Source: a virus | Length of the DNA: 64,000 bases | Virus record (IMG/VR): IMGVR_UViG_3300025133_000043 | Span: 40,727-104,726 of that record | Reading direction: 5' to 3' (one strand) | Shown here: piece by piece, positions 1-64,000 of the stretch | How the letters are laid out: each line of letters opens with the position of its first letter | Position numbering within the stretch: the stretch's first letter is position 1 | Notes under the pieces: generated by a model | The model's database searches: none | The model's input: the letters and a program-made list of their open reading frames with translations, nothing else | What the model was told of the DNA's origin: nothing | Program-made: the position numbers and the translations under genes

Positions 1-1
1 C

Positions 2-196
2 AACGGGGACAACCCCATCGTCACCATCGGTGGTGAGGAGGTCACGCCCGAGGCGGTCTCCGACGACGGCACGGTGCTCATCTTCGTCGTGCCCGAGGAG
101 CTGGACTCACCGGCTACCGTTCGGGTAAAGAAGGATGATCCCGACAACGAGGGCGAGTACCTCACCTCCTCCAGCCTCTCCCTGACGATCAGCTGA
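2..196 (+). CDS. C-terminal end of an Ig/IPT-like structural protein (5' truncated by window)
   Basis: The reading frame is open from base 2 and stops at TGA 194-196, giving the last 64 residues of a protein whose start lies upstream of the window. The visible part alternates beta-strand-like segments with Gly/Asp/Pro turns (IVTIGGEEVTPEAVSDDG, then VRVKKDDPDN). This resembles one IPT/TIG or other Ig-like domain of a phage tail or baseplate protein. The stop overlaps the next start as TGATG, so it belongs to the same operon as the downstream genes. The structural role is inferred from fold-like composition and context; no specific family is recognised. Confidence 0.65.
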   Translation, partial: NGDNPIVTIGGEEVTPEAVSDDGTVLIFVVPEELDSPATVRVKKDDPDNEGEYLTSSSLSLTIS

Positions 197-993
197 TGCC
201 TCAGATCAAGACTGCCGCCATGACGCCTGCCAAGGCCAGAGCTCTGGAAGCTCTGGCCGGCCTGGTCGTGGGGGGCGGCGCTGGAGGCTTCCTCGCCACC
301 AAGACCTTCCAGACGAAGGAGCCCCGCTACTGGCTCCAGAACGGTCAGATCTACGGCAGGGACCTCTCCAAGAGCGAGAAGCAGGACTTCCTCAAGCGCC
401 TGGGCAAGGCAGCCGTCATGGGTGGATCTGGAGCCGCTGCGCTGAGTCTGGGGGCCTCCGCGATCCGACGCAAGCATCTCACCGCCAGGGACGCCAGACT
501 CAGCCGAGAGGCCTTCCAGAGGATCTTCAAGCCCCTGGACATCGCCATCCGGAAGCAGAAGTCCAACGTCTCTGGCTCCGGGGCGAGGATCAAGCAGTTG
601 CGGGAGGCCCAGGGGCAGGTCAAGGGCGTTGGCCGCTCCACAGAGCAGCTCCAGGTAGCGCACGACCTGGAGCAGACGCTGAAGGGCCACAGGGAGGCCG
701 AGGCCGTCCTGGAGCGCCTGCGCAGCCAGAAGAAGTCCCACAGCTTCGACCTCTACCTGGACAGGGCGAGGAAGGCCCGGAAGCACGTCCCCTGGGGTGG
801 GAAGGCGGCTCGCGACGTCCCCATCGGGGAGAAGCGCGTGGTGAAGGTCCCCTCGAGGATGACAGCAGAGGGTCAGATGTCCGAGGTCCTCGGGAAGGAC
901 AACGTGTCCTACAGCTTCACCCCAGACGGGAAGCGACACGTCAGCGGGCCTGGACAGGCCTACTGGACAGGCAAGGCCCGAGGAGGATCCTGA
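196..993 (+). CDS. Small membrane-type virion protein with N-terminal KTA motif
   Basis: This is a 265-aa protein whose function is not recognised. The N-terminus reads MPQIKTAAM, a short form of the K-[ITV]-A tag carried by many structural-type proteins in this window. A Gly/Ala-rich hydrophobic segment lies at about residues 20-36 (GLVVGGGAGGFLATK) and a second at about 77-90 (GGSGAAALSLGASAI). Both could span a membrane or pack as glycine zippers. The rest is basic and helical, probably coiled coil around residues 115-185, with a Gly-rich C-terminus. The start overlaps the previous stop (TGATG). The flanking genes are tail or baseplate genes, so an injected or virion-internal membrane-active protein is a reasonable but unproven guess. 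Confidence 0.75.
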   Translation: MPQIKTAAMTPAKARALEALAGLVVGGGAGGFLATKTFQTKEPRYWLQNGQIYGRDLSKSEKQDFLKRLGKAAVMGGSGAAALSLGASAIRRKHLTARDARLSREAFQRIFKPLDIAIRKQKSNVSGSGARIKQLREAQGQVKGVGRSTEQLQVAHDLEQTLKGHREAEAVLERLRSQKKSHSFDLYLDRARKARKHVPWGGKAARDVPIGEKRVVKVPSRMTAEGQMSEVLGKDNVSYSFTPDGKRHVSGPGQAYWTGKARGGS

Positions 994-1664
994 TGGGGTA
1001 CACGGTCACAGGCACAGCGATCTCCGGCAGCGGCGAACCCGACGCAGACATGTGTCGGGTGTCCGGCTACTTGAAGGACCTGCACGGCGACGCTCTGGTG
1101 AGCGAGAAGCTCACGGTGCGGAACATCCACATCCCGGCAGCGGTGAGCTCGAACACGCTGATCCTCAACGAGCACCAGACCGCCAAGTCGGACGGCGACG
1201 GCTACGTCGAGTTCGACCTCTACCAGGGCGCTACGGTCAGGATCGAGATCCCAGGCAGGGAATCGGACCTGGTCCGAACCGTCGTGGTCCCAGAGGAGAG
1301 CTCCATCGACCTGGTGGCGCTCATCTTCCCCTACATCACCGAGATCGAGTTCGACGACGGCGATGACTATGAGGCCGAGGTCGAGGAGCAGTTCACCCTG
1401 GACATCACGACCACCCTTTCCAACGGCGAGGAGGCGGGGAGCTCCGTGCAGGGGGCCTTGGAGATTGAGATCAGCGACGAGACGGTGGTGGTGCAGGTGG
1501 CCAACCTGTCCTTCCGCGCCCTCAAGGCCGGGACCGTCACCATCGAGATCACCGAGGTCGACACCGACGAGGTCAACGAGTACCAGGAGCCTGATGGCGA
1601 CGTGATCGAGAGGCTCCAGCACCCGACGATCACCCTCCCCACCATCACGGTCACGGTGTCCTGA
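993..1664 (+). CDS. Beta-sandwich tail/baseplate protein with Big_2-like C-terminal domain
   Basis: The protein has 223 aa and starts at ATG 993 behind a strong Shine-Dalgarno (AGGAGG, 6 nt spacer). Residues 20-110 look like a carboxypeptidase-regulatory or prealbumin-like beta-sandwich (SGYLKDLHGDAL, then DGYVEFDL). Residues 125-223 look like a bacterial Ig-like Big_2 domain, with the pattern FRALKAGTVTIEIT followed by TITVTVS at the end. Such domains decorate tail and baseplate proteins. The stop overlaps the next gene as TGATG. No enzyme motif is seen. The structural role is inferred from domain type and operon context. Confidence 0.75.
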   Translation: MGYTVTGTAISGSGEPDADMCRVSGYLKDLHGDALVSEKLTVRNIHIPAAVSSNTLILNEHQTAKSDGDGYVEFDLYQGATVRIEIPGRESDLVRTVVVPEESSIDLVALIFPYITEIEFDDGDDYEAEVEEQFTLDITTTLSNGEEAGSSVQGALEIEISDETVVVQVANLSFRALKAGTVTIEITEVDTDEVNEYQEPDGDVIERLQHPTITLPTITVTVS

Positions 1665-2719
1665 TGAACATCTCCACCACGTCAGCGACCTACTTCTGGG
1701 ACGAGATCGAGAAGCTGGGAGCCTCTCGGAAGAGGCGGAAGTTCCCCTGGAGAGGGGTCGCCATCGGAGCCGCGGCGGGAACGGCTCTGGGCCTCAGTCG
1801 ACTTCCGGGCACTCGGGCCAATCTCCGGGCCATGATCAAGGGAGTCGGCAAGGGAGGTTCTCGGAAGGTGGATGCAGCTCGACCCCTACCTCAAGGAGCG
1901 AAGGACGAGGCTGCCCGGATCTTGAAGGCGCTCAAGGACGCAGGAGTGGATCCGAAGAAGTCTCGGATCGCAGTCTCGGGTACCGGAGGTACGGGCAAGA
2001 GCACCACGGCCAAGGCCCTGGCGGAGCAAGCCGGTACGAGGGTCTTCCACTACGACAAGCCGAACATGACTGCGCAGCAGATCTCAACCCTCTCACGCAA
2101 GCAGGTCAAGCCCGGAGTCTACGAGCAGACCCACATGCTCGCCGAAGCCGATCCCGGTAGCTTCGACGTCTTCGTCCACATGAGGAAGGACCCGAAGGTG
2201 GTGAAGGCCCAGCTCATGGCCAGGAAGCGTGGGGCTTGGCAGGCAGACTTCTACCGGACGAAGAAGATCGATCAGGTCCTCTCCAAAGGCTTCAAGGAGC
2301 TCCCAGGAGAGGAGGTTCGAGCATCTCCGATCTCTTCTGTGAAGATCGCCCCGAAGGGCGGCTTCCCAGCTTCGAGAGGGTCGGAGAGGGCGTCCCGTCT
2401 GCAGCGTGAGGCCGCCGGCATCAAGGGAGACGGAGGCCGGCACGAGTACTTCAAGAAGGGCAAGCTGACGCTGGCCTTGATGATGCCTGGAGCTGGCATG
2501 GCTGTAGGAGCTGGGGTGGAGAAGCGGGGACCGGGCTCCGGACCCTCTCCGGCTCAGATCCACAGACTCGCCAAGTCCAAGGGGATCGAATCTGATAGCC
2601 ATCTCCCCGGCTCCGGGGCGTTCATGTCGATGTCCGAGGATCTCACCGGAAAGGGCCACCTGGACCAGATGTCGCCGGCACAGAGGAGGCGCATCTACGG
2701 AGCGCTCATGCTGGCGTAG
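1664..2719 (+). CDS. P-loop kinase/NTPase-like protein with N-terminal DEIEKLG tag and TM segment
   Basis: The protein has 351 aa. Near the N-terminus (residues 11-19) it carries FWDEIEKLG, the tag shared with four small virion-type proteins between 40 and 57 kb. A hydrophobic Gly/Ala segment follows at about 31-46. A clear Walker A motif, GTGGTGKST, lies at residues 106-114, followed by an HYDKPNM segment and an FDVFVHMRKDP stretch. This layout fits a small-molecule or zeta-toxin-like P-loop kinase; the substrate cannot be told. A second hydrophobic stretch (about 268-282) and a Gly/Pro-rich tail follow. An NTPase inside a baseplate operon is unusual. It may be an injected effector or a virion-associated enzyme. 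The N-terminal domain order is seen directly; the function is inferred. Confidence 0.75.
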   Translation: MNISTTSATYFWDEIEKLGASRKRRKFPWRGVAIGAAAGTALGLSRLPGTRANLRAMIKGVGKGGSRKVDAARPLPQGAKDEAARILKALKDAGVDPKKSRIAVSGTGGTGKSTTAKALAEQAGTRVFHYDKPNMTAQQISTLSRKQVKPGVYEQTHMLAEADPGSFDVFVHMRKDPKVVKAQLMARKRGAWQADFYRTKKIDQVLSKGFKELPGEEVRASPISSVKIAPKGGFPASRGSERASRLQREAAGIKGDGGRHEYFKKGKLTLALMMPGAGMAVGAGVEKRGPGSGPSPAQIHRLAKSKGIESDSHLPGSGAFMSMSEDLTGKGHLDQMSPAQRRRIYGALMLA

Positions 2720-2730
2720 TCGAGAACCGA

Positions 2731-2743
2731 TAGACTGGCTTCA
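2731..2743 (+). promoter_or_regulatory. Putative leaderless promoter: TAGACT-N6-ATG
   Basis: TAGACT at 2731-2736 matches the TANNNT -10 consensus and lies exactly 6 nt before the ATG at 2743. This would put the transcription start at the start codon, as in leaderless actinobacterial mRNAs. No Shine-Dalgarno precedes this ATG and no clear -35 is visible. It is one of several such sites in the window. Confidence 0.4.
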
Positions 2744-5700
2744 TGGCGATCACAGCGGAACAGGTACAGGCGGCCGTCGAGAAGTTCCTCCCGAGGACGC
2801 TCGAGGTCTCCCGTGATGCAGACACCGGGGCTCTCGACCAGGAGAAGGTCGTCGAGAGGGCGCTTCAGATCGCCCGCACGTCGATGCTCATGGACATCGA
2901 GGCGCCCTTCTACCCGCTGTCGATGGCGGTCACGTCGTGGGGCGAGGACCTGCAGAGCATCCTCGACGCAATGGCCAAGCTCGCCAGCGACGATCTGCTG
3001 CTGTCGCTCCGGGACGAGGCCCCCTACTTCATCAGCGACTTCACCAAGCTGCGCAGCGCCCGGACGAAGCTCTCCCAGCTCTCCGGCTCCGTCGCCGAGG
3101 GGACTCTCAGCGACAACTACCTGGACGGCTTCACGGGCGACCTGGAGGACTTCGTCGCCGACGAGGTGATGCCCAACGTCACCAACCGCAACCGGGTGGT
3201 GATCAGGGACGAGGCCAAGGCAGTCTACGCCGGACTCGAGCCGCTGTGGCTGGACGTGCTTGCCAAGAAGGACGACCTCCTCGCCCAGGTCGATGCCTTC
3301 CTCGAGGTCGACCTGAAGTCCAAGGTCGCCTCCGAGCTGATCCTTGCGATCCGGAAGCAGCTCGCCCAGACCATCAAGGACCTGGAGGGGGCGAACTCCA
3401 GCGAGCAGGCCGCCCTGGCGGAGCAGGTCCTCATCGACCTGGCAGCCAGCCGGGCAGTCCTGAAGATCATCCAGACCGCGCCGGACTACACCGGGACCAA
3501 GATGGTCGTCCCGGCCATCGAGGGCTCCACGCCGAAGGACTACCTCCAGCGGCAGGGCAAGGGCGTACCAGAGCCGATCAGTGTGGTGGATCTGCCTTCT
3601 GGGGCTCGATTCGGGACTGGCGGCCGCATCCACCTGGACCCTCTAGCAGGTGGGCATGGAGAGGCCGTAGACGACGGCGACGGCGACATCCTCACCGACA
3701 CCTTCCGGGACTCCGGGGCCGCCTTCGTAGTGGACGGCGTGAAGCCAGACCACTTCCTGTTCCTGGTGCACACCGCTCAGTGCTACCGGATCCTGACGGT
3801 CACGGCGACGGAGCTCACGACCACCCCTGAGATCCCGAACGACATCACCTCGGACGACAGGTACTTGGTCCTCGAGGACATGCTCGGGACCTACTTCAAG
3901 GACACCGGCGAGAGCTTCTGGACCGAGTACAGCGACGGCGCGACTGGCTCCAACGTGGTGGTCTCCGGAGGCGGCGGCATCTTCCTCACGGATCGACGCC
4001 TGGAGGACGACGACGGCTCGACCAACGGCCTGAACAGCAAGAAGCTGCGGCAGAGCTCGGTGGTCACGTCTGACCATGCCCTCACGGGGCAGAAGTCCGG
4101 GACAAAGTGGCCCTTCAAGATGAAGCCGGTCGACGGTCAGCTCGGAGGGAAGCCTCTGGGCAAGAGCGGCGTGGCGAACGCCGAGGCCGGGACCTACCCC
4201 TCCACTCACGATCAATTCACCTCCTCCGGCCAGAGCGCGAGCAACCGCTGGTTCGACACCAACGTCGCTGACTTCACCGCTCTCGGCGTGTCAGTAGGCG
4301 ATCTACTGGAGATCTCTGGCGTCTCTGCCGACGCTGTCTACTGGAGGATCGACGGCATCGTCTCGACCTGGTTCACCGTGGATGAGTCCGCTCGATCCAT
4401 GCCAGCTCTCTCCGGGAAGAACTGGAAGGTCAAGGCCCGCTGCTCGAACTACGTCGTCTACGACAGCACGGCCACCTTCGTCACCGACAGCGTCGCCATC
4501 GGCGACTACGTCTACCTCAAGTCCGTGGACGGCGACTACCGGGAGCTGTTCCAGGTGGACTCGGTGATCTCCGAAGACCGCATCATGCTGGACAGCACGA
4601 TCGCCAGCTACGAGACAGACGTCTTCTGCATCGTCTACAACGGGGCCAGCGTCACGGATACGAGCACGATCGGACCGGACTACATCTACACCGCGGGGAG
4701 CTTCTTCGATGCCCTGGTGCAGGTCGGGGACGTGGCCAGGGTCTACACCGGAGGGGACGCCGAAGGCGATTACGAGATCACAGCCTTGATCTCCGACAAC
4801 ATCGTGCAGATCGATGGAGTGTTCTCAGGATTCGAGGACTCCCAGGTCGAGGTCTACTTCCACCCTGAGGACTACACGGACCTGTTCTACGATCCGGACG
4901 GGGAGTTCCTCACCAAGGGCATCGTCGCCGGCGACAAGCTCTACCTCCACGAGGGCTCCGGTACGGGCACGCCCATCGGCATAGGAGGAGAGGCGCACAC
5001 CATCTCCGAGGTGGTGGGTCAGAACTACCTCAAGGTCGACACCCCCTTCACGGAGCACTCGACCCAGATCACCTGGCACATCTCCCCGGACAGCACGTAC
5101 TTCTTCAACAGCCAGGACGTGATCGTCTACGCCGGGCTGTTGAAGGACACCCTGGCAGAGAGCCCTGGCTACAAGCTGGTGATCACCGCCTCAGCCATGT
5201 CGTCCCACGAGGGCGACTACAACCTGAAGTACAACCCAGACGACCGCAACGCCTATCCGGAGATCGGCCTCTACTGGCTGGAGCTGGACGACTCGCTCCC
5301 CAACGACGCCGACAACCCGGCCTTCTACACGGGTTGGCACGTGTCGCCCCAGGACGACAAGACCTGGCTCTTCGCCTTCAGCGACAGCTACGGGAGCAAG
5401 ATCGACTTCCTGGACTTCACCGACGACAACGGGGACGACAACAGCGTCGCGGGAACGATCACCTACGACGGCTCTCGCGACGCCTGCTACCTGGTGCACG
5501 ACGGGAACGCCTACCAGGTCTACTTCGCCGTGCGGGAAGATCCCTACGATTCCACGTCGCCGGCGTACACGATCCGCATCAAGGACCGGGTGGACGTGCT
5601 GGAGACCCCCTGGCAGGACTGGGAGATCTGGAGAGGCCTGACCACGGACGTGTTCACCGACACCGTGAACAGCCCCTTTGGCAGCTCTGCCCTGGGCGAC

Positions 5701-7509
5701 ATCATCCGGCTGGACCCCAACGGCCCCGATCAGCAGGACGTGATCATCATCGAGGTGATCAGCGCCAGCGAGGTGAAGGTTTCCGCACAGCTCGACGCCG
5801 GGCAGTCTGGCCTGAGCTACGCCATCTTCGACACGGTCAAGCCGGGGATGGAGCTGGTGACCGGCTCCCGCCGAGTCCAGATCGTGGACATCGCCGACGA
5901 GCACGTCCTCAAGCTCCGGACCTCCCTCCCAGCCTCGGTCGGGAAGGACCTCACCTGGTTCGTGGTGCTCCCCGGCACCAATCTCGACACGACCTACCTG
6001 GTGGACCGGGACGCGGCCTTCCTCGCGGACGGGGGCTTCGGTACCGGCTCCGTCCCCGACGACTGGGTCGAGGGCTCCACCGTGCACGTCATGGGCAGTC
6101 AGATGATCAAGGCGAAGGTCGTGGGGGTCAGCGACCTCGACGGCGATGGCATTGCTGAGGCTGTGATCATCGACAAGGGGATGCCGCTGTCCAAGGGGCC
6201 CGTCTCCTACAAGGTGCTGGACTTCGAGGAGATGAAGACCGTCACCTTCACACCAGGTGACGACACCGAGGGCTCACCCATCGACCTCAGCCTGGTCGAG
6301 GCCGGGGACCTGCTCACGGTCTGGGGCCGATCCGAGGTCTACGAGATCGAGGAGGTCGACGCCGGCGCCGGGACGGTGGAGCTCAACCCGCGCATCTCCG
6401 CTGGGCTGACGGACCAGACCTTCGTCATCACCCGCAACGGGGCACAGGCCTGGGGCCGCTTCCTCCTGCTCCGCTACTTGCTCGAGCAGCTGGACCTGGA
6501 CGAGGACCTGGACGACCTGAAGCTCCATCTGGCCGAGGTGATTGCCGACTTCGGCGGCGAGGCCAAGGTCGAGATCGTCGCATCACCGGGAGGGACGGCC
6601 ACGCTGGAGGACGACTCCGACGCCGACGACACCACTCCGACCCTCCACGTGACCAAGGAGGCGGACATCCAGGCCGGAGATCAGGTCTACATGACGCTCT
6701 CCGACGACGGGGAGGTCTTCTCCTACGTGGAGACCGTGGATCACTCAGACCCCACGTACAGCGCCCTCACGCTGTACCACGAGTTCGAGTCGAGTCAGAC
6801 CGTCACGACCTACAGCATCGTCCGGAACAGCGTCTCCTACGTCCTGGACGAGATCTTCAACGAGAGCGACGGTCTCTACTCCCAGATCGAGGCCATCCAG
6901 GACGTGGCCACTGCCTTCGAGGTACCGGCCAACAGCGAGACCTCCGCGGTTACCGCGCTGTTCGAGCAGCTCAGCATGGACAAGGCGGTCGACGCCATCA
7001 AGGCCGGAGACCTCGAGGCCCTGTCGGAGATGTCGGCCGGGGACAGCTCCTACTCCGCGTCGGCCGCGGTGGCCGTCAACACACTGGGCCAGTCCACCGC
7101 CCTGTCGGGAACGTCGTCAGGGAGCTCCGCGGCCAGCAGCAACGTCGCAGGGGAGAACCCCGACGAGTCCACCTCCTCGGACTACTCCGGGACCAACACG
7201 TCCACCACGGTCCCGGAAGAGGTGGAGATCCGCATCGCCCTGGCCGACCTGGCCGAGTACCTGGCAGCGGAGACCAGAACCTACGAGGCTGCGGAGATGG
7301 GCTTGGACGAGGCCCTCTCTCGTGCCATCTTCGAGCTCAACGGAGAGGTGGAGAGCGATCTCATCACCGACACTGATCCCACCCTCCCGTGGATCGCTGT
7401 CTCCGGGTCGAAGAAGGACAGGATCATCGAGACGAAGGAAGCGGCCGACGCTGCCCTCGACTACATGATCGAGAACCCTGATGAATTCGAGACGGTGGAG
7501 GGCGAGTGA
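2743..7509 (+). CDS. Giant multi-module baseplate/tail structural protein (1,588 aa)
   Basis: Residues 1-250 are helical (long amphipathic stretches with K/E/L). The middle, about residues 315-1230, is a chain of beta modules of some 50 residues. Each has the pattern F-x-D-x(3-5)-F-x(3)-GV-x(2)-GD-x-L-x-I, then a Y-x-I strand and L-x-L-D. Examples begin near residues 318, 570, 645, 712, 968 and 1170. About residues 1430-1490 are Ser/Gly/Ala-rich linker, followed by a helical C-terminus. Single copies of the same module occur in neighbouring structural proteins. No catalytic motif is seen. The gene has its own putative leaderless promoter and its end overlaps the next gene as GTGA. A baseplate wedge or tail hub scaffold is inferred from size, modularity and position before the J-like gene. 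Confidence 0.8.
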   Translation: MAITAEQVQAAVEKFLPRTLEVSRDADTGALDQEKVVERALQIARTSMLMDIEAPFYPLSMAVTSWGEDLQSILDAMAKLASDDLLLSLRDEAPYFISDFTKLRSARTKLSQLSGSVAEGTLSDNYLDGFTGDLEDFVADEVMPNVTNRNRVVIRDEAKAVYAGLEPLWLDVLAKKDDLLAQVDAFLEVDLKSKVASELILAIRKQLAQTIKDLEGANSSEQAALAEQVLIDLAASRAVLKIIQTAPDYTGTKMVVPAIEGSTPKDYLQRQGKGVPEPISVVDLPSGARFGTGGRIHLDPLAGGHGEAVDDGDGDILTDTFRDSGAAFVVDGVKPDHFLFLVHTAQCYRILTVTATELTTTPEIPNDITSDDRYLVLEDMLGTYFKDTGESFWTEYSDGATGSNVVVSGGGGIFLTDRRLEDDDGSTNGLNSKKLRQSSVVTSDHALTGQKSGTKWPFKMKPVDGQLGGKPLGKSGVANAEAGTYPSTHDQFTSSGQSASNRWFDTNVADFTALGVSVGDLLEISGVSADAVYWRIDGIVSTWFTVDESARSMPALSGKNWKVKARCSNYVVYDSTATFVTDSVAIGDYVYLKSVDGDYRELFQVDSVISEDRIMLDSTIASYETDVFCIVYNGASVTDTSTIGPDYIYTAGSFFDALVQVGDVARVYTGGDAEGDYEITALISDNIVQIDGVFSGFEDSQVEVYFHPEDYTDLFYDPDGEFLTKGIVAGDKLYLHEGSGTGTPIGIGGEAHTISEVVGQNYLKVDTPFTEHSTQITWHISPDSTYFFNSQDVIVYAGLLKDTLAESPGYKLVITASAMSSHEGDYNLKYNPDDRNAYPEIGLYWLELDDSLPNDADNPAFYTGWHVSPQDDKTWLFAFSDSYGSKIDFLDFTDDNGDDNSVAGTITYDGSRDACYLVHDGNAYQVYFAVREDPYDSTSPAYTIRIKDRVDVLETPWQDWEIWRGLTTDVFTDTVNSPFGSSALGDIIRLDPNGPDQQDVIIIEVISASEVKVSAQLDAGQSGLSYAIFDTVKPGMELVTGSRRVQIVDIADEHVLKLRTSLPASVGKDLTWFVVLPGTNLDTTYLVDRDAAFLADGGFGTGSVPDDWVEGSTVHVMGSQMIKAKVVGVSDLDGDGIAEAVIIDKGMPLSKGPVSYKVLDFEEMKTVTFTPGDDTEGSPIDLSLVEAGDLLTVWGRSEVYEIEEVDAGAGTVELNPRISAGLTDQTFVITRNGAQAWGRFLLLRYLLEQLDLDEDLDDLKLHLAEVIADFGGEAKVEIVASPGGTATLEDDSDADDTTPTLHVTKEADIQAGDQVYMTLSDDGEVFSYVETVDHSDPTYSALTLYHEFESSQTVTTYSIVRNSVSYVLDEIFNESDGLYSQIEAIQDVATAFEVPANSETSAVTALFEQLSMDKAVDAIKAGDLEALSEMSAGDSSYSASAAVAVNTLGQSTALSGTSSGSSAASSNVAGENPDESTSSDYSGTNTSTTVPEEVEIRIALADLAEYLAAETRTYEAAEMGLDEALSRAIFELNGEVESDLITDTDPTLPWIAVSGSKKDRIIETKEAADAALDYMIENPDEFETVEGE

Positions 7510-8168
7510 GCTTCGACATCCAGTTCCTGTCCATCGCAGACGACATCCGGGTTCTGTCCGCCTCCGAGGTTCTGGACTCGGACCCGCGAGCTGTACGCCT
7601 CGTCTGTGACGGGGACGTCCGCTACGCCAAGACCGTCAGCATCAACGGCCTGGACATCACGGACTTCTCGGCGGTGTCAGACCGCACCCTGCTGGTGTTC
7701 CCTGGCGACAGCTTCGAGGACACCACGACCAGTCAGATGGCGATCACCATCGTGTCGTCCAGGTGGACCTCTGGGAACCGGGTGCGCCTGGTCTTCACCC
7801 CGACCTTCAACATCACCAAGGTCACGGGCGTCCAGAAGCTGATCCAGCAGCTGGTCAAGTCGATGCTCTCCAACTCGGGCTCGAACCGGTTCAACAGGGC
7901 AGAGGGCGGAGACGTTCTCCGGGCCCTGGGCCTGACCCTGGATCCCAGCTCCAAGGCCCAGCTCGCCGCCGTCTTCACGGAGGCGGCGTCCCGGACGGAG
8001 ACCCAGTTCATCGCAGCCCAGGCTGGCAGGGCTCTCCCGCCGTCTGAGAGGCTGCTGTCCTTCACGTTCACTCGGGTATCCTTCAACCCGGAGAGCCAGC
8101 AGGCTGTGGCCTACCTGAGCGTGACCACCTACGCAGGGCAGGCAGTCTCCGTGCCCCTGGTGCTCTGA
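7506..8168 (+). CDS. Putative baseplate wedge protein upstream of baseplate J
   Basis: The protein has 220 aa and starts at GTG 7506, overlapping the previous stop as GTGA. Residues 1-105 look like an all-beta IPT-like domain. Residues 110-150 contain GVQKLIQQLVKSMLSNSG followed by an Asn/Gly/Arg-rich turn. This resembles the 'helix, then L-x-T-x-x-G-S-N' element of gp25/W-like wedge proteins, although the match is loose. The C-terminal 40 residues are beta (SFTFTRVSF). The position directly before the baseplate J-like gene supports a baseplate role. The exact family remains uncertain. Confidence 0.7.
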   Translation: MSFDIQFLSIADDIRVLSASEVLDSDPRAVRLVCDGDVRYAKTVSINGLDITDFSAVSDRTLLVFPGDSFEDTTTSQMAITIVSSRWTSGNRVRLVFTPTFNITKVTGVQKLIQQLVKSMLSNSGSNRFNRAEGGDVLRALGLTLDPSSKAQLAAVFTEAASRTETQFIAAQAGRALPPSERLLSFTFTRVSFNPESQQAVAYLSVTTYAGQAVSVPLVL

Positions 8169-8177
8169 GGAATTCTG

Positions 8178-10799
8178 ATGGCCGACACGACCATGATCGA
8201 GCTGATCCAAGAGCTGGTGTCCGACTACGACAGCTCCATCGACACGTCGAGCGGGTCCGCCTTCTACACCAAGGTGATCACCCCGCTGATGAAGCGGATC
8301 GGAGATGACCCCCTCGCCACAGATGTCGAGCTGCTCGTCGCCGCCCACCTCGAGGAGAACATCGACGGCATCGACGTGGGTGAGGGCTCGGGGACCAGAG
8401 ACCTGATCGCCCGGCCTCTGACCGTGGGCATGGAGCCCTACAAGCGCGAGCTCGCCGGGATCAAGGTCGCAGCGTCCCTGGACAACTACGAGGCCATGAC
8501 GCGTCCGGAGGTCAACTCCCTGCTGGCCAACTTCTTCACCGAGCTCAAGGTCGGCGAGAAGGCCACGGTCACGGCGCGCATGTACTTCACCTCCGCGCAG
8601 ACCGTGGTGGTGACAGCCCTGAGCCAGTTCTCGACCGGCAGCGGTCTGAACTTCTTCCCGACCCAGACCCAGACGATCACCAGCACGTCGATGAGCTTCA
8701 ACCAGGAGGGCTCGCTCTACTACTTCGACGTGACCCTGGAGGCCGAGGCCGCCGGCGAGTCCTACAACGTGGACAAGGGGTCCATCATCTCCGTGCAGGG
8801 GATCGCAGGAGTCGTCCGGGTCACCAACAAGTCCGCCGCGACCGCCGGCGACGACGACGAGACCAAGCTGGAGGGCATCACCAGGGCAAAGGAGTCGATC
8901 ACGATCCGGAACCTGGCCGTCCTGCGTGGCTGCAGGACCGTCCTGCAGGCGGAGTTCAGCTCGATCGACGACATCGAGATCGTGGGCATGGGCGACAGCC
9001 TCATGCTCCGGGACGTGATCACAGGCCCCGTCGACATCTCCGGCATCCCCGGCGGCTACGTCGGCGCGGACCCGAGCCTGGTCGGGTCCGGCCAGACCGT
9101 CCACATCGGTGGCAAGACCGACATCTGGCTGTTCACCACGACCCCCACCGAGGAGTCCCTGGACATCGAGAACGTGACCGACCAGGGGCTCAGGGTCTGG
9201 GCCGGGACGCACGGCTACACGAACCCCGGATCTGGACCGACGACGACGTTCCGGGACGAGTACGGCCGGTTCTCCTCCCGAGGCGTCTCCGGAGGCGACT
9301 TCCTCAAGCTGGGGGAGGAGGTGATCGAGATCAACAGCAGGACCGCGACCACCCTGACGCTGGCCTCCTCCATCGATCCCGCCCTGTCCGAGCAGACCTA
9401 CGAGATCGTGACCTACGTGGATCGGTCAGTCCACAACGACGGGAAGGCCTACCTCCTCACGGTCCCGCTCTGGAACCTGGTCGCCGAGAGCGACGGCAGC
9501 GTGGTCACCGACGACGACGACGATGTGGTCTTCGTCATCCCCGGCAGCGCGGACCTCACGGCCTACACCGACGGCGACGGCGACTACGTCAAGGTCACCG
9601 AGAACATCGCCGACGCCAACCTGGAGCTCCCCCTGGTGCGGGTCAAGAGCGTGGCCTTCCTGGACTCCCTGGACCTCACGGAGACCGGAGACACGATCCC
9701 TCTGGCCAACATCCTGACCATGAAGGCCCTGACCGCCTTCGAGGGTGGTGACGCCAGCACCAAGGCCACCGGCACCGTGCGGATCTACTTCAAGGACCCG
9801 GTCAACTTCTTCGTCGGCCCCGACTTCCGGTTCAGCCCCGATGGCGTGGTGACCTACCTGGTGGACTACGTCTCGGTCTCCAGCGGCAACTACACCATCG
9901 ACAGCAACTCCTGCGAGGTCTCTGGGGATCTGACCAGCGATCCGAACCTGAAGCCAGGGAACCGGCTCTACGGTGGCGCCGAGTACTGGACCATCATGAG
10001 CGAGCCCGTCTACGACGGAGGCTCCGGGAAGACCACCTTCGACATCCGCGAGGACAGTGGGACGGTGATCCTGTCGAGCCCTGACGGTCTGGAGGGCTGC
10101 CTGGAGGCTGACCTGGTCTCTGATGACGGCCGGGGCATGGCCCTGGATGCGGAGACGGGCCTCTACTACATCGACCTCGAGGCGGAGGCGACGGCCAAGG
10201 GATCAGCCGGCAACCAGGACATCGACACCTTCATGGCGGTGACCTCGAGCACCGACAGCTTCTTCGCCGAGGGCTACTACCTCCACGCCCAGGAGAGCGA
10301 GCTCGCCTACTCGACCAAGGAGCACACGTACATGGCGTTGACCAGGTACGTGAACGACACCAAGGATCTCCGCAGCACCTCGACCTCCTACGTCCTCCGC
10401 CTCACCTACGACTACGCCGAGGGCTACCAGGACCTGCAGGACTACGTGGAGCACGAGGACAACCGCCCGGTCGGGGAGGACATCCTCATCCGGCACATGA
10501 TGCCCTCCGTGGTGATCATGTCTCCGGTCACCGACCTGGACGCCGACGACGCCGACGAGGCGGTCATCGACTTCCTGCTGGCCATGGACCCGCAGGACGA
10601 CTTCGAGATCTCGGACCTGGTCGATGAGCTCTACGCCGCCGGCGCCGAGTACGTGAAGATGCCGCTGCAGGGATCGGTCATCAGCTGCGGCCGCAACCGC
10701 CAGTGGATCGGCGAGCACATCACCGACAAGCACTCGACCACGAGGATCAACCACTACCTCGCGGACACCGACTCGATCACCTCTACTGAGGACTCGTAG
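8178..10799 (+). CDS. Baseplate J-like protein (gpJ/T4 gp6-type wedge)
   Basis: The protein has 873 aa and the ATG follows GAGGA at 8167-8171. It carries the hallmark of the baseplate J family: a beta domain with an AEAAGESYNVDKGS segment (about residues 190-205), then IAGVVRVTNKSAATAGDDDE and an Arg-rich helix (ITRAKESITIRN). In J and gp6 this marks the wedge dimer core. Residues 355-405 hold one copy of the recurrent beta module (FRDEYGRFSSRGVSGGDFLKL). The C-terminal third adds further beta domains and a final mixed domain (FEISDLVDELYAAGAEYVKM) typical of J C-termini. The protein would form the baseplate wedge ring that drives sheath contraction. At 873 aa it is larger than P2 J, consistent with inserted modules. 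Confidence 0.85.
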   Translation: MADTTMIELIQELVSDYDSSIDTSSGSAFYTKVITPLMKRIGDDPLATDVELLVAAHLEENIDGIDVGEGSGTRDLIARPLTVGMEPYKRELAGIKVAASLDNYEAMTRPEVNSLLANFFTELKVGEKATVTARMYFTSAQTVVVTALSQFSTGSGLNFFPTQTQTITSTSMSFNQEGSLYYFDVTLEAEAAGESYNVDKGSIISVQGIAGVVRVTNKSAATAGDDDETKLEGITRAKESITIRNLAVLRGCRTVLQAEFSSIDDIEIVGMGDSLMLRDVITGPVDISGIPGGYVGADPSLVGSGQTVHIGGKTDIWLFTTTPTEESLDIENVTDQGLRVWAGTHGYTNPGSGPTTTFRDEYGRFSSRGVSGGDFLKLGEEVIEINSRTATTLTLASSIDPALSEQTYEIVTYVDRSVHNDGKAYLLTVPLWNLVAESDGSVVTDDDDDVVFVIPGSADLTAYTDGDGDYVKVTENIADANLELPLVRVKSVAFLDSLDLTETGDTIPLANILTMKALTAFEGGDASTKATGTVRIYFKDPVNFFVGPDFRFSPDGVVTYLVDYVSVSSGNYTIDSNSCEVSGDLTSDPNLKPGNRLYGGAEYWTIMSEPVYDGGSGKTTFDIREDSGTVILSSPDGLEGCLEADLVSDDGRGMALDAETGLYYIDLEAEATAKGSAGNQDIDTFMAVTSSTDSFFAEGYYLHAQESELAYSTKEHTYMALTRYVNDTKDLRSTSTSYVLRLTYDYAEGYQDLQDYVEHEDNRPVGEDILIRHMMPSVVIMSPVTDLDADDADEAVIDFLLAMDPQDDFEISDLVDELYAAGAEYVKMPLQGSVISCGRNRQWIGEHITDKHSTTRINHYLADTDSITSTEDS

Positions 10800-10983
10800 C
10801 CGTCTCGGGGCAGTTCGGGCAGATGAAGCGTGACTCGCCTTCGAGGGTCCTCTCGGGGGCCATGAGGCAGTCGCAGCGTCCACAGCGCTTCGGGGTCAGC
10901 AGACCCGGCACGACCTTCTGGTCCTTCACCAGATCGAGGAGATCCTCCTGGCTGAGTCGAGGGCGGTGTGTCTGCGTGTCCAT
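10783..10983 (-). CDS. Small zinc-ribbon protein encoded opposite to the tail operon
   Basis: The protein has 66 aa and starts at ATG 10981-10983 on the minus strand. It has a short helical N-terminus (LSQEDLLDLVKDQ), then C34-x2-C37-x-C39 and C55-x2-C58, a zinc-ribbon arrangement. Its 3' end overlaps the end of the baseplate J gene by 17 nt. Its start lies in a short divergent intergenic region with a TAGCAT box 7 nt before the ATG. It is the only minus-strand gene in the first 21 kb. A regulator or nucleic-acid-binding role is a guess from the ribbon. The reading frame and cysteine pattern are seen directly. Confidence 0.6.
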   Translation of the reverse strand: MDTQTHRPRLSQEDLLDLVKDQKVVPGLLTPKRCGRCDCLMAPERTLEGESRFICPNCPETATSPQ

Positions 10984-11028
10984 GTGCAGTATGCTAATCC
11001 ACCTGGGCAGACCGGGTGCAGAACTCTG
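10984..11028. promoter_or_regulatory. Divergent promoter region between zinc-ribbon gene and tail gene
   Basis: These 45 bases separate two divergent starts. TATGCT at 10990-10995 reads as a -10 box on the plus strand. The overlapping complement TAGCAT (plus-strand bases 10991-10996) reads as a -10 box on the minus strand, 7 nt before that gene's ATG. No TTGACA-like -35 is evident on either side. The same ATGCTA core occurs in the divergent region near 38973. Confidence 0.35.
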
Positions 11029-12606
11029 ATGGCCACTATCTCGACAGGAACTCTGGACAACGAAGGGATCGCCCACCTGATCGGTGCGGAGATCTTGGAC
11101 ATGAGGTTCGTCGACGTCTCCAAGAGCCCGTTCGCCAATCCCGACTCCAGCTTCACCGGCTACGCCGCAGACGGCTTCTGGTACACCGACGGCGCCGCGG
11201 ACCCGACGCACCTCCCCTTCAAGGCCACCTGGTCTTCCGAGGGAGAGCACGAGGAGGCGGATCTCTACCGAGGTACGCTGGACCGCTTCCCGGACAGGAT
11301 CTTCGTCGTCACCACGGCCTCCGAGGTGGTGATCCTCGACGCGGACAGCCTGGACGTGTGGATGCGGTTCGTCCCGCATGACGGCGTCACCGCCTTCAGC
11401 TTCGGGACCTTCCTAGGGGACGATACCACCGAGATCAGGCAGGCCGCCTTCATCGACGGCTTCCTGGTCGTGGCCACCTCTGTCGGCATCCGGATCGGGG
11501 ACTTCAGGAACGACCGCTCCTTCTACCTGGGCACCGTGGTCTCGCACCATTCCGGGAGCGTGACGCTGCAGGACCGGAACGTAGACGGCATGCTCGAGGC
11601 CGAGGTCTACACCCAGTACGCGACCTACCGCGACTGTCTCTGCGTCGACGTGGGCGTGGTGGGGGCAGCCGTCTCGGAGAGCTCGTCCGGCGGCATCGTC
11701 GTGACCGCCGTGGGGCACTCCAGGGGGATGACGGGCATCGTGCTGCTCTCCTCGCTGGTGAGCTCGCCGCAGGCCAAGGAGCACGACGACTTCCTGGTCA
11801 CCGGTCTTGGGGACTGGGAGGCCTACGACGACAACGACGGCGACGGCGACACCCCGTACTTGAGGAAGCCCTCCGGGCCCGCGGTCTGGAAGGCCAACGA
11901 GGTCAGGGTCGGAGACACCCTCATCCTGACCCCGTCCTCTGGGCCCGTCTTCGAGGTCACGGTCACTGAGGTACAAGACGAACAGATCTCCGTGGATCCC
12001 GAAGTCGATCTCACAGACTCTGGCTCCATCCACGTGAGCCACCGGCCCGTCCCCAGCATCTTCATCGGATCTGGAGGCGTCCTGGCTTTCGCCAACGGGC
12101 AGCAGCTCGTCGCCCAGGTCTCCAACGAGGACTGGTACACGGGGGCTGGCGCCCTCGATCCTCGCACGGGCTCGGGGTCCACCAAGGTGGTGCTGACTCA
12201 TGTCGAGATCGCCGAGATCAACAAGGTGCGCATCTCCGGGAGCTCCGTCTACGTCGCCACGGACCAGGGTGTGTTCCTCGTGCTGCAGAGCGTCTTCGAC
12301 GCCACCAGCGTCAGCTTCTCAGCGGGTGAGCTGATCTACGGCAGCTCCACCTCGATCCTGACACCGACCTACGAGATCTTGGAGGGGGACATCTCCTCCT
12401 GCGTGGACGTCTCTGTCGACCCGGAGACGGGCAACGTCATGGTGTCCGCCGTGGATGGAGCTGACTGCGTGGTGACCGAGATCGACACCAGCATCCACCA
12501 GGCCTTCCAGTACTTCGACCAGGACGACTTGGGAGGTGTGGTCAACTGCATCGTCTCCTACCGGAACACGGAAGGTCCACCTGACGACGAATCTGAGGTG
12601 GCCTGA
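11029..12606 (+). CDS. Beta-rich (propeller-like) tail structural protein
   Basis: The protein has 525 aa. The frame is open further upstream, but ATG 11029 is the better start because the upstream stretch overlaps the promoter and the oppositely oriented gene. The sequence is almost entirely beta with repeated motifs of the form V-x-D-G-F-L-V-V-A-T-S-x-G-I, such as FIDGFLVVATSVGIRIG and ISGSSVYVATDQGVFLV. This suggests propeller-type blades. Residues 280-330 contain a copy of the recurrent module (NEVRVGDTLILTPSSG). It is the first gene after the internal divergent promoter and its end overlaps the next gene (TGATG). A tail-fibre base or baseplate receptor-binding accessory is inferred; no family is recognised. 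Confidence 0.75.
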   Translation: MATISTGTLDNEGIAHLIGAEILDMRFVDVSKSPFANPDSSFTGYAADGFWYTDGAADPTHLPFKATWSSEGEHEEADLYRGTLDRFPDRIFVVTTASEVVILDADSLDVWMRFVPHDGVTAFSFGTFLGDDTTEIRQAAFIDGFLVVATSVGIRIGDFRNDRSFYLGTVVSHHSGSVTLQDRNVDGMLEAEVYTQYATYRDCLCVDVGVVGAAVSESSSGGIVVTAVGHSRGMTGIVLLSSLVSSPQAKEHDDFLVTGLGDWEAYDDNDGDGDTPYLRKPSGPAVWKANEVRVGDTLILTPSSGPVFEVTVTEVQDEQISVDPEVDLTDSGSIHVSHRPVPSIFIGSGGVLAFANGQQLVAQVSNEDWYTGAGALDPRTGSGSTKVVLTHVEIAEINKVRISGSSVYVATDQGVFLVLQSVFDATSVSFSAGELIYGSSTSILTPTYEILEGDISSCVDVSVDPETGNVMVSAVDGADCVVTEIDTSIHQAFQYFDQDDLGGVVNCIVSYRNTEGPPDDESEVA

Positions 12607-15600
12607 TGGCGTACTTCCTCGGCGGGGACTTCGGTGGATCAACCGTTGAGTCCACCATCTCCGATGCCCAGAAGGGCTACGACCCGGTCTACGCCGACGA
12701 GGTCAGCGGGGAGTTCATCTGGCAGCTCCTGCCCTCCGCCTACCGCGCCCTCATGGACGACCGGGAGGTCTTCACCCACTCCTGGGAGGCCATGATCAGG
12801 ACGACCTCCGGCCTGATGCTCGACGCCTGGCAGGCCGGCGCGTCCTACTCCCTGAAGGACATCCCGGTCCATCAGCAGCGGAAGTGGATCCTCTACGACC
12901 TGATCAAGACGGAGACCTTCACGAAGGATCCAGGACTGACGACGGTCGGTGTCTCTAATCGACTGGAGTGGGACGGGACCTACTTCCGCCTGGACGGCTC
13001 TTGGGTCAACAGGCGCGGCCACGACAAGTCCACGACAGCTCTGAACGGATCCTCCACCCAGGATGGTTCGCTCTCCTGGTCGGTGACAGCCTCCTTCTCG
13101 GAGGTGTCGATCTGGTCCGGGGCGCAGTTCGGCTACTTCAGCTCGACCGACAAGAACGCCATCGCCAACGCCTTGGTCGTCGGCGCCGTGGCGGACGGGG
13201 ACGGCGTGCTCTTCCCCTTCGTCGGGCACTACTCCCAGATCGGAGTGCTCACCAGCACCACCGGCTCCTGGGAGATGGCGATCGACACCGAGTACAGCTT
13301 CGAGGCCAGCTACGAGGCGAAGGACGGGATCCTGACCCTGACCCTTCACGAGCTCGAGGCCGAGAAGGCCACGGGCACCGAAGGGGAGTGTGACTCGACC
13401 GACTCCTCGGACATCTACACCGCGGGCTTCTCCGACTCGAGTCAGGACTTCGACGACGACGGCGTAGTCGCCGGAGACACGCTGATCATTGACACCGACG
13501 AGTACGAGATCGTGACGGTCGCCGGCGGCACCCTGGTCGTGGCCTCTTCGTCTCTGCCCGCAGGAAGCTCGGGGATCACCTACTCCATCGTGGGCAAGCT
13601 CCAGAGGACCAGCGTGTCTCTGGACCTCCCCAACCTGGCTGGAGATCCGACCTTCACCGTGGACCAGTTCGGCACGGCCGCCATCGATCTGCGCTACGTC
13701 TCAGACGGGTCTGGGGGCACGCTGTTCGGCGGCTCGATCCCGACCAAGGCACGGAGGAAGGCCCTGACCGGCTACACGGACACCTGGATCTACTTCGATC
13801 CGACCGTCGAGGAGACGCTCCTGTCCGCCCCCATCCTGCAGGACCAGGTCACCACGCCAGAGGTCTACCTCTACGAGGGGACGGACTTCGAGGTGGTCGG
13901 ATCAGCCTTCCAGTTCAAGGAGCCGCCGGCCTCGGCGATGTGGGCTGAGTACAGCACCTACGACGAGGACGTGCTCTACAACAACTTCGGCGCCCACGTG
14001 GGCCTGGGCAACGAGGAGTCCAGCGCCACCTACCGCTCCAAGGTCCGCGGGCTCTACTACGCCTACTACCAGGGCCCGACCCCGAGCTCCATCAAGGCCG
14101 GAGTGCAGATCCTCCTGGGCCTGCCCATCGCCGAGGAGGCGGGGGAGGTCGACTCCATCAACGAGGCCTACTCCGGCGACTACGGTGAGCTCACCATCGA
14201 CGGCACAGGCTACCTCTACCCGCTGCTGGTGGGGACTTCGTTGGTCGTGGGGGACGAGGTCAAGGCCTTCCAGCCCCTCTGCGACGGGGTGCAGATCAAG
14301 GACTACCTCTCCCGTCCGGAGTGGTTCATCCACTTCGATCTGCACGAGGTGGAGAAGTTCCACACCTTCGCGGTGTTCCTCAACATCGACGCCTTCGACA
14401 TCGAGGACCTCTCAGGCGCCGCGTCCTTCGTGGAGACGATCAAGCCCACCTGGAAGTCCGCGCTGTTCGTCGTCCACAAGGACGTGACCGACGAGGTCGA
14501 CCTGGACGACGAGCTGAAGTTCGTCCTGGCCCTGAACCTCTACGACATCCCCTGCGACGAGCCTCCTCTGGTGGCCTACGACGACGCGATCTACGAGGGG
14601 GAGGAGGCTGACTGGAAGTACGATCAAGGCGTGGACGAGTGGGGAGAGACCTCCGCGGCCATGCGGGAGACGGGCAAGGACTACACCTCCGCCCAGCTCC
14701 AGGGCGTCTACAGCGACTCCGAGGTCAGGTACTACCTGACGGGCACGGCCACCCTCACCAACGGCTCAGGAGCCGGAGCTGGCGTAGGGACAGCCTGGAC
14801 TACTGAGATTGGGTCCGGGGCGTTGACCAACACCTACGTCGCCGTCGCCCTGCAGCTCTCCGGGGCAGACGGCGTCGCGACATCGGGATCCAACACCTTC
14901 ACCGACACAGTGACGGGCTTCGCAGGCGTCGAAGACGGCGACATGATGACCATCGACGGCACCGAGTACGAGGTGCAGTCCGTGGACAGCTCCACGGAGG
15001 TCACGCTGGACGCACCTCTGACTGATGATGATACCGGCGTCGCCTGGCTCACGACAGGGCAGCTCAAGATCTGGGGCGAGGTGTCCAACGTCGGCGCCGA
15101 CGACGCCCTGACCTTCAACACGGTCTTCGGAGGCAGCGACGGGGTCTACCAGCTCACGCTGCTGGACCCGGACTACCGAGAAGCCTTCCACGACCAGTTC
15201 CTCGAGCAGTGCCCGGAGGAGGAGTTCACGTTCGTGGTGGATCTCTCGGTTGGCTACGGAGAGGATCATCTGACGGGCCGCTCGACCTTTACGGAGTTCT
15301 CGGCTGGTGTCGAGGGGAACGGGAACGTCGAGTACATCACGGAGCTCGGCCTGCTCAGGGACTCTGGCTCTGGGGATGGCGACACCGACAGTCCGGGCTC
15401 TGGTCCCATCACTTTCACCGTGACCGGGGAGAACTTCCTCACCTCGATCCCCAACGGAGGCGCCGCGACTCCCCCGACCAACCTGACCCGGCTGAAGATC
15501 GGAGCCGTAGGCTACGTGACTATCACGGAGGTCACGGACGACGAGAATCTCAAGTTCGCCTACGATGCCGATTTCGCGGGCCTCTCCGGGGAGGACTGGG

Positions 15601-16085
15601 AGGTCCACGACAACAGCTCGACCACGGACAAGTTCATCGTGGCCAGGGACGGGACCTGGCACGAGGTCACCTCGATCATCGACAACGACAGCATCCAGGT
15701 CACTCCGGTCGCTACTGAAGATCAGACCTTGGTGCGGGCCTACATCGCCGCCAATGTCCTCTCGGACACCCTGCTTTTCGCCAACAGCTCGGGCGCCGTG
15801 GTCTGCAGCTCTGACCTCTCCGCCACCGGGACTGGCGAGCTCGCCGTGGGCGACTGGATTCAGTCGGTTCCTGGCGGGGAACCTGTGGCGGAGATCTTGA
15901 CGATCTCAGGAGTCAACATCACGCTGACTTCCAGTTACTCAGGTAACTCTGGAACCACGCAGGCCATCCGGCGAGATGGTGTTCTTCCTCTGGCTGTCGG
16001 GCTACCCAGTGGCAGCCAGAACTTCACCGACTGGAACGGCACCGCCGGCGGCCAGCTTTCGGACACTGTTGCGGAGCCGATCTGA
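12606..16085 (+). CDS. Large modular baseplate protein (1,159 aa)
   Basis: The N-terminal 110 residues are helical (LLPSAYRALMDD, WEAMIRTTSGLMLDAW) and look like a baseplate docking region. Beta modules of the recurrent type follow at about 268-325 (FDDDGVVAGDTLIID) and about 760-805 (FAGVEDGDMMTIDG). More divergent copies occur beyond residue 930. A mixed segment around 480-520 (YRSKVRGLYYAYYQG, then a helix ending ILLGLPIAEEAG) may be a separate domain. No enzyme motif is seen. The gene overlaps both neighbours by TGATG. A peripheral baseplate or fibre-attachment role is inferred from layout and context. Confidence 0.8.
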   Translation: MAYFLGGDFGGSTVESTISDAQKGYDPVYADEVSGEFIWQLLPSAYRALMDDREVFTHSWEAMIRTTSGLMLDAWQAGASYSLKDIPVHQQRKWILYDLIKTETFTKDPGLTTVGVSNRLEWDGTYFRLDGSWVNRRGHDKSTTALNGSSTQDGSLSWSVTASFSEVSIWSGAQFGYFSSTDKNAIANALVVGAVADGDGVLFPFVGHYSQIGVLTSTTGSWEMAIDTEYSFEASYEAKDGILTLTLHELEAEKATGTEGECDSTDSSDIYTAGFSDSSQDFDDDGVVAGDTLIIDTDEYEIVTVAGGTLVVASSSLPAGSSGITYSIVGKLQRTSVSLDLPNLAGDPTFTVDQFGTAAIDLRYVSDGSGGTLFGGSIPTKARRKALTGYTDTWIYFDPTVEETLLSAPILQDQVTTPEVYLYEGTDFEVVGSAFQFKEPPASAMWAEYSTYDEDVLYNNFGAHVGLGNEESSATYRSKVRGLYYAYYQGPTPSSIKAGVQILLGLPIAEEAGEVDSINEAYSGDYGELTIDGTGYLYPLLVGTSLVVGDEVKAFQPLCDGVQIKDYLSRPEWFIHFDLHEVEKFHTFAVFLNIDAFDIEDLSGAASFVETIKPTWKSALFVVHKDVTDEVDLDDELKFVLALNLYDIPCDEPPLVAYDDAIYEGEEADWKYDQGVDEWGETSAAMRETGKDYTSAQLQGVYSDSEVRYYLTGTATLTNGSGAGAGVGTAWTTEIGSGALTNTYVAVALQLSGADGVATSGSNTFTDTVTGFAGVEDGDMMTIDGTEYEVQSVDSSTEVTLDAPLTDDDTGVAWLTTGQLKIWGEVSNVGADDALTFNTVFGGSDGVYQLTLLDPDYREAFHDQFLEQCPEEEFTFVVDLSVGYGEDHLTGRSTFTEFSAGVEGNGNVEYITELGLLRDSGSGDGDTDSPGSGPITFTVTGENFLTSIPNGGAATPPTNLTRLKIGAVGYVTITEVTDDENLKFAYDADFAGLSGEDWEVHDNSSTTDKFIVARDGTWHEVTSIIDNDSIQVTPVATEDQTLVRAYIAANVLSDTLLFANSSGAVVCSSDLSATGTGELAVGDWIQSVPGGEPVAEILTISGVNITLTSSYSGNSGTTQAIRRDGVLPLAVGLPSGSQNFTDWNGTAGGQLSDTVAEPI

Positions 16086-16252
16086 TGAAGCTCGCTGACC
16101 TCCTCAAGCCTCGAGGTGATACTCTCCAGATCAGGCTGCTACGGCGAGGAGAGCCCCACTCGGGTATCTACAAGGACGACAAGCGGGAGCACGCCTCCCC
16201 CAACCTCCCGCGGAAGAAGGACGATGCGAAGACTGCTCCAGAAGATCAGTGA
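16085..16252 (+). CDS. 55-aa basic linker-type protein
   Basis: This short frame begins at ATG 16085, overlapping the previous stop as TGATG, the same coupling used by its neighbours. It ends at TGA 16250-16252, inside the next gene. The product is charged and Arg/Lys/Asp-rich (MKLADLLKPRGDTLQIRLL at the start), with no cysteine pair or membrane segment. Translational coupling is the main support for it being real. Function is unknown; a small baseplate or fibre adaptor is possible. Confidence 0.5.
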   Translation: MKLADLLKPRGDTLQIRLLRRGEPHSGIYKDDKREHASPNLPRKKDDAKTAPEDQ

Positions 16253-16805
16253 GTGGGTCAGGGAGTTCCGCAAGGACGCAGACGCCCTGCTCGACAACTT
16301 CCGACCCCGTGGCTGGGTCGAGATCCTCCTCATCCACAAGGACACCGGGGAGGTGCACCACCGCGAGAAGAAGCGGATCTGGCGTCCGGTCTTTGGCCGC
16401 AACGTGGTCACAGGCTTCGTGGGCGGACCTCCCTACTCCGGCCGCGACATCATGCGTCGGCTCATCGTCCCCTCGACCTTCACGGGGAACCTGAGCGGCG
16501 ACGACTACAAGATCGGCAACATCGAGCTGGGCTCCGGGACCACGGCCGAGGCCAGCTCCGACAGCGAGCTCGACACGGCCCTCACGCCAGACTCCGCGAA
16601 GGCGGTCACCGAGGTCGAGTTCGACGGCACCAACCCCTACGTCACCTTCGTGGCGCAGTGGAGCGAGTCCGAGGTCAACCAGACCATCTCCGAGGCCATG
16701 CTCTGGAGCAACGACGGCACGCACCCCTACGCCCGGAAGACCTTCACGGCCTTCACGAAGAACAACGACTTCACGCTCCAGCTCCGCTGGACGCTCAGGT
16801 TCTGA
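16224..16805 (+). CDS. Putative tail/baseplate adaptor protein
   Basis: The protein has 193 aa. ATG 16224 is preceded by GAAGAAGGA at about 7 nt and gives a helical start (MRRLLQKISEWVREF). An upstream in-frame ATG at 16116 would add 36 low-complexity residues and is less likely. The body is beta-rich (WVEILLIHKDTGEVH; IGNIELGSGTT) and ends in alternating aromatic strands (FTLQLRWTLRF), typical of phage beta-sandwich proteins. It overlaps the 55-aa frame by 29 nt. Function is inferred only from position between baseplate and fibre genes. Confidence 0.7.
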   Translation: MRRLLQKISEWVREFRKDADALLDNFRPRGWVEILLIHKDTGEVHHREKKRIWRPVFGRNVVTGFVGGPPYSGRDIMRRLIVPSTFTGNLSGDDYKIGNIELGSGTTAEASSDSELDTALTPDSAKAVTEVEFDGTNPYVTFVAQWSESEVNQTISEAMLWSNDGTHPYARKTFTAFTKNNDFTLQLRWTLRF

Positions 16806-16808
16806 TCA

Positions 16809-19268
16809 ATGAGCACCTCTGACCAGCTTCGCACCTACGCCGAGATGCTGGCCGCGTCCGAGTTCATCGGGTACGGCGAGAAGCTCGAGTCAGGGAGTCT
16901 CTCCAGCGCCACGGGTACCAACCGGATCGCCCAGCGCCTGGCACGCAGCATCGACGCCCTGCTCGACGTGCTGCAGACCGACCGGAACATGGTCATCGCC
17001 GGCGGCGGCACGCTGGCCTGGGATCACGTCTCGGGCTCCTTCACCAGGACGGCCGATCTCACCCTCAAGATGCTCAACGAGCTCGGAGGTGCCAACAACA
17101 ACGTGATCGCCTCGGCGACAGCGATCACCCTGGCCAGTGCCGGGAACATCGCCTACTGCGTCCTGGATCGGGAGACCAACGGCGCCAACCCCACCATCGG
17201 GATCTCGGCCAACATGCTGGCCTTCGTGACCCTGGTGACGGGGAACACCGACAGGCTCGACTACCAGCTCCTGGCCTACCGGGACGCGAACGGCCTGGTG
17301 CTCTGGGACGGTCGGCGGATCCTCACAGGTGAGAGCCTCACGGCCAACGGCTTCACCGACACGCAGTACGGGCAGCAGTCCGAGCTCACCCTGGTCCACA
17401 CCAACCAGAAGGAGAACCTCCAGTTCCTCCTGCACGGCGGCGGGTTCATCACCTGGGACGAGACGGCGGAGCTCCTCACCTGGGATGCTCAGCTCGTGCT
17501 CTCGTTCCCCGCCTACGCAGGGAACAACCGAATTCCAGCCGGGAACGCCACCGTGGCCGCCGGAGAGTTCCTGGTCCTAACGCTCACCAGGGCTCCCGGG
17601 TCTGCGGTGGACGTTTCCGGTACCCTCTCGGCTGTCGCAGATGGGTCAGTGAGCCTGGGCGACAACGTCTTCGTTCTGGCCTACCACGACGCAGTCGACG
17701 GCCGCATCTACCTCTGGGACGGAACCGCACTCAGCGACGGAGATCGCCGCCGACTGGGTGGTGTGAGCTCTGGCGTGGAGTTCATGTACCGGGCCTACGG
17801 AGACGCCACCCAGGTCTACGACCTCACCGAAGGCGGCACCTACCCAGAGCGCGACTACAAGGTCGGCGACGGCTCGCTCATGGTCTACATGAACGGGCAG
17901 AAGGTGAAGGGCAGCGACGCCTACTGGTCTGGCTCCTACCCGTCAGGATCTCTGGTCGGATCTCTCGACGACGGAGACCGCTACCTCGAGGTGGACGAGG
18001 GTAGCAGCACCGGCTCCAAGATCGTCTTCCTGGCTGACGGCCAGGCCGTGTCCGAGCCCGCCTACCACCCAGCCGCGACACATGCGATCCCCTACAGCTG
18101 GCCGCAGACCAACGACTGGCTCGAAGCCTTCGTTGGTCTGCAGGGGGAGGGGCCGAGCCCGGTCGACTCCGTAGGCATCCAGGGCCTCGGCGGAGCAACC
18201 CTCGATGGTGACGTGAAGATCGAGTCGGGATCAGGCGTCAGCCTGGCCTACGACTACGGCAACAACTCCATCGTGATCACTGCCACTGTCGCGGCAGGAG
18301 TCGCGAGCATCGAGGTCGATGGTGGATCTCAGGGGGCTCAGACAGGGGCTCTCTCCTTCCACCAGAACGCCGGCATCAACCTGGACGACTCCATTCCAGG
18401 GGAGATCCATATCGGTCTGAGCGCTCAGCTGTCCCACCTCTCCGACGTGGACAGCGACCTCGCCGCGGCCCTCACTGGAGCCGAAGATCCGGACGCCACC
18501 AACATCATGGCTACGCTGAAGCAGACCTCCCGCCTGGAGGGCTTCGACGTCATCAAGACGAAGACGAACACTCGGATCCGAGTCGGCTACGGCAAGGCAG
18601 TGATCGGCGGGGTCACCTACATCTCCGACAGCACCACGTCGCTGATCAACGTGGACACTACGGACATGTACGGGTCGGACGTGTTGACGGCTTCGACCTG
18701 GCACTACGTCTACATCACGGCAGGGGCCTCTCCGGGAGGACGACCAGAGGGAGAGCTCTCCCTGACGGCGCCGGTCGACGGTAAGCACCCCAGCGACTCG
18801 AGCTACCTGTTCCTCACCAGCGTCTACGTCAACGCGGTCAGCAAGTTCACGCTGTTCACCAAGATCGGCAGCCAGGTCCACATCTACACCCAGGGCTCGG
18901 AGCTCTCCTCTCCGACCACGCTGTCTCTGGGCTCCCAGGAGACAGTCACGCCGGTCCCAGGCACCGACATCCCAGACTCCGGTGTGGCCGCCGTCCGTGT
19001 GCTGATGAAGCTGCATGCCTCGACCTCTGGCGACATCGAAATGCGCTACGGGCAGGAGGCGACGTCCTACCGGATGCACACCATGAATCTGGTGGCGGGC
19101 CGGTACTACACGCACGAGTTCGAGATCGGTCTGAGCGACAGCGGGGACTGGATCTGGGAGCTGGAGGATCCAGGGAGCGGCGGTGAGTTCGACTCCTTCG
19201 AGGGTGTCTGGCTGACCGGGTACGTCGAAGGCCGCTACAGCACCAACACCAGCCTCTGGACAGCCTGA
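16809..19268 (+). CDS. Tail-fibre-like protein with two GGG-WD/WDG domains
   Basis: The protein has 819 aa. Residues 61-172 and 205-310 are two related domains. Each starts with a GGG-x(3)-WD turn (VIAGGGTLAWD; LLHGGGFITWD) and ends with a WDG motif (LVLWDGRRILTGE; YLWDGTALSDGD). Between them lie strands and an I-P-A-G-x-x-x-V-A-G element. A third copy lies in the following gene, so the family has spread by duplication. Beyond residue 330 there are Gly-rich beta segments and a jelly-roll-like C-terminal region. The layout fits a trimeric fibre or baseplate appendage that contacts the host. No catalytic motif is seen. Confidence 0.75.
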   Translation: MSTSDQLRTYAEMLAASEFIGYGEKLESGSLSSATGTNRIAQRLARSIDALLDVLQTDRNMVIAGGGTLAWDHVSGSFTRTADLTLKMLNELGGANNNVIASATAITLASAGNIAYCVLDRETNGANPTIGISANMLAFVTLVTGNTDRLDYQLLAYRDANGLVLWDGRRILTGESLTANGFTDTQYGQQSELTLVHTNQKENLQFLLHGGGFITWDETAELLTWDAQLVLSFPAYAGNNRIPAGNATVAAGEFLVLTLTRAPGSAVDVSGTLSAVADGSVSLGDNVFVLAYHDAVDGRIYLWDGTALSDGDRRRLGGVSSGVEFMYRAYGDATQVYDLTEGGTYPERDYKVGDGSLMVYMNGQKVKGSDAYWSGSYPSGSLVGSLDDGDRYLEVDEGSSTGSKIVFLADGQAVSEPAYHPAATHAIPYSWPQTNDWLEAFVGLQGEGPSPVDSVGIQGLGGATLDGDVKIESGSGVSLAYDYGNNSIVITATVAAGVASIEVDGGSQGAQTGALSFHQNAGINLDDSIPGEIHIGLSAQLSHLSDVDSDLAAALTGAEDPDATNIMATLKQTSRLEGFDVIKTKTNTRIRVGYGKAVIGGVTYISDSTTSLINVDTTDMYGSDVLTASTWHYVYITAGASPGGRPEGELSLTAPVDGKHPSDSSYLFLTSVYVNAVSKFTLFTKIGSQVHIYTQGSELSSPTTLSLGSQETVTPVPGTDIPDSGVAAVRVLMKLHASTSGDIEMRYGQEATSYRMHTMNLVAGRYYTHEFEIGLSDSGDWIWELEDPGSGGEFDSFEGVWLTGYVEGRYSTNTSLWTA

Positions 19269-20827
19269 TGTCTTCTCCGAGCACCACAGAGCCGGCGACG
19301 CTGGGCCGTAGCCAGACCAAGGACGCCGAGTCCATCGTCAACACCCGACAGGACAGGGGGATCTTCATCACAGGTGGAGGGACGTGGACGTGGGACGCCT
19401 CCACGAACAACCTCTCCTGGACCGATGAGATCACGATCTACGTCCAGAGCGTCGGGACGCACACCATCCCCGCCGGAGCTGTCGGCGGGCTGGACGTAGC
19501 AGGGAAGACGGCCAGGATCATCGTAGACAGGTCGGGCCCGTCTGCGACTTTCATGATCACAGACGACATCGCCAACTCGATCTTCAACGCCGACGACATC
19601 ATCCCCATCGCTCTCAGAGGCTTGGACGACCGCCTCTACGTCAGGGACGGGACGATCTTCAACCACGGTGAGTCGAAGCTGATCGGCACATCCGAGCAGG
19701 GTACTGATCGGGTGGACACCCTCTCCGATGGCCGTCTGAATCCTCACCCGTACCCGATCGGAAGGGAGAACGGAGGGGCCGCGGACGGCATCGTCCTCAT
19801 CGGAGATCGCACCAACTTCAACTCCCCGACGGCGGCGTTCAACACCTGGATCCCAAACACCCTGGGTGAGCCGGACTCGATGTCCTTCCTGCACATCCAG
19901 GGGGATGGAGTCTTCCAGATCACTCAGGTGATCGACAACTTCAACGTGACGATCAACACCCTGGCGACGGTAGGGACGGGGCTCGTCTACGAGGTCTACG
20001 ATCAAGGCTTCGGGTACATCAATGGCTCTGGTCAGCTGCTGGTGCACGTCAACGGAATCGTGAAGATCGCCGGCATCGACTACGACGAACCTGGCCTTGC
20101 TGGCGACACCGTGCACATGGTCTCGTTCAAGGCCGGCAAGGAGCCAGGAGTTGGCGCCAACGTCGAGTTCATCAACGTCTCAGGCGGGCAGGGTCCCCAG
20201 GGCGACGCAGGCGTCGTCGACTTCCAGGACGCCTACGACGCTGGACCGGACATCTCCGGATCACCTGCCAAGGGGCCGATCGAGCTGGACTGGCCAGGCG
20301 GCCCCGACGTCGTGCTCCAGACCAAGGTTGGAGGAGGTCCCACCCCCTTCACGATCCTGCACGCAGACGGGACGCTGGAGATCCGGGAGCTGCTCATCGA
20401 CGACGGTGCGGGCAACCAGTGGAGCTTCAAGGGCTTCGCCCCAGGCAACCTACGCCTCGAGCACATGGGCTCTGGGAAGGGCTTCGAGTTCAGCCCTGGC
20501 GGTGGGTTGTCCTTCTACGACACCGCCGGAGCTCCCCTCGGTTCCATGCGCTGGGCCGAGTACTCAGGCACCTTCGGCACTCCGGCCGTGGCCGTCACGA
20601 TCGCCACCGGCATCGTCGGCATCAAGGGGGTGATCGTGAAGGTCGAGGATGCCGGCGCCGGCAAGTTCTACGTGGCTGAGCTCAACAGGGCATCCACCAC
20701 CACCGCCAAGGCCGTCGTCGCTGTGGACCCGGCCGGCAACGTCTTCATCGACGGCGACTTCGCAGGCGGCAACCTCGGCAGCGTCTTCGACGGCGGCGAC
20801 TACCACGTCATCGTCTTCTACGGTTGA
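19268..20827 (+). CDS. Tail-fibre-like protein, paralogue of preceding gene
   Basis: The protein has 519 aa and overlaps the previous gene by TGATG. Residues 32-135 repeat the GGG-WD domain of the upstream protein (FITGGGTWTWDA, then LYVRDGTIFNHGE; the closing W is replaced by R). A short collagen-like patch (GPQGDAG) lies near residue 306. The C-terminus (about 370-519) is a beta-rich tip with an FEFSPGGGLSFYDTAG hairpin. This combination is typical of fibre shafts and tips. Receptor binding is inferred. Confidence 0.75.
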   Translation: MSSPSTTEPATLGRSQTKDAESIVNTRQDRGIFITGGGTWTWDASTNNLSWTDEITIYVQSVGTHTIPAGAVGGLDVAGKTARIIVDRSGPSATFMITDDIANSIFNADDIIPIALRGLDDRLYVRDGTIFNHGESKLIGTSEQGTDRVDTLSDGRLNPHPYPIGRENGGAADGIVLIGDRTNFNSPTAAFNTWIPNTLGEPDSMSFLHIQGDGVFQITQVIDNFNVTINTLATVGTGLVYEVYDQGFGYINGSGQLLVHVNGIVKIAGIDYDEPGLAGDTVHMVSFKAGKEPGVGANVEFINVSGGQGPQGDAGVVDFQDAYDAGPDISGSPAKGPIELDWPGGPDVVLQTKVGGGPTPFTILHADGTLEIRELLIDDGAGNQWSFKGFAPGNLRLEHMGSGKGFEFSPGGGLSFYDTAGAPLGSMRWAEYSGTFGTPAVAVTIATGIVGIKGVIVKVEDAGAGKFYVAELNRASTTTAKAVVAVDPAGNVFIDGDFAGGNLGSVFDGGDYHVIVFYG

Positions 20828-20830
20828 TCC

Positions 20831-21190
20831 ATGACTGACTACCTCGTCGACACTTCGACCAAGCAAGTCCTCCTCCTCGTCAAGGGCCCCATCGTCCCTC
20901 AGCCTGGACAGAAGATCGTCCAGGCCTCCGAGGAGATCCCCCCTCGCCTGGCCCGGTACGACGCGAAGTCGGACACCGTTGTCCGGATCACCGAGTCCAC
21001 CTTCAAGCGCCGGAAGAAGAAGGCGAAGAAGGAGCTGGACGCCCAGCAGGAGGCCATTCAGGCCTCCGGAGATGAGTTCCGCGAGCTGTGGGCAGCGCAG
21101 ACGCCAGAGCTGCGCAAGCTCCTACGGCTGATGATCACGCTGCCTGACGACGTGCTCGAGCGGGCCATGGGCGAAGAAGACCAGGACTGA
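20831..21190 (+). CDS. Small basic/helical protein at end of tail operon
   Basis: The protein has 119 aa and the ATG lies 4 nt after the previous stop region. A short beta N-terminus (DYLVDTSTKQVLLLVKG) is followed by a lysine-rich helix (KRRKKKAKKELDAQQEA) and a C-terminal amphipathic helix pair (LRKLLRLMITLPDDVLERAM). Its position just after the fibre genes and just before a terminator hairpin is where fibre-assembly chaperones are often found. No sequence match to a known chaperone is recognised. Confidence 0.65.
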   Translation: MTDYLVDTSTKQVLLLVKGPIVPQPGQKIVQASEEIPPRLARYDAKSDTVVRITESTFKRRKKKAKKELDAQQEAIQASGDEFRELWAAQTPELRKLLRLMITLPDDVLERAMGEEDQD

Positions 21191-21216
21191 CGCCCCCTCC
21201 CGCCTGGGAGGGGGCG
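21191..21216. terminator. Bidirectional GC-rich hairpin between convergent operons
   Basis: A perfect 11-bp stem (21191-21201 pairs with 21206-21216) closes a 4-nt GCCT loop. It lies immediately after the stop of the plus-strand tail operon and 14 nt before the end of the minus-strand replication operon. No long T-tract follows on either strand, as is usual in high-GC genomes. Confidence 0.75.
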
Positions 21217-21229
21217 CCGTCATCGCAGC

Positions 21230-22525
21230 CTACTCCGGAGAGAGGGCGCCGCGGATACGGGTGATCAGCAGCTTGCGGTGGTTGATGGACTTGGCGCCGG
21301 GGACACCGACCCGGAGCGCGAGCGCCCGGATCTTCTCGACGCTGAAGTCGTCGAGGATGTTGAGGTCGTTCACCTCGATGTCGTCCACGTCCGCGATGAG
21401 TCCAGCGAACTCCTCGTCGGACATGTTCGCGTGCTCGTCGGAGAGCTCGATGACGTTGACGTCGTCGTCGGAGTCTTCGTCACCTCCCTCATCCTCGGCC
21501 TCCTCGGGAGCAGAGTCGTCCTCCTCGGGAGCGACCTCCTCCTCGGGAGCGACCTCCTCCTCCTCCTCTTCGTCGGGGTCAGGAGCGACCTCCGGCAGGT
21601 CGTCGAGCTGGTAGCCCACGAGCTCCTCCAGCTCGGAGATCTCGTCGTCCGACAGCTCGGCGGCATCGCCCATCGGATCGAGGGCGATGTCCTCCTGACG
21701 CTGGTAGACGGTCAGCCCCAGCTTGGCCACCAGCTGCAGGGCACGGAACAGGCCGCCGTGGGCCTGGGCCATCTCCTCGCGGCAGACGTCCACGCGGCCG
21801 GTCAGCTCCTGGGTGGCGTGGTCGATCTTCTTGGAGATCTCCCCGTCCAGGGCCTGGAAGGCTCCGGCCATCTGCTCCATGAGCTCGTCGGTGTCGATGG
21901 AGGGCGCCTGCTTGGACGCCTCCTCGACCTCCGGCTCGGGCTGAGCCTTCGGCTTCCGGCGGGCACGAGGCTTCCGGACCTTGGGCTTCTCCTCGGCGGG
22001 CGGAGCCTCCTCGACCTCTTCAGGGGCCTCGACGACCTCCTCGACGACCTTCGGCGCGACCTTCTTCTTCGGCGCGGCCTTCTTGCGACGCATGGGCTTG
22101 GTCTTCCGGCCGCCGTCGTCCAGGATGGTGAACTCGGTCACCAGGTGGAAGAGGTGCTCCGGGCTCTTGACCTTGGTGCCGTCGTGGACCTTCTCGACGT
22201 CGTCGATGCCGATGCTCTTCAGGATGGCGAGCCACTCCGGGGACTCGACGGTCAGCTCACCGTCGCCGGCGACCTTGATGGCCTCGAGGACCTCGGCAGC
22301 AGGGGGCCAGCGACGACCGGCGGAGGTCTCGACCAGGAGCTGCCCGTAGTCGAACAGTCCAGCGCGCTTGGCGGCGATGATGGGCGGGATCTCCGGCCGG
22401 CGGATGGTGGTCACGGCGCGGATGTAGTCTCCGTCGACACAGCCGATGACAAGCTGGAGCAGACGGATCTGCTCCTTGCGCTTCTTGGCGTCTGCGACCT
22501 CGGTGTGGATCGTGATTTCAGCCAT
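21230..22525 (-). CDS. Acidic-linker protein with C-terminal SAP-like helical motif
   Basis: The protein has 431 aa. Residues 1-135 form a mixed domain. About 145-200 are Lys/Pro/Glu/Ala-rich (alternating basic and acidic blocks), and 205-270 are helical, probably coiled coil. About 310-360 are very acidic (EEEVAPEEEVAPEED), encoded by a short DNA repeat. The last 40 residues (FSVEKIRALALRVGVPGAK, then LLITRIRGAL) resemble a SAP or Rho-N helix-extension-helix that binds DNA or RNA. It is the last gene of the replication operon. Function is unknown; a nucleic-acid-associated architectural protein is inferred. Confidence 0.7.
   Translation of the reverse strand: MAEITIHTEVADAKKRKEQIRLLQLVIGCVDGDYIRAVTTIRRPEIPPIIAAKRAGLFDYGQLLVETSAGRRWPPAAEVLEAIKVAGDGELTVESPEWLAILKSIGIDDVEKVHDGTKVKSPEHLFHLVTEFTILDDGGRKTKPMRRKKAAPKKKVAPKVVEEVVEAPEEVEEAPPAEEKPKVRKPRARRKPKAQPEPEVEEASKQAPSIDTDELMEQMAGAFQALDGEISKKIDHATQELTGRVDVCREEMAQAHGGLFRALQLVAKLGLTVYQRQEDIALDPMGDAAELSDDEISELEELVGYQLDDLPEVAPDPDEEEEEEVAPEEEVAPEEDDSAPEEAEDEGGDEDSDDDVNVIELSDEHANMSDEEFAGLIADVDDIEVNDLNILDDFSVEKIRALALRVGVPGAKSINHRKLLITRIRGALSPE
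21521..21556. repeat. Two perfect 18-nt tandem units coding for acidic EEEVAP repeats
   Basis: The unit CTCCTCGGGAGCGACCTC occurs twice head to tail (21521-21538 and 21539-21556), with partial copies on both sides. It lies in frame within the acidic linker of the surrounding minus-strand gene, so copy-number change would only lengthen or shorten that linker. Confidence 0.8.
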
Positions 22526-22533
22526 TGGTCCTC

Positions 22534-22881
22534 TCAGGTGATGGGGTTCTCTTCAGGGGGCAAGATCAGGTCGCTGTTCATCGCGAAGCAGTGCACGACC
22601 CGCTCGTGCGGGCAGGTGGGGCAATGCGAGGAGCAGCGCAAGGTGGAGAGCAACACGGCGTTGCCCTTGATGTATTCGTGGGTCTTCTCCCGGATGATCT
22701 CCAGGGGATCTTCCACCTCGAAGTCCTCGCCGAGGAGCAGGTTCTCCAGCTCTTCTCGGGGGACCTGGTGGGTCGCATGGGTGTGGCCCATGTACCGTGC
22801 GATCTGGACGAGTTCGCTCAGGCTCACCTCGTCCAGTCGTTGGGGATCAAAGTCCCAGCCAGTCTTCTTCTTCCGCGACAT
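22534..22881 (-). CDS. Small Cys-rich putative zinc protein
   Basis: The protein has 115 aa. Residues 10-60 are helical with a Rho-N/SAP-like look (LSELVQIARYMG). About 82-98 hold a Cys/His cluster (LRCSSHCPTCPHERVVHC) that could bind zinc or a metal cluster. It sits between the acidic SAP-like gene and the RusA-like gene in the minus-strand replication operon. Function is not recognised. Confidence 0.65.
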   Translation of the reverse strand: MSRKKKTGWDFDPQRLDEVSLSELVQIARYMGHTHATHQVPREELENLLLGEDFEVEDPLEIIREKTHEYIKGNAVLLSTLRCSSHCPTCPHERVVHCFAMNSDLILPPEENPIT

Positions 22882-22905
22882 TCCGCTTCCAGTTCCGATC
22901 TCAGG

Positions 22906-23517
22906 CTAACCCACGGCCGGGGCAGCATCCAAGGGATCAGGGTGAGAGTTGTAGGGGAAGAGGTGTATGACGATCCTACGGCCGCGGTCGTCGGCTACCC
23001 TCTTATGCGCGGAGATCTTGAAGTTCTGCCGGTCACAGGTGACCCCCAGCAGCTCGGTGACTGCATCCTCCGCCAGCTTGAAGAAGTTGGAGGTGTCGAC
23101 CTTTGCGTAGGGGTACTTGGTCCTCTTGTCCTGGCCGAACTTCACGTTCCGGATCTCCTCCTCATCAAGGTAGATCCAGATCTCCAGGTGGAACTGATCA
23201 TGGTCGCTCAGATCCAAGGAAGCCAGCTCCAGGAAATGAGCCCCACCCTTGCTGGTGACGAAGCGGTTCTTCCACTTCCTGGCTTCGGCCATCAAGATCT
23301 TCCGCCCTCGGTTGACGGTGTAGATCTTGTTGGCGCTGGGAGGGGGATCTGGGAATCTGAAGGTGGCGAGGGGTTGAGGCCCCTCCGCCATGACCTCCAT
23401 GAAGTCCAGGACCCACTCAGCGACAGCCAGGCGGTCCTCCTCGTCATCCAGGCACCGACCTCCGCACCGCTCTGCAAGGAGCTGAGAGATCAAGGCTTCT
23501 GGGGTCAGGGACTCCAT
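22906..23517 (-). CDS. RusA-like Holliday junction resolvase
   Basis: The protein has 203 aa. Residues 57-85 show the RusA entry pattern (DPPPSANKIYTVNRGR, then an AEARKWK helix). Residues 139-162 contain VDTSNFFKLAEDAV...CD, matching the D-x-x-N-x-x-K-x-x-x-D layout with a later Asp. Candidate metal ligands are D141, D151 and D162, and K172 is a conserved basic residue. RusA enzymes cut four-way junctions as dimers and commonly clear phage recombination intermediates before packaging. The N-terminal 50 residues are an extra helical region. The start overlaps the upstream gene as TGATG. The family call rests on motif pattern only. Confidence 0.7.
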   Translation of the reverse strand: MESLTPEALISQLLAERCGGRCLDDEEDRLAVAEWVLDFMEVMAEGPQPLATFRFPDPPPSANKIYTVNRGRKILMAEARKWKNRFVTSKGGAHFLELASLDLSDHDQFHLEIWIYLDEEEIRNVKFGQDKRTKYPYAKVDTSNFFKLAEDAVTELLGVTCDRQNFKISAHKRVADDRGRRIVIHLFPYNSHPDPLDAAPAVG

Positions 23518-24167
23518 CAGTCGTACCTCCCGCCGCCTCCTCGAGGTCCTCCACGACCTCGACTCCGGTCGAAGGTGCGGCCGCCGCGCTGCTCATGCTG
23601 AAGTGCCTCCAGCTCCTGAGCTCGACGGGTCTGCTCTCGGGAGATCACCTTCTCGGATCGCTTGAGCTGATCCCACCGGGTCGAGAGCCGCTTGGCCAGG
23701 ACCACAGAGCGCTGGTAGGCAGCTTCGGCCTCCACGAAGCGTCGGTCCAGGCGGATCTTCGCCTTGGCCTTCGCGTCGGAGAGTCGGGAGTCCTCCTCCT
23801 GGTAGGTGATGATCAGGGCCTTCTCCAGCGTCGCCACCTTGGACTTGATCACGTCGCGAGCGCACTCGGCGGTGGTGAGCAGCCCCTGGACGTAGTTGGT
23901 CCAGTTGGTGAAGAAGCTGAACAGCTTCCCGATCTCCTTGTCGCCCAGGACCGTCAGGTCGTCGGGCAGGACCGGGTCGCCGTTGTCGGCCTCGACCAGG
24001 TAGTCTTCGATCCCCAGCGGCATGCGAGGCTGCGGGAGCTCGGTGGTGATCTCCTTGTCGGCGAGGATCGCGTCCACGGCCGGGAGGATCCCGTCGTAGA
24101 TGCTGATGAGCTCGTCGACTCGGATCTGGGCAGGTGCGCTGAAGCGCGATCTGTTCTCTTCGCTCAT
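23517..24167 (-). CDS. Coiled-coil recombination-associated protein with RGG-type tail
   Basis: The protein has 216 aa from ATG 24165-24167, which overlaps the previous stop as ATGA. The longer open frame upstream is antisense-like and basic, so it was excluded. About residues 85-190 are a long charged helical region (ECARDVIKSKVATLEKALI; DAKAKAKIRLDRRF) reminiscent of UvsY-type mediators, although no motif is diagnostic. The last 20 or so residues are Arg/Gly-rich (RGRGGPRGGGGRYD), an RGG-like nucleic-acid-binding tail. Neighbours are a RusA-like resolvase and a Cas4-like nuclease. A recombination-mediator or ssDNA-annealing accessory role is inferred with low confidence. Confidence 0.65.
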   Translation of the reverse strand: MSEENRSRFSAPAQIRVDELISIYDGILPAVDAILADKEITTELPQPRMPLGIEDYLVEADNGDPVLPDDLTVLGDKEIGKLFSFFTNWTNYVQGLLTTAECARDVIKSKVATLEKALIITYQEEDSRLSDAKAKAKIRLDRRFVEAEAAYQRSVVLAKRLSTRWDQLKRSEKVISREQTRRAQELEALQHEQRGGRTFDRSRGRGGPRGGGGRYD

Positions 24168-25492
24168 CGTCTGAACTTCCTGTTGTTTCCAGTGATCTCC
24201 GGCTTGCAATGCCATGCGTACTTGCACTTGTTGCAGATGTAGGGCTTGTCGATCTGCTCGGGCAGGACGCCCTCTCCGACAGCCTTCACGATGCGAGAGG
24301 CTCGGGTAGCCAGCTTGTGCCACCGCTGTCGGCTGACCTTCTTCCTGAACTCCTTGATCACGCCGGAGTTCTTGTTGATGTAGAGGAACCGCAGGTGGTC
24401 CTTCTCCAACGCGGTGGCGTAGATGGTGTCCTGGTCCTCGTGCTCGGGCTTCTGCTTGTTGAGCTTGTCGTGGCCCTTGAAGGACATCGTCTTGATCTCT
24501 ACAGCGTCGTCCTCAAGGGCGATGTCGCAGCTGCCGGAGATCTTCAGGTGCTCGTGCGTGCACCTGGCTTCGAGGATGGCTTCGTCCCCGAGGTGGTACT
24601 TGATGGCCATCTGGACCAGGTCGTGGGCCGCGTGACCCATGTCGAAGATCCGGCGAAGGCCGGGCTCGATGCTCCGCCGCTCAGCGACACCCTGCAGCCC
24701 GTAGGCGATGGCGCGGTCGCACTTCGAGGTCGTCAGCTCCGAGGGGTGGATCACGTGGGTCTTGCGACCTGTGCTCTTCTTGTTCAGGCCCCAGAGGTAC
24801 TTCTCCAGCTCCTTGATGAGCTCGGAGTCGTGCGTGGTCCTGTAGGCCACCCTCGGGAAGCTCTGGACAGAGCTCATGTGGTTGTCGACGTCGCAGACCT
24901 GCTCGTAGGGGCAGGCCTCGCACTCGGTCCGGATCCCCATGCTGTCGGCGATGCCTTCAGCCAGGCTCTTGAGGTAGCCGACGTCCTGCAGCGCGAGCTC
25001 GCCGACGACGTTGAAGTCCCCGGTCAGCTGCCAGGCGTTCCACCCCTGGGTGTTCTGATCCATGATCACCACGTAGGCCATGTCTGTGCCCAGGAGGTGG
25101 GTTCGCGCCGCGATGGCGTGCTGGATGCGCTTGGGGATCTGCCCTTGCTGGTACTGCTTGTAGGGCAGCGTCTCCAGGAAGACGGGGATGTTGTCGAGCA
25201 TGCCCTCGTAGCGGACACGGACGACGCCCTCGTACCAGACCTCCTCGGGCGGGGAGTACCGGTCACCGAAGGCGCCGGACATGTACTTCTGGAAGAAGCC
25301 CCGGAAGTTGTTTGCGGACTCGATGAGGAGGATCTCCTCCGGGGAGGGGCCCCTCTGGTTCTGCTCCTCTCGGATCAGCTTGAGGAAGCTGCGGTAGGAG
25401 CAGGCGTTCCTGATCAGGTCCTGGACTTCCAGAGGGAGGAGGTCATCCCTGGACTCCCGCAGGACCTCGTAGACGATGTCACTCAGTTGCAC
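24164..25492 (-). CDS. Tandem Cas4/RecB-like PD-(D/E)XK nuclease with two iron-sulfur-type cysteine sets
   Basis: The protein has 442 aa and starts at GTG 25490-25492. It looks like two Cas4-like halves. The second half (about 245-442) has C258, the nuclease core GSCDIAL...VEIKT (D323, E332, K334), and C420-x2-C423-x5-C429. The first half (about 20-205) repeats the layout: C31, an RYEGMLDNIPVFLETLP core (D100, E107) and C191-x2-C194-x5-C200. It lacks the catalytic lysine after E107, so it is probably structural. One N-terminal Cys plus C-x2-C-x5-C is the 4Fe-4S 'staple' of Cas4 and AddB exonucleases. The expected activity is ssDNA or end processing alongside RecA. No cas1/cas2 or CRISPR is present, so adaptation is not implied. 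Confidence 0.8.
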   Translation of the reverse strand: MQLSDIVYEVLRESRDDLLPLEVQDLIRNACSYRSFLKLIREEQNQRGPSPEEILLIESANNFRGFFQKYMSGAFGDRYSPPEEVWYEGVVRVRYEGMLDNIPVFLETLPYKQYQQGQIPKRIQHAIAARTHLLGTDMAYVVIMDQNTQGWNAWQLTGDFNVVGELALQDVGYLKSLAEGIADSMGIRTECEACPYEQVCDVDNHMSSVQSFPRVAYRTTHDSELIKELEKYLWGLNKKSTGRKTHVIHPSELTTSKCDRAIAYGLQGVAERRSIEPGLRRIFDMGHAAHDLVQMAIKYHLGDEAILEARCTHEHLKISGSCDIALEDDAVEIKTMSFKGHDKLNKQKPEHEDQDTIYATALEKDHLRFLYINKNSGVIKEFRKKVSRQRWHKLATRASRIVKAVGEGVLPEQIDKPYICNKCKYAWHCKPEITGNNRKFRR

Positions 25493-26099
25493 GGATGGCC
25501 TCGAGTAGTTGGCGTTCAGTGACCACGACAGGGACTGGGTCCAAGGCGGTCACGTGGAAGGGGGTGCGAGCCTGATCCGTTCTCCGGAGGTGGAGCCCCC
25601 GGCGGACAGACTTCTGCTTGTGCTCCTGGGACTCCATGGCGTAGGAGCCCTGGGCGAAGATGTAGAACCGGCAGAGGCCAGCAGAGCCGCGGAGCTCCAC
25701 CTGCAGGACCGGGATCTCATCGGCGCGTCGAGCACCGGTCACCAGCTTGGACCACACGGCCTGGCTCAAGGAGAACCTGTCCGAGTCGGTGCCCTTGCAC
25801 TCCAGGCGGATGCCGTGGAATTCGCGGGCGTCGCCGTCCTCACCCAGGGCCCCGGACGCCGGGGTTGCGTGGAGGCCCAGCTTCTCAGCTGCGCGGCGCT
25901 CCTGCTTCACCCAGCGCTTCTTCTTGAGGTGGCGCGGCTGCCGGGTGGGCAGGGCCGCGCTCTCCAGCTTCTTCCGGATGGAGCAGGACTCCAGGTGAGG
26001 GATCCGGTCCTCGTACTCGGCCGTCTTCCCCACCACGTCGTGCACGATGACCGTGCCCGACTGATCGCAGTAGTTGCAGGTGACCTCAGCCTCAGCCAT
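25479..26099 (-). CDS. Hjc-type PD-(D/E)XK endonuclease with N-terminal zinc finger
   Basis: The protein has 206 aa. Residues 8-39 form a C8-x2-C11...H35-x3-C39 zinc finger. Residues 67-102 follow the archaeal Hjc / phage resolvase pattern: E67 in a helix, [12 protein letters not shown] (D90), then RLECKG (E100, K102), followed by a W-x-K-L helix. The family cleaves Holliday junctions or branched DNA. The gene overlaps recA's end by 8 nt and the Cas4-like gene by 14 nt, so the three are probably co-translated. With the RusA-like gene, the phage has two unrelated candidate resolvases. Confidence 0.7.
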
Positions 26100-27138
26100 C
26101 GAGCGCCGCCGCCCTCAGCCGGTTGTAGAGGTCGAGGTCCTCGAGGATGTTCCTCTTGGCTCGATCTCGACCCTGGCCGACCGCCTTCCCGTCCGACTTG
26201 GGACCGTCGTAGTACCAGGAGCCGGAGCGGACCAGGGTGCCGTTGTCGATGCCCATGTCCAGCAGCTCGCCGGCCTCGTCGATGCCGATGCCGAAGGCGA
26301 TGTCGAACTCCACCTTCTTGAAGGGCGGGGAGACCTTGTTCTTCACCACCTTGACGCGGGTGCGGTTGCCCGTGAGGTCTTCGCCCTTCTTCACGGAGCC
26401 GATGCGGCGGATGTCCAGACGGACCGAGGCGTAGAACTTCAGCGAGTTGCCTCCGCTGGTGGTCTCGGGGGAGCCGAACTTGACGCCGATCTTGTAGCGG
26501 ATCTGGTTGATGAAGATCACCACGCAGTCGCTCCTGCTGATGGCGCCCGTGATCTTCCGCAGCGCCTGGGACATCAGCCGGGCCTGGAGGCCCGGCAGCG
26601 AGTCGCCCATGTCGCCCTCGAGCTCGGCCTTGGGCACGAGCGCCGCCACAGAGTCGATGACGATGATGCCGACCTTGTTGGTGCGGATCAGGTCGTCTAC
26701 CACCTGCAGCGCGTCTTCTCCACAGTCGGGCTGGGAGAGGAGGAGGTGCTCGAGGTCGACGCCCAGGGCTGCCGCGTACTCGGAGTCGAGCGCGTGCTCA
26801 GCGTCGATGAACGCGGCGACCTTGCCCATCTCCTGCGCCTTGGCGATGGCGTGCAGGGCCAGGGTGGTCTTGCCGCTGGACTCGGGGCCGTAGATCTCGA
26901 TGACACGACCGGCCGGGTAGCCGCCCACGCCGATGGCCTTGTCCAGACCGATGGAGCCGGAAGGGACAGCTCCGGAGACCTCGGCCTTGATGCCGTGCTT
27001 CCCTCGGACCGTGCCGATCTGGCCGTCCCCCTTCGAGTTGATGGTGCTGATCAGGTCAGCGATGACCTTCTCGGGGTCGCCGAGGGCTTGCTTCTCGCCC
27101 CTCTTACGGGCCTTCTTCGTTGCGGACTGCGAGGGCAC
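26092..27138 (-). CDS. recA: RecA recombinase
   Basis: The protein has 348 aa, a full-length bacterial-type RecA. Walker A is GPESSGKTT at 84-92, followed by [10 protein letters not shown] and the Walker B region [17 protein letters not shown]. The L1 region ([21 protein letters not shown]), the L2 region with [20 protein letters not shown], and the C-terminal KNKVSPPFK and FDIAFG motifs are all present. It catalyses homologous strand exchange. The N-terminus is short and basic. The start at 27138 overlaps the upstream small gene by 35 nt. Bacterial-type RecA rather than UvsX is used here, next to dedicated nucleases and resolvases, suggesting recombination-dependent replication or repair. 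Confidence 0.95.
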
Positions 27139-27376
27139 TGGTCTCTCCTACTTCGATGATCTGGTGGCTGAACCCGTAGGTTCGGTGGGAGGGCTTCCGA
27201 GGAGCGATCTCCACGTCCACCACGTGCCCCCGCATGGAGGGCATCTGCTCTTTCGGCTCACCGGCCACCCCTCGGCGCCAGCCCTCCCGAGCTCCCTGGA
27301 TCACGGACTTGAGCGTCCGGAGGGGGTGGAGGACCAGCGCGAAGAGGGCCGCTGCGCCCAGGATGAGCCGCCTCAC
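27104..27376 (-). CDS. Small single-pass membrane protein upstream of recA
   Basis: The protein has 90 aa from GTG 27374-27376, which overlaps the previous stop as GTGA. Residues 4-20 are hydrophobic ([16 protein letters not shown]) and could anchor it in the membrane. The rest is basic and soluble ([13 protein letters not shown]). It overlaps recA's 5' end by 35 nt in another frame. Function is unknown. The overlap-coupled start and sensible composition support a real gene. Confidence 0.55.
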
Positions 27377-27510
27377 TTCTTGGGCTTGGCCTTCTTGGAC
27401 TTGTCGATGTCCTTCTTGGCCTTGGCGGCGGCCTCCTTCTCCTTGGGGTCCTGGACGACGGCGTACTTCGTCATCCCCTTCTCTTCGGGCTTCTTGTCGG
27501 TGTTGCTCAT
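27373..27510 (-). CDS. Tiny lysine-rich protein
   Basis: The protein has 45 aa from ATG 27508-27510, overlapping the polymerase stop as ATGA. It is highly charged and Lys/Asp/Ala-rich ([19 protein letters not shown] at the C-terminus) and likely disordered. Translational coupling on both sides supports expression. Function is unknown; a polymerase- or DNA-associated accessory is possible. Confidence 0.5.
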   Translation of the reverse strand: MSNTDKKPEEKGMTKYAVVQDPKEKEAAAKAKKDIDKSKKAKPKK

Positions 27511-29480
27511 CCCTTTGCATCGCTCCAGTTGTGGGCCGCCGAAGGATCTGCGATCAGCGGCACGGTGAGGATCTGCGAGAAGCAGGCTTCCATCGTCTCC
27601 TTGATGATCTCGGTGCACTCTGCGATGAGATCAGGATCGTTGGCGCCGTTCTTCACGTTGAAGACGAACTCGTCGTGGACCTGCATGCGCAGGGTGCATC
27701 CGAGGTCATCCCTGAGGTAGACGTCGTTCTCCAGCTTGATCATCGCGTCCTTCACTACGTCGGCCGCGGAGCCCTGGATGGGGGCGTTGATCGCCTGTCG
27801 GTAGGCGTAGCCACGCTCCATCGGCCTCTTGCTGCGAGCAGCGCTCAGGCGACGGAAGCGGCCGGCGATGGTCTGGACGTAGCCGACGTTGCGAGCAGAG
27901 CTCTTCTGCGCGGCCATGTAGATCTTCACGCCGGGGAAGGCCTCGAAGTAGGCGTCGATGTAGCCCTGGGCCTCGCTTTCACCGACACGACGCTTCAGCG
28001 CCTCGGAGAGCTGGATCGAGAGTCCCTGTGCCGCGATGCCGTAGACGATGCCGAAGTTGATGGCCTTGGCCGCCTGGCGGACTGCGAGGATGTGCGGATC
28101 TTCGTCCTTCTTCCCCTGGAGGAAGTCCTCGTAGGAGATGCCGATCATCTTGGCACCGGTGAAGGAGTGCATGTCCATGCCACCCCTGATCCCGTCTGCC
28201 ATCGTCGAGTCGCCGTATCCCTCAGCAGCGGACGCGAGGATCCGCATCTCCAACTGGCCGTAGTCCACGTCCAGGAGGATGTCGTCCTCGCAGTCGGGGA
28301 TGAAGGCAGCGCGGATCTTCTTCACGTCCCAGTCGGGGCGCGGGATGTTCTGGAGGTTCGGGCTGTTGGAGCCCAGGCGTCCAGTCACCTTGGTCGGGCT
28401 GTAGTTGGTGTGGATCCGCCCGTTGCTGTGGAGCCACTTCAGGAGGCCCTCTGCGTAGGTGCCCTTGAGCTTGCTGGCCTTCTTGTAGCGCATGGCCACC
28501 TGGCAGCCCTCGACGCCCTGGGCGGCGAAGTGCTTGAGCACGTCCTCCCCGACCTGGGGGTTGCCAGTGGGCGTCCGGCCCAGGGGAGTCAGGCCCAGGT
28601 CCTCGAACAGCCACTTCCCTATCTGCTTGGTGCTGTTGGGGTTCAGCGGGTAGCCCGCCATGCGGCTGATCTCAGCGGCGGCCTCGTCCATCTCCAGCTG
28701 GAGCTCCTTCGCGATGCGCTCCAGGTGGGCATCGTTGATGGTGATGCCCCGTCTCTCCATCTTGTAGAGGGCCTTGACCTGCGGCTCCTCGTAGTCCCAG
28801 TAGTGGTCCCACATGGTCCGGTTGCAGAGCTCCTCGACCTCCTCCGGAGACATCCGGCCGTCATCCAGCTCCTGCTCGTAGGCCTCCACCCGGAACAGGT
28901 GGATCTTCTGGAGCTTGTCGGCCAGGAGGAGCGCCAGCTTCCTCGTCACCCAGCCATCCAGAGAGCCGTAGTCGAGGTAGCGGAGCCACTTCTCGTGACC
29001 AGGGACGAGGGTCCGCGGGTCCGTCCTGCCCACGATGTCCGCGTACTTGGCCATCGGGATCTCGAAGTAGTCCATCGAGCACTGATCGAGACCGTGCCGA
29101 TTCTCCCGGATGTCCTCGTCGTAGAGGAAGTCGAAGATCAGAGTCTCCCAGAGGGGTCCTTCGATCTCGCAGCCTGCGTTGGCCAGCCGGTGCGCGTCGA
29201 ACTTGTAGTTGTGCAGCGCCTTCGGGATGGACGAATCCGCCAGGAGGACCCGGAAGTGGTGGAGCAGCCGGCGGGGGACGAAGAAGCGACTCCCCTCGTC
29301 CGGACTCAGCCCCATGTTGACGACCTGGTCGTCCAGCTTCAGGTAGCCGTCCTTCTCCCGACCCATGGTCTCGGTGTCGATGGCGAGGAGGCTGGAGCGG
29401 AAGCACCGCTTGAGGCAGGACTCCACCAGCTCCGGTGTGTCCACGTAGATCGGGTTCGGGGCAACGCTGCGGAATCTCAT
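27507..29480 (-). CDS. polA: Family-A DNA polymerase with 3'-5' exonuclease domain
   Basis: The protein has 657 aa. Residues 30-200 hold the DEDD exonuclease (AIDTET at 33-38, D35 and E37; LHNYKFD at 89-95). The polymerase domain carries motif A LLDVDYGQLEMR (D406), motif B RQAAKAINFGIVYG (about 468-481, F476) and motif C QVHDEF (H602, D603). There is no 5'-3' nuclease domain, so the length matches phage replicative PolA enzymes. F476 in the O-helix predicts normal discrimination against dideoxynucleotides. It overlaps the next genes by 4 nt on both sides (ATGA). It is the probable replicative polymerase alongside the DnaB-like helicase and the primase. Confidence 0.95.
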   Translation of the reverse strand: MRFRSVAPNPIYVDTPELVESCLKRCFRSSLLAIDTETMGREKDGYLKLDDQVVNMGLSPDEGSRFFVPRRLLHHFRVLLADSSIPKALHNYKFDAHRLANAGCEIEGPLWETLIFDFLYDEDIRENRHGLDQCSMDYFEIPMAKYADIVGRTDPRTLVPGHEKWLRYLDYGSLDGWVTRKLALLLADKLQKIHLFRVEAYEQELDDGRMSPEEVEELCNRTMWDHYWDYEEPQVKALYKMERRGITINDAHLERIAKELQLEMDEAAAEISRMAGYPLNPNSTKQIGKWLFEDLGLTPLGRTPTGNPQVGEDVLKHFAAQGVEGCQVAMRYKKASKLKGTYAEGLLKWLHSNGRIHTNYSPTKVTGRLGSNSPNLQNIPRPDWDVKKIRAAFIPDCEDDILLDVDYGQLEMRILASAAEGYGDSTMADGIRGGMDMHSFTGAKMIGISYEDFLQGKKDEDPHILAVRQAAKAINFGIVYGIAAQGLSIQLSEALKRRVGESEAQGYIDAYFEAFPGVKIYMAAQKSSARNVGYVQTIAGRFRRLSAARSKRPMERGYAYRQAINAPIQGSAADVVKDAMIKLENDVYLRDDLGCTLRMQVHDEFVFNVKNGANDPDLIAECTEIIKETMEACFSQILTVPLIADPSAAHNWSDAKG

Positions 29481-30634
29481 GCGACTTCAACCTCCTGCAG
29501 GGCTTCTGCAATCTCCGGGATGACTCCCAGACTCAGCTCTTCCTCTACCAGAGGCTGCATCGCCTCGATGAAGTTGCAGAGCCTCTCCAGCTCCGACTTC
29601 CAGCTCCGGACCTGCCAGTCCGGGATGACCTTGTCGCTCGCTGTCTCTTCGATGATCCGCGTCATGAGGCGGTCAGCGGTCTCCATGTGTCCCTTGTAGA
29701 TCACAGGCCAGGAGGCTTCCTGGACCTTCTCCAGGTGGGTCCGGATCATGTCCTCAGGGACACCCTGCCAGCGAAGAGCATCGATGCCCATGTGGGGGTG
29801 GTTGATCTCGCCGGAGAGCCACGCGGAGATCACCTTCTTCTGGTCGTACCGGGTCGGGTCGAAGCCCACAGTGGTGTTGACTTCCTGCATCGCCCGCTCC
29901 TCCGTCCACCAGCAGAGCATGCACCCCTTGCGGGAGTTGAGCTTCCGGCCGTCGGGAGTGTGCGTCACGTGGAGGTCGCTGACGGGGCCCAAGAGGATCT
30001 CAGCCCTCAGCTCGTTGTTCCACCCTCCGATGGTTGGGATCTCGTTCTCCTTCTCCATCGGGATCCAGAGGTCGAAGTCCAGGGAGGACAGCATCTCCAT
30101 CAGAGCAGCGGGGACTCCGACGACGACCTCGTCTCCCTCGTAGAAGTAGGCGGACGCCTTGGACGCCTTGGCGAGCTTGGTCCGGCGGGCGCCCAGCTCC
30201 TTGTTGGGGTCGTAGGTCATCGCCCCTTCGTAGACGGTGCGCATCTCGCCAGAGCGGTAGAGGGACATGAGGTCGAGCCTCGGCTCCTCCGCGTGCCCGC
30301 GGGTGCTCTCGAACATCTCCTCGATCTCGTCGCCGTCAGCGGGTAGGCGTGAGTCCAGTCGGATGTAGAGGGGGTGGTGCTTCCGCATCCCGGCTGGGAG
30401 GAAGCTCTCGTTCTTCACGTCGATCGACCGGGCGTTGAGGACCCGGTAGTCGAGCACGTGGTTCCCCTCCAGGTCCTCGACGGTGTGGGCCAGGTCCAGG
30501 ACTTGCTGAGGGATGTGCAGCTCAGGGCTGTAGAGCCGGAACAGCCACCGGCCGTTCCCGATGTAGAGGTTGTCGTTGATCAGGCGGAGGCAACCCTCGC
30601 CCAATGCTCGTTGGATCTGCGGTGTAAACATCAT
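29477..30634 (-). CDS. Conserved-type phage protein of unknown function in replication operon
   Basis: The protein has 385 aa. The start is set at ATG 30632-30634 behind CTGGAGAC; the longer open frame upstream is Ala/Pro/Arg-rich and overlaps a hairpin and the neighbouring gene. The sequence is mixed alpha/beta and includes RKGCMLCWWTEER (one C-x2-C) and a helical C-terminus (LERLCNFIEAMQPLVEEEL). No catalytic motif is recognised. It lies between the zinc-ribbon protein and the DNA polymerase, so a replication or nucleotide-related role is possible. Confidence 0.7.
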   Translation of the reverse strand: MMFTPQIQRALGEGCLRLINDNLYIGNGRWLFRLYSPELHIPQQVLDLAHTVEDLEGNHVLDYRVLNARSIDVKNESFLPAGMRKHHPLYIRLDSRLPADGDEIEEMFESTRGHAEEPRLDLMSLYRSGEMRTVYEGAMTYDPNKELGARRTKLAKASKASAYFYEGDEVVVGVPAALMEMLSSLDFDLWIPMEKENEIPTIGGWNNELRAEILLGPVSDLHVTHTPDGRKLNSRKGCMLCWWTEERAMQEVNTTVGFDPTRYDQKKVISAWLSGEINHPHMGIDALRWQGVPEDMIRTHLEKVQEASWPVIYKGHMETADRLMTRIIEETASDKVIPDWQVRSWKSELERLCNFIEAMQPLVEEELSLGVIPEIAEALQEVEVA

Positions 30635-30643
30635 GTCTCCAGT

Positions 30644-30684
30644 GAGGTCGGCCCCGACAGGCAGCGCCCGCCGAGACCGACCTC
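30644..30684. other. Intergenic stem-loop in replication operon
   Basis: An exact 8-bp inverted repeat (30644-30651 pairs with 30677-30684) with a 25-nt loop fills most of the short gap between the zinc-ribbon gene and the next gene on the minus strand. No T-tract follows. It could be an attenuator, a processing site or a translational control element. Confidence 0.4.
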
Positions 30685-30695
30685 GTGGGGGCAGA

Positions 30696-31868
30696 TCAGG
30701 ACCGCTTGCGCTGCCAGGGGCGGCCGCCGGTGCTGCGCTTGCCGCCGCCACCGTCGTCGCTGTCACCCCAGCCATCGGGGAGCGAGATCTTGTCGCGCTC
30801 CTTCTTGACCTTGTCGTTGATCTTCTCGACCTGCTTCTCCAGCACGGCCACCACGTACTCGGCCTCGTTGCCGTACTCGCCGGGGTCGAGGCGGAAGGGT
30901 GCGAAGCGCTTCAGCAGGTCGTCGTGCTTGGAGGTCTTCTCGATCTCCTCGTCCGACAGCCCGAAGGCGGCGAGGTCGTCCTCGACCCGGCTCCAGGGGG
31001 CGACGTTGCGGTCGAAGTTGTAGGACTTGCGGGTACGGTCACCGCTCTTGGTCTTCACGGTCCGGCCGCTGCAGGTCACCTCGACGATCTTGCCGAAGAT
31101 GGAGCCGGGCTCGGCCTCGTGGTCGCCAGACTCGCAGACCAGGATGGGCTCGAGCCAGTTCTCCTGGTTGCACTCCTCACACTCGTAGGTGTCTTCGAGC
31201 GCCTCGGAGATGTCGTGGGTCTCCATGTCGCGCTCGGTGATGATGAGCTCGGAGCACTCGGGGTTGCCGCACTGGTAGCCCAGCACGTCGATCCGCTGGC
31301 CGCAGACGCTCTCGGCATCGTCCTCGTCGCTCTGGGCCACGCAGACGGCCTGGAGCTTGCCGTGGACCTCAGCGAGCTGGTCGCGCTGGTCGTTGGTCAG
31401 CTCCCAGCGCTTCTGGCCACCGAAGTGGCGGGCGCTGAGCTCGGCGTTGGTGCTCTTGCAGTGACGGCACCGGACCTTCTTGGGGTTCGGCTCGGCGTCG
31501 GCGCAGGGGTGCACCAGGGTCTTCTCACCGGAGTTGTCCCAGTGGAAGTAGCGGAAGTCGACCACGCAGGCGACGGTGCGGACCTTCGCGTAGTAGGCGT
31601 CACGGAACTCCTTGTCCCGCTCGTTGTAGTGGCAGTAGACGCACTTGCCGTCGAAGCCGGGGAGCTCCGCCGTGCAGATCTGCTGCGGGAAGCCGTGGGA
31701 CTTGAAGATGAAGAAGCCCTCGTCGCCGGGCGACAGGACGCGGATGCCGGCGGTCTCGCCGGTGTCCATCTTCAGGATGTAGGACTGCCAGGGGGTGCGG
31801 CCCCCGCCACCGGAGGAGGCGGCGTTGCTCTTCTTCTGCGCCTTGCGGAACGCGTGGAATCCACTCAT
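30696..31868 (-). CDS. Multi-zinc-ribbon protein, candidate ssDNA-binding/replication protein
   Basis: The protein has 390 aa. At least four C-x2-C type knuckles are visible: KCVYCHYNE, VRCRHCKS, QCGNPEC and YECEECNQ. The N-terminal segment (LKMDTGETAGIRVLSPGDEG) and the later beta segment (IVEVTCSGRTVKT) could be OB-fold parts. The C-terminus is first acidic and Gly-rich (DGWGDSDDGGGG), then basic (RPWQRKRS). It is encoded between primase and polymerase with an ATGA overlap, so an SSB-like role is plausible. No family match is certain. Confidence 0.7.
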   Translation of the reverse strand: MSGFHAFRKAQKKSNAASSGGGGRTPWQSYILKMDTGETAGIRVLSPGDEGFFIFKSHGFPQQICTAELPGFDGKCVYCHYNERDKEFRDAYYAKVRTVACVVDFRYFHWDNSGEKTLVHPCADAEPNPKKVRCRHCKSTNAELSARHFGGQKRWELTNDQRDQLAEVHGKLQAVCVAQSDEDDAESVCGQRIDVLGYQCGNPECSELIITERDMETHDISEALEDTYECEECNQENWLEPILVCESGDHEAEPGSIFGKIVEVTCSGRTVKTKSGDRTRKSYNFDRNVAPWSRVEDDLAAFGLSDEEIEKTSKHDDLLKRFAPFRLDPGEYGNEAEYVVAVLEKQVEKINDKVKKERDKISLPDGWGDSDDGGGGKRSTGGRPWQRKRS

Positions 31869-32950
31869 GATGTTCTGATCCTTCTTGTCGTTGTTGTGCG
31901 AGTCCAGCCATCGAGGCCGGAGCGGTTGTGGAGGTTGGCTTTCGCCGTAGTGGTTGCTGTGTCAACCAACTGCTGTAGCTGATCTTTGGTGAGATCGTCG
32001 GGGCTGGTACCGAGTTCGGTTCCCTCTGGGTACTGGCAGACCAACGCCTTACCATACCTGGACAAGCGTTCAGTAATCCAGTACGCAGCGCAGCGCCCGT
32101 TCTCGTCGGGGAAGGCCTTCCCCGGCTCGTGATCCAGCAGGACGTACTTGGTCCCTCGGATGGCTCCGAGGACGTCTTCCTGGTGCCTGGTCAGGGAGGA
32201 GCCTTGTAGCCCTCCCGTGTGATCGAACCCGTTCTGGACCATCCAGAGGGTGCCCTTGTACCCCTCGACCAGGAGGAGGGGAGGGTGGTCTTCGTCAGGC
32301 CGTAGCAGCCTGGCGGCGTAGAACCGGTCGAGTCCGTAGACGTGTCGCCGGTTGTCTGGAGTGTAGGCCTTCTTCTCGAGGACCTCGTAGAGCTCTCCGG
32401 CCCTCACTCCGTTGGAAGGTGGGGTCGCGTCATACACCTTATACCGGGGGAATCCTCCCGGTTCGGCCCGGCCGCTCACCCCAGCCAGTCGGCCAGCGTG
32501 GTCGCGGATCGGGAAGGTGATCCTCTTGCGGACCTTGTCGAAGCCGATGTCGAACTCCTGGAGGATCTCCTCGGAGAAGCCCCACCAGATCATCCGTTCG
32601 GGGCACCAGTCCCAGGCTCCCAAGATGAACTCGGGCAGGACGTCCCATCCCTGGGCCTTGATGCGGCCGCGGCGCTCGGCAGACTCCGGCTTCCAGCTGG
32701 AGTAGTTGACGCCGTTGAGAACCTGATCTACCCGCTCCCTGGACATCCCAAGGCGGTAGAGCAGACTCGGAAGCGTACCTGTCAGGCCGCAGCCGAAACA
32801 GGCCCATCCTCCAGACTTTCCGTAGATGTAGAACGATCGCTTCGCGGAGGCGCTGTCGTGGAACGGACAAGCTGCACGGAAGTTGCCTCTCCCGCTCGGC
32901 CTGACGTTGTGCAGATACTGCTCCGCGAGCTGCCGTACAGGGCTGCTCAT
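31865..32950 (-). CDS. DnaG-type primase (zinc finger + TOPRIM)
   Basis: The protein has 361 aa from ATG 32948-32950, preceded by AGGAAG; longer upstream translation is low-complexity Arg-rich and excluded. C28-x2-H31 with C51-x2-C54 forms a CHC2 zinc finger, with the typical F-x-I then W-A-CFGCG order. The TOPRIM domain contains LLLVEGYKGT (E229) and VLLDHEPG (D273). It would synthesise RNA primers for the lagging strand with the neighbouring DnaB-like helicase. It lacks the C-terminal helicase-interaction domain of cellular DnaG, matching its short length. Confidence 0.88.
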   Translation of the reverse strand: MSSPVRQLAEQYLHNVRPSGRGNFRAACPFHDSASAKRSFYIYGKSGGWACFGCGLTGTLPSLLYRLGMSRERVDQVLNGVNYSSWKPESAERRGRIKAQGWDVLPEFILGAWDWCPERMIWWGFSEEILQEFDIGFDKVRKRITFPIRDHAGRLAGVSGRAEPGGFPRYKVYDATPPSNGVRAGELYEVLEKKAYTPDNRRHVYGLDRFYAARLLRPDEDHPPLLLVEGYKGTLWMVQNGFDHTGGLQGSSLTRHQEDVLGAIRGTKYVLLDHEPGKAFPDENGRCAAYWITERLSRYGKALVCQYPEGTELGTSPDDLTKDQLQQLVDTATTTAKANLHNRSGLDGWTRTTTTRRIRTS

Positions 32951-32978
32951 TGCCGCTTCCTCTCCCTTGTGATCTGTC

Positions 32979-34325
32979 TCAGCTCCTCTTCTTCTTGAAG
33001 CCCCTGAAGGCTCCCTTCTTGATGGCGTCGAGCGCCGACGTGGACGCGGGCTCCTTGTCCTTCTTCGTCGAACTCGCCGACGAGGCATCGGACGCGGCGT
33101 CACTGGTCCAGATCCAGTTGTGGTCCACGTCCAGCTCCTCGCCGAAGTTGTAGCAGAGCGTCCCGTCCAGCGTGAAGACCACGTCCTCGGGCATGTTCCG
33201 GCCTGCGTTGACGACGATGCCCAGCTTGGTCTCGTCCGGGCTCTTGATCACCCGCAGAGCAGCATGGACGCGGCGAGTGATGTGGTCACTCCACGCGTGC
33301 TCGGTGCTGCCCTTCCCCTTGGACTTGTCGCCCTCTCGGTTGGCGTGACCGCAGACGATGGCGGGGATCTTGCACTTCCTGTGGAACTTGACCAGGGCGT
33401 CGATGGTGCGGTCGACGGCGGCCTTCTCCGAGATCCTCCGGTGCTCCATGAGGTCGTCGGCCATGAGCTTCCAGTAGTCATGCAGCACGATGTCCGGCTG
33501 CACGTCCTCGATCTCAGCCTTGTACTCGGCCAGGCCTTCGTAGCTCTCGGAGAAGATCAGCCGCCCCGTCTTGAGCAGCTCGTCCATGACCTCCTTGATG
33601 GTCTCCTCGCCCAGGCGGGTGACCTTGCCCTTGTTGAAGTCGTTGAGGGGGATCGCCAGGACCAGAGCTGCCAGACGCCAGTGGAGCTCCTCCGTGGTCA
33701 TCTCCCCTGTGAACAGCAGGACGCGGTGGCCCATGAAGTAGAAGTGGAGGGCCATCTGGAGGAGGAGCCAGGTCTTCTTCGACTTCTGCCGACCGTAGAG
33801 GTAGATCACGTTGCCGGGCATGATCCCAGGTGTGCAGGCGTTGAGCGCCTTGAAGGGCCACTTCATGCCCAGCATCCCGGTGCCGTCGCGCAGGCGCCTC
33901 AGCATGTTCAGGACGTAGTCGCCCTTCTCGCCGGCCACGACCCTGGTGTTCCTGAGCTGGTGCTGCGAGTTGACCTCGTCTGCCAGGCGCACCAGAGTCT
34001 TCTTCGCCTCCCAGGGGTCCGAGGAGTTCTCGTCCACCAGGATGTTCAGGATCCGGTTGAGCTCCGACCCCAGGTAGATCGTCTTGATCTCCTGCACCAG
34101 CGAGTCCATCGGATCGTCGGTCGGATGGTGATCGTAGTCGGGGCAGAGGGACTTGAACAGGTCCACCGAGGGGACCTTCCGGTGCTCCTCGTAGAAGTCC
34201 CCGAGGATGTCCCAGTACAGCGCTGCACGGTCGCCCAGCATCGCTTTCTTCAGGCCGGACTTGACGGCCTGTTTGTAGTCCCCAGTCTCCAACACCTGCG
34301 CAACGAGCGCCATGTCGTGATTCAT
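32979..34325 (-). CDS. DnaB-like replicative helicase with non-canonical Walker A
   Basis: The protein has 448 aa. A helical N-terminal region is followed by a RecA-fold domain. The P-loop reads YLYGRQKSKKTWLLL (G178 to T185): the usual second Gly of GxxxxGK[ST] is Lys. Other helicase features are LLFTGEMTTEELHWR, the Walker B-like QPDIVLHDYWKLM and CGHANREGDKSKGKG with an Arg-finger-like end. It is encoded next to the primase in the replication operon. The last 50 residues are Ser/Lys-rich and basic. It would unwind DNA at the fork. Loss of the P-loop Gly raises the question of altered ATP handling, although the Lys-Thr pair is kept. Confidence 0.85.
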   Translation of the reverse strand: MNHDMALVAQVLETGDYKQAVKSGLKKAMLGDRAALYWDILGDFYEEHRKVPSVDLFKSLCPDYDHHPTDDPMDSLVQEIKTIYLGSELNRILNILVDENSSDPWEAKKTLVRLADEVNSQHQLRNTRVVAGEKGDYVLNMLRRLRDGTGMLGMKWPFKALNACTPGIMPGNVIYLYGRQKSKKTWLLLQMALHFYFMGHRVLLFTGEMTTEELHWRLAALVLAIPLNDFNKGKVTRLGEETIKEVMDELLKTGRLIFSESYEGLAEYKAEIEDVQPDIVLHDYWKLMADDLMEHRRISEKAAVDRTIDALVKFHRKCKIPAIVCGHANREGDKSKGKGSTEHAWSDHITRRVHAALRVIKSPDETKLGIVVNAGRNMPEDVVFTLDGTLCYNFGEELDVDHNWIWTSDAASDASSASSTKKDKEPASTSALDAIKKGAFRGFKKKRS

Positions 34326-34455
34326 CTACCGCTCCGAAGGGTATGCCTTCCTGGCGCTGCTGAAGGAGGTTTGCGAAGACCGCAACAGCGCCGGAAGTAG
34401 TTCAGCCCACCCATCCTATTGGACGAGTACCGGGCGGTCAACGACCCTACTTCCC
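34326..34455. promoter_or_regulatory. 130-nt intergenic region with bulged stem-loop upstream of DnaB-like helicase
   Basis: This is the longest gap in the window. A 7-bp outer stem (34353-34359 with 34386-34392) encloses a 5-bp inner stem (34371-34375 with 34381-34385) and an 11-nt one-sided bulge containing AAGGAGG on the plus strand. Nearer the helicase start, TACCCT (complement of 34338-34343) could be a -10 box and GGAG a ribosome site on the minus strand. No open frame of note is present. Confidence 0.4.
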
Positions 34456-34758
34456 TCACGGCGCAGGGTAGGTCAGGCCGTCTCCCGAGGGTTCCATGAT
34501 GCTCTCGGGATCGTGGAGCTCAGTGCCCGAGACCTCGATGAAGTCGGACTCCAGCTGGGTAACGAAGGCGTCCAGGAGCGCCTGCGCCTCCGGGCTCATC
34601 ACGTTGCAGCGGACCTGGCCCATCGTCTGCCCGCCACCGTCCAGGTAGGCGACGCCGTAGAAGACCACCGGGTTCTGTCCACCCAGCTTGATGTTGAGCT
34701 CCATGACCCCGACGCCCTTGATGACGGGCCCGGTTCCGGGAGGGTACTCAGTCGGCAT
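34456..34758 (-). CDS. Small protein of unknown function
   Basis: The protein has 100 aa from ATG 34756-34758, which overlaps the upstream gene by 11 nt and follows a GAGGA at a workable distance. It is beta-rich (ELNIKLGGQNPVVFYGVAYL) with a helical C-terminal half (AQALLDAFVTQLE). There is no recognised motif. It is co-transcribed with the coiled-coil and UDG genes upstream of the helicase. Confidence 0.6.
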   Translation of the reverse strand: MPTEYPPGTGPVIKGVGVMELNIKLGGQNPVVFYGVAYLDGGGQTMGQVRCNVMSPEAQALLDAFVTQLESDFIEVSGTELHDPESIMEPSGDGLTYPAP

Positions 34759-35131
34759 CGGTGTCGTCCTCGAGCATGTGTGGGAAGAACTCACGTACCG
34801 CGGCGTCGAGACGCTCGGCGGCTTCCTTGGTCAAGCTGGCGTTGATCTCTTCGCGAGCCCGCCGCTTGTCGGCCGGGTCCAAGAACACCGGCTGGGTCTC
34901 CCAGACAGTGATCTCGATCTTCTCGCGGGCGAACTTCGTGCTCATGCCGACCGTGAGGGAGAGTCCGACGGACCCCATGGGCTGGGTGGCGAGCACGCCC
35001 TGGCCACCGTCTTCGGTGGTCTCGCGGTCAGCGATGACCCGCTCGTCCTCGTTCCGAGGTGTCACGGAGGCCCGCTTTCGGGCCCCCTTCTTGCGCCTGA
35101 GGAAGCCGTAGGGGGATGAGGAGTCGCTCAC
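34748..35131 (-). CDS. Small conserved-type phage protein
   Basis: The protein has 127 aa from GTG 35129-35131, overlapping the previous stop as GTGA. The frame is open much further upstream, but that part is a low-complexity Arg/Gly translation opposite or inside the neighbour. A basic N-terminus (LRRKKGARKRASVTPR) precedes a beta strand pair with the pattern GLSLTVGMSTKFAREKIEITV and a helical C-terminus. This pattern recurs in small phage proteins near replication genes, but no function is known to me. Confidence 0.6.
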   Translation of the reverse strand: MSDSSSPYGFLRRKKGARKRASVTPRNEDERVIADRETTEDGGQGVLATQPMGSVGLSLTVGMSTKFAREKIEITVWETQPVFLDPADKRRAREEINASLTKEAAERLDAAVREFFPHMLEDDTDAD

Positions 35132-35718
35132 GTTGCGATCCGGACGCTGGGGTTCTTGGCCTTGGCGGTGGTCCGGTGCTTGTAGACGTCCTTGGAGACG
35201 TCCTCCTGCTCGACCAGGCGCTCCAGCACAGCTGCGTCGATGGTGCGGACCACGACGAAGTCTCCGTCGATCTCCTGAGCCACGAGCTCGGGGAACTCCT
35301 CGAGCAGGGCCTCGGCGTTGAAGGCCGTGACGATCTGGGCCTTGGAGACCGTGACGGACACGGACACGTTGTCCTCGTCGTCGACGACCTTGAAGCCCTT
35401 CTTCATCAGGCACTCGACGGGCATGCCGTGGGCGAGGGCCTTGATCTCCTTCTCCAGTCGAGCCGCCTCGTTCTGCTTGTCCTCGACCAGCTGGGTGTTC
35501 TCGGGGTCGGCCTCGTCGATCGCCAGACGGAGCTGGGCGATCTTGTTGTCGATGCCCTCCCGCCGCTTCTCCAGCTTGGTGATCTCTGCCACCTTGTCGG
35601 CCTGGGTCTCCTGGATGTACTCGTCAGACTCCCGGAGGGTCTGCAGGACGTTGGCCAGGGCCTTGGCCTTCTTGATGATCGCCTTCTTGGTCTCGGCGAT
35701 CTTGGTCTCAATGCTCAA
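35128..35718 (-). CDS. Coiled-coil protein of unknown function
   Basis: The protein has 196 aa. Residues 1-95 are predicted long coiled coil (heptad-like Leu/Ile with K/E: ITKLEKRREGIDNKIAQLRL). The C-terminal half is a compact alpha/beta domain (NVSVSVTVSKAQIVTAF) ending in a short basic tail. The start is ATG 35716-35718. It lies between the UDG gene and the small GTGA-coupled gene. No enzyme motif is visible; a DNA-replication or recombination accessory is possible. Confidence 0.65.
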   Translation of the reverse strand: MSIETKIAETKKAIIKKAKALANVLQTLRESDEYIQETQADKVAEITKLEKRREGIDNKIAQLRLAIDEADPENTQLVEDKQNEAARLEKEIKALAHGMPVECLMKKGFKVVDDEDNVSVSVTVSKAQIVTAFNAEALLEEFPELVAQEIDGDFVVVRTIDAAVLERLVEQEDVSKDVYKHRTTAKAKNPSVRIAT

Positions 35719-35721
35719 GGG

Positions 35722-36510
35722 TCACTCCGTGTCGATGCCGCGCTGCGGGGGGATGGTCCCCTCGTAGACGTAGTTGAAGGAGTCGGCCATGCGGAAGGCG
35801 TGTCGCCACACCCGCCAGGCCATCTCCAGGTCAGAATTCGTCCGCTTCAGGTCTGCGTCCTTGAGTCGGAGCAGGTAGGCGGGGTTGAAGGTTGCGAAGG
35901 CCGAGAAGCGGACGGGCCGCAGCACGCCTGGGATCTCCACGCAGAGGCGGAGGGGGTCCGGTTCCTGGGCGATGGAGGTGATCCCCGTCTTGCAGGGCAC
36001 CAGCTCCTTGTCCTCGTAGTCCCCCCACTTCTTGGCCAGCTTGAGGGCGGCCTTGCCCAGGAGGATGACGACCTTGGGGTCCACGATGCGGATCACCTCG
36101 TAGAGGCGTTCCCGGCAGGCGGCGAGCTCGTCCTTGTTCGGCGGCCGGTCCCTGGAGGCATCCCCCGCTTCCGTCGCCCGGCAGGAGACCATGCTGTCGA
36201 ACCACACGTCGTCGCGGGTGACGTTCATGGACTTCAGGAAGTTGTCGACCATGGCGCCGACAGGGGTGTCCTCCCAGAAGAGGCCGTTGTAGCGGTCCTC
36301 CTTCCCCCTGGGAGCCTCTCCGATGATCATCACGTCTGCGTCGACGTTGGGACCTCCGAAGACTACGTGGGTCCTCTGCCGAGCTCGGGGCCGGCAGAGG
36401 TCGCATCGCTGGCAGGGGGAGATGACCGACTCCGGATCATCCGGGTCCTGACCACCGACGTACTGGAGTCGCAAGGCCTGGAGCATCTCGATCTTGGTGT
36501 CTGAGTCCAT
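35722..36510 (-). CDS. Family-4-type uracil-DNA glycosylase (iron-sulfur)
   Basis: The protein has 262 aa from ATG 36508-36510, TGATG-coupled to the helicase stop. C33-x2-C36-x2-C39 near the N-terminus supplies Fe-S ligands. GEAPRGKED at 64-72 is family-4 motif 1, and a VVILLGKAALKLA segment follows the DPK turn. FNPAYLLR replaces the usual HP-x-x-LLR (Asn in place of His). The enzyme removes uracil from DNA. In a phage genome, UDG-like genes repair the phage's own DNA or act in replication. The His-to-Asn change could alter catalysis. Confidence 0.8.
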   Translation of the reverse strand: MDSDTKIEMLQALRLQYVGGQDPDDPESVISPCQRCDLCRPRARQRTHVVFGGPNVDADVMIIGEAPRGKEDRYNGLFWEDTPVGAMVDNFLKSMNVTRDDVWFDSMVSCRATEAGDASRDRPPNKDELAACRERLYEVIRIVDPKVVILLGKAALKLAKKWGDYEDKELVPCKTGITSIAQEPDPLRLCVEIPGVLRPVRFSAFATFNPAYLLRLKDADLKRTNSDLEMAWRVWRHAFRMADSFNYVYEGTIPPQRGIDTE

Positions 36511-37871
36511 CAGGCTGCCTTCACGATGTGGTAGGGGTACTTCAGTGCGTTGAGGTGCCTGCGCAGCCTCCGGCACATGTTCTGGTGGGTCTTGACGTTC
36601 TCGTCCTCGAAGATGATCACGAAGGGCGGGTACTTGTCCTTGTAGGCCCTCTGGATCCTGCCCATCATCTGACGGAAGCGCCCCTCGTCGGTGAAGGGCA
36701 GGAGGATGAACAGGGTGTCCAGCTCCTTCCGGTCGAGTCCCTGCTTGGCGAGGGCTGCGATGGCGAACACCACGTCGTAGTTCTGGAGCTGGGCCTCGCG
36801 GTCCTTCCCCTTCACCTTGCCGTAGATCAGCCCCGCCTTCGGCTTGTACGCGCCGTGGAACATCCGGAGCTGCGGGATGCGCTCGCCCAGGACCAGGATC
36901 TTCCGTCCCTCATCCAGGGCGGAGTCGAGCTGCTCCCCGATGAAGGCGTTCCGGCCTTGGTGCTCTGAGAGCCAGGAGTGGATCTTAGGGATGGACAACT
37001 CGCCCGTCACGTCCCGGAGCTTCTTCATCTCCCCCATCTTCTTGGGGAACTTCACGCCGGTCTGCATGAAGAAGATCTCAGGGATGATGTCGTGGTCCAG
37101 GTTCTCGTAGAGGATCTCCCCGAGGTGGTACATGTAGAGCTGCTCGAGGCCATCGCTACGCTCCCAGGTCGCGGAGAGTCCCCACCGGATGCCCTTGAAG
37201 ATCCCCGCGGTCAGGTTGAAGTAGGGGGCTCCGAGGATGTGCACTTCGTCGTAGATCACCACGCCGAAGTGTCGGCTGAGCTCTGCGGGGATCTCAGCAA
37301 CCCGAGAGGACAGGGTCTGGACCATGGCGATGCAGATCGCCTTGCCTTCCCAGTCCCACTTCTTGCCCTGAATCCACCCGATGTCCTTCTCTCGAAGGTT
37401 CGTGTGCTCCATGATCCGGCTCTTCCACTGATGAGCCAGGTCGGAGGTGTTGACCACGATCATCGTCGGCATCCCGACGGCGGCCGCGGCGTGCAGGCCG
37501 ATCACGGTCTTCCCCTTGCCGCAGCTCAGGGAGAGGATGCCGCTGCCGTTGTCCACCAAGGCGCTGAAGGCCAGGTTCTGGACGGCGTCACGCAGCGTGC
37601 TGGTGGCTCGGAAGTCGACGCGGGGGAAGTCCCAGTCGATGCGGTCCTCGATCTCGAAGTTCAGCTCCGGGTAGTGGCTGACCGGGATGAACTCCCGAGG
37701 GACGATGAGGTGCGTGTCCGTCTCGTCCCAGGCGTAGATCGGTGCTTCACCTTCTCGGGTGAAGGAGAGGGCGGACTTCATCCCCCTCAGGTTCTTGATG
37801 CTCTTCTTAGGCAGCCAGAGGAAGTCCTTCCGGTAGCCGCGGTCCGGGCGCATGAGCCTCAGGCGCGCCAC
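36510..37871 (-). CDS. SF2 DNA helicase (UvsW/XPB-like)
   Basis: The protein has 453 aa and starts at GTG 37869-37871 (an ATG six codons in is an alternative). Motif I is SCGKGKT (116-122), motif Ia MIVVNTSDLAHQWK, motif II DEVH (208-211) and motif III GLSATWERSDG. Motif VI-like LLPFTDEGRFRQMMGRIQR closes the second RecA domain. This order matches SF2 helicases such as T4 UvsW, which unwind branched intermediates and control origin or recombination-dependent replication. It is encoded beside UDG, upstream of the replisome genes. Confidence 0.85.
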   Translation of the reverse strand: MARLRLMRPDRGYRKDFLWLPKKSIKNLRGMKSALSFTREGEAPIYAWDETDTHLIVPREFIPVSHYPELNFEIEDRIDWDFPRVDFRATSTLRDAVQNLAFSALVDNGSGILSLSCGKGKTVIGLHAAAAVGMPTMIVVNTSDLAHQWKSRIMEHTNLREKDIGWIQGKKWDWEGKAICIAMVQTLSSRVAEIPAELSRHFGVVIYDEVHILGAPYFNLTAGIFKGIRWGLSATWERSDGLEQLYMYHLGEILYENLDHDIIPEIFFMQTGVKFPKKMGEMKKLRDVTGELSIPKIHSWLSEHQGRNAFIGEQLDSALDEGRKILVLGERIPQLRMFHGAYKPKAGLIYGKVKGKDREAQLQNYDVVFAIAALAKQGLDRKELDTLFILLPFTDEGRFRQMMGRIQRAYKDKYPPFVIIFEDENVKTHQNMCRRLRRHLNALKYPYHIVKAA

Positions 37872-38260
37872 AGGGTCTCCTCCTTCGTCAAGGTCTCAGT
37901 GATGATCTTCTTCAAGTCTTCTCCGTCTTCGGGGCTCAGGTCGTACATGAGGAGGAGCTCCTCGAGGACGGCCTGGGTGGTCTGAAGTCCCGCCTGGTCC
38001 CGTCGCAGGACCAGGAGGTTGCCGCTCACCCCCTTCGGGATGCTCGACAGGCCCCAGGCAATCCAGAGGCCGTCAGCTTGGTCGTCGCCGACCTCCAACT
38101 CTGCGATGATCCGCGTCATCAAGGCCCGAGAAGGGAATCCGGTCCCCGCCTCGATCCGTCGATAGTGCTCACGGGTGCATCCAAGGGCCGAGGCGAACCT
38201 CGACGCCTTCGCGTAGTGCGGCAGACGCTTCCTGAGCTTGCAGATCAGTGGCCCCAGCAC
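37859..38260 (-). CDS. XRE-type helix-turn-helix regulator
   Basis: The protein has 133 aa. Residues 15-50 fit a Cro/CI-type HTH (KASRFASALGCTREHYRR, then IEAGTG and FPSRALMTRII). The C-terminal half contains two helical stretches and ends acidic then Trp-Arg-Ala. It overlaps the helicase start by 13 nt and follows the RHH gene by a few bases. It is probably a regulator of this operon. Confidence 0.7.
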   Translation of the reverse strand: MLGPLICKLRKRLPHYAKASRFASALGCTREHYRRIEAGTGFPSRALMTRIIAELEVGDDQADGLWIAWGLSSIPKGVSGNLLVLRRDQAGLQTTQAVLEELLLMYDLSPEDGEDLKKIITETLTKEETLWRA

Positions 38261-38266
38261 AGTCGT

Positions 38267-38449
38267 CTACCCCTGTTCCTGAGGCTTCACGGTCTGGGGC
38301 GAGTGCTTCTCCTTCAAGAGGTCGAGAGCTTCTCGGACACGGGCAGCCGTAGGGACCCGCGTCTTCTTGTTGAGCTCGTCCAGCCAGTCCTTCTGGGACT
38401 GTCGTGGGTACGCCATCATCGGGACGTAAGGGTCTTCCTTGTCAGCCAC
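38267..38449 (-). CDS. Ribbon-helix-helix (Arc/MetJ-like) DNA-binding protein
   Basis: The protein has 60 aa and starts at GTG 38447-38449 behind AGGAG (6 nt). The sequence order, short beta-like start, RQSQKDWLDELNKKT helix, PTAAR turn, then VREALDLLKEKH helix, fits a ribbon-helix-helix dimer. A perfect 8-bp inverted repeat lies directly upstream and brackets a TAGTAT -10 box. Autorepression through that site is the natural inference. Confidence 0.6.
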   Translation of the reverse strand: MADKEDPYVPMMAYPRQSQKDWLDELNKKTRVPTAARVREALDLLKEKHSPQTVKPQEQG

Positions 38450-38457
38450 TCCGACTC

Positions 38458-38487
38458 CTGATAGCGGGTGATACTATGTGCTATCAG
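38458..38487. promoter_or_regulatory. Operator-like inverted repeat with embedded -10 box
   Basis: CTGATAGC (38458-38465) and GCTATCAG (38480-38487) are exact inverted copies separated by 14 nt, with their centres 22 bp (two helical turns) apart. Between them lies ATACTAT, which reads TAGTAT on the minus strand and TACTAT on the plus strand. It sits 9 nt upstream of the GTG of the RHH gene. The geometry suits two dimers on one DNA face. Confidence 0.6.
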
Positions 38488-38502
38488 AATCGGAGCGATC
38501 CA

Positions 38503-38943
38503 TCAACCCTGCCGGAGGTACTTGGGCATGAACCGGCGGCGGGTGAAGAAGTAGGCGATCTCCTGCGCCATGGAGGCGATGCCCACCTCGACGATGCGGA
38601 GTCCCAGGTCGACCATGATGTCGGCGAAGGTGGGCGGACGCCAGGTGATGGCCTGATCCTGGCGCGGTGCGGGGGGCCTGTACGCCAGGTCCCTGTCGGT
38701 GTCGTCTGCTCGCAGGACCCGCCCTTCGCGGATCACAGGTTCCGCATGCTCGCGGTCCCTGGACCTCTCTCGATCCTGCCCCTGACTCTTCTTCTTCTTG
38801 GTGGTCCCGTGGAAGCGGCGGCCGCCCCCACCCTTGGACCCTCCGAACCCGTACCGTCCGCCCTTGCTGGAGCTGTCTTCGGAGCTTCCGCTCTTGGACC
38901 TCTTCAGGAGCTGATGGTACAGGCTCTGGTTACTACTGCTCAT
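38503..38943 (-). CDS. Basic low-complexity protein at head of replication operon
   Basis: The protein has 146 aa from ATG 38941-38943, with AGGAGG 12 nt upstream. Residues 10-70 are Ser/Gly/Lys/Arg-rich (GGSKGGGGRRFHG, TKKKKSQGQDRER) and likely disordered and nucleic-acid-binding. The C-terminal 50 residues are helical and partly hydrophobic (FADIMVDLGLRIVEVGIAS). It is the first gene of the minus-strand block. Function is unknown. Confidence 0.6.
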   Translation of the reverse strand: MSSSNQSLYHQLLKRSKSGSSEDSSSKGGRYGFGGSKGGGGRRFHGTTKKKKSQGQDRERSRDREHAEPVIREGRVLRADDTDRDLAYRPPAPRQDQAITWRPPTFADIMVDLGLRIVEVGIASMAQEIAYFFTRRRFMPKYLRQG

Positions 38944-39040
38944 TGGATCTACTCGCCTCCTGAGGCTGCTGGATGCTATGGGTGCGTGTCGACCTCTTAT
39001 ACGAGGTAGACTGAAGATCCTGCTCTCCCGGAGACACCTG
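38944..39040. promoter_or_regulatory. Divergent control region between replication and head operons
   Basis: These 97 bases separate the two large divergent blocks. On the plus strand, TAGACT at 39007-39012 is a candidate -10 for the gene at 39041, which also has GGAG 8 nt before its ATG. On the minus strand, TAGCAT (complement of 38973-38978) is a candidate -10 with AGGAGG downstream. No strong -35 is visible. Confidence 0.4.
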
Positions 39041-40162
39041 ATGCGCGCTGCTGTCCTCGACTTCTACGACGACATGGGCGGGACTCTCAAGGAGCTGATC
39101 CCTGATCAGAGCCTGATCCCCGACTTCGTCAAGACCGCCTCCGCGGTCTCACGCGACGCTCACCCCAACCAGTTCGCAGTGGTCATGGTGGACGGCGACA
39201 AGACCATCCCCCGCTACCCGATCAGCGACGCCGGGAACGCCTGGCTGAGCTCGGTCTACTTCCACGGCACCCACGAGGCTCTGCCCGGAGATGCGCAGAA
39301 GACGGCGGCGGTCATGCTCAAGATGGCCATGGAGTCCTACGGGATGCCGGTCACGGATCTGATCGAGAAGCTGGCCGAGAGCGAGGACATCGCCACCAAC
39401 GTCGTCGACATCTCCCGCCATCGCCCCGCCGCGGTCATCCGACCGACCACGCAGGACGCCGACGCTCGGGCCGAGGTGCAGTACGCCCTCGAGGAGACCG
39501 CCAGCGGAGAGAAGCTCTACCCGCTGAAGGACGCCGAGAACGCCGAGGCGGCCGAGAAGTACTTCGACACCGAGAAGCACAAGTTCACCTTCCGCCAGCG
39601 CCGGGAGTTCGCCGTCAAGACGGCCGCGGCGAAGGGTCGTGCAGGGCTGCCGGTAGGCGCGGGCATCGCCAGCTACGCCAGCCCTGGGTACAGCGACCAG
39701 CTCCAGGCCTTCATCGACGTGCGGCACCACTACCTCATGGACATGAACGACCCGGACGCCGTGTCCCTCCTGGAGAAGGTGGCCGCCGCGAAGGATCACC
39801 TGGATCCGGAGACCTTCGCCCAGACCTTGGAGACCTTCGACCGGGACTGCGGACTGGACAAGGCCTGGAACAGCCACATCCCCGATCCCTGGTACTCGAC
39901 GTTCTTCATGCGTCCGACCCAGTTCGGGATGAGCAAGACGGCGTCGAGTGACGCCCCCAGCAAGATCCTGAAGGCCGGCGTCGAGCGCACCACCGACGCC
40001 GACATCTGCCACCTGGCCGAGAAGTGCCCCGAGCTCGTCGAGCAGGCCTTCGGCGCCAAGGTCCGGCAGGGCTTCTGCAAGAACCCAGTCGCCGTCTTCA
40101 ACTCGATGCCTGCTCCTGACAAGGTGACCCTGGCCCGCCTCGCCACCGAGGCTCGGAGCTGA
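39041..40162 (+). CDS. Putative head/virion protein with two RYPI-type repeats and KTA motifs
   Basis: The protein has 373 aa. ATG 39041 is chosen over an upstream in-frame ATG because GGAG precedes it. Two related helical repeats are visible. Residues about 50-104 (IPRYPISDAGNAWLSSVYF) and about 157-207 (KLYPLKDAENAEAAEKYF) share Y-P-[IL]-x-D-A-x-N-A-x(5)-YF and then a helix ending in an A-x-K-TA or K-TA-A stretch. K-T-A sites recur (FVKTASA, QKTAAV, VKTAAA, SKTASS). Two short Gly/Pro-rich linkers separate the repeats. It is the first gene of the head block; function is unknown, but a scaffold, decoration or internal protein is plausible. Confidence 0.65.
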   Translation: MRAAVLDFYDDMGGTLKELIPDQSLIPDFVKTASAVSRDAHPNQFAVVMVDGDKTIPRYPISDAGNAWLSSVYFHGTHEALPGDAQKTAAVMLKMAMESYGMPVTDLIEKLAESEDIATNVVDISRHRPAAVIRPTTQDADARAEVQYALEETASGEKLYPLKDAENAEAAEKYFDTEKHKFTFRQRREFAVKTAAAKGRAGLPVGAGIASYASPGYSDQLQAFIDVRHHYLMDMNDPDAVSLLEKVAAAKDHLDPETFAQTLETFDRDCGLDKAWNSHIPDPWYSTFFMRPTQFGMSKTASSDAPSKILKAGVERTTDADICHLAEKCPELVEQAFGAKVRQGFCKNPVAVFNSMPAPDKVTLARLATEARS

Positions 40163-40164
40163 CC

Positions 40165-40461
40165 ATGAACCCGCTTCTGATGCACGCCTTCTCTGACGAG
40201 CTCGAGAAGATCGGGACGATGAACGCCAGGGCGAAGTCGTTCTTGAAGTCGGTACGGCCTCACGAGTCCATGAGCTGGCGGTCCATGGCCCGCGCCCACG
40301 GCGGGGCTGGAGTGAAGCCCAACGTGAAGCCAGCTGCCCAGGCACTCGACCGAGCTTCTTGGCACTCCGTCAGGTCTCGCAACATGGGGGCTTCCAAGAA
40401 GATCACCGACAGGTACAAGTCCATGGAGGACCGCCGTCTACAGGGACTCTTGAACACATGA
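40165..40461 (+). CDS. Small tagged protein (FSDELEKIG)
   Basis: The protein has 98 aa. Residues 9-17 read FSDELEKIG, the tag shared with proteins at 1664, 41105, 41500 and 56343. The remainder is basic and probably disordered or helical (RAKSFLKSVRPHESMSWRS). It overlaps the next gene by ATGA. The tag is seen directly; its meaning is unknown. Confidence 0.65.
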   Translation: MNPLLMHAFSDELEKIGTMNARAKSFLKSVRPHESMSWRSMARAHGGAGVKPNVKPAAQALDRASWHSVRSRNMGASKKITDRYKSMEDRRLQGLLNT

Positions 40462-41108
40462 CCCAAGCCGTCGCCAGGCGGGTGCGGCTGCTCGACGACG
40501 AGCGCGGACTGCACCTCTACCCGCTGCTGAAGTTCCTGCTGAGGGAGCTCGGACCTGAGTTCCTCGCCTGGGACTCGGTCGCTTTGCGCTTGGAGCTGGG
40601 CGAGCGGTGGGGAGATCCCGGACCGCTGACCTGGGAACGCATCCAGGCTGCCAGGATCATGGCGGGGCACGACGGCTTCTGGCTCCACATGGAGATCTTC
40701 GAGAACTGTGGCCTGGCTCTGGTGGGGGAGATCCCAGTCTTCTCGCACTTCCAGCCTCTGGAGGCGGAGAGCATCGCAGTCATCCTGACCACCGCTGCCC
40801 TGATCAAGGAGCACGAGTTCTCAGGCGAGGTCACGGGCTACGCCCTGTCCTGCTGCCTGGAGGATGCTACATGGTTCCTGGAGGAGCCCCTTGACATCCT
40901 CCAACACGAGCTGGATGAGTATGATCGTGGTCGGCGGATCGTCCGAGACCACGATGCTGTGCGAGCTCGGCTGGACAGGTCCAGCGGAATGATTCAAGAT
41001 CCCCAGGACTTCGTCGACGTCCAGGTCAACAACGTGATCAGTGTCCGAGAGACGCTGGCAGGCTACAATCGCCTCATCGATCAGCAGATCAAGGAGCTCC
41101 AGCTGTGA
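40458..41108 (+). CDS. Alpha-helical protein of unknown function
   Basis: The protein has 216 aa from ATG 40458, overlapping the previous stop (ATGA). The longer upstream frame is unlikely, being antisense-like and basic. The sequence is helical with several aromatic/Leu pairs (PLLKFLLRELGPEFLAW; TWFLEEPLDILQHELDEY). No catalytic motif, zinc site or tag is seen. It is embedded in the run of small tagged proteins upstream of the portal gene. Confidence 0.6.
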   Translation: MTQAVARRVRLLDDERGLHLYPLLKFLLRELGPEFLAWDSVALRLELGERWGDPGPLTWERIQAARIMAGHDGFWLHMEIFENCGLALVGEIPVFSHFQPLEAESIAVILTTAALIKEHEFSGEVTGYALSCCLEDATWFLEEPLDILQHELDEYDRGRRIVRDHDAVRARLDRSSGMIQDPQDFVDVQVNNVISVRETLAGYNRLIDQQIKELQL

Positions 41109-41497
41109 ACCCTCGACTCTTCCTCGCGTTCAACGATGAACTCACCAAGATCGCCGGCTCTCGCGAAGGCGCAGCCGTCGGCGGTGCCATCCCCGGCATC
41201 CTTGCCCTCGGAGCCCCTGTCGGTGCTGAGAAGGGCAAGAGGGCCCGCTCCTGGGGTGGTGCCTTGGGAGGTCAGATCGCCGGCGGCTACCTCGGTACCG
41301 CGGTCGGAGGCGGGCGTATCAACCCGCTGAGTTTCGTGGGTGCGGGCGTCGGCGGCGCCGCCGGCGCCTACCTGGCTCACGGCAAGAACAAGACCCAGAA
41401 GCAGAAGATCATAGAGGCTCGACACAAGCTGGAGCTGGCCCAGGCTCGCGGTGGCTCCGAGAAGAAGAAGAAGAAGAAGAAGTCGGGTGGGGGCTGA
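41105..41497 (+). CDS. Glycine-zipper membrane protein with FNDELTKIA tag and poly-Lys tail
   Basis: The protein has 130 aa and starts at GTG 41105 (GTGA overlap). Residues 9-17 are FNDELTKIA. Residues 20-95 are rich in Gly/Ala in a zipper pattern (GAAVGGAIPGILALGA; GGYLGTAVGGG; GAGVGGAAGAYLA), suggesting two or three membrane or oligomer segments. The tail ends with a run of Lys (KKKKKKKS). This is typical of membrane-active or pore-like virion proteins, but this is an inference. Confidence 0.7.
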   Translation: MNPRLFLAFNDELTKIAGSREGAAVGGAIPGILALGAPVGAEKGKRARSWGGALGGQIAGGYLGTAVGGGRINPLSFVGAGVGGAAGAYLAHGKNKTQKQKIIEARHKLELAQARGGSEKKKKKKKSGGG

Positions 41498-41499
41498 TC

Positions 41500-42297
41500 A
41501 TGGACGTTCTGGACTACTTCGGTCTGGAGCTGGCCAAGATCGCCGCTGACGATTCTCTGAGCCATCCAGCGAAGATCCCCCTCCTGTCCCTCCTCGGACA
41601 GACGGGCGTCGGCGTGGCAGCCCTGAAAGCTCTGGGAAGGTCCACCGAGAAGGACCAGAAGGCCATCGACGCCATCGAGGCCAAGCTGAAGGCCAAGGGC
41701 GTAGAGCGCGGCGAGTACGGCTCTCCGGCCTACATCACGAAGCGGAAGAACCTGACCACTTCCCAGGCCGAACAGCTCAAGCGGATGGGACTGAAGCCCA
41801 ACTCCGTCATCGGCCCCAAGAACATGAGCCTCGACGCCCTGGCCCATGAAGCTGGGCACGCGACGGGGAACAAGGTCATGCACAACACCCGCGCCTACCA
41901 GGCGAGCAAGCTGATGATGATCCCCTCCCTACTCGGGACTGGTGTGGGGATCCACAGAGCTACCCGCGACAAGGGGAACATGTCCAAGGAGGAGCGTCTC
42001 AAGGCGATCCGAGAGGGGCAGGCGATCACCGGGATCTCCGCAGCCAGTCAGGCGCCAATGGTGGCAGAGGAGGCTCGGGCGACAGCTCGAGGAGCTCGCA
42101 TGGTTGCCCGGAAGGCCGGGATGAAGCGCATCCCCAAGTACCTGGGCCGCACCGGACTCGCCTTCGGCACCTACGCTGCCATCCCCGCGGGGAGCGTCTA
42201 CGCCATCAAGAAGATGCAGGATCAGAAGAAGAAGATCCGAGGCAAGTCCAAGAAGACACCCTCCACCAAGATCACAGCCCGTAGGGTGCAGGGGTAG
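41500..42297 (+). CDS. Membrane-type protein with HEXXH metallopeptidase motif and ELAKIA tag
   Basis: The protein has 265 aa. Residues 7-15 are FGLELAKIA (the tag). LAHEAGHATG holds H116-E117-x-x-H120, the zincin signature, placed after an MSLDAL helix as in M48-type and related gluzincins. Hydrophobic helices flank it (about 26-43, 134-146 and 215-235). Downstream there is an E-x-x-A-x-A helix (VAEEARATARGARM) that could supply the third zinc ligand. The C-terminus is very basic. The motif is seen; peptidase activity is inferred. A virion enzyme that acts on the host envelope or on capsid proteins is possible. Confidence 0.7.
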   Translation: MDVLDYFGLELAKIAADDSLSHPAKIPLLSLLGQTGVGVAALKALGRSTEKDQKAIDAIEAKLKAKGVERGEYGSPAYITKRKNLTTSQAEQLKRMGLKPNSVIGPKNMSLDALAHEAGHATGNKVMHNTRAYQASKLMMIPSLLGTGVGIHRATRDKGNMSKEERLKAIREGQAITGISAASQAPMVAEEARATARGARMVARKAGMKRIPKYLGRTGLAFGTYAAIPAGSVYAIKKMQDQKKKIRGKSKKTPSTKITARRVQG

Positions 42298-42303
42298 ACG
42301 TTC

Positions 42304-44223
42304 ATGGCTCTCGGCGGCACGTTCGGACCAGGCAGCTCTTTCAGGTTCTCAGGCTACAAGCATGGGAACTTGGACGGGCGCACGTCCAACTTCCGCTACC
42401 CGTCCCCCTGGTGGGACGTGGCGCACATGGACCTGCCGAGCACGGTCAAGCACCTGTTCCGGTGGTGCCGCTACCACGCCCTGGCCAACCCGCTGATCAG
42501 TGCGGTGATCCGCAAGATGGCGGAGTACCCGATCACGCGGGTGATCCTCGACTACGACGAGCGAGAGGGCTTCGATCACCAGAAGAAGCGGTGGGAGGAC
42601 CTCCTCTACAACGTCCTGGACATCCACCGCTTCCAGGTCGAGGCCGGCCTCGACTACCACGCCTACGGCAACTGCCTGGTGTCGATCGTCTACCCGTTCC
42701 ACAAGTACCTGACGTGCAGGAACTGCGGATTCAGCAAGCGGATCAAGAGGCTGAAGTTCAAGGTCCAGTGGGACTTCTCCAGCTGGAAGTACACGCTGAA
42801 CTGCCCGACGTGCTTCCACAACGGCCCCGCCAAGGTCGACGACAAGTGGTACCACTCCTACCGGGACATCAAGCTCCTGCGGTGGAACCCGTCTGACGTC
42901 GACATCGACTTCAACCCGATCACCCAGCGGACCCGGTACTACTACAACATCCCGGCGCGGATCAGGAAGCGGGTTCTGACCAAGCACCGGCACTACCTCG
43001 AGGAGATGCCGGACTCCTTCATCAAGGCGATGAAGACTCGCCGCCCGATCGAGCTCGTCGAGCGGAACCTCTACCACTTCAAGGCGCCGACGCCCTCGGT
43101 GCAGGACAACGACTCCGGTTGGGCCTACCCGCCGATCCTGCCGGCCTTGAAGGACAGCTTCTACCTGCAGGTGCTCAAGAAGGCCAACGAGGCCGTCATG
43201 CTCGAGCACCTGGTCCCGCTCGACGTTCTGTTCCCCTCGACACAGGATCCGAACGCCAGCCCGTACACGATGGTCAACCTGTCCGACTGGAAGCGTCGGG
43301 TCGAGGTGGAGCTGAAGCGCTGGCGGCAGGACCCGAACTACAAGCCGATCATGCCGCTGCCCATCGGGCACACTCGCATCGGCGGCGACGGCCGGTCCCT
43401 CATGCCGACCCAGGAGATCCGGGTCTGGTCTGAGCACATCATCACCGGCATGGGAGCTCCGCAGGAGTTCGTCTTCGGAGGCATGAGCTGGACCGGGTCG
43501 AGCGTGACCCTCCGGATGCTGGAGAACCGGTTCCTGAACTACCGGGAGGAGCACCACCGCTTCCTCAACCACTTCCTGCTGCCCAACATCGCCCGCTTCA
43601 TGTCCTGGAAGCAGCCCAAGGCCCACATGAAGGCCTTCAAGATGGCGGATGACCTCCAGTCCAAGCAGCTGCTCATGAGCCTCAACCAGCTCAAGAAGAT
43701 CAGCGACAAGACCCTGCTGTCCGAGTTCGACAAGGACGCCCTGGACGAGACGAGGCTCATCGAGACGGAGCTCAGGCGCAACCTCGAGGTGGCCAAGCTC
43801 GACTCGCTCTACAAGGCTGAGATCCAGGGCGAGATGCAGCAGATCCAGACCAAGTACCAGATCGAAGCCCAGAAGAAGATGCAGGAGGCCCAGAAGAAGA
43901 TGCAGGAGAAGGGTGGCATGCCTGGCATGCAGCACCCGCAGGGGATGGCCGCGCAGCCCGGACCTACACCCGAAGGAAACCCCGCAGCCGGTCAGCCGCC
44001 TCAGGGCGGCGGGGTCAACCTCATCGATTACGCTGAGGCCCTCGCGAAGAGGCTTTCGCGGATGCCGGACCAGGAGAGGGCCGGCTACCTGCAGAACATG
44101 GCGCAGCAGAGCCCGAGGCTCTCTGAGCTGGTCCAGCAGAAGATGGCGGTCATGACCGCCTTGGAGCAGCAGCCGCTCCCAGAGCAGCGTCCTCCACGTC
44201 GCGCAGGTGGCGCGGGGATCTGA
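42304..44223 (+). CDS. Portal-type protein with inserted zinc ribbon
   Basis: The protein has 639 aa. The core shows the portal pattern: helix-rich ends with a late EHIITGMGAPQEFVFGG segment (the 'wing/clip' loop before the crown), then SSVTLRMLENRFLNYR and an FLNHFLLPNIARF helix. A zinc ribbon, C138-x2-C141 and C167-x2-C170, is inserted in the N-terminal half between beta strands (YLTCRNCGF; NCPTCF). The last 130 residues are Gln/Met/Pro-rich with coiled-coil character (QGEMQQIQTKYQIE). The portal forms the DNA entry dodecamer. The call rests on pattern and place in a head block that also holds the terminase. Confidence 0.7.
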   Translation: MALGGTFGPGSSFRFSGYKHGNLDGRTSNFRYPSPWWDVAHMDLPSTVKHLFRWCRYHALANPLISAVIRKMAEYPITRVILDYDEREGFDHQKKRWEDLLYNVLDIHRFQVEAGLDYHAYGNCLVSIVYPFHKYLTCRNCGFSKRIKRLKFKVQWDFSSWKYTLNCPTCFHNGPAKVDDKWYHSYRDIKLLRWNPSDVDIDFNPITQRTRYYYNIPARIRKRVLTKHRHYLEEMPDSFIKAMKTRRPIELVERNLYHFKAPTPSVQDNDSGWAYPPILPALKDSFYLQVLKKANEAVMLEHLVPLDVLFPSTQDPNASPYTMVNLSDWKRRVEVELKRWRQDPNYKPIMPLPIGHTRIGGDGRSLMPTQEIRVWSEHIITGMGAPQEFVFGGMSWTGSSVTLRMLENRFLNYREEHHRFLNHFLLPNIARFMSWKQPKAHMKAFKMADDLQSKQLLMSLNQLKKISDKTLLSEFDKDALDETRLIETELRRNLEVAKLDSLYKAEIQGEMQQIQTKYQIEAQKKMQEAQKKMQEKGGMPGMQHPQGMAAQPGPTPEGNPAAGQPPQGGGVNLIDYAEALAKRLSRMPDQERAGYLQNMAQQSPRLSELVQQKMAVMTALEQQPLPEQRPPRRAGGAGI

Positions 44224-44286
44224 TCAGCTGTCGGCGATGCCGAAAGCGACGCCGACGGCGACGCCCCACATGAAGCAGTAGATCAT
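44224..44286 (-). CDS. 20-aa hydrophobic microprotein (ATGA-coupled)
   Basis: This tiny minus-strand frame starts at ATG 44284-44286, overlapping the previous stop as ATGA, and ends immediately next to the portal gene stop. The product is MIYCFMWGVAVGVAFGIADS, a single short hydrophobic segment. Coupling to the 43-aa gene and a membrane-like composition are the only support. It could be a lysis or membrane-tuning peptide, or it could be noise. Confidence 0.3.
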   Translation of the reverse strand: MIYCFMWGVAVGVAFGIADS

Positions 44287-44414
44287 CGGCCGCCCTTGTC
44301 CTTGTCGTCCTTGTCCCTGTCGTCCTTGTCGGGGTACAGGTTCTTGGTGATCCGGTCGTTGAGCTTGCCGAAACGCTTCTTGGACTCCTCGCGGGGGTCC
44401 TTGTCCTTGCCCAT
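44283..44414 (-). CDS. Tiny charged protein between portal and RNA polymerase genes
   Basis: The protein has 43 aa from ATG 44412-44414 with a GGAGG 9 nt upstream, on the minus strand inside the plus-strand head block. It is almost all Lys/Asp/Arg (YPDKDDRDKDDKDKGGR at the end). It is convergent with the portal gene and divergent from the RNA polymerase gene. The strong ribosome site supports expression; function is unknown. Confidence 0.5.
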   Translation of the reverse strand: MGKDKDPREESKKRFGKLNDRITKNLYPDKDDRDKDDKDKGGR

Positions 44415-44484
44415 AGGCTTCTTCCTCCAGGTTACTTTCATGGCTCTTATGCCAGAATGACGGCACCCTCTTCTCTGGATCAAC
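44415..44484. promoter_or_regulatory. Divergent intergenic region upstream of the RNA polymerase gene
   Basis: These 70 bases must contain the promoter of the polymerase gene, because minus-strand genes separate it from the portal. TACTTT at 44433-44438 fits TANNNT on the plus strand. The ATG at 44485 has only a weak GGAT-type ribosome site (CTGGATCAAC). TAACCT on the minus strand could serve the small gene. No -35 is clear. Confidence 0.3.
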
Positions 44485-47400
44485 ATGCCCCACCTCAATC
44501 CGGATCAGCAGTTCGAGGCGCTCTCCGCGAAGGTCTCGGAGGCTGTCGAGGAGGCGCTCCAGGTTGAGACCAAGAACTCCAAGCTGGTGGTCCACTCCGT
44601 CGAGGTGAGGGACACCAAGAGTGCCTCCGACCTGCGGGACCAGCAGAAGGCCATCCGAAGCGGGAAGTCCTGGCAGGTGCCGATCTACGCGGACATGTCC
44701 CTGATGCGGAAGGGCCGTGACGGCGACATGAAGGAGATCGACAGGAAGAAGGTGATCGTCGGGCACCTCCCCCGGACTACAGACCGATTCGGCTACATCC
44801 ACAAGGGCAGCGAGTACCAGATCTTCAACCAGCTCCGTCTCCGGCCCGGCGTCTACCACCGGAGGAGCCGAGACGACAAGCTCTACGCGGAGTTCAACCT
44901 CGGGAACCACGAGGCCCTCACCGGACAGGAGGGGAGGCGCGGCCGCTCCTTCAAGATGGAGTTTGATCCGAAGCGAGCGCTGTTCCTGGTGCACGTCGGC
45001 ACCTCGAAGATGGCGGCCTACCCCCTGCTCAAGTCGGCGGGCGTCTCCGACGATGCCCTGGAGCGCGCCTGGGGGAAGAAGCTGCTCGAGCGCAACAAGC
45101 GCTACTCCAAGCCCGAGCGGGTCTACGGCAAGTTCTACAAGGCCGTGCACGGATCTCTGCCGGAGAACCCCGCCGAGCACGCCGGCCTGTTCGCCGAGCA
45201 CCTGGCCCGCACGGAAGTCGACCAGCAGACCACCAAGCGGACCCTGGGCAAGGGCTTCAAGAGCGTGGACGGTGACACGCTGATCGAATCCTCGAAGCAG
45301 CTCCTGTCCATCTCCCGCGGCGACCGCGAGCCGGACAACAAGTCCTCGATGGAATTCCAGTCGGTCAACGCGGCTGAGGACCTGATCTCAGGACGCATCC
45401 GGAGGGACGCCTCGACCATCCAGCGGAAGATCCGGTGGAACATCGACAAGCGGCGCAATCTGAAGAAGGTGGTCCCCTCCGGGACCGTCACGCCGTCGAT
45501 CAAGAAGTTCTTCAGCCAGAGCCTCGCCAACGAGCCGGACCAGACCAACCCGCTCGGGATGCTGGCCGGGCAGACCGCCACGACCATCCTAGGAGAGCAG
45601 GGAGGCATCGCCAACCCCTTCGCCGTCCTGGACGAGGCCAAGCTCCTGAACGCCAGCCAGTTCGGCTTCCTGGACCCCGTGAGGACGCCGGAGGGCGACA
45701 AGACGGGCATCACCCTGTCCCTGGCCCTCGGCACGGAGAAGAAGGGCGACACCGTCGTCTCCCGCTTCAAGAACGCCAGGACCGGCAGGACCGAGAAGCT
45801 GTCGCCGGCGGACACCGCTGGAAAGGTGATCTCCTTCCCGGACCAGTACAAGGGGCGCAAGGCTCGTGGGAAGCGGGTCAAGGCACTCCGGGATGGGGAG
45901 ATCACCTACGTGAGCCCCAAGGAGGTCGACTACATCCTCCCCAGCCCGCGGGCTGTGTTCGGGGTGAGCTCGAACCTGGTGCCCTTCCTGCAGAACAACC
46001 AGGGCAACCGGGCCATGACTGCCGCCAAGCAGGCGGAGCAGGCCGTGCCTCTGAAGGAGCGGGAGGCTCCCCTGGTCCAGGTGCAGACAGACGGCGACCA
46101 GTCGTTCGAGGAGATCTTCGGAGAGTACTCGGCGCGGAAGGCACCGATCGCAGGCACCGTCGACCAGGTCCGGAAGGACGCGGTGATCATCAAGGACCGC
46201 AAGGGGAAGAAGCACGAGGTCCAGTTTTACCGGGACTTCGCCCTGCCGGGCGGCTCGCTCTACGACTCCGAGGTCAAGGTCAAGGCCGGAGACAAGGTCG
46301 CGGAGGGGGACCTCCTCGTCGACTCCACCTTCACCAAGGACGGTACCCTGGCCCTGGGCACCAACCTCCGGGCCGCCTACATCCCGTTCCAGGGCTACAA
46401 CTTCGAGGATGGGATCGTCATCAGCGAGACGGCGGCGAAGAAGCTGACCTCGCTCCACGTGCACCCGAACCAGGCACGCCTGGACAAGCTGGCGATCACC
46501 GAGCGGAAGAAGTTCTTGTCTCAGTACCCCAGCGACTTCGACAAGGATCAGCTGGCCAGCATCGACGACGATGGACGGATCAAGATCGGTTCCAAGGTCG
46601 TCGAGGGTGACCCGCTGGTACTGGTGCTCAAGCCGCCGACGCCCAGCCAGCAGCTCAAGGACATCCGAGAGTTCCGGCGCGGGCGGAGCAGGAAGTTCCG
46701 GAACCGCTCGATGACCTGGGACAAGCCCTACCCCGGAGTGGTCAGCGACGTGGTGCGCCGCAGCGACGGCAGCATCATGGTCTACGTGAAGACCGAGGAG
46801 CCTGCGCAGATCGGAGACAAGCTCGTCGGCCGACACGGAAACAAGGGCGTGATCACCCGCATCGTCCCGGATGCGGAGATGCCGTTCATGGACGAGGACG
46901 GCGAGAACAAGCACGTCGAGATCGCCCTGAACCCTCTGGGCGTGCCTGGGCGCATCAACCTGGGTCAGGTCCTGGAGACCGCGGCCGGCAAGGTCGCAGA
47001 GAAGACCGGCGAGACCTACCGGGTCAGGAACTTCGACGGCGACACCGACTACCTCGCCATGGTCAAGAAGGACCTGGCAGCCCTGGGGCTCACGGACAAG
47101 GAGTCCTTGATCAACCCCAAGACGGGGAAGCCCTTCGATCAGGACGTGCTGACCGGCCGCCAGTACATCGTGAAGCTCAAGCACCAGGCGGGCAAGAAGA
47201 TCGCCGTCAGGTCCGGAGACCCCGGAGCTGGGTGGGACGTGCACCACGCCCCGACAGGAGGAGCTCCGCACGGCGGTCAGTCCCTGGGCGAGCTGGGGCT
47301 CTACGCCATGCTGGCCCACGGCGCCCGCGACAACCTCCACGAGATGTACGCCTACAAGAGCACGCGCAACGACGCGCTCTGGGACGCCATCCGGGACAAC

Positions 47401-50400
47401 AAGCGGATCCCTCCGGCCAAGGTCCCCTTCGCCTACGACAAGTTCGAGAACTACCTCCGCTCCATGCGGGTGAACCCCGTGAAGGAGGGGTCGCAGATCT
47501 CCCTGATGCCCTTCACGGAGGCCCAGGTCCGCAAGATGAGCTCGGGCAAGCTCACGAAGCCCAACCGCGCCGTCATGGGGAAGGACATCAAGCCGGAGGT
47601 GGGACGGATCTTCGACCCGGCCACCACCGGGGGACTCAACGGCACGAAGTGGAGCCACATCGAGCTCGCGGAGCCCCTCCCCAACCCCCTGTTCGAGGAG
47701 GCCGTCCAGAAGGTCCTCGACATCGACAAGACCCGCTACCGCAAGATCCTGGCCGGGGAGGTCAAGGTCAACGGCAAGGTCGGCGGCGCCGCCTTCGAGG
47801 AGATGCTCAAGCAGGTCGACGTGAAGAAGGAGCGAGCAGAGCTGGAGGAGCGGGCCAAGCGCCTGAAGGCCGGGTCGCGCTCCAAGGTCCACAAGCGGCT
47901 CCGCGTCTTCAAGATGCTCGAGGACAACAACCTCGACCCCTCGATCTACATGATGCGGGCGGTCCCGGTCCTGCCCCCCGTCTTCCGCCCGCCGGTGGTC
48001 AACGACGACGGCTCCCTCTCCAACACGGATCTGAACTACCTCTACAAGGACCTGGGCACGGTCAACCAGACCATGACCGACGCCAAGAAGGCTGGGATCC
48101 CGTCGTACGGCCTGGCCGAGGACCGGGTCGCCGTCTACGACGCGCTCTCGGCGCTCAACGGCAACGGGCCCAGCCTCACCCGCGAGTACCGCGGTGTCCT
48201 GGACATCATCTCCGGGCAGACCAAGAGCAAGGACGGCTCCCGCAAGGGGCGGTCCAAGAACGGCTACTTCCAGAAGACGCTGATCAAGAGGCGGCAGGCC
48301 TACTCGGGCCGGTCCATCATCATCCCTGAGCCCCACCAGGGCATCGACGAGCTGGGCGTCCCCGAGAAGATCGCCTGGGGCCTCTACGCGCCCTACGTCC
48401 AGCGCGAGCTCGTCCGGATGAACTGGAACCCACTGGATGCCAGGGAGGCCATCAACAAGAAGTCCGTGCCCGCCCAGAAGACCCTCGAGCGGGTCATGAA
48501 GGACCGGCCGATCCTGCTCAAGCGGGACCCGTCGCTGCACAAGTTCAACGTCATGGCCTTCAAGCCTCGGATCGTGAAGGGCAACGCCCTGGAGATCCAC
48601 CCGCTGGTCACGTCCGGCTACAACGCCGACTTCGACGGCGACGCCATGAGCGTCTACCTGCCGGTCACCAGCAAGGCGGCTCGGGAGGCGACGCAGATGT
48701 TCCCCTCGAACAACCTGTTCAACCCGACCGACGGATCCGTCATGTATACCCCAGGGCATGAAGCCCTCCTGGGGATGTACCTGGCGAGCAAGCCGGGCAG
48801 GAAGACCTCCCACGCCTTCAAGGACATGCACGACGCCCGGCGGGCCAAGATGCAGGGCAAGATCAAGCTCACAGACCAGATCAAGGTGGGTGGAGACCCG
48901 ACCACCCTGGGTCGTCTGGAGATCGAGGCCGTGCTCCCTGCCGAGATGCGTGAGACCGGGAAGAAGCCTGTCGGCAAGATGCGGCTGATGGACAAGGGTG
49001 GGACCAAGACCATCCTGGCCGACATCGCCAAGAACCACCCGGACCTCTACGCCGAGGTCTCCAACCGCTTCAAGGACATCGGCAACGACCACAGCTACGA
49101 GATCGGCTTCTCCATCGGCCTGGACGACTTCCAGGTGGTCAACAAGTCCCAGCGAGACAAGATGATCGACGGGGCTCAGCGCGAGGCCGACCGGATCCGG
49201 TCCACGACCAAGGACAAGAAGAAGGGCAAGGCGAAGGCCATCGCTCACCTGCAGAAGGTGGACGACGAGATCGACAGGCTCAGCGATCTGGCGCTCAGGG
49301 ACAACCCCACCAACATCTACGAGATGGTGATCTCCGGATCCCGAGGGAAGCCTGAGCAGCTCAAGCAGATCATCAGCACCCCTGCGCTGGTGATGGACGC
49401 CAAGAGCCGGGTGGTCCCGTTCATGATCGACCGGAGCTACTCGGAGGGCATGGACCTGGGCTCCTACTGGACCACGATGCACGGAGCTCGGAAGGGCGCT
49501 GTGCAGAAGGTGCAGGGCGTCCGCGACCCCGGCTACCTGTCCAAGCGGATCAACAACACCACGATGGACCAGGTCGTCTCCAAGGGCGACTGCGGGACCA
49601 CCGCGGGGATCAAGCTGGACCTGGACAACAGGGACCTGGTCGACCGCTACCTCTCCACCTCAGTGAAGCTCGACGGCAAGGTCCACAAGGCCGGGTCGAT
49701 GGTCACGCCCAGCGTGGTCGCCGCTGCCCGCAAGTCGAAGAGGTCCGACCTCCCCGTCCGCTCTCCCCTCCGGTGCCGGGCCAAGAACGGGGTGTGCCAG
49801 AAGTGCCTGGGCCTCAACGAGATGGGGAAGGAGTCGGACATCGGCACCAACATCGGCGTCATCGCCGGTCAGGCCGTGGGAGAGCCCAGCGTCCAGCTCA
49901 GCCTCAACACCTTCCACACCGGAGGCATCGCCAAGGGCCGGTCAGCCCGCTCCGCGAACACCTTCCAGACCCTGAACAACCTCCTGACGCTGCCCAAGAA
50001 CCTCCCGGACTCGGCCCCGCTGGCTGAGAGGGGCGGGAAGGTGTCCACGGTCCGGCAAGCTCCCCAGGGCGGCTGGGACGTGGAGATCGGAGGGAAGAAG
50101 CACTACGTCCGAGGTGATCACGAGCTCATGGTGCGCCGTGGACAGGAGGTCCGGAAGGGCGACGCGCTCTCGGATGGCGTGGTCGATCCCCGGAAGCTCC
50201 TGGAGCTCCGCGACGTCGAGGACGTGCAGGACCTGATGTCGGACGAGATCGAGAGCGTCCTGCACAACAACGCGGCCAAGGTGAAGCGCCGCAACATCGA
50301 GGTCATCGTCCGCGCCATCACCAACCTGGCGGAGGTCGACGACCCTGGGGACAACCCGGACTGGTCGCCGGGTGACTTCCGACGCATCAGTGAGATCAAG

Positions 50401-50667
50401 CACTGGAACGACGTGTCCGGTCCGTCCAAGAAGGACGTGCGATACACGCCCACCCTCAAGGGTGTCGGGCAGATGCCGCTGGCCATGCAGGAGGACTGGA
50501 TGGCACGCTTGAACTTCCAGAAGCTCAACGACACCATGGAGCGTGCGGTACGAGAGGGCTGGAAGAGCGACATCCACGGCTACCATCCGATCCCCGCGGC
50601 GGCGCATGCCTCCGAATTCGGCAAGGGTGAGGAGGTACTCGGGAAGGACTGGGCAGGGCAGTACTGA
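44485..50667 (+). CDS. Single-chain multisubunit-type RNA polymerase: fused beta and beta-prime
   Basis: The protein has 2,060 aa. Beta half (about 1-998): IHKGSEYQIFNQLRLRPGVY (N-terminal lobe), FLDPVRTPEGDKTGI, FQGYNFEDGIVISE (638-648), GDKLVGRHGNKGVITR (777-790), NPLGVPGRINLGQ and GGQSLGELGLYA. Beta-prime half (about 1004-2060): FTEAQVRKMSSGKL, WSHIELAEP, VPVLPPVFRPP, KRRQAYSGRSIIIP, YNADFDGDAMSVYLP with metal ligands D1382, D1384, D1386, PGYLSKR, zinc site C1703/C1764/C1771/C1774, and the trigger loop SLNTFHTGG (1806-1814). It is smaller than E. coli beta plus beta-prime (about 2,750 aa). The first beta-prime zinc domain is replaced by GRIFDPATTGGLNG. No alpha, omega or sigma gene is in the window. 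It should transcribe phage DNA without a split active site. Confidence 0.95.
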   Translation: MPHLNPDQQFEALSAKVSEAVEEALQVETKNSKLVVHSVEVRDTKSASDLRDQQKAIRSGKSWQVPIYADMSLMRKGRDGDMKEIDRKKVIVGHLPRTTDRFGYIHKGSEYQIFNQLRLRPGVYHRRSRDDKLYAEFNLGNHEALTGQEGRRGRSFKMEFDPKRALFLVHVGTSKMAAYPLLKSAGVSDDALERAWGKKLLERNKRYSKPERVYGKFYKAVHGSLPENPAEHAGLFAEHLARTEVDQQTTKRTLGKGFKSVDGDTLIESSKQLLSISRGDREPDNKSSMEFQSVNAAEDLISGRIRRDASTIQRKIRWNIDKRRNLKKVVPSGTVTPSIKKFFSQSLANEPDQTNPLGMLAGQTATTILGEQGGIANPFAVLDEAKLLNASQFGFLDPVRTPEGDKTGITLSLALGTEKKGDTVVSRFKNARTGRTEKLSPADTAGKVISFPDQYKGRKARGKRVKALRDGEITYVSPKEVDYILPSPRAVFGVSSNLVPFLQNNQGNRAMTAAKQAEQAVPLKEREAPLVQVQTDGDQSFEEIFGEYSARKAPIAGTVDQVRKDAVIIKDRKGKKHEVQFYRDFALPGGSLYDSEVKVKAGDKVAEGDLLVDSTFTKDGTLALGTNLRAAYIPFQGYNFEDGIVISETAAKKLTSLHVHPNQARLDKLAITERKKFLSQYPSDFDKDQLASIDDDGRIKIGSKVVEGDPLVLVLKPPTPSQQLKDIREFRRGRSRKFRNRSMTWDKPYPGVVSDVVRRSDGSIMVYVKTEEPAQIGDKLVGRHGNKGVITRIVPDAEMPFMDEDGENKHVEIALNPLGVPGRINLGQVLETAAGKVAEKTGETYRVRNFDGDTDYLAMVKKDLAALGLTDKESLINPKTGKPFDQDVLTGRQYIVKLKHQAGKKIAVRSGDPGAGWDVHHAPTGGAPHGGQSLGELGLYAMLAHGARDNLHEMYAYKSTRNDALWDAIRDNKRIPPAKVPFAYDKFENYLRSMRVNPVKEGSQISLMPFTEAQVRKMSSGKLTKPNRAVMGKDIKPEVGRIFDPATTGGLNGTKWSHIELAEPLPNPLFEEAVQKVLDIDKTRYRKILAGEVKVNGKVGGAAFEEMLKQVDVKKERAELEERAKRLKAGSRSKVHKRLRVFKMLEDNNLDPSIYMMRAVPVLPPVFRPPVVNDDGSLSNTDLNYLYKDLGTVNQTMTDAKKAGIPSYGLAEDRVAVYDALSALNGNGPSLTREYRGVLDIISGQTKSKDGSRKGRSKNGYFQKTLIKRRQAYSGRSIIIPEPHQGIDELGVPEKIAWGLYAPYVQRELVRMNWNPLDAREAINKKSVPAQKTLERVMKDRPILLKRDPSLHKFNVMAFKPRIVKGNALEIHPLVTSGYNADFDGDAMSVYLPVTSKAAREATQMFPSNNLFNPTDGSVMYTPGHEALLGMYLASKPGRKTSHAFKDMHDARRAKMQGKIKLTDQIKVGGDPTTLGRLEIEAVLPAEMRETGKKPVGKMRLMDKGGTKTILADIAKNHPDLYAEVSNRFKDIGNDHSYEIGFSIGLDDFQVVNKSQRDKMIDGAQREADRIRSTTKDKKKGKAKAIAHLQKVDDEIDRLSDLALRDNPTNIYEMVISGSRGKPEQLKQIISTPALVMDAKSRVVPFMIDRSYSEGMDLGSYWTTMHGARKGAVQKVQGVRDPGYLSKRINNTTMDQVVSKGDCGTTAGIKLDLDNRDLVDRYLSTSVKLDGKVHKAGSMVTPSVVAAARKSKRSDLPVRSPLRCRAKNGVCQKCLGLNEMGKESDIGTNIGVIAGQAVGEPSVQLSLNTFHTGGIAKGRSARSANTFQTLNNLLTLPKNLPDSAPLAERGGKVSTVRQAPQGGWDVEIGGKKHYVRGDHELMVRRGQEVRKGDALSDGVVDPRKLLELRDVEDVQDLMSDEIESVLHNNAAKVKRRNIEVIVRAITNLAEVDDPGDNPDWSPGDFRRISEIKHWNDVSGPSKKDVRYTPTLKGVGQMPLAMQEDWMARLNFQKLNDTMERAVREGWKSDIHGYHPIPAAAHASEFGKGEEVLGKDWAGQY

Positions 50668-52235
50668 TGTGGAAGAGGCGATTCCAGGGATCCACGAACA
50701 TCCACCAGCACCAGTCCAAGGTGACGATGGGGATGATCCAGGAGGTGAACAACACCTCCTACACGTGCACGGTGGTGACGCCGGACAACTGCGTCCACGA
50801 GGGCGTCCCGATCAACCCCATGAACGTGGGGGCGGACGGCCAGGGCAACTTCTTCATGCCGGAGGTCAACACGCCCGTCTGGCTCTGCCGCCCCAGCGAC
50901 CAGAAGGCCCCCTTCATCATGGCCGGCGCCAGCCTCCCCAGGCAGCTCGACGACGCGGACGACGAGGAGGACCCCAACGACCACCGGATGAACAGGCCGG
51001 TGCTCGGTCAGGGCGATCAGATGATCTCCGGGCCGGGGTCCAACCCCTTCATCATCCTGCGCAAGGGCGGCTCTTTGGAGATCGGCTCCACGCAGATGAG
51101 CCAGAGGATCTACCTCCCTCTGCAGGACACCATCCGGGAGTTCTTCTCGAACTGGGAGCAGAACGCCGCCGGCGGCAAGCTCGAGTGGAAGTCCAGGACC
51201 AGCGACGACTCCCACGGCTCGGGAAAGGACCCGGTCGAGTTCCGGCTGCAGGTCAAGGAGTTCTCCGACGAGGACCCCATGATCGACCTGGGGCTGGGTC
51301 GTATCTCTGACGAGGACGCCCAGGCGGTCATCAACGGCAGCAACGGCCAGATCGTCGGCCGTCTGCTGATCAACAACAACTACCAGGTCTGGATCGACAA
51401 GGACGGCAACTGCCAGAGGATCCAGGGCGGAGGCGAGTTCGTCAACCTGGAGGGGAAGAAGATCGAGTTCATCGCTGCGGACTTCTTCCAGCAGGTTCGA
51501 GGCATCAGCTCCGTCGACTACGGCTCCAGGAACGTGGTCGTGCACAGGTCCGACTCCCTCAGCGTGGGTACGGACAGGGCGGTTTCGGTGAACGGCAGCC
51601 TGACGGAGACGATCAGCGGACCCGTCACCAGGACCACGGGCAGGCTCACTGAAGAGATCAAGGGCGCAGTCGAGAGGACAGTCAACGGAGACCTGGCGGA
51701 GGTCGCCACGGGCACAGCTCAGATCACCGCCGGTGCCGACTACCGAGAGAAGGTCGGAGGGAACACGAAGGAGATCATCAGCGGGAAGAAGGAGGTCACG
51801 ATCACCAACGCCAACTGGCTCTCCGGCGAGGATGTGGGCTACCAGCTCACCTGCAACCAAGGTGAGATCGGCATCCACGGAATCACCAGCGACCTCCGCA
51901 TCACGATGGGGCTCACGAAGCTGGCCCCCTTCGGAGAGATTCGGATCTCCCCTACCGGAGCCATCTTCTTGGAGAACATGCTCGGCGAGTTGTCCAAGGT
52001 GGAGATCAACGCCACTGGAATCCAGATCACCACAGCGGCTGGGGAGATTTCGATCGACCAGCTTGGGACAGTCTTCATGGGCATGGCGGGCGCCGCCGGC
52101 GCAGTCGTCACCACCCTCACCCACCCCGTCGACTACGTGACGGGTGCTCCCATCCTGGGAGCGAGCTCAGTCGGCGCCAGCGGCATCCCGAGCCCCGTGG
52201 CTCTGCCCTCAACATTCGTCAGTGAGAGCCTCTGA
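50667..52235 (+). CDS. Baseplate central spike (VgrG/gp5-like) protein
   Basis: The protein has 522 aa. Residues 20-110 look like an OB-fold (GMIQEVNNTSYTCTVVTP; INPMNVGADGQGN). From about 290 to 400, short repeating strands of the form S-L-S-V-G-x-D-R-A-V-S-V-N-G and L-T-E-T-I-S-G-P-V-T build a triple-stranded beta-helix, as in the gp5 and VgrG needle. The C-terminal tip is Gly/Ala/Ser-rich. The spike pierces the host envelope during contraction. It starts 1 nt into the polymerase stop (TGATG), so the two are translationally coupled. Confidence 0.8.
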   Translation: MWKRRFQGSTNIHQHQSKVTMGMIQEVNNTSYTCTVVTPDNCVHEGVPINPMNVGADGQGNFFMPEVNTPVWLCRPSDQKAPFIMAGASLPRQLDDADDEEDPNDHRMNRPVLGQGDQMISGPGSNPFIILRKGGSLEIGSTQMSQRIYLPLQDTIREFFSNWEQNAAGGKLEWKSRTSDDSHGSGKDPVEFRLQVKEFSDEDPMIDLGLGRISDEDAQAVINGSNGQIVGRLLINNNYQVWIDKDGNCQRIQGGGEFVNLEGKKIEFIAADFFQQVRGISSVDYGSRNVVVHRSDSLSVGTDRAVSVNGSLTETISGPVTRTTGRLTEEIKGAVERTVNGDLAEVATGTAQITAGADYREKVGGNTKEIISGKKEVTITNANWLSGEDVGYQLTCNQGEIGIHGITSDLRITMGLTKLAPFGEIRISPTGAIFLENMLGELSKVEINATGIQITTAAGEISIDQLGTVFMGMAGAAGAVVTTLTHPVDYVTGAPILGASSVGASGIPSPVALPSTFVSESL

Positions 52236-52912
52236 TGCCTCTGACAGGGTCAGGCCTGGCCGATCTGACCTTCACCGGCCACGTCGCACTCTTCCCCACC
52301 GCTGCGGTCGCCATGAGGAGCAACGCCGCCACCGGGGTCGTGACCCACAACCCAGCTCAGAAGCTGATCGAGGGACTGGCCAGCGGCCTGGCCACCACCA
52401 TCTCGACGCTCAAGTGGAAGGGCGCGATCTCCGGCACAGCCGCTCCCGGAGGTACAGCCGCGCCCTTCGCCTTCACCCTGCCTGGAGCTCCGTCAGCCGC
52501 GGCCGCCTTCCTGGCCTCCTCGGCCTGGGTCGGGGCGAGCTCGGCGCTGTTCGCCCAGTCCGTCATCCAGAACATGCTCTTCAACATCCCGGCCCTGGCC
52601 CTCCTGCAGGGGGACACGTCCACGACGGTGGGTACCGGGACAGCGGTCTTCGTGATCGCCTCGAACCCAGACATCTACGCCACCGCGCTGGGCAGCCTGC
52701 TGACGACCCTCCCTGCTGCTCTGCAGGCCACGGGGGTCTTCGGTCAGGAGGACGTGCCGGGAACACCGATCAATGCGGACCTCGCGGCGTCGATCCCCTA
52801 CTATGCAGACGCCTACGCCCTGGGCCTCTCGACGCTGACGTCCTCCGTGCCTTACGTTGGAGGGGCGTCGCCTTCGGCGGCAGCTGGTGTGGTGACCGGG
52901 AGCGTGGTGTGA
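52235..52912 (+). CDS. Hydrophobic/low-complexity structural-type protein after the spike
   Basis: The protein has 225 aa, Ala/Thr/Ser/Gly-rich throughout with several apolar stretches (AAAAFLASSAWVGASSALF; QNMLFNIPALALL). It is TGATG-coupled to the spike gene. This composition and place match the small hub or spike-associated proteins encoded after gp5-like genes, but no family is recognised. Confidence 0.65.
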   Translation: MPLTGSGLADLTFTGHVALFPTAAVAMRSNAATGVVTHNPAQKLIEGLASGLATTISTLKWKGAISGTAAPGGTAAPFAFTLPGAPSAAAAFLASSAWVGASSALFAQSVIQNMLFNIPALALLQGDTSTTVGTGTAVFVIASNPDIYATALGSLLTTLPAALQATGVFGQEDVPGTPINADLAASIPYYADAYALGLSTLTSSVPYVGGASPSAAAGVVTGSVV

Positions 52913-53073
52913 GTGATCAGAAGCCGAAGTGGGCCAAGAACGTCAAGCCCAGCTCCCTCCGGGCCTTGGCGGAGAGCCTCCGTCCGGTCCAGAAGCACCT
53001 GGAGGAGCAGGCTCTCGTGGAGGCTCGGAAGGCGGAGCAGCTCTTGAAGCAGGCGGCGAAGTCCCGTGGCTGA
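52909..53073 (+). CDS. 54-aa basic helical protein
   Basis: A GTG at 52909 overlaps the previous stop as GTGA and opens a 54-aa frame that ends inside the following gene. The product is one long charged helix (LRALAESLRPVQKHLEEQA, then a Lys/Ala-rich end). It is shorter than 60 aa and was nearly hidden in a longer low-complexity frame. Function is unknown. Confidence 0.5.
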   Translation: MSDQKPKWAKNVKPSSLRALAESLRPVQKHLEEQALVEARKAEQLLKQAAKSRG

Positions 53074-54322
53074 ATGGAGTCCACTCACCGGGATCGATCT
53101 CTCGCCAGTCGAGAGCCTGGCGGAGACCGTCGAGAGCGCCTCCAACACCGTCGCCGGCTTCCTGACAGCGGTGGCGGCTGCCCTGCGCGTGATCGCAGCC
53201 TTCCTGCTGCCGGACAGCGACATCATCACGGCGATCCTCAACGCTACGATCGACACGCTCGAAGCGATGATCCTCGACATCCTCCAGACCAACGCGGCGC
53301 TGGCCTTTCACGTCAACATGACCTGGAACCCGGAGTGGGTCTGGGACATCGAGACGGTGCCCTACGACAGGAGAAGAGGAGTTCCGAACTGGACTGAGGC
53401 GCGTGATCTCCCCTGGAAGGCAACGGGTCTCGATGGCTGGCTCCTGGACATCGCGGCCAGTGCACAGAACGAGGCGGATCCCTTCCGACCTCTCACGGAC
53501 AGCGAGACCATGGTGGCGGGGTTCATCTACGTCCTCGGCGTCCCGTCCTTCGACAACATCGGAGACATCACAGAGCTGCTGGACGCCTTGACGGACTTCA
53601 GCGACGCCAAGGAGATCTTCGACCAGGCCAAGCTCGACGGACCCGCCCAGACGAGGGCGCTGATGAGGGCCAAGTCCGCTCTTTACTCCGAGGCGGTGCA
53701 CCTCTGGGTGAAGAGCCCGAACTCTGTCAAGGACGCCATTCAGATGGCCCTCGGAGACGAGTTCGACGAGACCATCAACGACTGGTCCTTCAAGCCCGGC
53801 TCCTTCCCGAAGTGGATGTCGATCCCGATGGCTCGGATCTTTCCGCCTATCCATGCTCTGCTGGAGCGTCTGCGTGCTGTCGTCGACGCTCTACGCATGC
53901 CGGGCGGCAACCCCCTGGAGGAGCTGGCCGAGCTGCTGGCGAAGAAGGCGGAGATCTTGGCCGAGCTCGCCATCGAGGTCGGAGACATCATCCAACAGCT
54001 CCTGGCGTTGGCCACTCTCCTCGAGGGCGGGAACTTCATCTGGATCCAGGTAGGCCCTCTGGATGCTGGAGATCCCGACAGCGCGACCGGAGGCATGAAC
54101 AACTTCATCGCCGAGGCCCTCGCCGGAGACAACAAGCCCGATCTGGGATCAGAGGCTATCTTCGGTGGTATCGTAGGCGTCGTGACCGCCGACAACCCCA
54201 TCAACCACCTGCAGTCCTTCTTCGACTTGATCGGCGTGACCGTTAGCGAGCACACTGACGGTCAGGATACGAGGCGTGCTCAGGTGGAAGACACCATCGA
54301 CGAAGTCACCTCCCACTTCTAA
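53066..54322 (+). CDS. Helical virion-type structural protein
   Basis: The protein has 418 aa and starts at GTG 53066 (8-nt overlap). Residues 15-60 contain Val/Ala/Leu-rich helix (TVAGFLTAVAAALRVIAAFL). Residues 250-320 contain further long helices (NPLEELAELLAKKAEILAEL). It has Trp-rich turns (MTWNPEWVWDIE) and no enzyme motif. It lies between the spike region and the 666-aa multi-KxA protein. A tail-hub or baseplate-hub component is inferred from position. Confidence 0.65.
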   Translation: MAEWSPLTGIDLSPVESLAETVESASNTVAGFLTAVAAALRVIAAFLLPDSDIITAILNATIDTLEAMILDILQTNAALAFHVNMTWNPEWVWDIETVPYDRRRGVPNWTEARDLPWKATGLDGWLLDIAASAQNEADPFRPLTDSETMVAGFIYVLGVPSFDNIGDITELLDALTDFSDAKEIFDQAKLDGPAQTRALMRAKSALYSEAVHLWVKSPNSVKDAIQMALGDEFDETINDWSFKPGSFPKWMSIPMARIFPPIHALLERLRAVVDALRMPGGNPLEELAELLAKKAEILAELAIEVGDIIQQLLALATLLEGGNFIWIQVGPLDAGDPDSATGGMNNFIAEALAGDNKPDLGSEAIFGGIVGVVTADNPINHLQSFFDLIGVTVSEHTDGQDTRRAQVEDTIDEVTSHF

Positions 54323-54331
54323 GGATCTCCC

Positions 54332-56332
54332 ATGCACATCAGCCTGACTGTCGACACCTCCGTGGGGATCGAGAAGGTGGCCCTGGACACCCGGCTCCAG
54401 AAGGAGCCCACGGACTGGGCTCCTGAGATCATCTCCGCCGCCTACAAGGACATGCCCTTCCTCAAGTCCTTCGAGATGGACGCGGAGCTGGAGCGCGTGG
54501 ACGGGAGCCGCGGCTACGGGATCGGCAAGCTGCTGGTCTACCCGATGGGCATGGAGAAGGACGCAGCGATCAAGCAGAAGAGCCTGGTCGTCTTCCCCAT
54601 CATCGTGCGGGAGAAGAACCTGTCCCCCTTCGACGTGTTCTCGCACGACGGCCAGCTCCAGCCCATGACCAAGGAGGCCGTCGAGCGAGTGCTGTTCCAA
54701 CCGGACGTCTTCGGCACGCCGGCCAAGAAGGGCGACGTCCTCGGCGGAGGGATCGGCAACCAGATCGGACCCCCCACGAGCTCCGGCCGATCCGGTGGCT
54801 CCGGCGGCTTCTTCAAGACCAGCTCCGTCCTCGAGAAGGTGGCGCACACCATCCGAGAGGAGGACCGCAAGGCGCTCTTCGTGAAGGTCGGATCGTCCAA
54901 GGGACTCCGCACCATCTTCGAGGGCACTCCCGCACTGAAGGCCGCTCTCCTCGCCGTGGGCGGTGGGAAGGAGAAGACCGCCGGCGACATCCGAGTCCAG
55001 CGACGGGTCAACACCCCTCCGAACGTGATCCAGATCACAGAGGATGGGGCTGGCTACCTGGTCAAGCACGCCAACTCCCGCTGCTTCCGAGTCGTCGAGG
55101 AGCGCCGGAACGTCGTCGAGGTCCAGCAGCTGCTGGGCATGGAGAAGATGGCGACGCTCCGCGAGAAGGGCAGCCTGGTCTTGACCCTGGACTCGACCAC
55201 GGACGGTCCTCGGATGGAGAAGCGGGCTCAGGATGCGTCGACCGTCGGCGTCTACCAGGCCCTCTCCGGAACCAGGGAGATCCTGGGCATCGTCGTACCC
55301 CGCACCCTGACCTTCGACGGCGACATGCTGGACCACGCGGTCTTCTCCGGGAAGGAGTGCCACGCCCTCCAGAAGCTGGCCGGCGTACACGTCAAGGACT
55401 TCACCCTCCCAGCCTGCACCCCCTCCGGCCTGGGTGTCTTCGTCTACCAGGCCGGAGCTCAGGGCATCGCCACCGAGCCGGTCAAGATCACCAACCGGGT
55501 CACGACTGGCGAGGGCGCCGAGAAGGTCGCCAGCTACCTGGCCGTCCGAGTCAGCACCGGGGAGTCCATCGAGCTGATGCCCTCCCCCAGCCTGAAGAAG
55601 ATCGCCAGCCTCGGCCCCGGCAAGTACGCCATCCCCGGATCGATGGTCTTCCTCCCGCTGCGTGGGAAGCAGATCAGTGTCCAGGACAACCCCGAGCTCA
55701 TCAACCAGCTCCAGGCGGAGAAGGTGGCGATGGACATCAACGCCGTCGAGGTGGTCTCGGACGGCACGTCCTACAGCCTGCGCGGCCGCAACGCCGAGCT
55801 CGCCGGCTACGACCGGGTCATGAGCGTGGAGGAGGCAGGCTTCGCCCTGGGAGCTCTGGGAGTCCCTGGCGGTCAGATCCCCACCGTCCTGGAGAAGTCG
55901 GCCGCGGCCTCCAGCCCTCTCAAGATCCCTGGCACCCGCCGGGTGGTGTCCGAGGAGCTGGCGACTGCGGCGATGATCAAGCAGGCTGCCGCCGTGGTCA
56001 GGAACACGGACCACCTCCGCCACGACCTGGTGCGTGAGGTCGCTCTGCTGTGCATGCCCAAGGCGCACCTGCTCTACAAGCAGGCGTCCGTGGTGATCGA
56101 CCGGGAGAACCTGGACGCTGTCCTCTCCTTGAACTTCATCACCCCCGAGAACGTCTCGGCCTTCATCGAAGCCCTCCCGGAGTTCGAGAAGACCGCCAAC
56201 AAGCTCGCCGAGATCGTCGTCGCCAGCCGCATGGGGTTGGACGAGGTACGTGAGTCCGCGGCCTGTCGTGCCATGAAGAGCCTCAGCGATGTGATCGGAG
56301 GTCTCATGGAGATTCGGCGCAAGATCCAGTAG
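54332..56332 (+). CDS. Structural-type protein with about a dozen internal K-x-A sites
   Basis: The protein has 666 aa. It carries unusually many short sites of the form [hydrophobic]-[EQK]-K-x-A: GIEKVALD near the N-terminus, then LEKVAHT, MEKMATL, MEKRAQD, LQKLAGV, AEKVASY, LKKIASL, AEKVAMD, LEKSAAA, MIKQAAA, LYKQASV and FEKTANK. They are spread along the whole chain, mainly between beta-type segments. The same short motif is the C-terminal half of the N-terminal tag on neighbouring proteins. A Gly/Ser linker lies near residue 155. Function is unknown; a protein processed or threaded during head or tail assembly is one possibility. Confidence 0.7.
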   Translation: MHISLTVDTSVGIEKVALDTRLQKEPTDWAPEIISAAYKDMPFLKSFEMDAELERVDGSRGYGIGKLLVYPMGMEKDAAIKQKSLVVFPIIVREKNLSPFDVFSHDGQLQPMTKEAVERVLFQPDVFGTPAKKGDVLGGGIGNQIGPPTSSGRSGGSGGFFKTSSVLEKVAHTIREEDRKALFVKVGSSKGLRTIFEGTPALKAALLAVGGGKEKTAGDIRVQRRVNTPPNVIQITEDGAGYLVKHANSRCFRVVEERRNVVEVQQLLGMEKMATLREKGSLVLTLDSTTDGPRMEKRAQDASTVGVYQALSGTREILGIVVPRTLTFDGDMLDHAVFSGKECHALQKLAGVHVKDFTLPACTPSGLGVFVYQAGAQGIATEPVKITNRVTTGEGAEKVASYLAVRVSTGESIELMPSPSLKKIASLGPGKYAIPGSMVFLPLRGKQISVQDNPELINQLQAEKVAMDINAVEVVSDGTSYSLRGRNAELAGYDRVMSVEEAGFALGALGVPGGQIPTVLEKSAAASSPLKIPGTRRVVSEELATAAMIKQAAAVVRNTDHLRHDLVREVALLCMPKAHLLYKQASVVIDRENLDAVLSLNFITPENVSAFIEALPEFEKTANKLAEIVVASRMGLDEVRESAACRAMKSLSDVIGGLMEIRRKIQ

Positions 56333-56342
56333 GAGACCTCCG

Positions 56343-56888
56343 ATGTCCAAGCTCCATGCCTTCGCCTCCGAGATGGAGAAGGTGGCCAAGTACAAGATCC
56401 CTACCGTCGCGATCACGTCCGGCATGGGTGCAGCCCTGGGTGCGAAGAGAGGCTTCGAGGGGGCCATCAACGACCAGTGGAAGGACGACGACCGACTCCG
56501 CCAGGGGTTGATCTCCTCGAAGGAGTGGAAGGACCGTAGGGATTTCCGAGTCCTTCGAGGCATCAGCACCACCGCTCTTGGCGGGTCCGTAGGGGCCACC
56601 CTCCCTCACCTGGCGGGACGGGCTCGCGCCTGGGTGATCGACTCAGCGAGGGAGGCCGCCAAGCCTCTCGGGGATCAGTTCGAGAACAGCTCCCAGAAGG
56701 TGGTGAAGAACGCCCGCAGGGAGCTGAGCGAGGCCATGGACCAGCACACCAAGAAGCTGGTGCACGAGATCACGAACGAGTCCGAGAACATCGGCCGTGG
56801 GGCCGGTCGCGGGATCAAGAAGTCCTTGCGGGAAGGGGGTGAGGGCATCCCCATCGACCACCGTGTCCGAGCGCCCTGGCGGAAGTAG
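56343..56888 (+). CDS. Tagged membrane-type protein (FASEMEKVA)
   Basis: The protein has 181 aa. Residues 7-15 are FASEMEKVA. A Gly/Ala-rich hydrophobic segment follows (about 21-33, VAITSGMGAALGAK) and another lies at about 74-91 (STTALGGSVGATLPHL). Residues 100-160 are charged coiled coil (NSSQKVVKNARRELSEAMD). The end is basic. It has the same build as the 41105 and 41500 proteins: tag, then glycine-rich hydrophobic part, then basic part. Confidence 0.7.
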   Translation: MSKLHAFASEMEKVAKYKIPTVAITSGMGAALGAKRGFEGAINDQWKDDDRLRQGLISSKEWKDRRDFRVLRGISTTALGGSVGATLPHLAGRARAWVIDSAREAAKPLGDQFENSSQKVVKNARRELSEAMDQHTKKLVHEITNESENIGRGAGRGIKKSLREGGEGIPIDHRVRAPWRK

Positions 56889-57769
56889 TGGAGTACCCGC
56901 ACCGCCGGTACCTGCTCTACCTCCTCTCCCGACAGCTCACTGATCCAGAGATCATGAGCGTCTGCCAGTCGAAGTCGCTGGTGCAGCCTAAGGAGTCAGA
57001 TCTCAACCAGCTCCGACGTGAGCTGGGAGGCATCCCCTCGTACTGGCGTGCAGACCTGACCCCCACGAACACTCGGCTGTACCGGTGGCTCAGGGACCGG
57101 AAGATCCTGGACCTCTGGAAGCAGGGGCCGGAGACCACCAAGGCCATCGACTTCCTCTACGCCTCTACCGGCGAGGCCGGACCGCGCCCCGACCTCGAGC
57201 ACCTGCTCCTCCTGGAGTGGAACGTGTCCAAGGCTCGGGATCAGATGGTCCTGAAGTACGGGGAGCTCCGTGTCCCCAGCTTGAAGGCCTTGGAGTTCTA
57301 CGCCCACTTCTTCTGGAACCTGGCCGAGATGAGCCAGTCTGGGATCTTCGCCTTCCTCCAGGTGCAAGACGAGAACCAGACCCAGCTGATCGCCTACTCG
57401 GGCGACATGGCAGCCACCTACGGCATCCTGGGACTGCGACACCGGATCGAGGACGAGGAGTTCTACGACAACGTGATCGCCCTGGCCAATGAGCAGGTGC
57501 AGATCGCCCGGGCGGAGGGAACGAAGCTCAGCGGCACCCACATCATGGGAATCGCCGCCCTGGCTCGAGTGGCCGATGACGCCATCCAGCAGCGTCGGGA
57601 CATGCGCAGTGCCGGCCTTGCTGATACGATCAAGAAGGAACTCTCGGCGTTCCGGATGCGGAAGCGGAAGAAGACTCGCAGGATCCCCTCCTACGAAGAT
57701 CTTCTTGCCCAGGAAGCGGAAGAGGAGAAGGTCATCGATGTCACAGCAAAGCTCGTCGAGCGGGGTTGA
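56888..57769 (+). CDS. Helical protein of unknown function upstream of terminase region
   Basis: The protein has 293 aa and starts at GTG 56888, sharing one base with the previous stop (TAGTG). It is helical with Trp/Leu-rich parts (YWRADLTPTNTRLYRWLRD; LEFYAHFFWNLAEM). Residues 250-275 are basic (FRMRKRKKTRRIPSYEDLL) and the end is acidic. Its place upstream of the terminase gene would suit a terminase small subunit or head-completion factor, but no DNA-binding motif is certain. Confidence 0.65.
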   Translation: MEYPHRRYLLYLLSRQLTDPEIMSVCQSKSLVQPKESDLNQLRRELGGIPSYWRADLTPTNTRLYRWLRDRKILDLWKQGPETTKAIDFLYASTGEAGPRPDLEHLLLLEWNVSKARDQMVLKYGELRVPSLKALEFYAHFFWNLAEMSQSGIFAFLQVQDENQTQLIAYSGDMAATYGILGLRHRIEDEEFYDNVIALANEQVQIARAEGTKLSGTHIMGIAALARVADDAIQQRRDMRSAGLADTIKKELSAFRMRKRKKTRRIPSYEDLLAQEAEEEKVIDVTAKLVERG

Positions 57770-58304
57770 TCTCCGACAGGCCCGATTCCACTGGGATCTG
57801 AGGGTCTTCGAGACGTTCCAGGTCGAACTCTCTGAGGAGGGCGAAGACCTGATCTACCACTTCTGGCCGCCTGGAGAGCTCACCGAGTTCTCGGCCCAGT
57901 TCGGTGAGGAGCTGCAGGACTCTTTCCGCCACGCCTTCCGCAGGCAGCCGAAGGACGACGACGGCTTCCCGAAGGTGGACGTCCAGGCGGACTACACCTC
58001 CTACGAGGACTCCAAGACCAGGCTGGCCTTGGGTGCCCCCATCCCGGTGAAGGCCACCGCACCTGCCGATCAGCCCGCTGAGGCGCTGGCGACATTCCAC
58101 GTCAGGGTGGTAGGTTGGGCCTCGAACCCGATGGCGGATCAGCTCCTCAAGGACGACCTCCTTTCCCGCCTCGACACACAGGTGCAAGCTCATGATCATC
58201 AAGAAGACCATCCACAGCGACGACCTGGACAAGAAGCTGAACGGGACGCTCCGCGCCGAAGGAAGCGCCGGCGGCGGAAGCGTCAGCGACGCGACGTGGG
58301 TTGA
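57738..58304 (+). CDS. Putative tail-completion/adaptor-like protein with Arg-rich overlapping C-terminus
   Basis: The protein has 188 aa from ATG 57738 (GAGAAGG upstream, 32-nt overlap with the prior gene). Residues 10-150 form a plausible alpha/beta domain (RFHWDLRVFETFQVELSEEG; ALATFHVRVVGWASNPMAD). The last 37 residues read Gln/Arg-rich (RRRKRRRRKRQRRDVG) and overlap the next gene by 113 nt in another frame. Such a long overlap is unlike the 1-35 nt seen elsewhere. The true end could differ, for example by frameshifting, but the stop is where the sequence puts it. Confidence 0.55.
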   Translation: MSQQSSSSGVDLRQARFHWDLRVFETFQVELSEEGEDLIYHFWPPGELTEFSAQFGEELQDSFRHAFRRQPKDDDGFPKVDVQADYTSYEDSKTRLALGAPIPVKATAPADQPAEALATFHVRVVGWASNPMADQLLKDDLLSRLDTQVQAHDHQEDHPQRRPGQEAERDAPRRRKRRRRKRQRRDVG

Positions 58305-58581
58305 CGCCGACGCGACCTTCCAGACGGACGGCGTCGTCACCGGCGACGTCGTCTTCATCTCGGGTCAGGGCGAGTTCGAGGTCCTCTCGGTCACGGACGA
58401 GACCACCCTGGAGCTGGACAGCAACCTGGCTGCGACCATCTCGGACACCTCCTGGCGGATCACCCACAGCCGCCTGGTCGCCAGCTGGTCGGACGTCAAG
58501 CACTTCTCCCGCGACGCCAAGACGGGTCGCTACACCCTGATCTACGAGTCGGACGACTTCTCCGTCGCCAGCTCCTCGTAG
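58192..58581 (+). CDS. Stand-alone copy of the recurrent beta module
   Basis: The protein has 129 aa. Residues about 30-85 are one clear module (ATWVDADATFQTDGVVTGD, then VFISGQGEFEVLSVTDE), the same fold pattern as in the baseplate proteins at 2.7-16 kb. A second short beta part follows (WSDVKHFSRDAKTGRYTLIY). It is the smallest carrier of this module, so it may show the minimal functional unit. Its 3' end overlaps the end of a minus-strand gene by 40 nt. Confidence 0.65.
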   Translation: MIIKKTIHSDDLDKKLNGTLRAEGSAGGGSVSDATWVDADATFQTDGVVTGDVVFISGQGEFEVLSVTDETTLELDSNLAATISDTSWRITHSRLVASWSDVKHFSRDAKTGRYTLIYESDDFSVASSS

Positions 58582-58976
58582 AAGGACTTCTTCGCAGCCG
58601 CATGCCGCTTCTCCTTCTTCCTCTTCCACTCGTCGATCTCCCCCTCCTTCACCAGGTCGAGGGAGATCTCCAGCATGAGGCGGACAGGGATGGGACGGCC
58701 GCCTGTGGGGGTCCAAGCTACCTGGTGGGGATCGACTGGGGTGCACCTGGTGGTGATGCGCAGGCCCTTCAGGTCTTTCAGTGCATCCCGGAGCCAGGAC
58801 CGGACGTAGCGGCGAGCCTCGACATCCTTCCGGTCCCCCGGCGCCGCACTCCTGACAGGGATCCGGAGGACTACCCCAGTCCCCGTTTCGCTCTGATCTA
58901 CACCCGCTATGATCCTCCCCGCGGAGACCTTCTCCAGGACCGCGAGTAGAGGCGTGAGGTCAGGGACGTGCAGCAT
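58542..58976 (-). CDS. Minus-strand island protein of unknown function
   Basis: The protein has 144 aa from ATG 58974-58976; the longer frame upstream is antisense to the terminase and excluded. A putative leaderless -10 (TATGTT) lies 6 nt before the ATG. Its start overlaps the terminase start head to head by 9 nt and its end overlaps the module gene. Residues 1-60 are beta-like (RIIAGVDQSETGTGVVLRIP) and the end is a basic-acidic helix (EGEIDEWKRKKEKRHAAAKK). Function is unknown. Confidence 0.5.
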   Translation of the reverse strand: MLHVPDLTPLLAVLEKVSAGRIIAGVDQSETGTGVVLRIPVRSAAPGDRKDVEARRYVRSWLRDALKDLKGLRITTRCTPVDPHQVAWTPTGGRPIPVRLMLEISLDLVKEGEIDEWKRKKEKRHAAAKKSFYEELATEKSSDS

Positions 58977-60695
58977 GCCCACAACATAGCTGAGGAGGAC
59001 GAAGGGAACCTCGAGCTGACTCCCCTGGAGTTCACCGAGCTCGCCATCCGTCACAAGGGAGAGCCCATCGAGCTCCTCAGGCGGCCGTGGCTCGACGAGA
59101 TCTACGACCTGCCGGCGACGCCGATCGAGCGGCTGAACGAACTCACCGACCACATGGAGGAGGTCTACCGGCGGAACCTGCTGCTGATGTTCGGCCGGCA
59201 GTCGGAGAAGAGCACGACCCTGGGCAACCTGCTCATCGCGCTCTGCAACCTGATCCCGTTCCTCCGGGCCCTCTACGTCAGCGCCTCCGACACGCAGATG
59301 CGGGAGTTCAGCGACGAGCGGCTCCGGGCTGTGATCGCTACGTCCCCCATCCTGCAGCGTATGGTCGGCGTCGGCCTGAAGGGACACCTACAGACGCAGA
59401 ACGTCCAGACGAAGCGGTGGGTCACCGAGGCGAAGATCGCCCTCCGCGCCGCCTACCGGAACGCAGACCGTGTCCGCGGTATCGCCTCAGACCTCCTGGC
59501 TATCGACGAGATCCAGGACATCATCATCGACATCCTGCCGGTCATCGAGGAGGTCCTCTTCCGTTCGGAGCTCGCCGGCGGACCTCTCTCCATCTACGCT
59601 GGCACGCCGAAGACCTTCGACAACGCCCTCGAGTTCTACTGGAGCAGGCACTCCACCCAGAACGAGTGGATGACCAAGTGCGGCTGCGGGAAGTGGGCGG
59701 TCATCGACGAGGACCACATCGGTCCCACCGGCCTGAAGTGCAAGGAGTGCTCCAAGGAGATCAACCCGGTCGACGGCCTGTCTCAGTGGGTACGTCTGGG
59801 GTCTGAGAACGCGGAGTGGGAGGGCTTCCACCTCTGCCAGCCCATCGTGGTCTACTCCTACCGCCACCAGCCCGACATCTTTAACCGGATGTGGCAGGGG
59901 CTGCTGCTCAAGCACAAGCGGTACCCGCGCCAGAAGTGGATGAACGAGGTCATGGGGCGCAGCTACGACGCTGGCCTCAAGCCTGTGACCCTGCAGGAGG
60001 TCCGGGACTGCTGCGTCCAGGACTACGAGATGATCGACAGCCCTGCCAAGGGCATGAAGCAGAGCTTCTCCTGGGCGGGCATCGACTGGGGTACTGGCGA
60101 CCAGAGCTACTCCGTGATCTCGATCTGGAACTACGACAGCCGAGGCAGGTTCCGGTGCATCTTCGCCAAGCGCTACGAGGGCCGAGAGACCGACCCTGAC
60201 TACGTGGTCGAGGACATGATCATGTGGATCCGAGTCTTCGGTGTGAACCGCATCGGGGCTGACTGGGGCTTCGGCTTCCACACCAACCGGATCATGCAGA
60301 AGAAGCTGGGCGCCCAGCGGATCATCCAGTACCAGTACGTCGGCCGCCTCAAGGAGAAGGTGAAGTGGGACAAGCAGGGGAACAAGTTCATCTGCCACCG
60401 CTCCCGCGTCATGCAGGACTTCTTCTCCTTGATCAAGCGGGGGCCGAAGTCGGGAGGCATCGCCTTCTTCAACTGGGAGCAGTTCGAGACCTTCGCCCGA
60501 GACATCCTGGCGATCTACTCCGAGTACAGCGACAAGGCTCGGGAGATCATCTTCAACCATCCGCCTGGCACCCCTGACGACTTCATGCACACCGGGGTCC
60601 TGGCCCTCCTGGTCAGCCAGTTCGATCACCAGCGTCCGGACCTCCACGCCCCCGGCACCGGCAAGAAGTTCAAGCACCGCAACGCACGCCGGTAG
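58968..60695 (+). CDS. Terminase large subunit (DNA packaging motor)
   Basis: The protein has 575 aa and starts at GTG 58968. The ATPase domain has Walker A GRQSEKST (76-83), where Glu replaces the usual Gly before the Lys, and Walker B LLAIDE (D180, E181). A zinc ribbon (C238-x-C240 ... C258-x2-C261) sits between ATPase and nuclease domains. The nuclease domain shows AGIDWGTG (D373), GADWGFG (D432) and GTPDDFMH (D537/D538), the RNase H-like acidic set. It pumps DNA into the prohead and cuts it. A clear bidirectional terminator follows. Glu at this P-loop position is seen in some large-phage terminases, to my recollection; that cannot be checked here. Confidence 0.9.
   Translation: MQHAHNIAEEDEGNLELTPLEFTELAIRHKGEPIELLRRPWLDEIYDLPATPIERLNELTDHMEEVYRRNLLLMFGRQSEKSTTLGNLLIALCNLIPFLRALYVSASDTQMREFSDERLRAVIATSPILQRMVGVGLKGHLQTQNVQTKRWVTEAKIALRAAYRNADRVRGIASDLLAIDEIQDIIIDILPVIEEVLFRSELAGGPLSIYAGTPKTFDNALEFYWSRHSTQNEWMTKCGCGKWAVIDEDHIGPTGLKCKECSKEINPVDGLSQWVRLGSENAEWEGFHLCQPIVVYSYRHQPDIFNRMWQGLLLKHKRYPRQKWMNEVMGRSYDAGLKPVTLQEVRDCCVQDYEMIDSPAKGMKQSFSWAGIDWGTGDQSYSVISIWNYDSRGRFRCIFAKRYEGRETDPDYVVEDMIMWIRVFGVNRIGADWGFGFHTNRIMQKKLGAQRIIQYQYVGRLKEKVKWDKQGNKFICHRSRVMQDFFSLIKRGPKSGGIAFFNWEQFETFARDILAIYSEYSDKAREIIFNHPPGTPDDFMHTGVLALLVSQFDHQRPDLHAPGTGKKFKHRNARR
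58983..58988 (-). promoter_or_regulatory. Putative leaderless -10 box (TATGTT on minus strand)
   Basis: On the minus strand TATGTT is followed by 6 nt and then the ATG at 58976-58974, the same TANNNT-N6-ATG geometry as at 2731 and 62305. No strong -35 is visible. Confidence 0.4.
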
Positions 60696-60716
60696 GATCT
60701 ACAGGCAAGCACAGAG

Positions 60717-60752
60717 CCCAGGGTCCCCTGCCCCCGAGGGGGCAGGTCTGGG
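60717..60752. terminator. Bidirectional terminator between terminase and TM-protein genes
   Basis: CCTGCCCC (60727-60734) and GGGGCAGG (60739-60746) form an 8-bp stem with a 4-nt CGAG loop, extended by CCCAG/CTGGG flanks. It lies between convergent genes, 22 nt after the terminase stop. No T-tract is evident. Confidence 0.7.
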
Positions 60753-60763
60753 TTGTGCGGCTG

Positions 60764-61108
60764 CTACATGGCCTGCAGGTGCGCGCCCTCGCCGCTGCCG
60801 GCGGTCTCGGTCGCGTCGCCCAGGGCCCACTGGACACCCAGGGTGCCCAGGACGCCCACCACGATGGCGGCGCCGGCGACGGCCGCGACGACCAGCCAGA
60901 ACTTCTCACCTCGCTTCATGACCTTGATGGTCTTGTCGTCGAGGCGGATGATCTGACCGTCCTTCAGGTCGGAGGCCTTCTTGTACTCGACGAGGCCGAG
61001 CTCGGAGAGGACGGCCTCGGCCTTCTTGTCCGAGAGCTCGCTCATGTCGATGGACACCGACTCGTTGTCGGTGCCCATGGTGAACTTGCGAAAGCTGATG
61101 GTGCTCAT
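60764..61108 (-). other. In-frame internal start giving a 114-aa C-terminal product
   Basis: ATG 61106-61108 lies in frame within the gene above, preceded by AAGGAGGG at about 9 nt, as good as the gene's own ribosome site. The short form keeps the C-terminal TM segment and loses the N-terminal hydrophobic part and linker. Two products from one gene are typical of phage holin/antiholin and scaffold/protease pairs. This is a prediction from the ribosome-site pattern. Confidence 0.4.
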
Positions 61109-61438
61109 GTTGTCGTTTCCCTCCTTCGGGATCTTGCTGCTGTTGTTGGGGGTGTTGTTGGGGGTGAAGACGGACCGCAGGTTCTCCCGCGTCAGTTCGA
61201 TCATCTGCTGCTGGTCGATGGCGTCGCCGCCCTGGGACACGTAGGCCTTCGCCTTCTTGTCCCAGGTGACGGGCACCATCGCCGACAGCAGAGTCAACAG
61301 CTTCGCCATGACGTCCCGGATGCTCACGCTCCGGATGTCGCGGAGCAGGTGTCCCTGTTCCTTGATGAGCTTGTTGGACTCGACGATCGACTGGTCGAGG
61401 AGCGCCTGCGAACCACCCTGCGGGTCGCTGTCAGACAC
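60764..61438 (-). CDS. Membrane-anchored protein with probable internal start
   Basis: The full frame gives 224 aa from GTG 61436-61438 behind a perfect AAGGAGG (6 nt spacer). Residues 43-59 are moderately hydrophobic (VMAKLLTLLSAMVPVTW). An Asn/Pro-rich linker follows (residues 91-110), then a soluble domain. A strong TM segment spans about residues 181-206 (FWLVVAAVAGAAIVVG). Holin-like or DNA-anchoring functions can be imagined, but nothing is diagnostic. Confidence 0.7.
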   Translation of the reverse strand: MSDSDPQGGSQALLDQSIVESNKLIKEQGHLLRDIRSVSIRDVMAKLLTLLSAMVPVTWDKKAKAYVSQGGDAIDQQQMIELTRENLRSVFTPNNTPNNSSKIPKEGNDNMSTISFRKFTMGTDNESVSIDMSELSDKKAEAVLSELGLVEYKKASDLKDGQIIRLDDKTIKVMKRGEKFWLVVAAVAGAAIVVGVLGTLGVQWALGDATETAGSGEGAHLQAM

Positions 61439-61546
61439 TCGGTCCTCCTTGATGAACTTCGGATCACTCTCTTTTGAGGGCTCTCTTTCGGCTCAACTGC
61501 TTATGGAGGAAACCGTTTGCGATTTTCACTATTTAGCAGGTTCTAC

Positions 61547-62239
61547 CTACAATCCCGCGATGTACCTGCCGACCTGATCAGAGATGAAGTCCGGCTGCTC
61601 TCCGAGGTGCTGGTAGAGCGCCCTGGCGGACTCCGTGAAGGGGCTGGTCTCGATCTTCATGTTGATCTCGACCAAGGCCAGGATGATCTTCCGTGCACGC
61701 AGCAGTCTGTCTCGAATCGCCTGCATCCCGGCGCTCGGGTACTGGTCGTGACCCTCGAGGTAGGACACCATCCGGCGTGCCAGGTCGAAGAAGGGGAGCA
61801 TGGCGGCCGGTCCTCGGAGCCTGAGCATGGACTCGAGCTCCTCCTCCCTGAAACTGAACAGCTCCTCGGTGTACTCCATCACTCGGGTGACCGGCCAGCC
61901 GGGTTCGCCGAGGTCATCCAGGGTCGCCTGGTAGAGCAGACGCAGCTCAGCGTCGCCGCGCACCTCTCCACTGGCACCGAAGCCCAGACCTCGCTGGAGG
62001 ATCTTGACCTTCTTCTCCATCTGATCCATGCGGAGCTGTAGGTTCACCACCTCTTGCATGGTGGGGACCCGTACCAGGGACCGATCTCGGTAGAGGATCT
62101 CCACGTCTTCTCGGGGGATCCAAACCTTCCCGTGTTCCTTGACGCGGCGGAGCTTCCTGGCTTTGATGTACTTGTCCACCTGACGCGTGGACACCCCCAG
62201 GATACGTCCTGTCTTCGCCTTGTCGTAGAAGCCTTCCAT
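61547..62239 (-). CDS. MerR/excisionase-like HTH regulator with coiled coil
   Basis: The protein has 230 aa from ATG 62237-62239. A GTG 20 codons upstream is possible but would reach into the divergent promoter zone. Residues 5-48 form a MerR/HTH_17-like winged helix (AKTGRILGVSTRQVDKYIK, then VWIPREDVEIL). About 60-80 are coiled coil (NLQLRMDQMEKKVKIL), probably a dimer interface. The C-terminal 140 residues are an all-helical domain of unknown role (RVMEYTEELFSFREEELE). It is probably a regulator of the neighbouring divergent genes. Confidence 0.7.
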   Translation of the reverse strand: MEGFYDKAKTGRILGVSTRQVDKYIKARKLRRVKEHGKVWIPREDVEILYRDRSLVRVPTMQEVVNLQLRMDQMEKKVKILQRGLGFGASGEVRGDAELRLLYQATLDDLGEPGWPVTRVMEYTEELFSFREEELESMLRLRGPAAMLPFFDLARRMVSYLEGHDQYPSAGMQAIRDRLLRARKIILALVEINMKIETSPFTESARALYQHLGEQPDFISDQVGRYIAGL

Positions 62240-62280
62240 CGGCGCACCATAACCGATCGTCGGTTCCGGATGAGGTGAGG

Positions 62281-62310
62281 TTGACGTTCGATCTCTCACA
62301 GGAGTAGATT
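62281..62310 (+). promoter_or_regulatory. Sigma70-type leaderless promoter TTGACG-N18-TAGATT
   Basis: TTGACG (62281-62286), an 18-nt spacer and TAGATT (62305-62310) form the best consensus promoter in the window, and the -10 box ends exactly 6 nt before the ATG at 62317. The transcript would start at the start codon. It lies in the divergent gap opposite the HTH gene. Its host-like form suggests recognition by the host polymerase. Confidence 0.65.
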
Positions 62311-62316
62311 CGCTCC

Positions 62317-63177
62317 ATGCTGCAAGACCTCATCAAGACCGCGTATGCCCGAGGTGGGGAATCCTCCGAGAGGATCACCAGCTTGGGGCGGCGAGCTGCT
62401 CAGCGGTTCATCGACTCCGACGACAGGAACCTCACCGCGGCCGTGAGCTCGGTGGTGGGCGAGGAGGGTGATCTCTCCCGTGCACAGATCGAGCGGGTCT
62501 CGGAGGCCGCGAACCAGCAGGCCTGGAAGTCCCTGTTCGTGGAGGGCGGGAGCGAGTCCGGTGTCGACTTCGAGCCGGCCGACGCATCCGACGTCCTCTC
62601 AGAGGTCGCTCCGTCGGCTCCCGAGGTCTCGGAGATCAACACCGACTACCACCGAGAGCCAGCCCTCCCAGCCTCTGGGATGGACCAGCTCCTGTCGGCC
62701 TTCGACGCAGAGCCCGGACCTGACATCGCCCGGCTCAACCCGGCTGCCGACGCGGAGGCTGTGCACGAGAAGGTCTCCCATGCTCGGAACTTCGCCCAGT
62801 CCGCGATGGACAACGCCTACCTGGGTCTCAACCAGCAGGCGGAAGAGGTCTACGTCCTGATCAAGACCGCCATGGCGGAGGAGACTCCCTTCGAGCTGGT
62901 CTGTCGGGCCGTCGCCCATGCCTGTGAGGATCCGGCCTTCGCCGCTGACGTCCTGAAGGTGGCCTCGGCCCGCATGTCCCAGGACGGCACCAAGGTCTGC
63001 ATGGACAAGGTCGCCCACGCCGTCGCGATCAACGACGAACACCCCCTGGTGATCCAGACCGCGCTCCTGGAGAAGCAGGCCCAGGCCTACGTCCGATCCT
63101 CCCAGGCCCATGAGGTCCTGGTGGGTCAGAGCAAGAAGACCATGGGGTACATCCGAGACAAGCTGCGAGGGGTCTGA
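62317..63177 (+). CDS. Tagged virion-type protein (MLQDLIKTA)
   Basis: The protein has 286 aa. The start reads MLQDLIKTA, a short form of the tag, and further K-x-A sites follow (LIKTAMA, LKVASA, MDKVAHA, LEKQAQA). Residues 50-75 contain LSRAQIERVSEAANQQAW, a helix also typical of head-gene-adjacent phage proteins. The rest is helical. The gene has its own strong promoter. Function is unknown; a head-associated role is inferred. Confidence 0.7.
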   Translation: MLQDLIKTAYARGGESSERITSLGRRAAQRFIDSDDRNLTAAVSSVVGEEGDLSRAQIERVSEAANQQAWKSLFVEGGSESGVDFEPADASDVLSEVAPSAPEVSEINTDYHREPALPASGMDQLLSAFDAEPGPDIARLNPAADAEAVHEKVSHARNFAQSAMDNAYLGLNQQAEEVYVLIKTAMAEETPFELVCRAVAHACEDPAFAADVLKVASARMSQDGTKVCMDKVAHAVAINDEHPLVIQTALLEKQAQAYVRSSQAHEVLVGQSKKTMGYIRDKLRGV

Positions 63178-64000
63178 TGGACTTCGGCTTCGCTGGAGAG
63201 GCTACCCCGAGGGCCAAGGCCTACACCCAGTGGCTCGACGACGGGGCGAAGCTCCGGAACCGGGTGATCGACACCGCGGGTCACCATGCTGGGAAGCCCT
63301 TCCGTGCTGTCGGGAGGGGCGTCGGCTACGGGCTCGGAGGCGCCGCCAAGGTGACCGGAAGGTTGGCCGCCGGCGCCGGCAAGGCCATGGTCGGTATCGC
63401 CGCCCGAGCTCCCCTCGCCACCGGTCTGGGGATCGCCTCTCTGGGGATGATCCCCAGTCAGTTGGGAGGTCCCGCCAGCGCTGCCAAGCGGCAGGCCTCC
63501 GCTGCGATGGGCCGACAGGCGCAACACTTCATGAAGGCAAGCCACGTGAACACCATCTCCCCGGAAGATCTCCGGACCCATCTCGCGGTCTGCGCCCAGC
63601 TGGAGAAGCAGGCTTCTCGGAAGCTCCGACCCTTGGATCAGATCTACAGACGGTTCGACCAGGCTGCGCGGAATGGGGGATCGGGATTCAAGAGGGTCGT
63701 CGATCACGCCGCCGACGCGGCAGGTGATGCGTCCGAAGCTGCTGCCAAGGGTGGGAAGGAGGCTCGCAAGTCTCTGGGGGATCAGCGCATCGGTGGCAAG
63801 GACGGCTACCGCTACCGCGACCTCGTAGGTGCCGGCCTCCTCCTGGGAGGAGGCGCTGCCGTCGCCGGTCTTGGTGGCGACATGGTCGGCAAGGGCATGG
63901 GGGAAGCCGGGGACCTGGTGCACCGCATGGGCAGGAACCGGCACTACAACGCCATGATCAAGGCCGACCCGGAGCTCAAGCAGTACAATCCCGCCGAGGT
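63177..64000 (+). CDS. Glycine-rich membrane-type structural protein (3' cut by window)
   Basis: ATG 63177 overlaps the previous stop (TGATG), and the frame stays open for 274 codons to the window end. The N-terminal part has Gly/Ala-rich zipper segments (GVGYGLGGAAKVTGRLAAG; IAARAPLATGLGIASLG). A QLEKQASRK site and an HFMKAS site match the K-x-A pattern, and a second apolar patch lies late (LVGAGLLLGGGAAVAGLG). It looks like the tagged membrane-type proteins of 40-42 kb but larger. Function is unknown. Confidence 0.7.
   Translation, partial: MDFGFAGEATPRAKAYTQWLDDGAKLRNRVIDTAGHHAGKPFRAVGRGVGYGLGGAAKVTGRLAAGAGKAMVGIAARAPLATGLGIASLGMIPSQLGGPASAAKRQASAAMGRQAQHFMKASHVNTISPEDLRTHLAVCAQLEKQASRKLRPLDQIYRRFDQAARNGGSGFKRVVDHAADAAGDASEAAAKGGKEARKSLGDQRIGGKDGYRYRDLVGAGLLLGGGAAVAGLGGDMVGKGMGEAGDLVHRMGRNRHYNAMIKADPELKQYNPAE

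Follow-up and report, generated by a model that had tools for sequence, protein, structure and literature searches.

Among the closest described systems are the multi-subunit RNA polymerase-encoding Caudovirales (mReC; Weinheimer and Aylward 2020, PMC7481178), and the accessible part of that paper already presents near-cellular phage RNA polymerases (RNAPs). The original prediction, in which known phage RNAPs were either split into several genes or very diverged, is incomplete on this point, as it also is with regard to the rpoB-rpoC fusions known in Helicobacter and Wolinella (PMC1557499). A description of a beta-beta' fusion in phages was not found in the open-access literature. We analyzed a window of 64,000 nucleotides from an IMG/VR virus record (G000; 104,726 bp), which carries one copy of the RNAP gene. 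The encoded chain most likely serves as the RNAP of an old group of phages with contractile tails and carries the whole crab claw of a bacterial-type core enzyme in one polypeptide.

The gene is an open reading frame at 44485..50667 (+) with an ATG start and no internal stops. It encodes a single-chain beta-beta' DNA-dependent RNAP of 2,060 aa, as identified by Pfam and phmmer and kept as one frame in relatives. The Pfam domains were found in the order Rpb2_3 (residues 353-415), Rpb2_6 (609-926, 2.7e-60), and Rpb2_7 (930-960), followed by Rpb1_1, Rpb1_2 (3.5e-27), Rpb1_3, Rpb1_4, and Rpb1_5 (2.8e-23). In phmmer searches, residues 1 to ~990 matched beta (E = 5e-85) and residues 1070-2026 matched beta' (best E = 4e-108). 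Pfam, phmmer, alignment, and AlphaFold models delimited a beta part (residues 1 to ~1000; 44485..47484, +), with the DPBB lysines K779/K787 in GDKLVGRHGNKG, and a beta' part (residues 1010-2060; 47512..50664, +). Apart from the first zinc site of beta' (Zn1), the chain is a complete bacterial-type beta and then a complete beta' in one polypeptide, and the single frame with ordered domains confirmed the uninterrupted run of beta and then beta' motifs that had been predicted.

AlphaFold models were obtained for two overlapping pieces, residues 1-1090 (pLDDT 84.2, pTM 0.75) and residues 861-2060 (pLDDT 89.0, pTM 0.87), with the halves not placed relative to each other. All 50 matches listed against the PDB for each model were bacterial RNAPs, with beta matched by the former (E = 4e-72, TM 0.73) and beta' by the latter (E = 3e-69, TM 0.79). 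Structure prediction of the halves thus returned bacterial beta and beta' folds. The original proposal of a one-piece polymerase that stays near the cellular plan was upheld, and the phage that encodes it is tailed. At the junction (residues 996-1009; 47470..47511, +), located by the alignment and the two models, the E. coli-equivalent beta stops at about position 1338 and beta' picks up at about position 15, with 18 E. coli residues missing in all. Both models contain strands 996-1001 and 1004-1009, and a tight beta-hairpin is the predicted form of the join, in which the beta C terminus would run straight into the beta' N terminus.

The four motifs named in advance were all located. GRHGNKG occupies residues 782-788 within the beta catalytic motif KLVGRHGNKG (residues 779-788; 46819..46848, +), and the alignment placed the NADFDGD metal A-binding loop at residues 1380-1386 (48622..48642, +), the second zinc site (Zn2) at C1703/C1764/C1771/C1774 (49591..49806, +), and the trigger-loop FHTGG at residues 1810-1814 (49912..49926, +). 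K779 and K787 are present in 102/102 fused chains, as are the equivalents of beta D814, K1065, K1073, and R1106 and of beta' R425, D460, and D464 in the 102 fused representatives; the equivalents of beta' D462, H936, and Q929 were found in 100, 100, and 101 of them, respectively. The DPBB catalytic residues of a two-barrel RNAP (two Lys; DxDGD) are all present in the window chain. The Zn1 cysteines (E. coli C70/C72/C85/C88) were absent from the chain in the alignment with E. coli beta', the site of the deleted Zn1 ribbon (E. coli beta' 68-99) lies at residue 1053 (47641..47643, +), and the deletion runs through the whole fused phage clade in the alignment. The claim of full sets of motifs is thus correct for the checked active-site residues and the retained Zn2 site and incorrect for Zn1. 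Judging from the sequence and the models, the chain would be an active template-dependent RNAP with two-metal, bridge-helix, and trigger-loop chemistry.

The fusion was compared among about 200 phage relatives, with 219 loci testable across the join. One frame spans the join in 207 of these loci, and the 12 exceptions were contig ends, separate lineages, one TGA-recoded phage, and one 1-base indel. Relatives with the same single frame are 31-56% identical to the window chain and have a GC content of 0.30-0.68, and this recurrence is far beyond chance. If the frame were an artefact of assembly or frame calling and the gene were really two genes, the relative L270, whose two frames meet at the junction, would be an example; however, only one base in 1,100 separates L270 from L265, the 207 loci with an open join are non-identical, and the frame is under strong purifying selection (dN/dS of 0.028 for L050/L060, the sole informative close pair). 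The open join in relatives from independent metagenomes led us to reject the artefact, whose probability is practically nil, and the check for a hidden frameshift came out in favor of one gene. In the split relatives the cuts lie elsewhere than at the beta/beta' border (after the DPBB; close to positions 1085 and 918 of the profile), which argues for an ancestral fusion; as the alignments indicate, the fusion is an old trait common to a large phage group. IQ-TREE gave supports of only 46-54 on the possible paraphyly of Type I with respect to the split forms.

Trees were built for each half with ten bacterial references and no archaea. The beta and beta' trees were congruent, with a support of 1.0 in both for the split between bacteria and phages and for the window clade of six. 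By these trees, both halves belong to the same deep phage clade outside the sampled bacteria, which speaks against a joining of unrelated pieces and agrees with the proposal of a distinct phage RNAP class. The other origin originally proposed, in which an rpoB-rpoC pair was recently taken from a host and fused, would fit the closeness of sequence and fold to bacterial RNAP and the precedent of Helicobacter and Wolinella. Nevertheless, bacterial relatives are only 27-30% identical to the chain, compared with 31-56% for phages, and this identity and the position in both trees refute a recent capture from the sampled bacteria. The linkage of the gene to the portal gene, its spread over phages with a GC content of 0.29-0.68, and the clade-wide loss of Zn1 also stand against capture, which we consider extremely improbable.

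Directly upstream of the RNAP gene is a portal protein gene (42304..44223, +) that matched the 'portal protein' of Salmonella phage Arash (tblastn, E = 2e-72) and also Vibrio phages D69, D148, and D181. A portal homologue lies upstream of the RNAP gene on the same strand in 135/167 loci, and the INPHARED relatives of the portal were only phages with a fused RNAP. The gene for a gp5-like baseplate hub/spike protein (50667..52235, +; phrog_430, 2e-7) has a start codon that overlaps the RNAP stop codon, and its homologue was found in 100 loci, never upstream of RNAP. The window also encodes a terminase large subunit (58968..60695, +; phrog_675, 1.3e-38), for which PF03237 gave a weak match in the window record (E = 0.007, below the cut-off) and in a few relatives, and a baseplate wedge subunit (8178..10799, +; phrog_6, 7.7e-15). 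A replication/recombination block (21230..37871, -) comprises a Cas4-like exonuclease, a UvsX-like recombinase, DNA polymerase, primase, a DnaB-like helicase, and a helicase. No major capsid protein was detected by PF07068 in the window record or the fused-RNAP relatives searched, with a positive T4 control.

The bacterial core (alpha2-beta-beta'-omega) contains an alpha dimer, for which no phage gene was detected: the alpha domain PF01000 was found in 0/30 phage records, with the control positive in 13/14 genomes. Sigma70_r2 was above the cut-off in 6/30 records, the window record not among them; sigma region 2 is missing from most of the single-chain records, and some relatives encode sigma. 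The window record is a metagenomic contig, and since records in IMG/VR can be incomplete, genes for sigma or alpha might sit outside it. The flap-tip LLRAIFGEKA, near-identical in all ten bacteria, is replaced by REFRRGRSRKF in the window. In a scan of 44-63.9 kb for sigma-70 promoters, 4 sites were found where shuffled sequences led one to expect 1.6, an excess too weak to build on, and inspection of the intergenic stretches yielded no defensible repeated motif. Given the undetected sigma region 2 and the lost flap-tip sequence, promoter recognition in window-type phages probably falls to a factor of the phage or to a diverged section of the chain.

The position of the RNAP gene between portal and spike genes makes virion packaging plausible but falls short of proof. 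That the enzyme from this block may be synthesized late, packaged, and injected is, on gene order, close to an even chance. The placement of the gene between portal and spike and in their direction in most of the clade, together with the stop-start overlap, weighs against a nonvirion enzyme that would be made early or in mid-infection, transcribe late genes, and never be packaged. Even so, such an enzyme is a serious possibility, somewhat short of even, since the clamp and active site are complete and cellular-like, unlike the clamp-less virion RNAP of P23-45 (PMC10770324), and the sigma factors of several relatives suggest ordinary promoter programmes. A hybrid holoenzyme with host alpha and/or sigma would fit the clamp-helices region (residues 1174-1220; 48004..48144, +), which lines up with the coiled coil that binds sigma in E. 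coli, and the window record, in which phage alpha and sigma were undetected; the bacterial flap-tip is not kept, however, and we rate this reading as rather unlikely. Head-associated proteins of T4-like phages are commonly processed by protease. A prohead protease, for example, could likewise sever the translated chain at the junction and leave beta and beta' to work separately, but the short predicted hairpin offers no spacer to cut, and we regard this as quite improbable.

For the preferred reading of an uncut fused RNAP, the covalent join would give automatic pairing and a 1:1 beta:beta' stoichiometry and may in this way stand in for the alpha dimer, the assembly platform missing from these phages. 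It is a tentative and somewhat doubtful extension that the fused, alpha-free, sigma-independent chain is ancestral for the whole clade and is packaged and injected as a single polypeptide of ~230 kDa, with all the splits as later fissions; if true, the chain would be a near-cellular virion RNAP, fused as an adaptation to being packaged and to assembling without alpha. A single-gene, alpha-free, near-cellular RNAP offers a direct way to ask what alpha, omega, Zn1, and sigma do. The clade appears to record fusion and then repeated fission away from the cellular beta/beta' border. One of the fission sites lies after the DPBB, which a review gives as the location of the cyanobacterial and phiKZ splits, and the clade is therefore informative about the route by which phage RNAPs came to be in pieces. 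Packaging and promoter use are testable in the cultured members, Salmonella phage Arash and Vibrio phages D69, D148, and D181.

Among known systems, Arash and D69 share the order portal-small ORF-RNAP and keep beta and the N-terminal part of beta' in one frame (Arash gp206, 1,525 aa). They differ in having the C-terminal part of beta' on a gene of its own (gp216, 606 aa), with the break after the DPBB, in the loop AADYDGD instead of NADFDGD, and in encoding a sigma factor. The phiKZ/AR9 virion and nonvirion RNAPs (PMC7598289) also lack alpha and omega, and their beta' is broken after the DPBB, like that of the Type II relatives, but they consist of at least four or five very diverged polypeptides, in contrast to the unbroken, near-cellular window chain. 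The crAss-like phi14:2 gp66, P23-45 gp64/gp96, YonO, and QDE-1 are likewise multisubunit-RNAP homologues in one polypeptide; they are highly diverged, in contrast to the full-length beta and beta' recognizable by sequence here. The Helicobacter and Wolinella RpoB-RpoC proteins (PMC1557499) are fused in the same order and place but are cellular, of ~2,900 aa, and fused within a bacterial lineage, whereas the phage protein has fewer residues and no Zn1. Cobetia phage Carin-5 and Yersinia phage GN1 encode beta and beta' alignable with bacteria, but as separate genes with beta' first, Zn1 kept, and an NLDYDGD loop, and they fall outside the fused clade in the trees.

In the accessible part of the mReC paper (PMC7481178), beta and beta' subunits are given and 'fused' is used for crAssphage only, no mention of a conserved fusion, Zn1 loss, or re-splitting was found, and eight major capsid proteins (8/97 contigs) match PF07068, which matched none in the fused-RNAP records searched. 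None of the contigs named there was among the IMG/VR matches to the RNAP alignments and single proteins. The same part of the paper describes tailed-phage RNAPs that are alignable with cellular beta and beta', form a deep clade outside bacteria, lie among structural genes, and come from IMG/VR, and its NADxDGD selection would admit window-type chains. The window chain matches cellular beta/beta' models (Pfam, not COG0085/0086) and carries NADFDGD, its record encodes terminase, baseplate, and portal proteins, and its clade is apart from cellular RNAP, as represented by the ten bacterial references. Matched by the description in that part of the paper rather than by alignment with named mReC sequences, the window family is very probably mReC RNAP.

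The gene at 44485-50667 (+) is a single frame of 2,060 codons in which the Pfam RNAP domains run in the order beta then beta', and its protein occurs once in the 104,726-bp IMG/VR record. Residues were numbered by alignment to Salmonella RpoB and RpoC (26% and 27% identity), treated as E. coli numbering. All catalytic residues checked were conserved in the alignment (E813, D814, K1065, K1073, and R1106 of beta; R425, N458, D460, D462, D464, R731, Q929, and H936 of beta'), as were the four cysteines of the second beta' zinc site (Zn2), and the bridge-helix T790 was replaced by V1679. The chain lacked beta 230-326, beta 938-1049, and beta' 946-1131 of the Salmonella subunits, which we take to be E. 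coli lineage-specific inserts, together with beta 1125-1178 and the ribbon of the first zinc site (Zn1, beta' 68-99). At the join (...LRSMRVNPVKEGSQISLMPFTEAQVRKMSSGKL...), just 18 residues were gone, from beta 1339 to beta' 14, indicating that almost no linker separates beta from beta'. Both AlphaFold models overlapping there predicted a hairpin of strands 996-1001 and 1004-1009. In Foldseek, the beta piece matched bacterial beta with a TM of 0.73 and the beta' piece matched bacterial beta' with a TM of 0.79; among the 50 matches listed for each piece, all were bacterial RNAPs. The rmsd of the beta piece from bacterial beta was about 11 Å across its whole length, which we read as its lobes having moved relative to one another.

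Protein and alignment scans of IMG/VR yielded hundreds of relatives, and nearly all of the first set were a single ORF of about 2,000-2,830 aa, with GC of 0.30-0.68. A 2,037-position profile served to survey the join at 219 non-identical testable loci, and the ORF was continuous across it in 207. These comprised 93 complete single chains (Type I), 66 loci in which a cut at position ~1452 puts beta'C in a gene apart from beta-beta'N (Type II), 22 cut near 1085-1110 (Type III), and 26 other or partial forms. The 12 exceptions were contig ends, RNAP genes of other lineages (Cobetia, Yersinia, Rhizobium TM, and Vibrio 1.031/Va2), the TGA-recoded phage L218, and L270, which a single base of 1,100 sets apart from its single-chain neighbor L265. 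The original prediction of one uninterrupted beta-beta' frame was thus borne out. For the L050/L060 pair, pS was 0.35, pN 0.013, and dN/dS 0.028. Zn1 was missing in all 102 fused representatives and kept in ten bacteria and both separate-gene phages; the sole long segment at its position, in L268, resembles an intein. The Zn2 cysteines were lost in about 16 of the 102 chains. Some Type II/IV chains, L253 and L271 among them, carry substitutions there (e.g., VRSPLVGGPGDGGVFGKD) and would be without either beta' zinc site.

In many relatives, conserved RNAP motifs were interrupted by inserts of ~320-520 aa whose ends look intein-like; the insertion points follow residues 403, 780/791, 1385/1386, 1685, and 1807 of the window chain (L039, L074/L075, L086, L090, L092, L241, L247, L259, L264 with three, L278, L280, L283, and L285 with four). 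Of the three scanned with Pfam, all carried LAGLIDADG_3 and one an intein-splicing domain. In-frame TGA codons occurred in the RNAP genes of L218 (9971-16036; 11 codons, versus 4 TGG), L258, and L070/L219, several of them at alignment positions where almost every relative has W; these phages probably read TGA as Trp. In L251, L252, L271, L273, L280, L283, L285, and L288, the separate beta'C protein is extended at its C-terminus by about 400-840 aa that the window-type chain lacks. Two records of the INPHARED phage collection contained bacterial rpoBC: OR846602.1, which clusters with Bacillota, and AFYI01000006.1, whose own taxonomy marks it as a contig of a Salmonella genome.

Trees of each half were built with FastTree for 114 taxa, the bacteria being ten genomes from five phyla (no archaea). 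Bacteria and phages separated with support of 1.0 in both trees, and 101 fused phages grouped together (1.0 for beta', 0.998 for beta). The window fell in the identical clade of six (1.0) in both, and the halves are not pieces of unrelated origin. A recent capture of a cellular rpoBC pair, which had also been proposed, was not visible among the sampled bacteria, and identity to bacterial relatives was 27-30%. A 44-taxon IQ-TREE was consistent on the main groups (bacteria, 100; fused clade minus L287, 100; Types II-IV, 95) and gave no resolution of the deep Type I order. L287 (9860-16822) encodes a very divergent, Zn1-less single chain of 2,320 aa with an adjoining portal gene; it sits outside the main fused clade, alongside separate-gene phages, in an unstable position. 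Because all split forms retain the join within one gene and are cut elsewhere, one fusion followed by fissions would be the simplest history. The Type II cut lies downstream of the beta' catalytic barrel (DPBB), where a review also places the split of phiKZ and cyanobacteria (PMC7598289).

The neighboring genes encode a terminase (phrog_675, 1.3e-38), a baseplate wedge (phrog_6), and a gp5-like spike (phrog_430), with a minus-strand replication block of DNA polymerase, DnaB-like helicase, primase, and UvsX-like recombinase; by sequence, this set is of the contractile-tailed phage type. A portal homologue lay upstream on the RNAP strand in 135 of 167 loci (<3 kb away in 94), and a spike homologue downstream in 100. 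Since the RNAP gene sits in this structural block, the enzyme may be packaged in the virion. The alpha insert domain was found in none of 30 phage records (control positive in 13 of 14 genomes). Sigma70 region 2 exceeded the cutoff in six of the 30, namely three low-GC single-chain-type phages, Salmonella phage Arash, its relative L181, and Vibrio phage D69, and was not found in the window's record. The bacterial flap-tip LLRAIFGEKA is lost, the window equivalent being REFRRGRSRKF; by qualitative comparison, sigma-encoding relatives have a different sequence at this site. We propose that the chain is an active RNAP whose fusion would substitute for the alpha-dependent assembly step and set the beta:beta' ratio, and that window-type phages would recognize promoters without sigma. 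A sigma-70-like site (TTGACG-18-TAGATT) at 62281-62310 (+), 5' of the gene at 62317 and little above chance, hints that some phage genes may be read by host RNAP.

The closest known family is mReC, the multi-subunit RNAP-encoding Caudovirales (PMC7481178). Its selection rules call for cellular beta and beta' models, a length of 800 aa or more, and NADxDGD; Type I and NADFDGD-bearing Type II chains would qualify, whereas Arash (AADYDGD) and Cobetia/Yersinia (NLDYDGD) would fail. Because these rules would take in such chains, the fused group is very probably the one named mReC. The main text of that paper uses "fused" and "fusion" solely of crAssphage; its authors may already have been aware of the fusion. 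A later paper, describing the base of mReC, mentions a viral gene encoding "RNAP beta and beta prime" (PMC10159854). The PF07068 capsid reported in the mReC paper for eight mReC (PMC7481178) was not found in the fused-RNAP records searched. The only INPHARED relatives of the window portal are those of Arash, D69, D148, and D181, all with fused RNAP. The enzyme family is already known, and the fusion itself is solid and can be tested on cultured phages.
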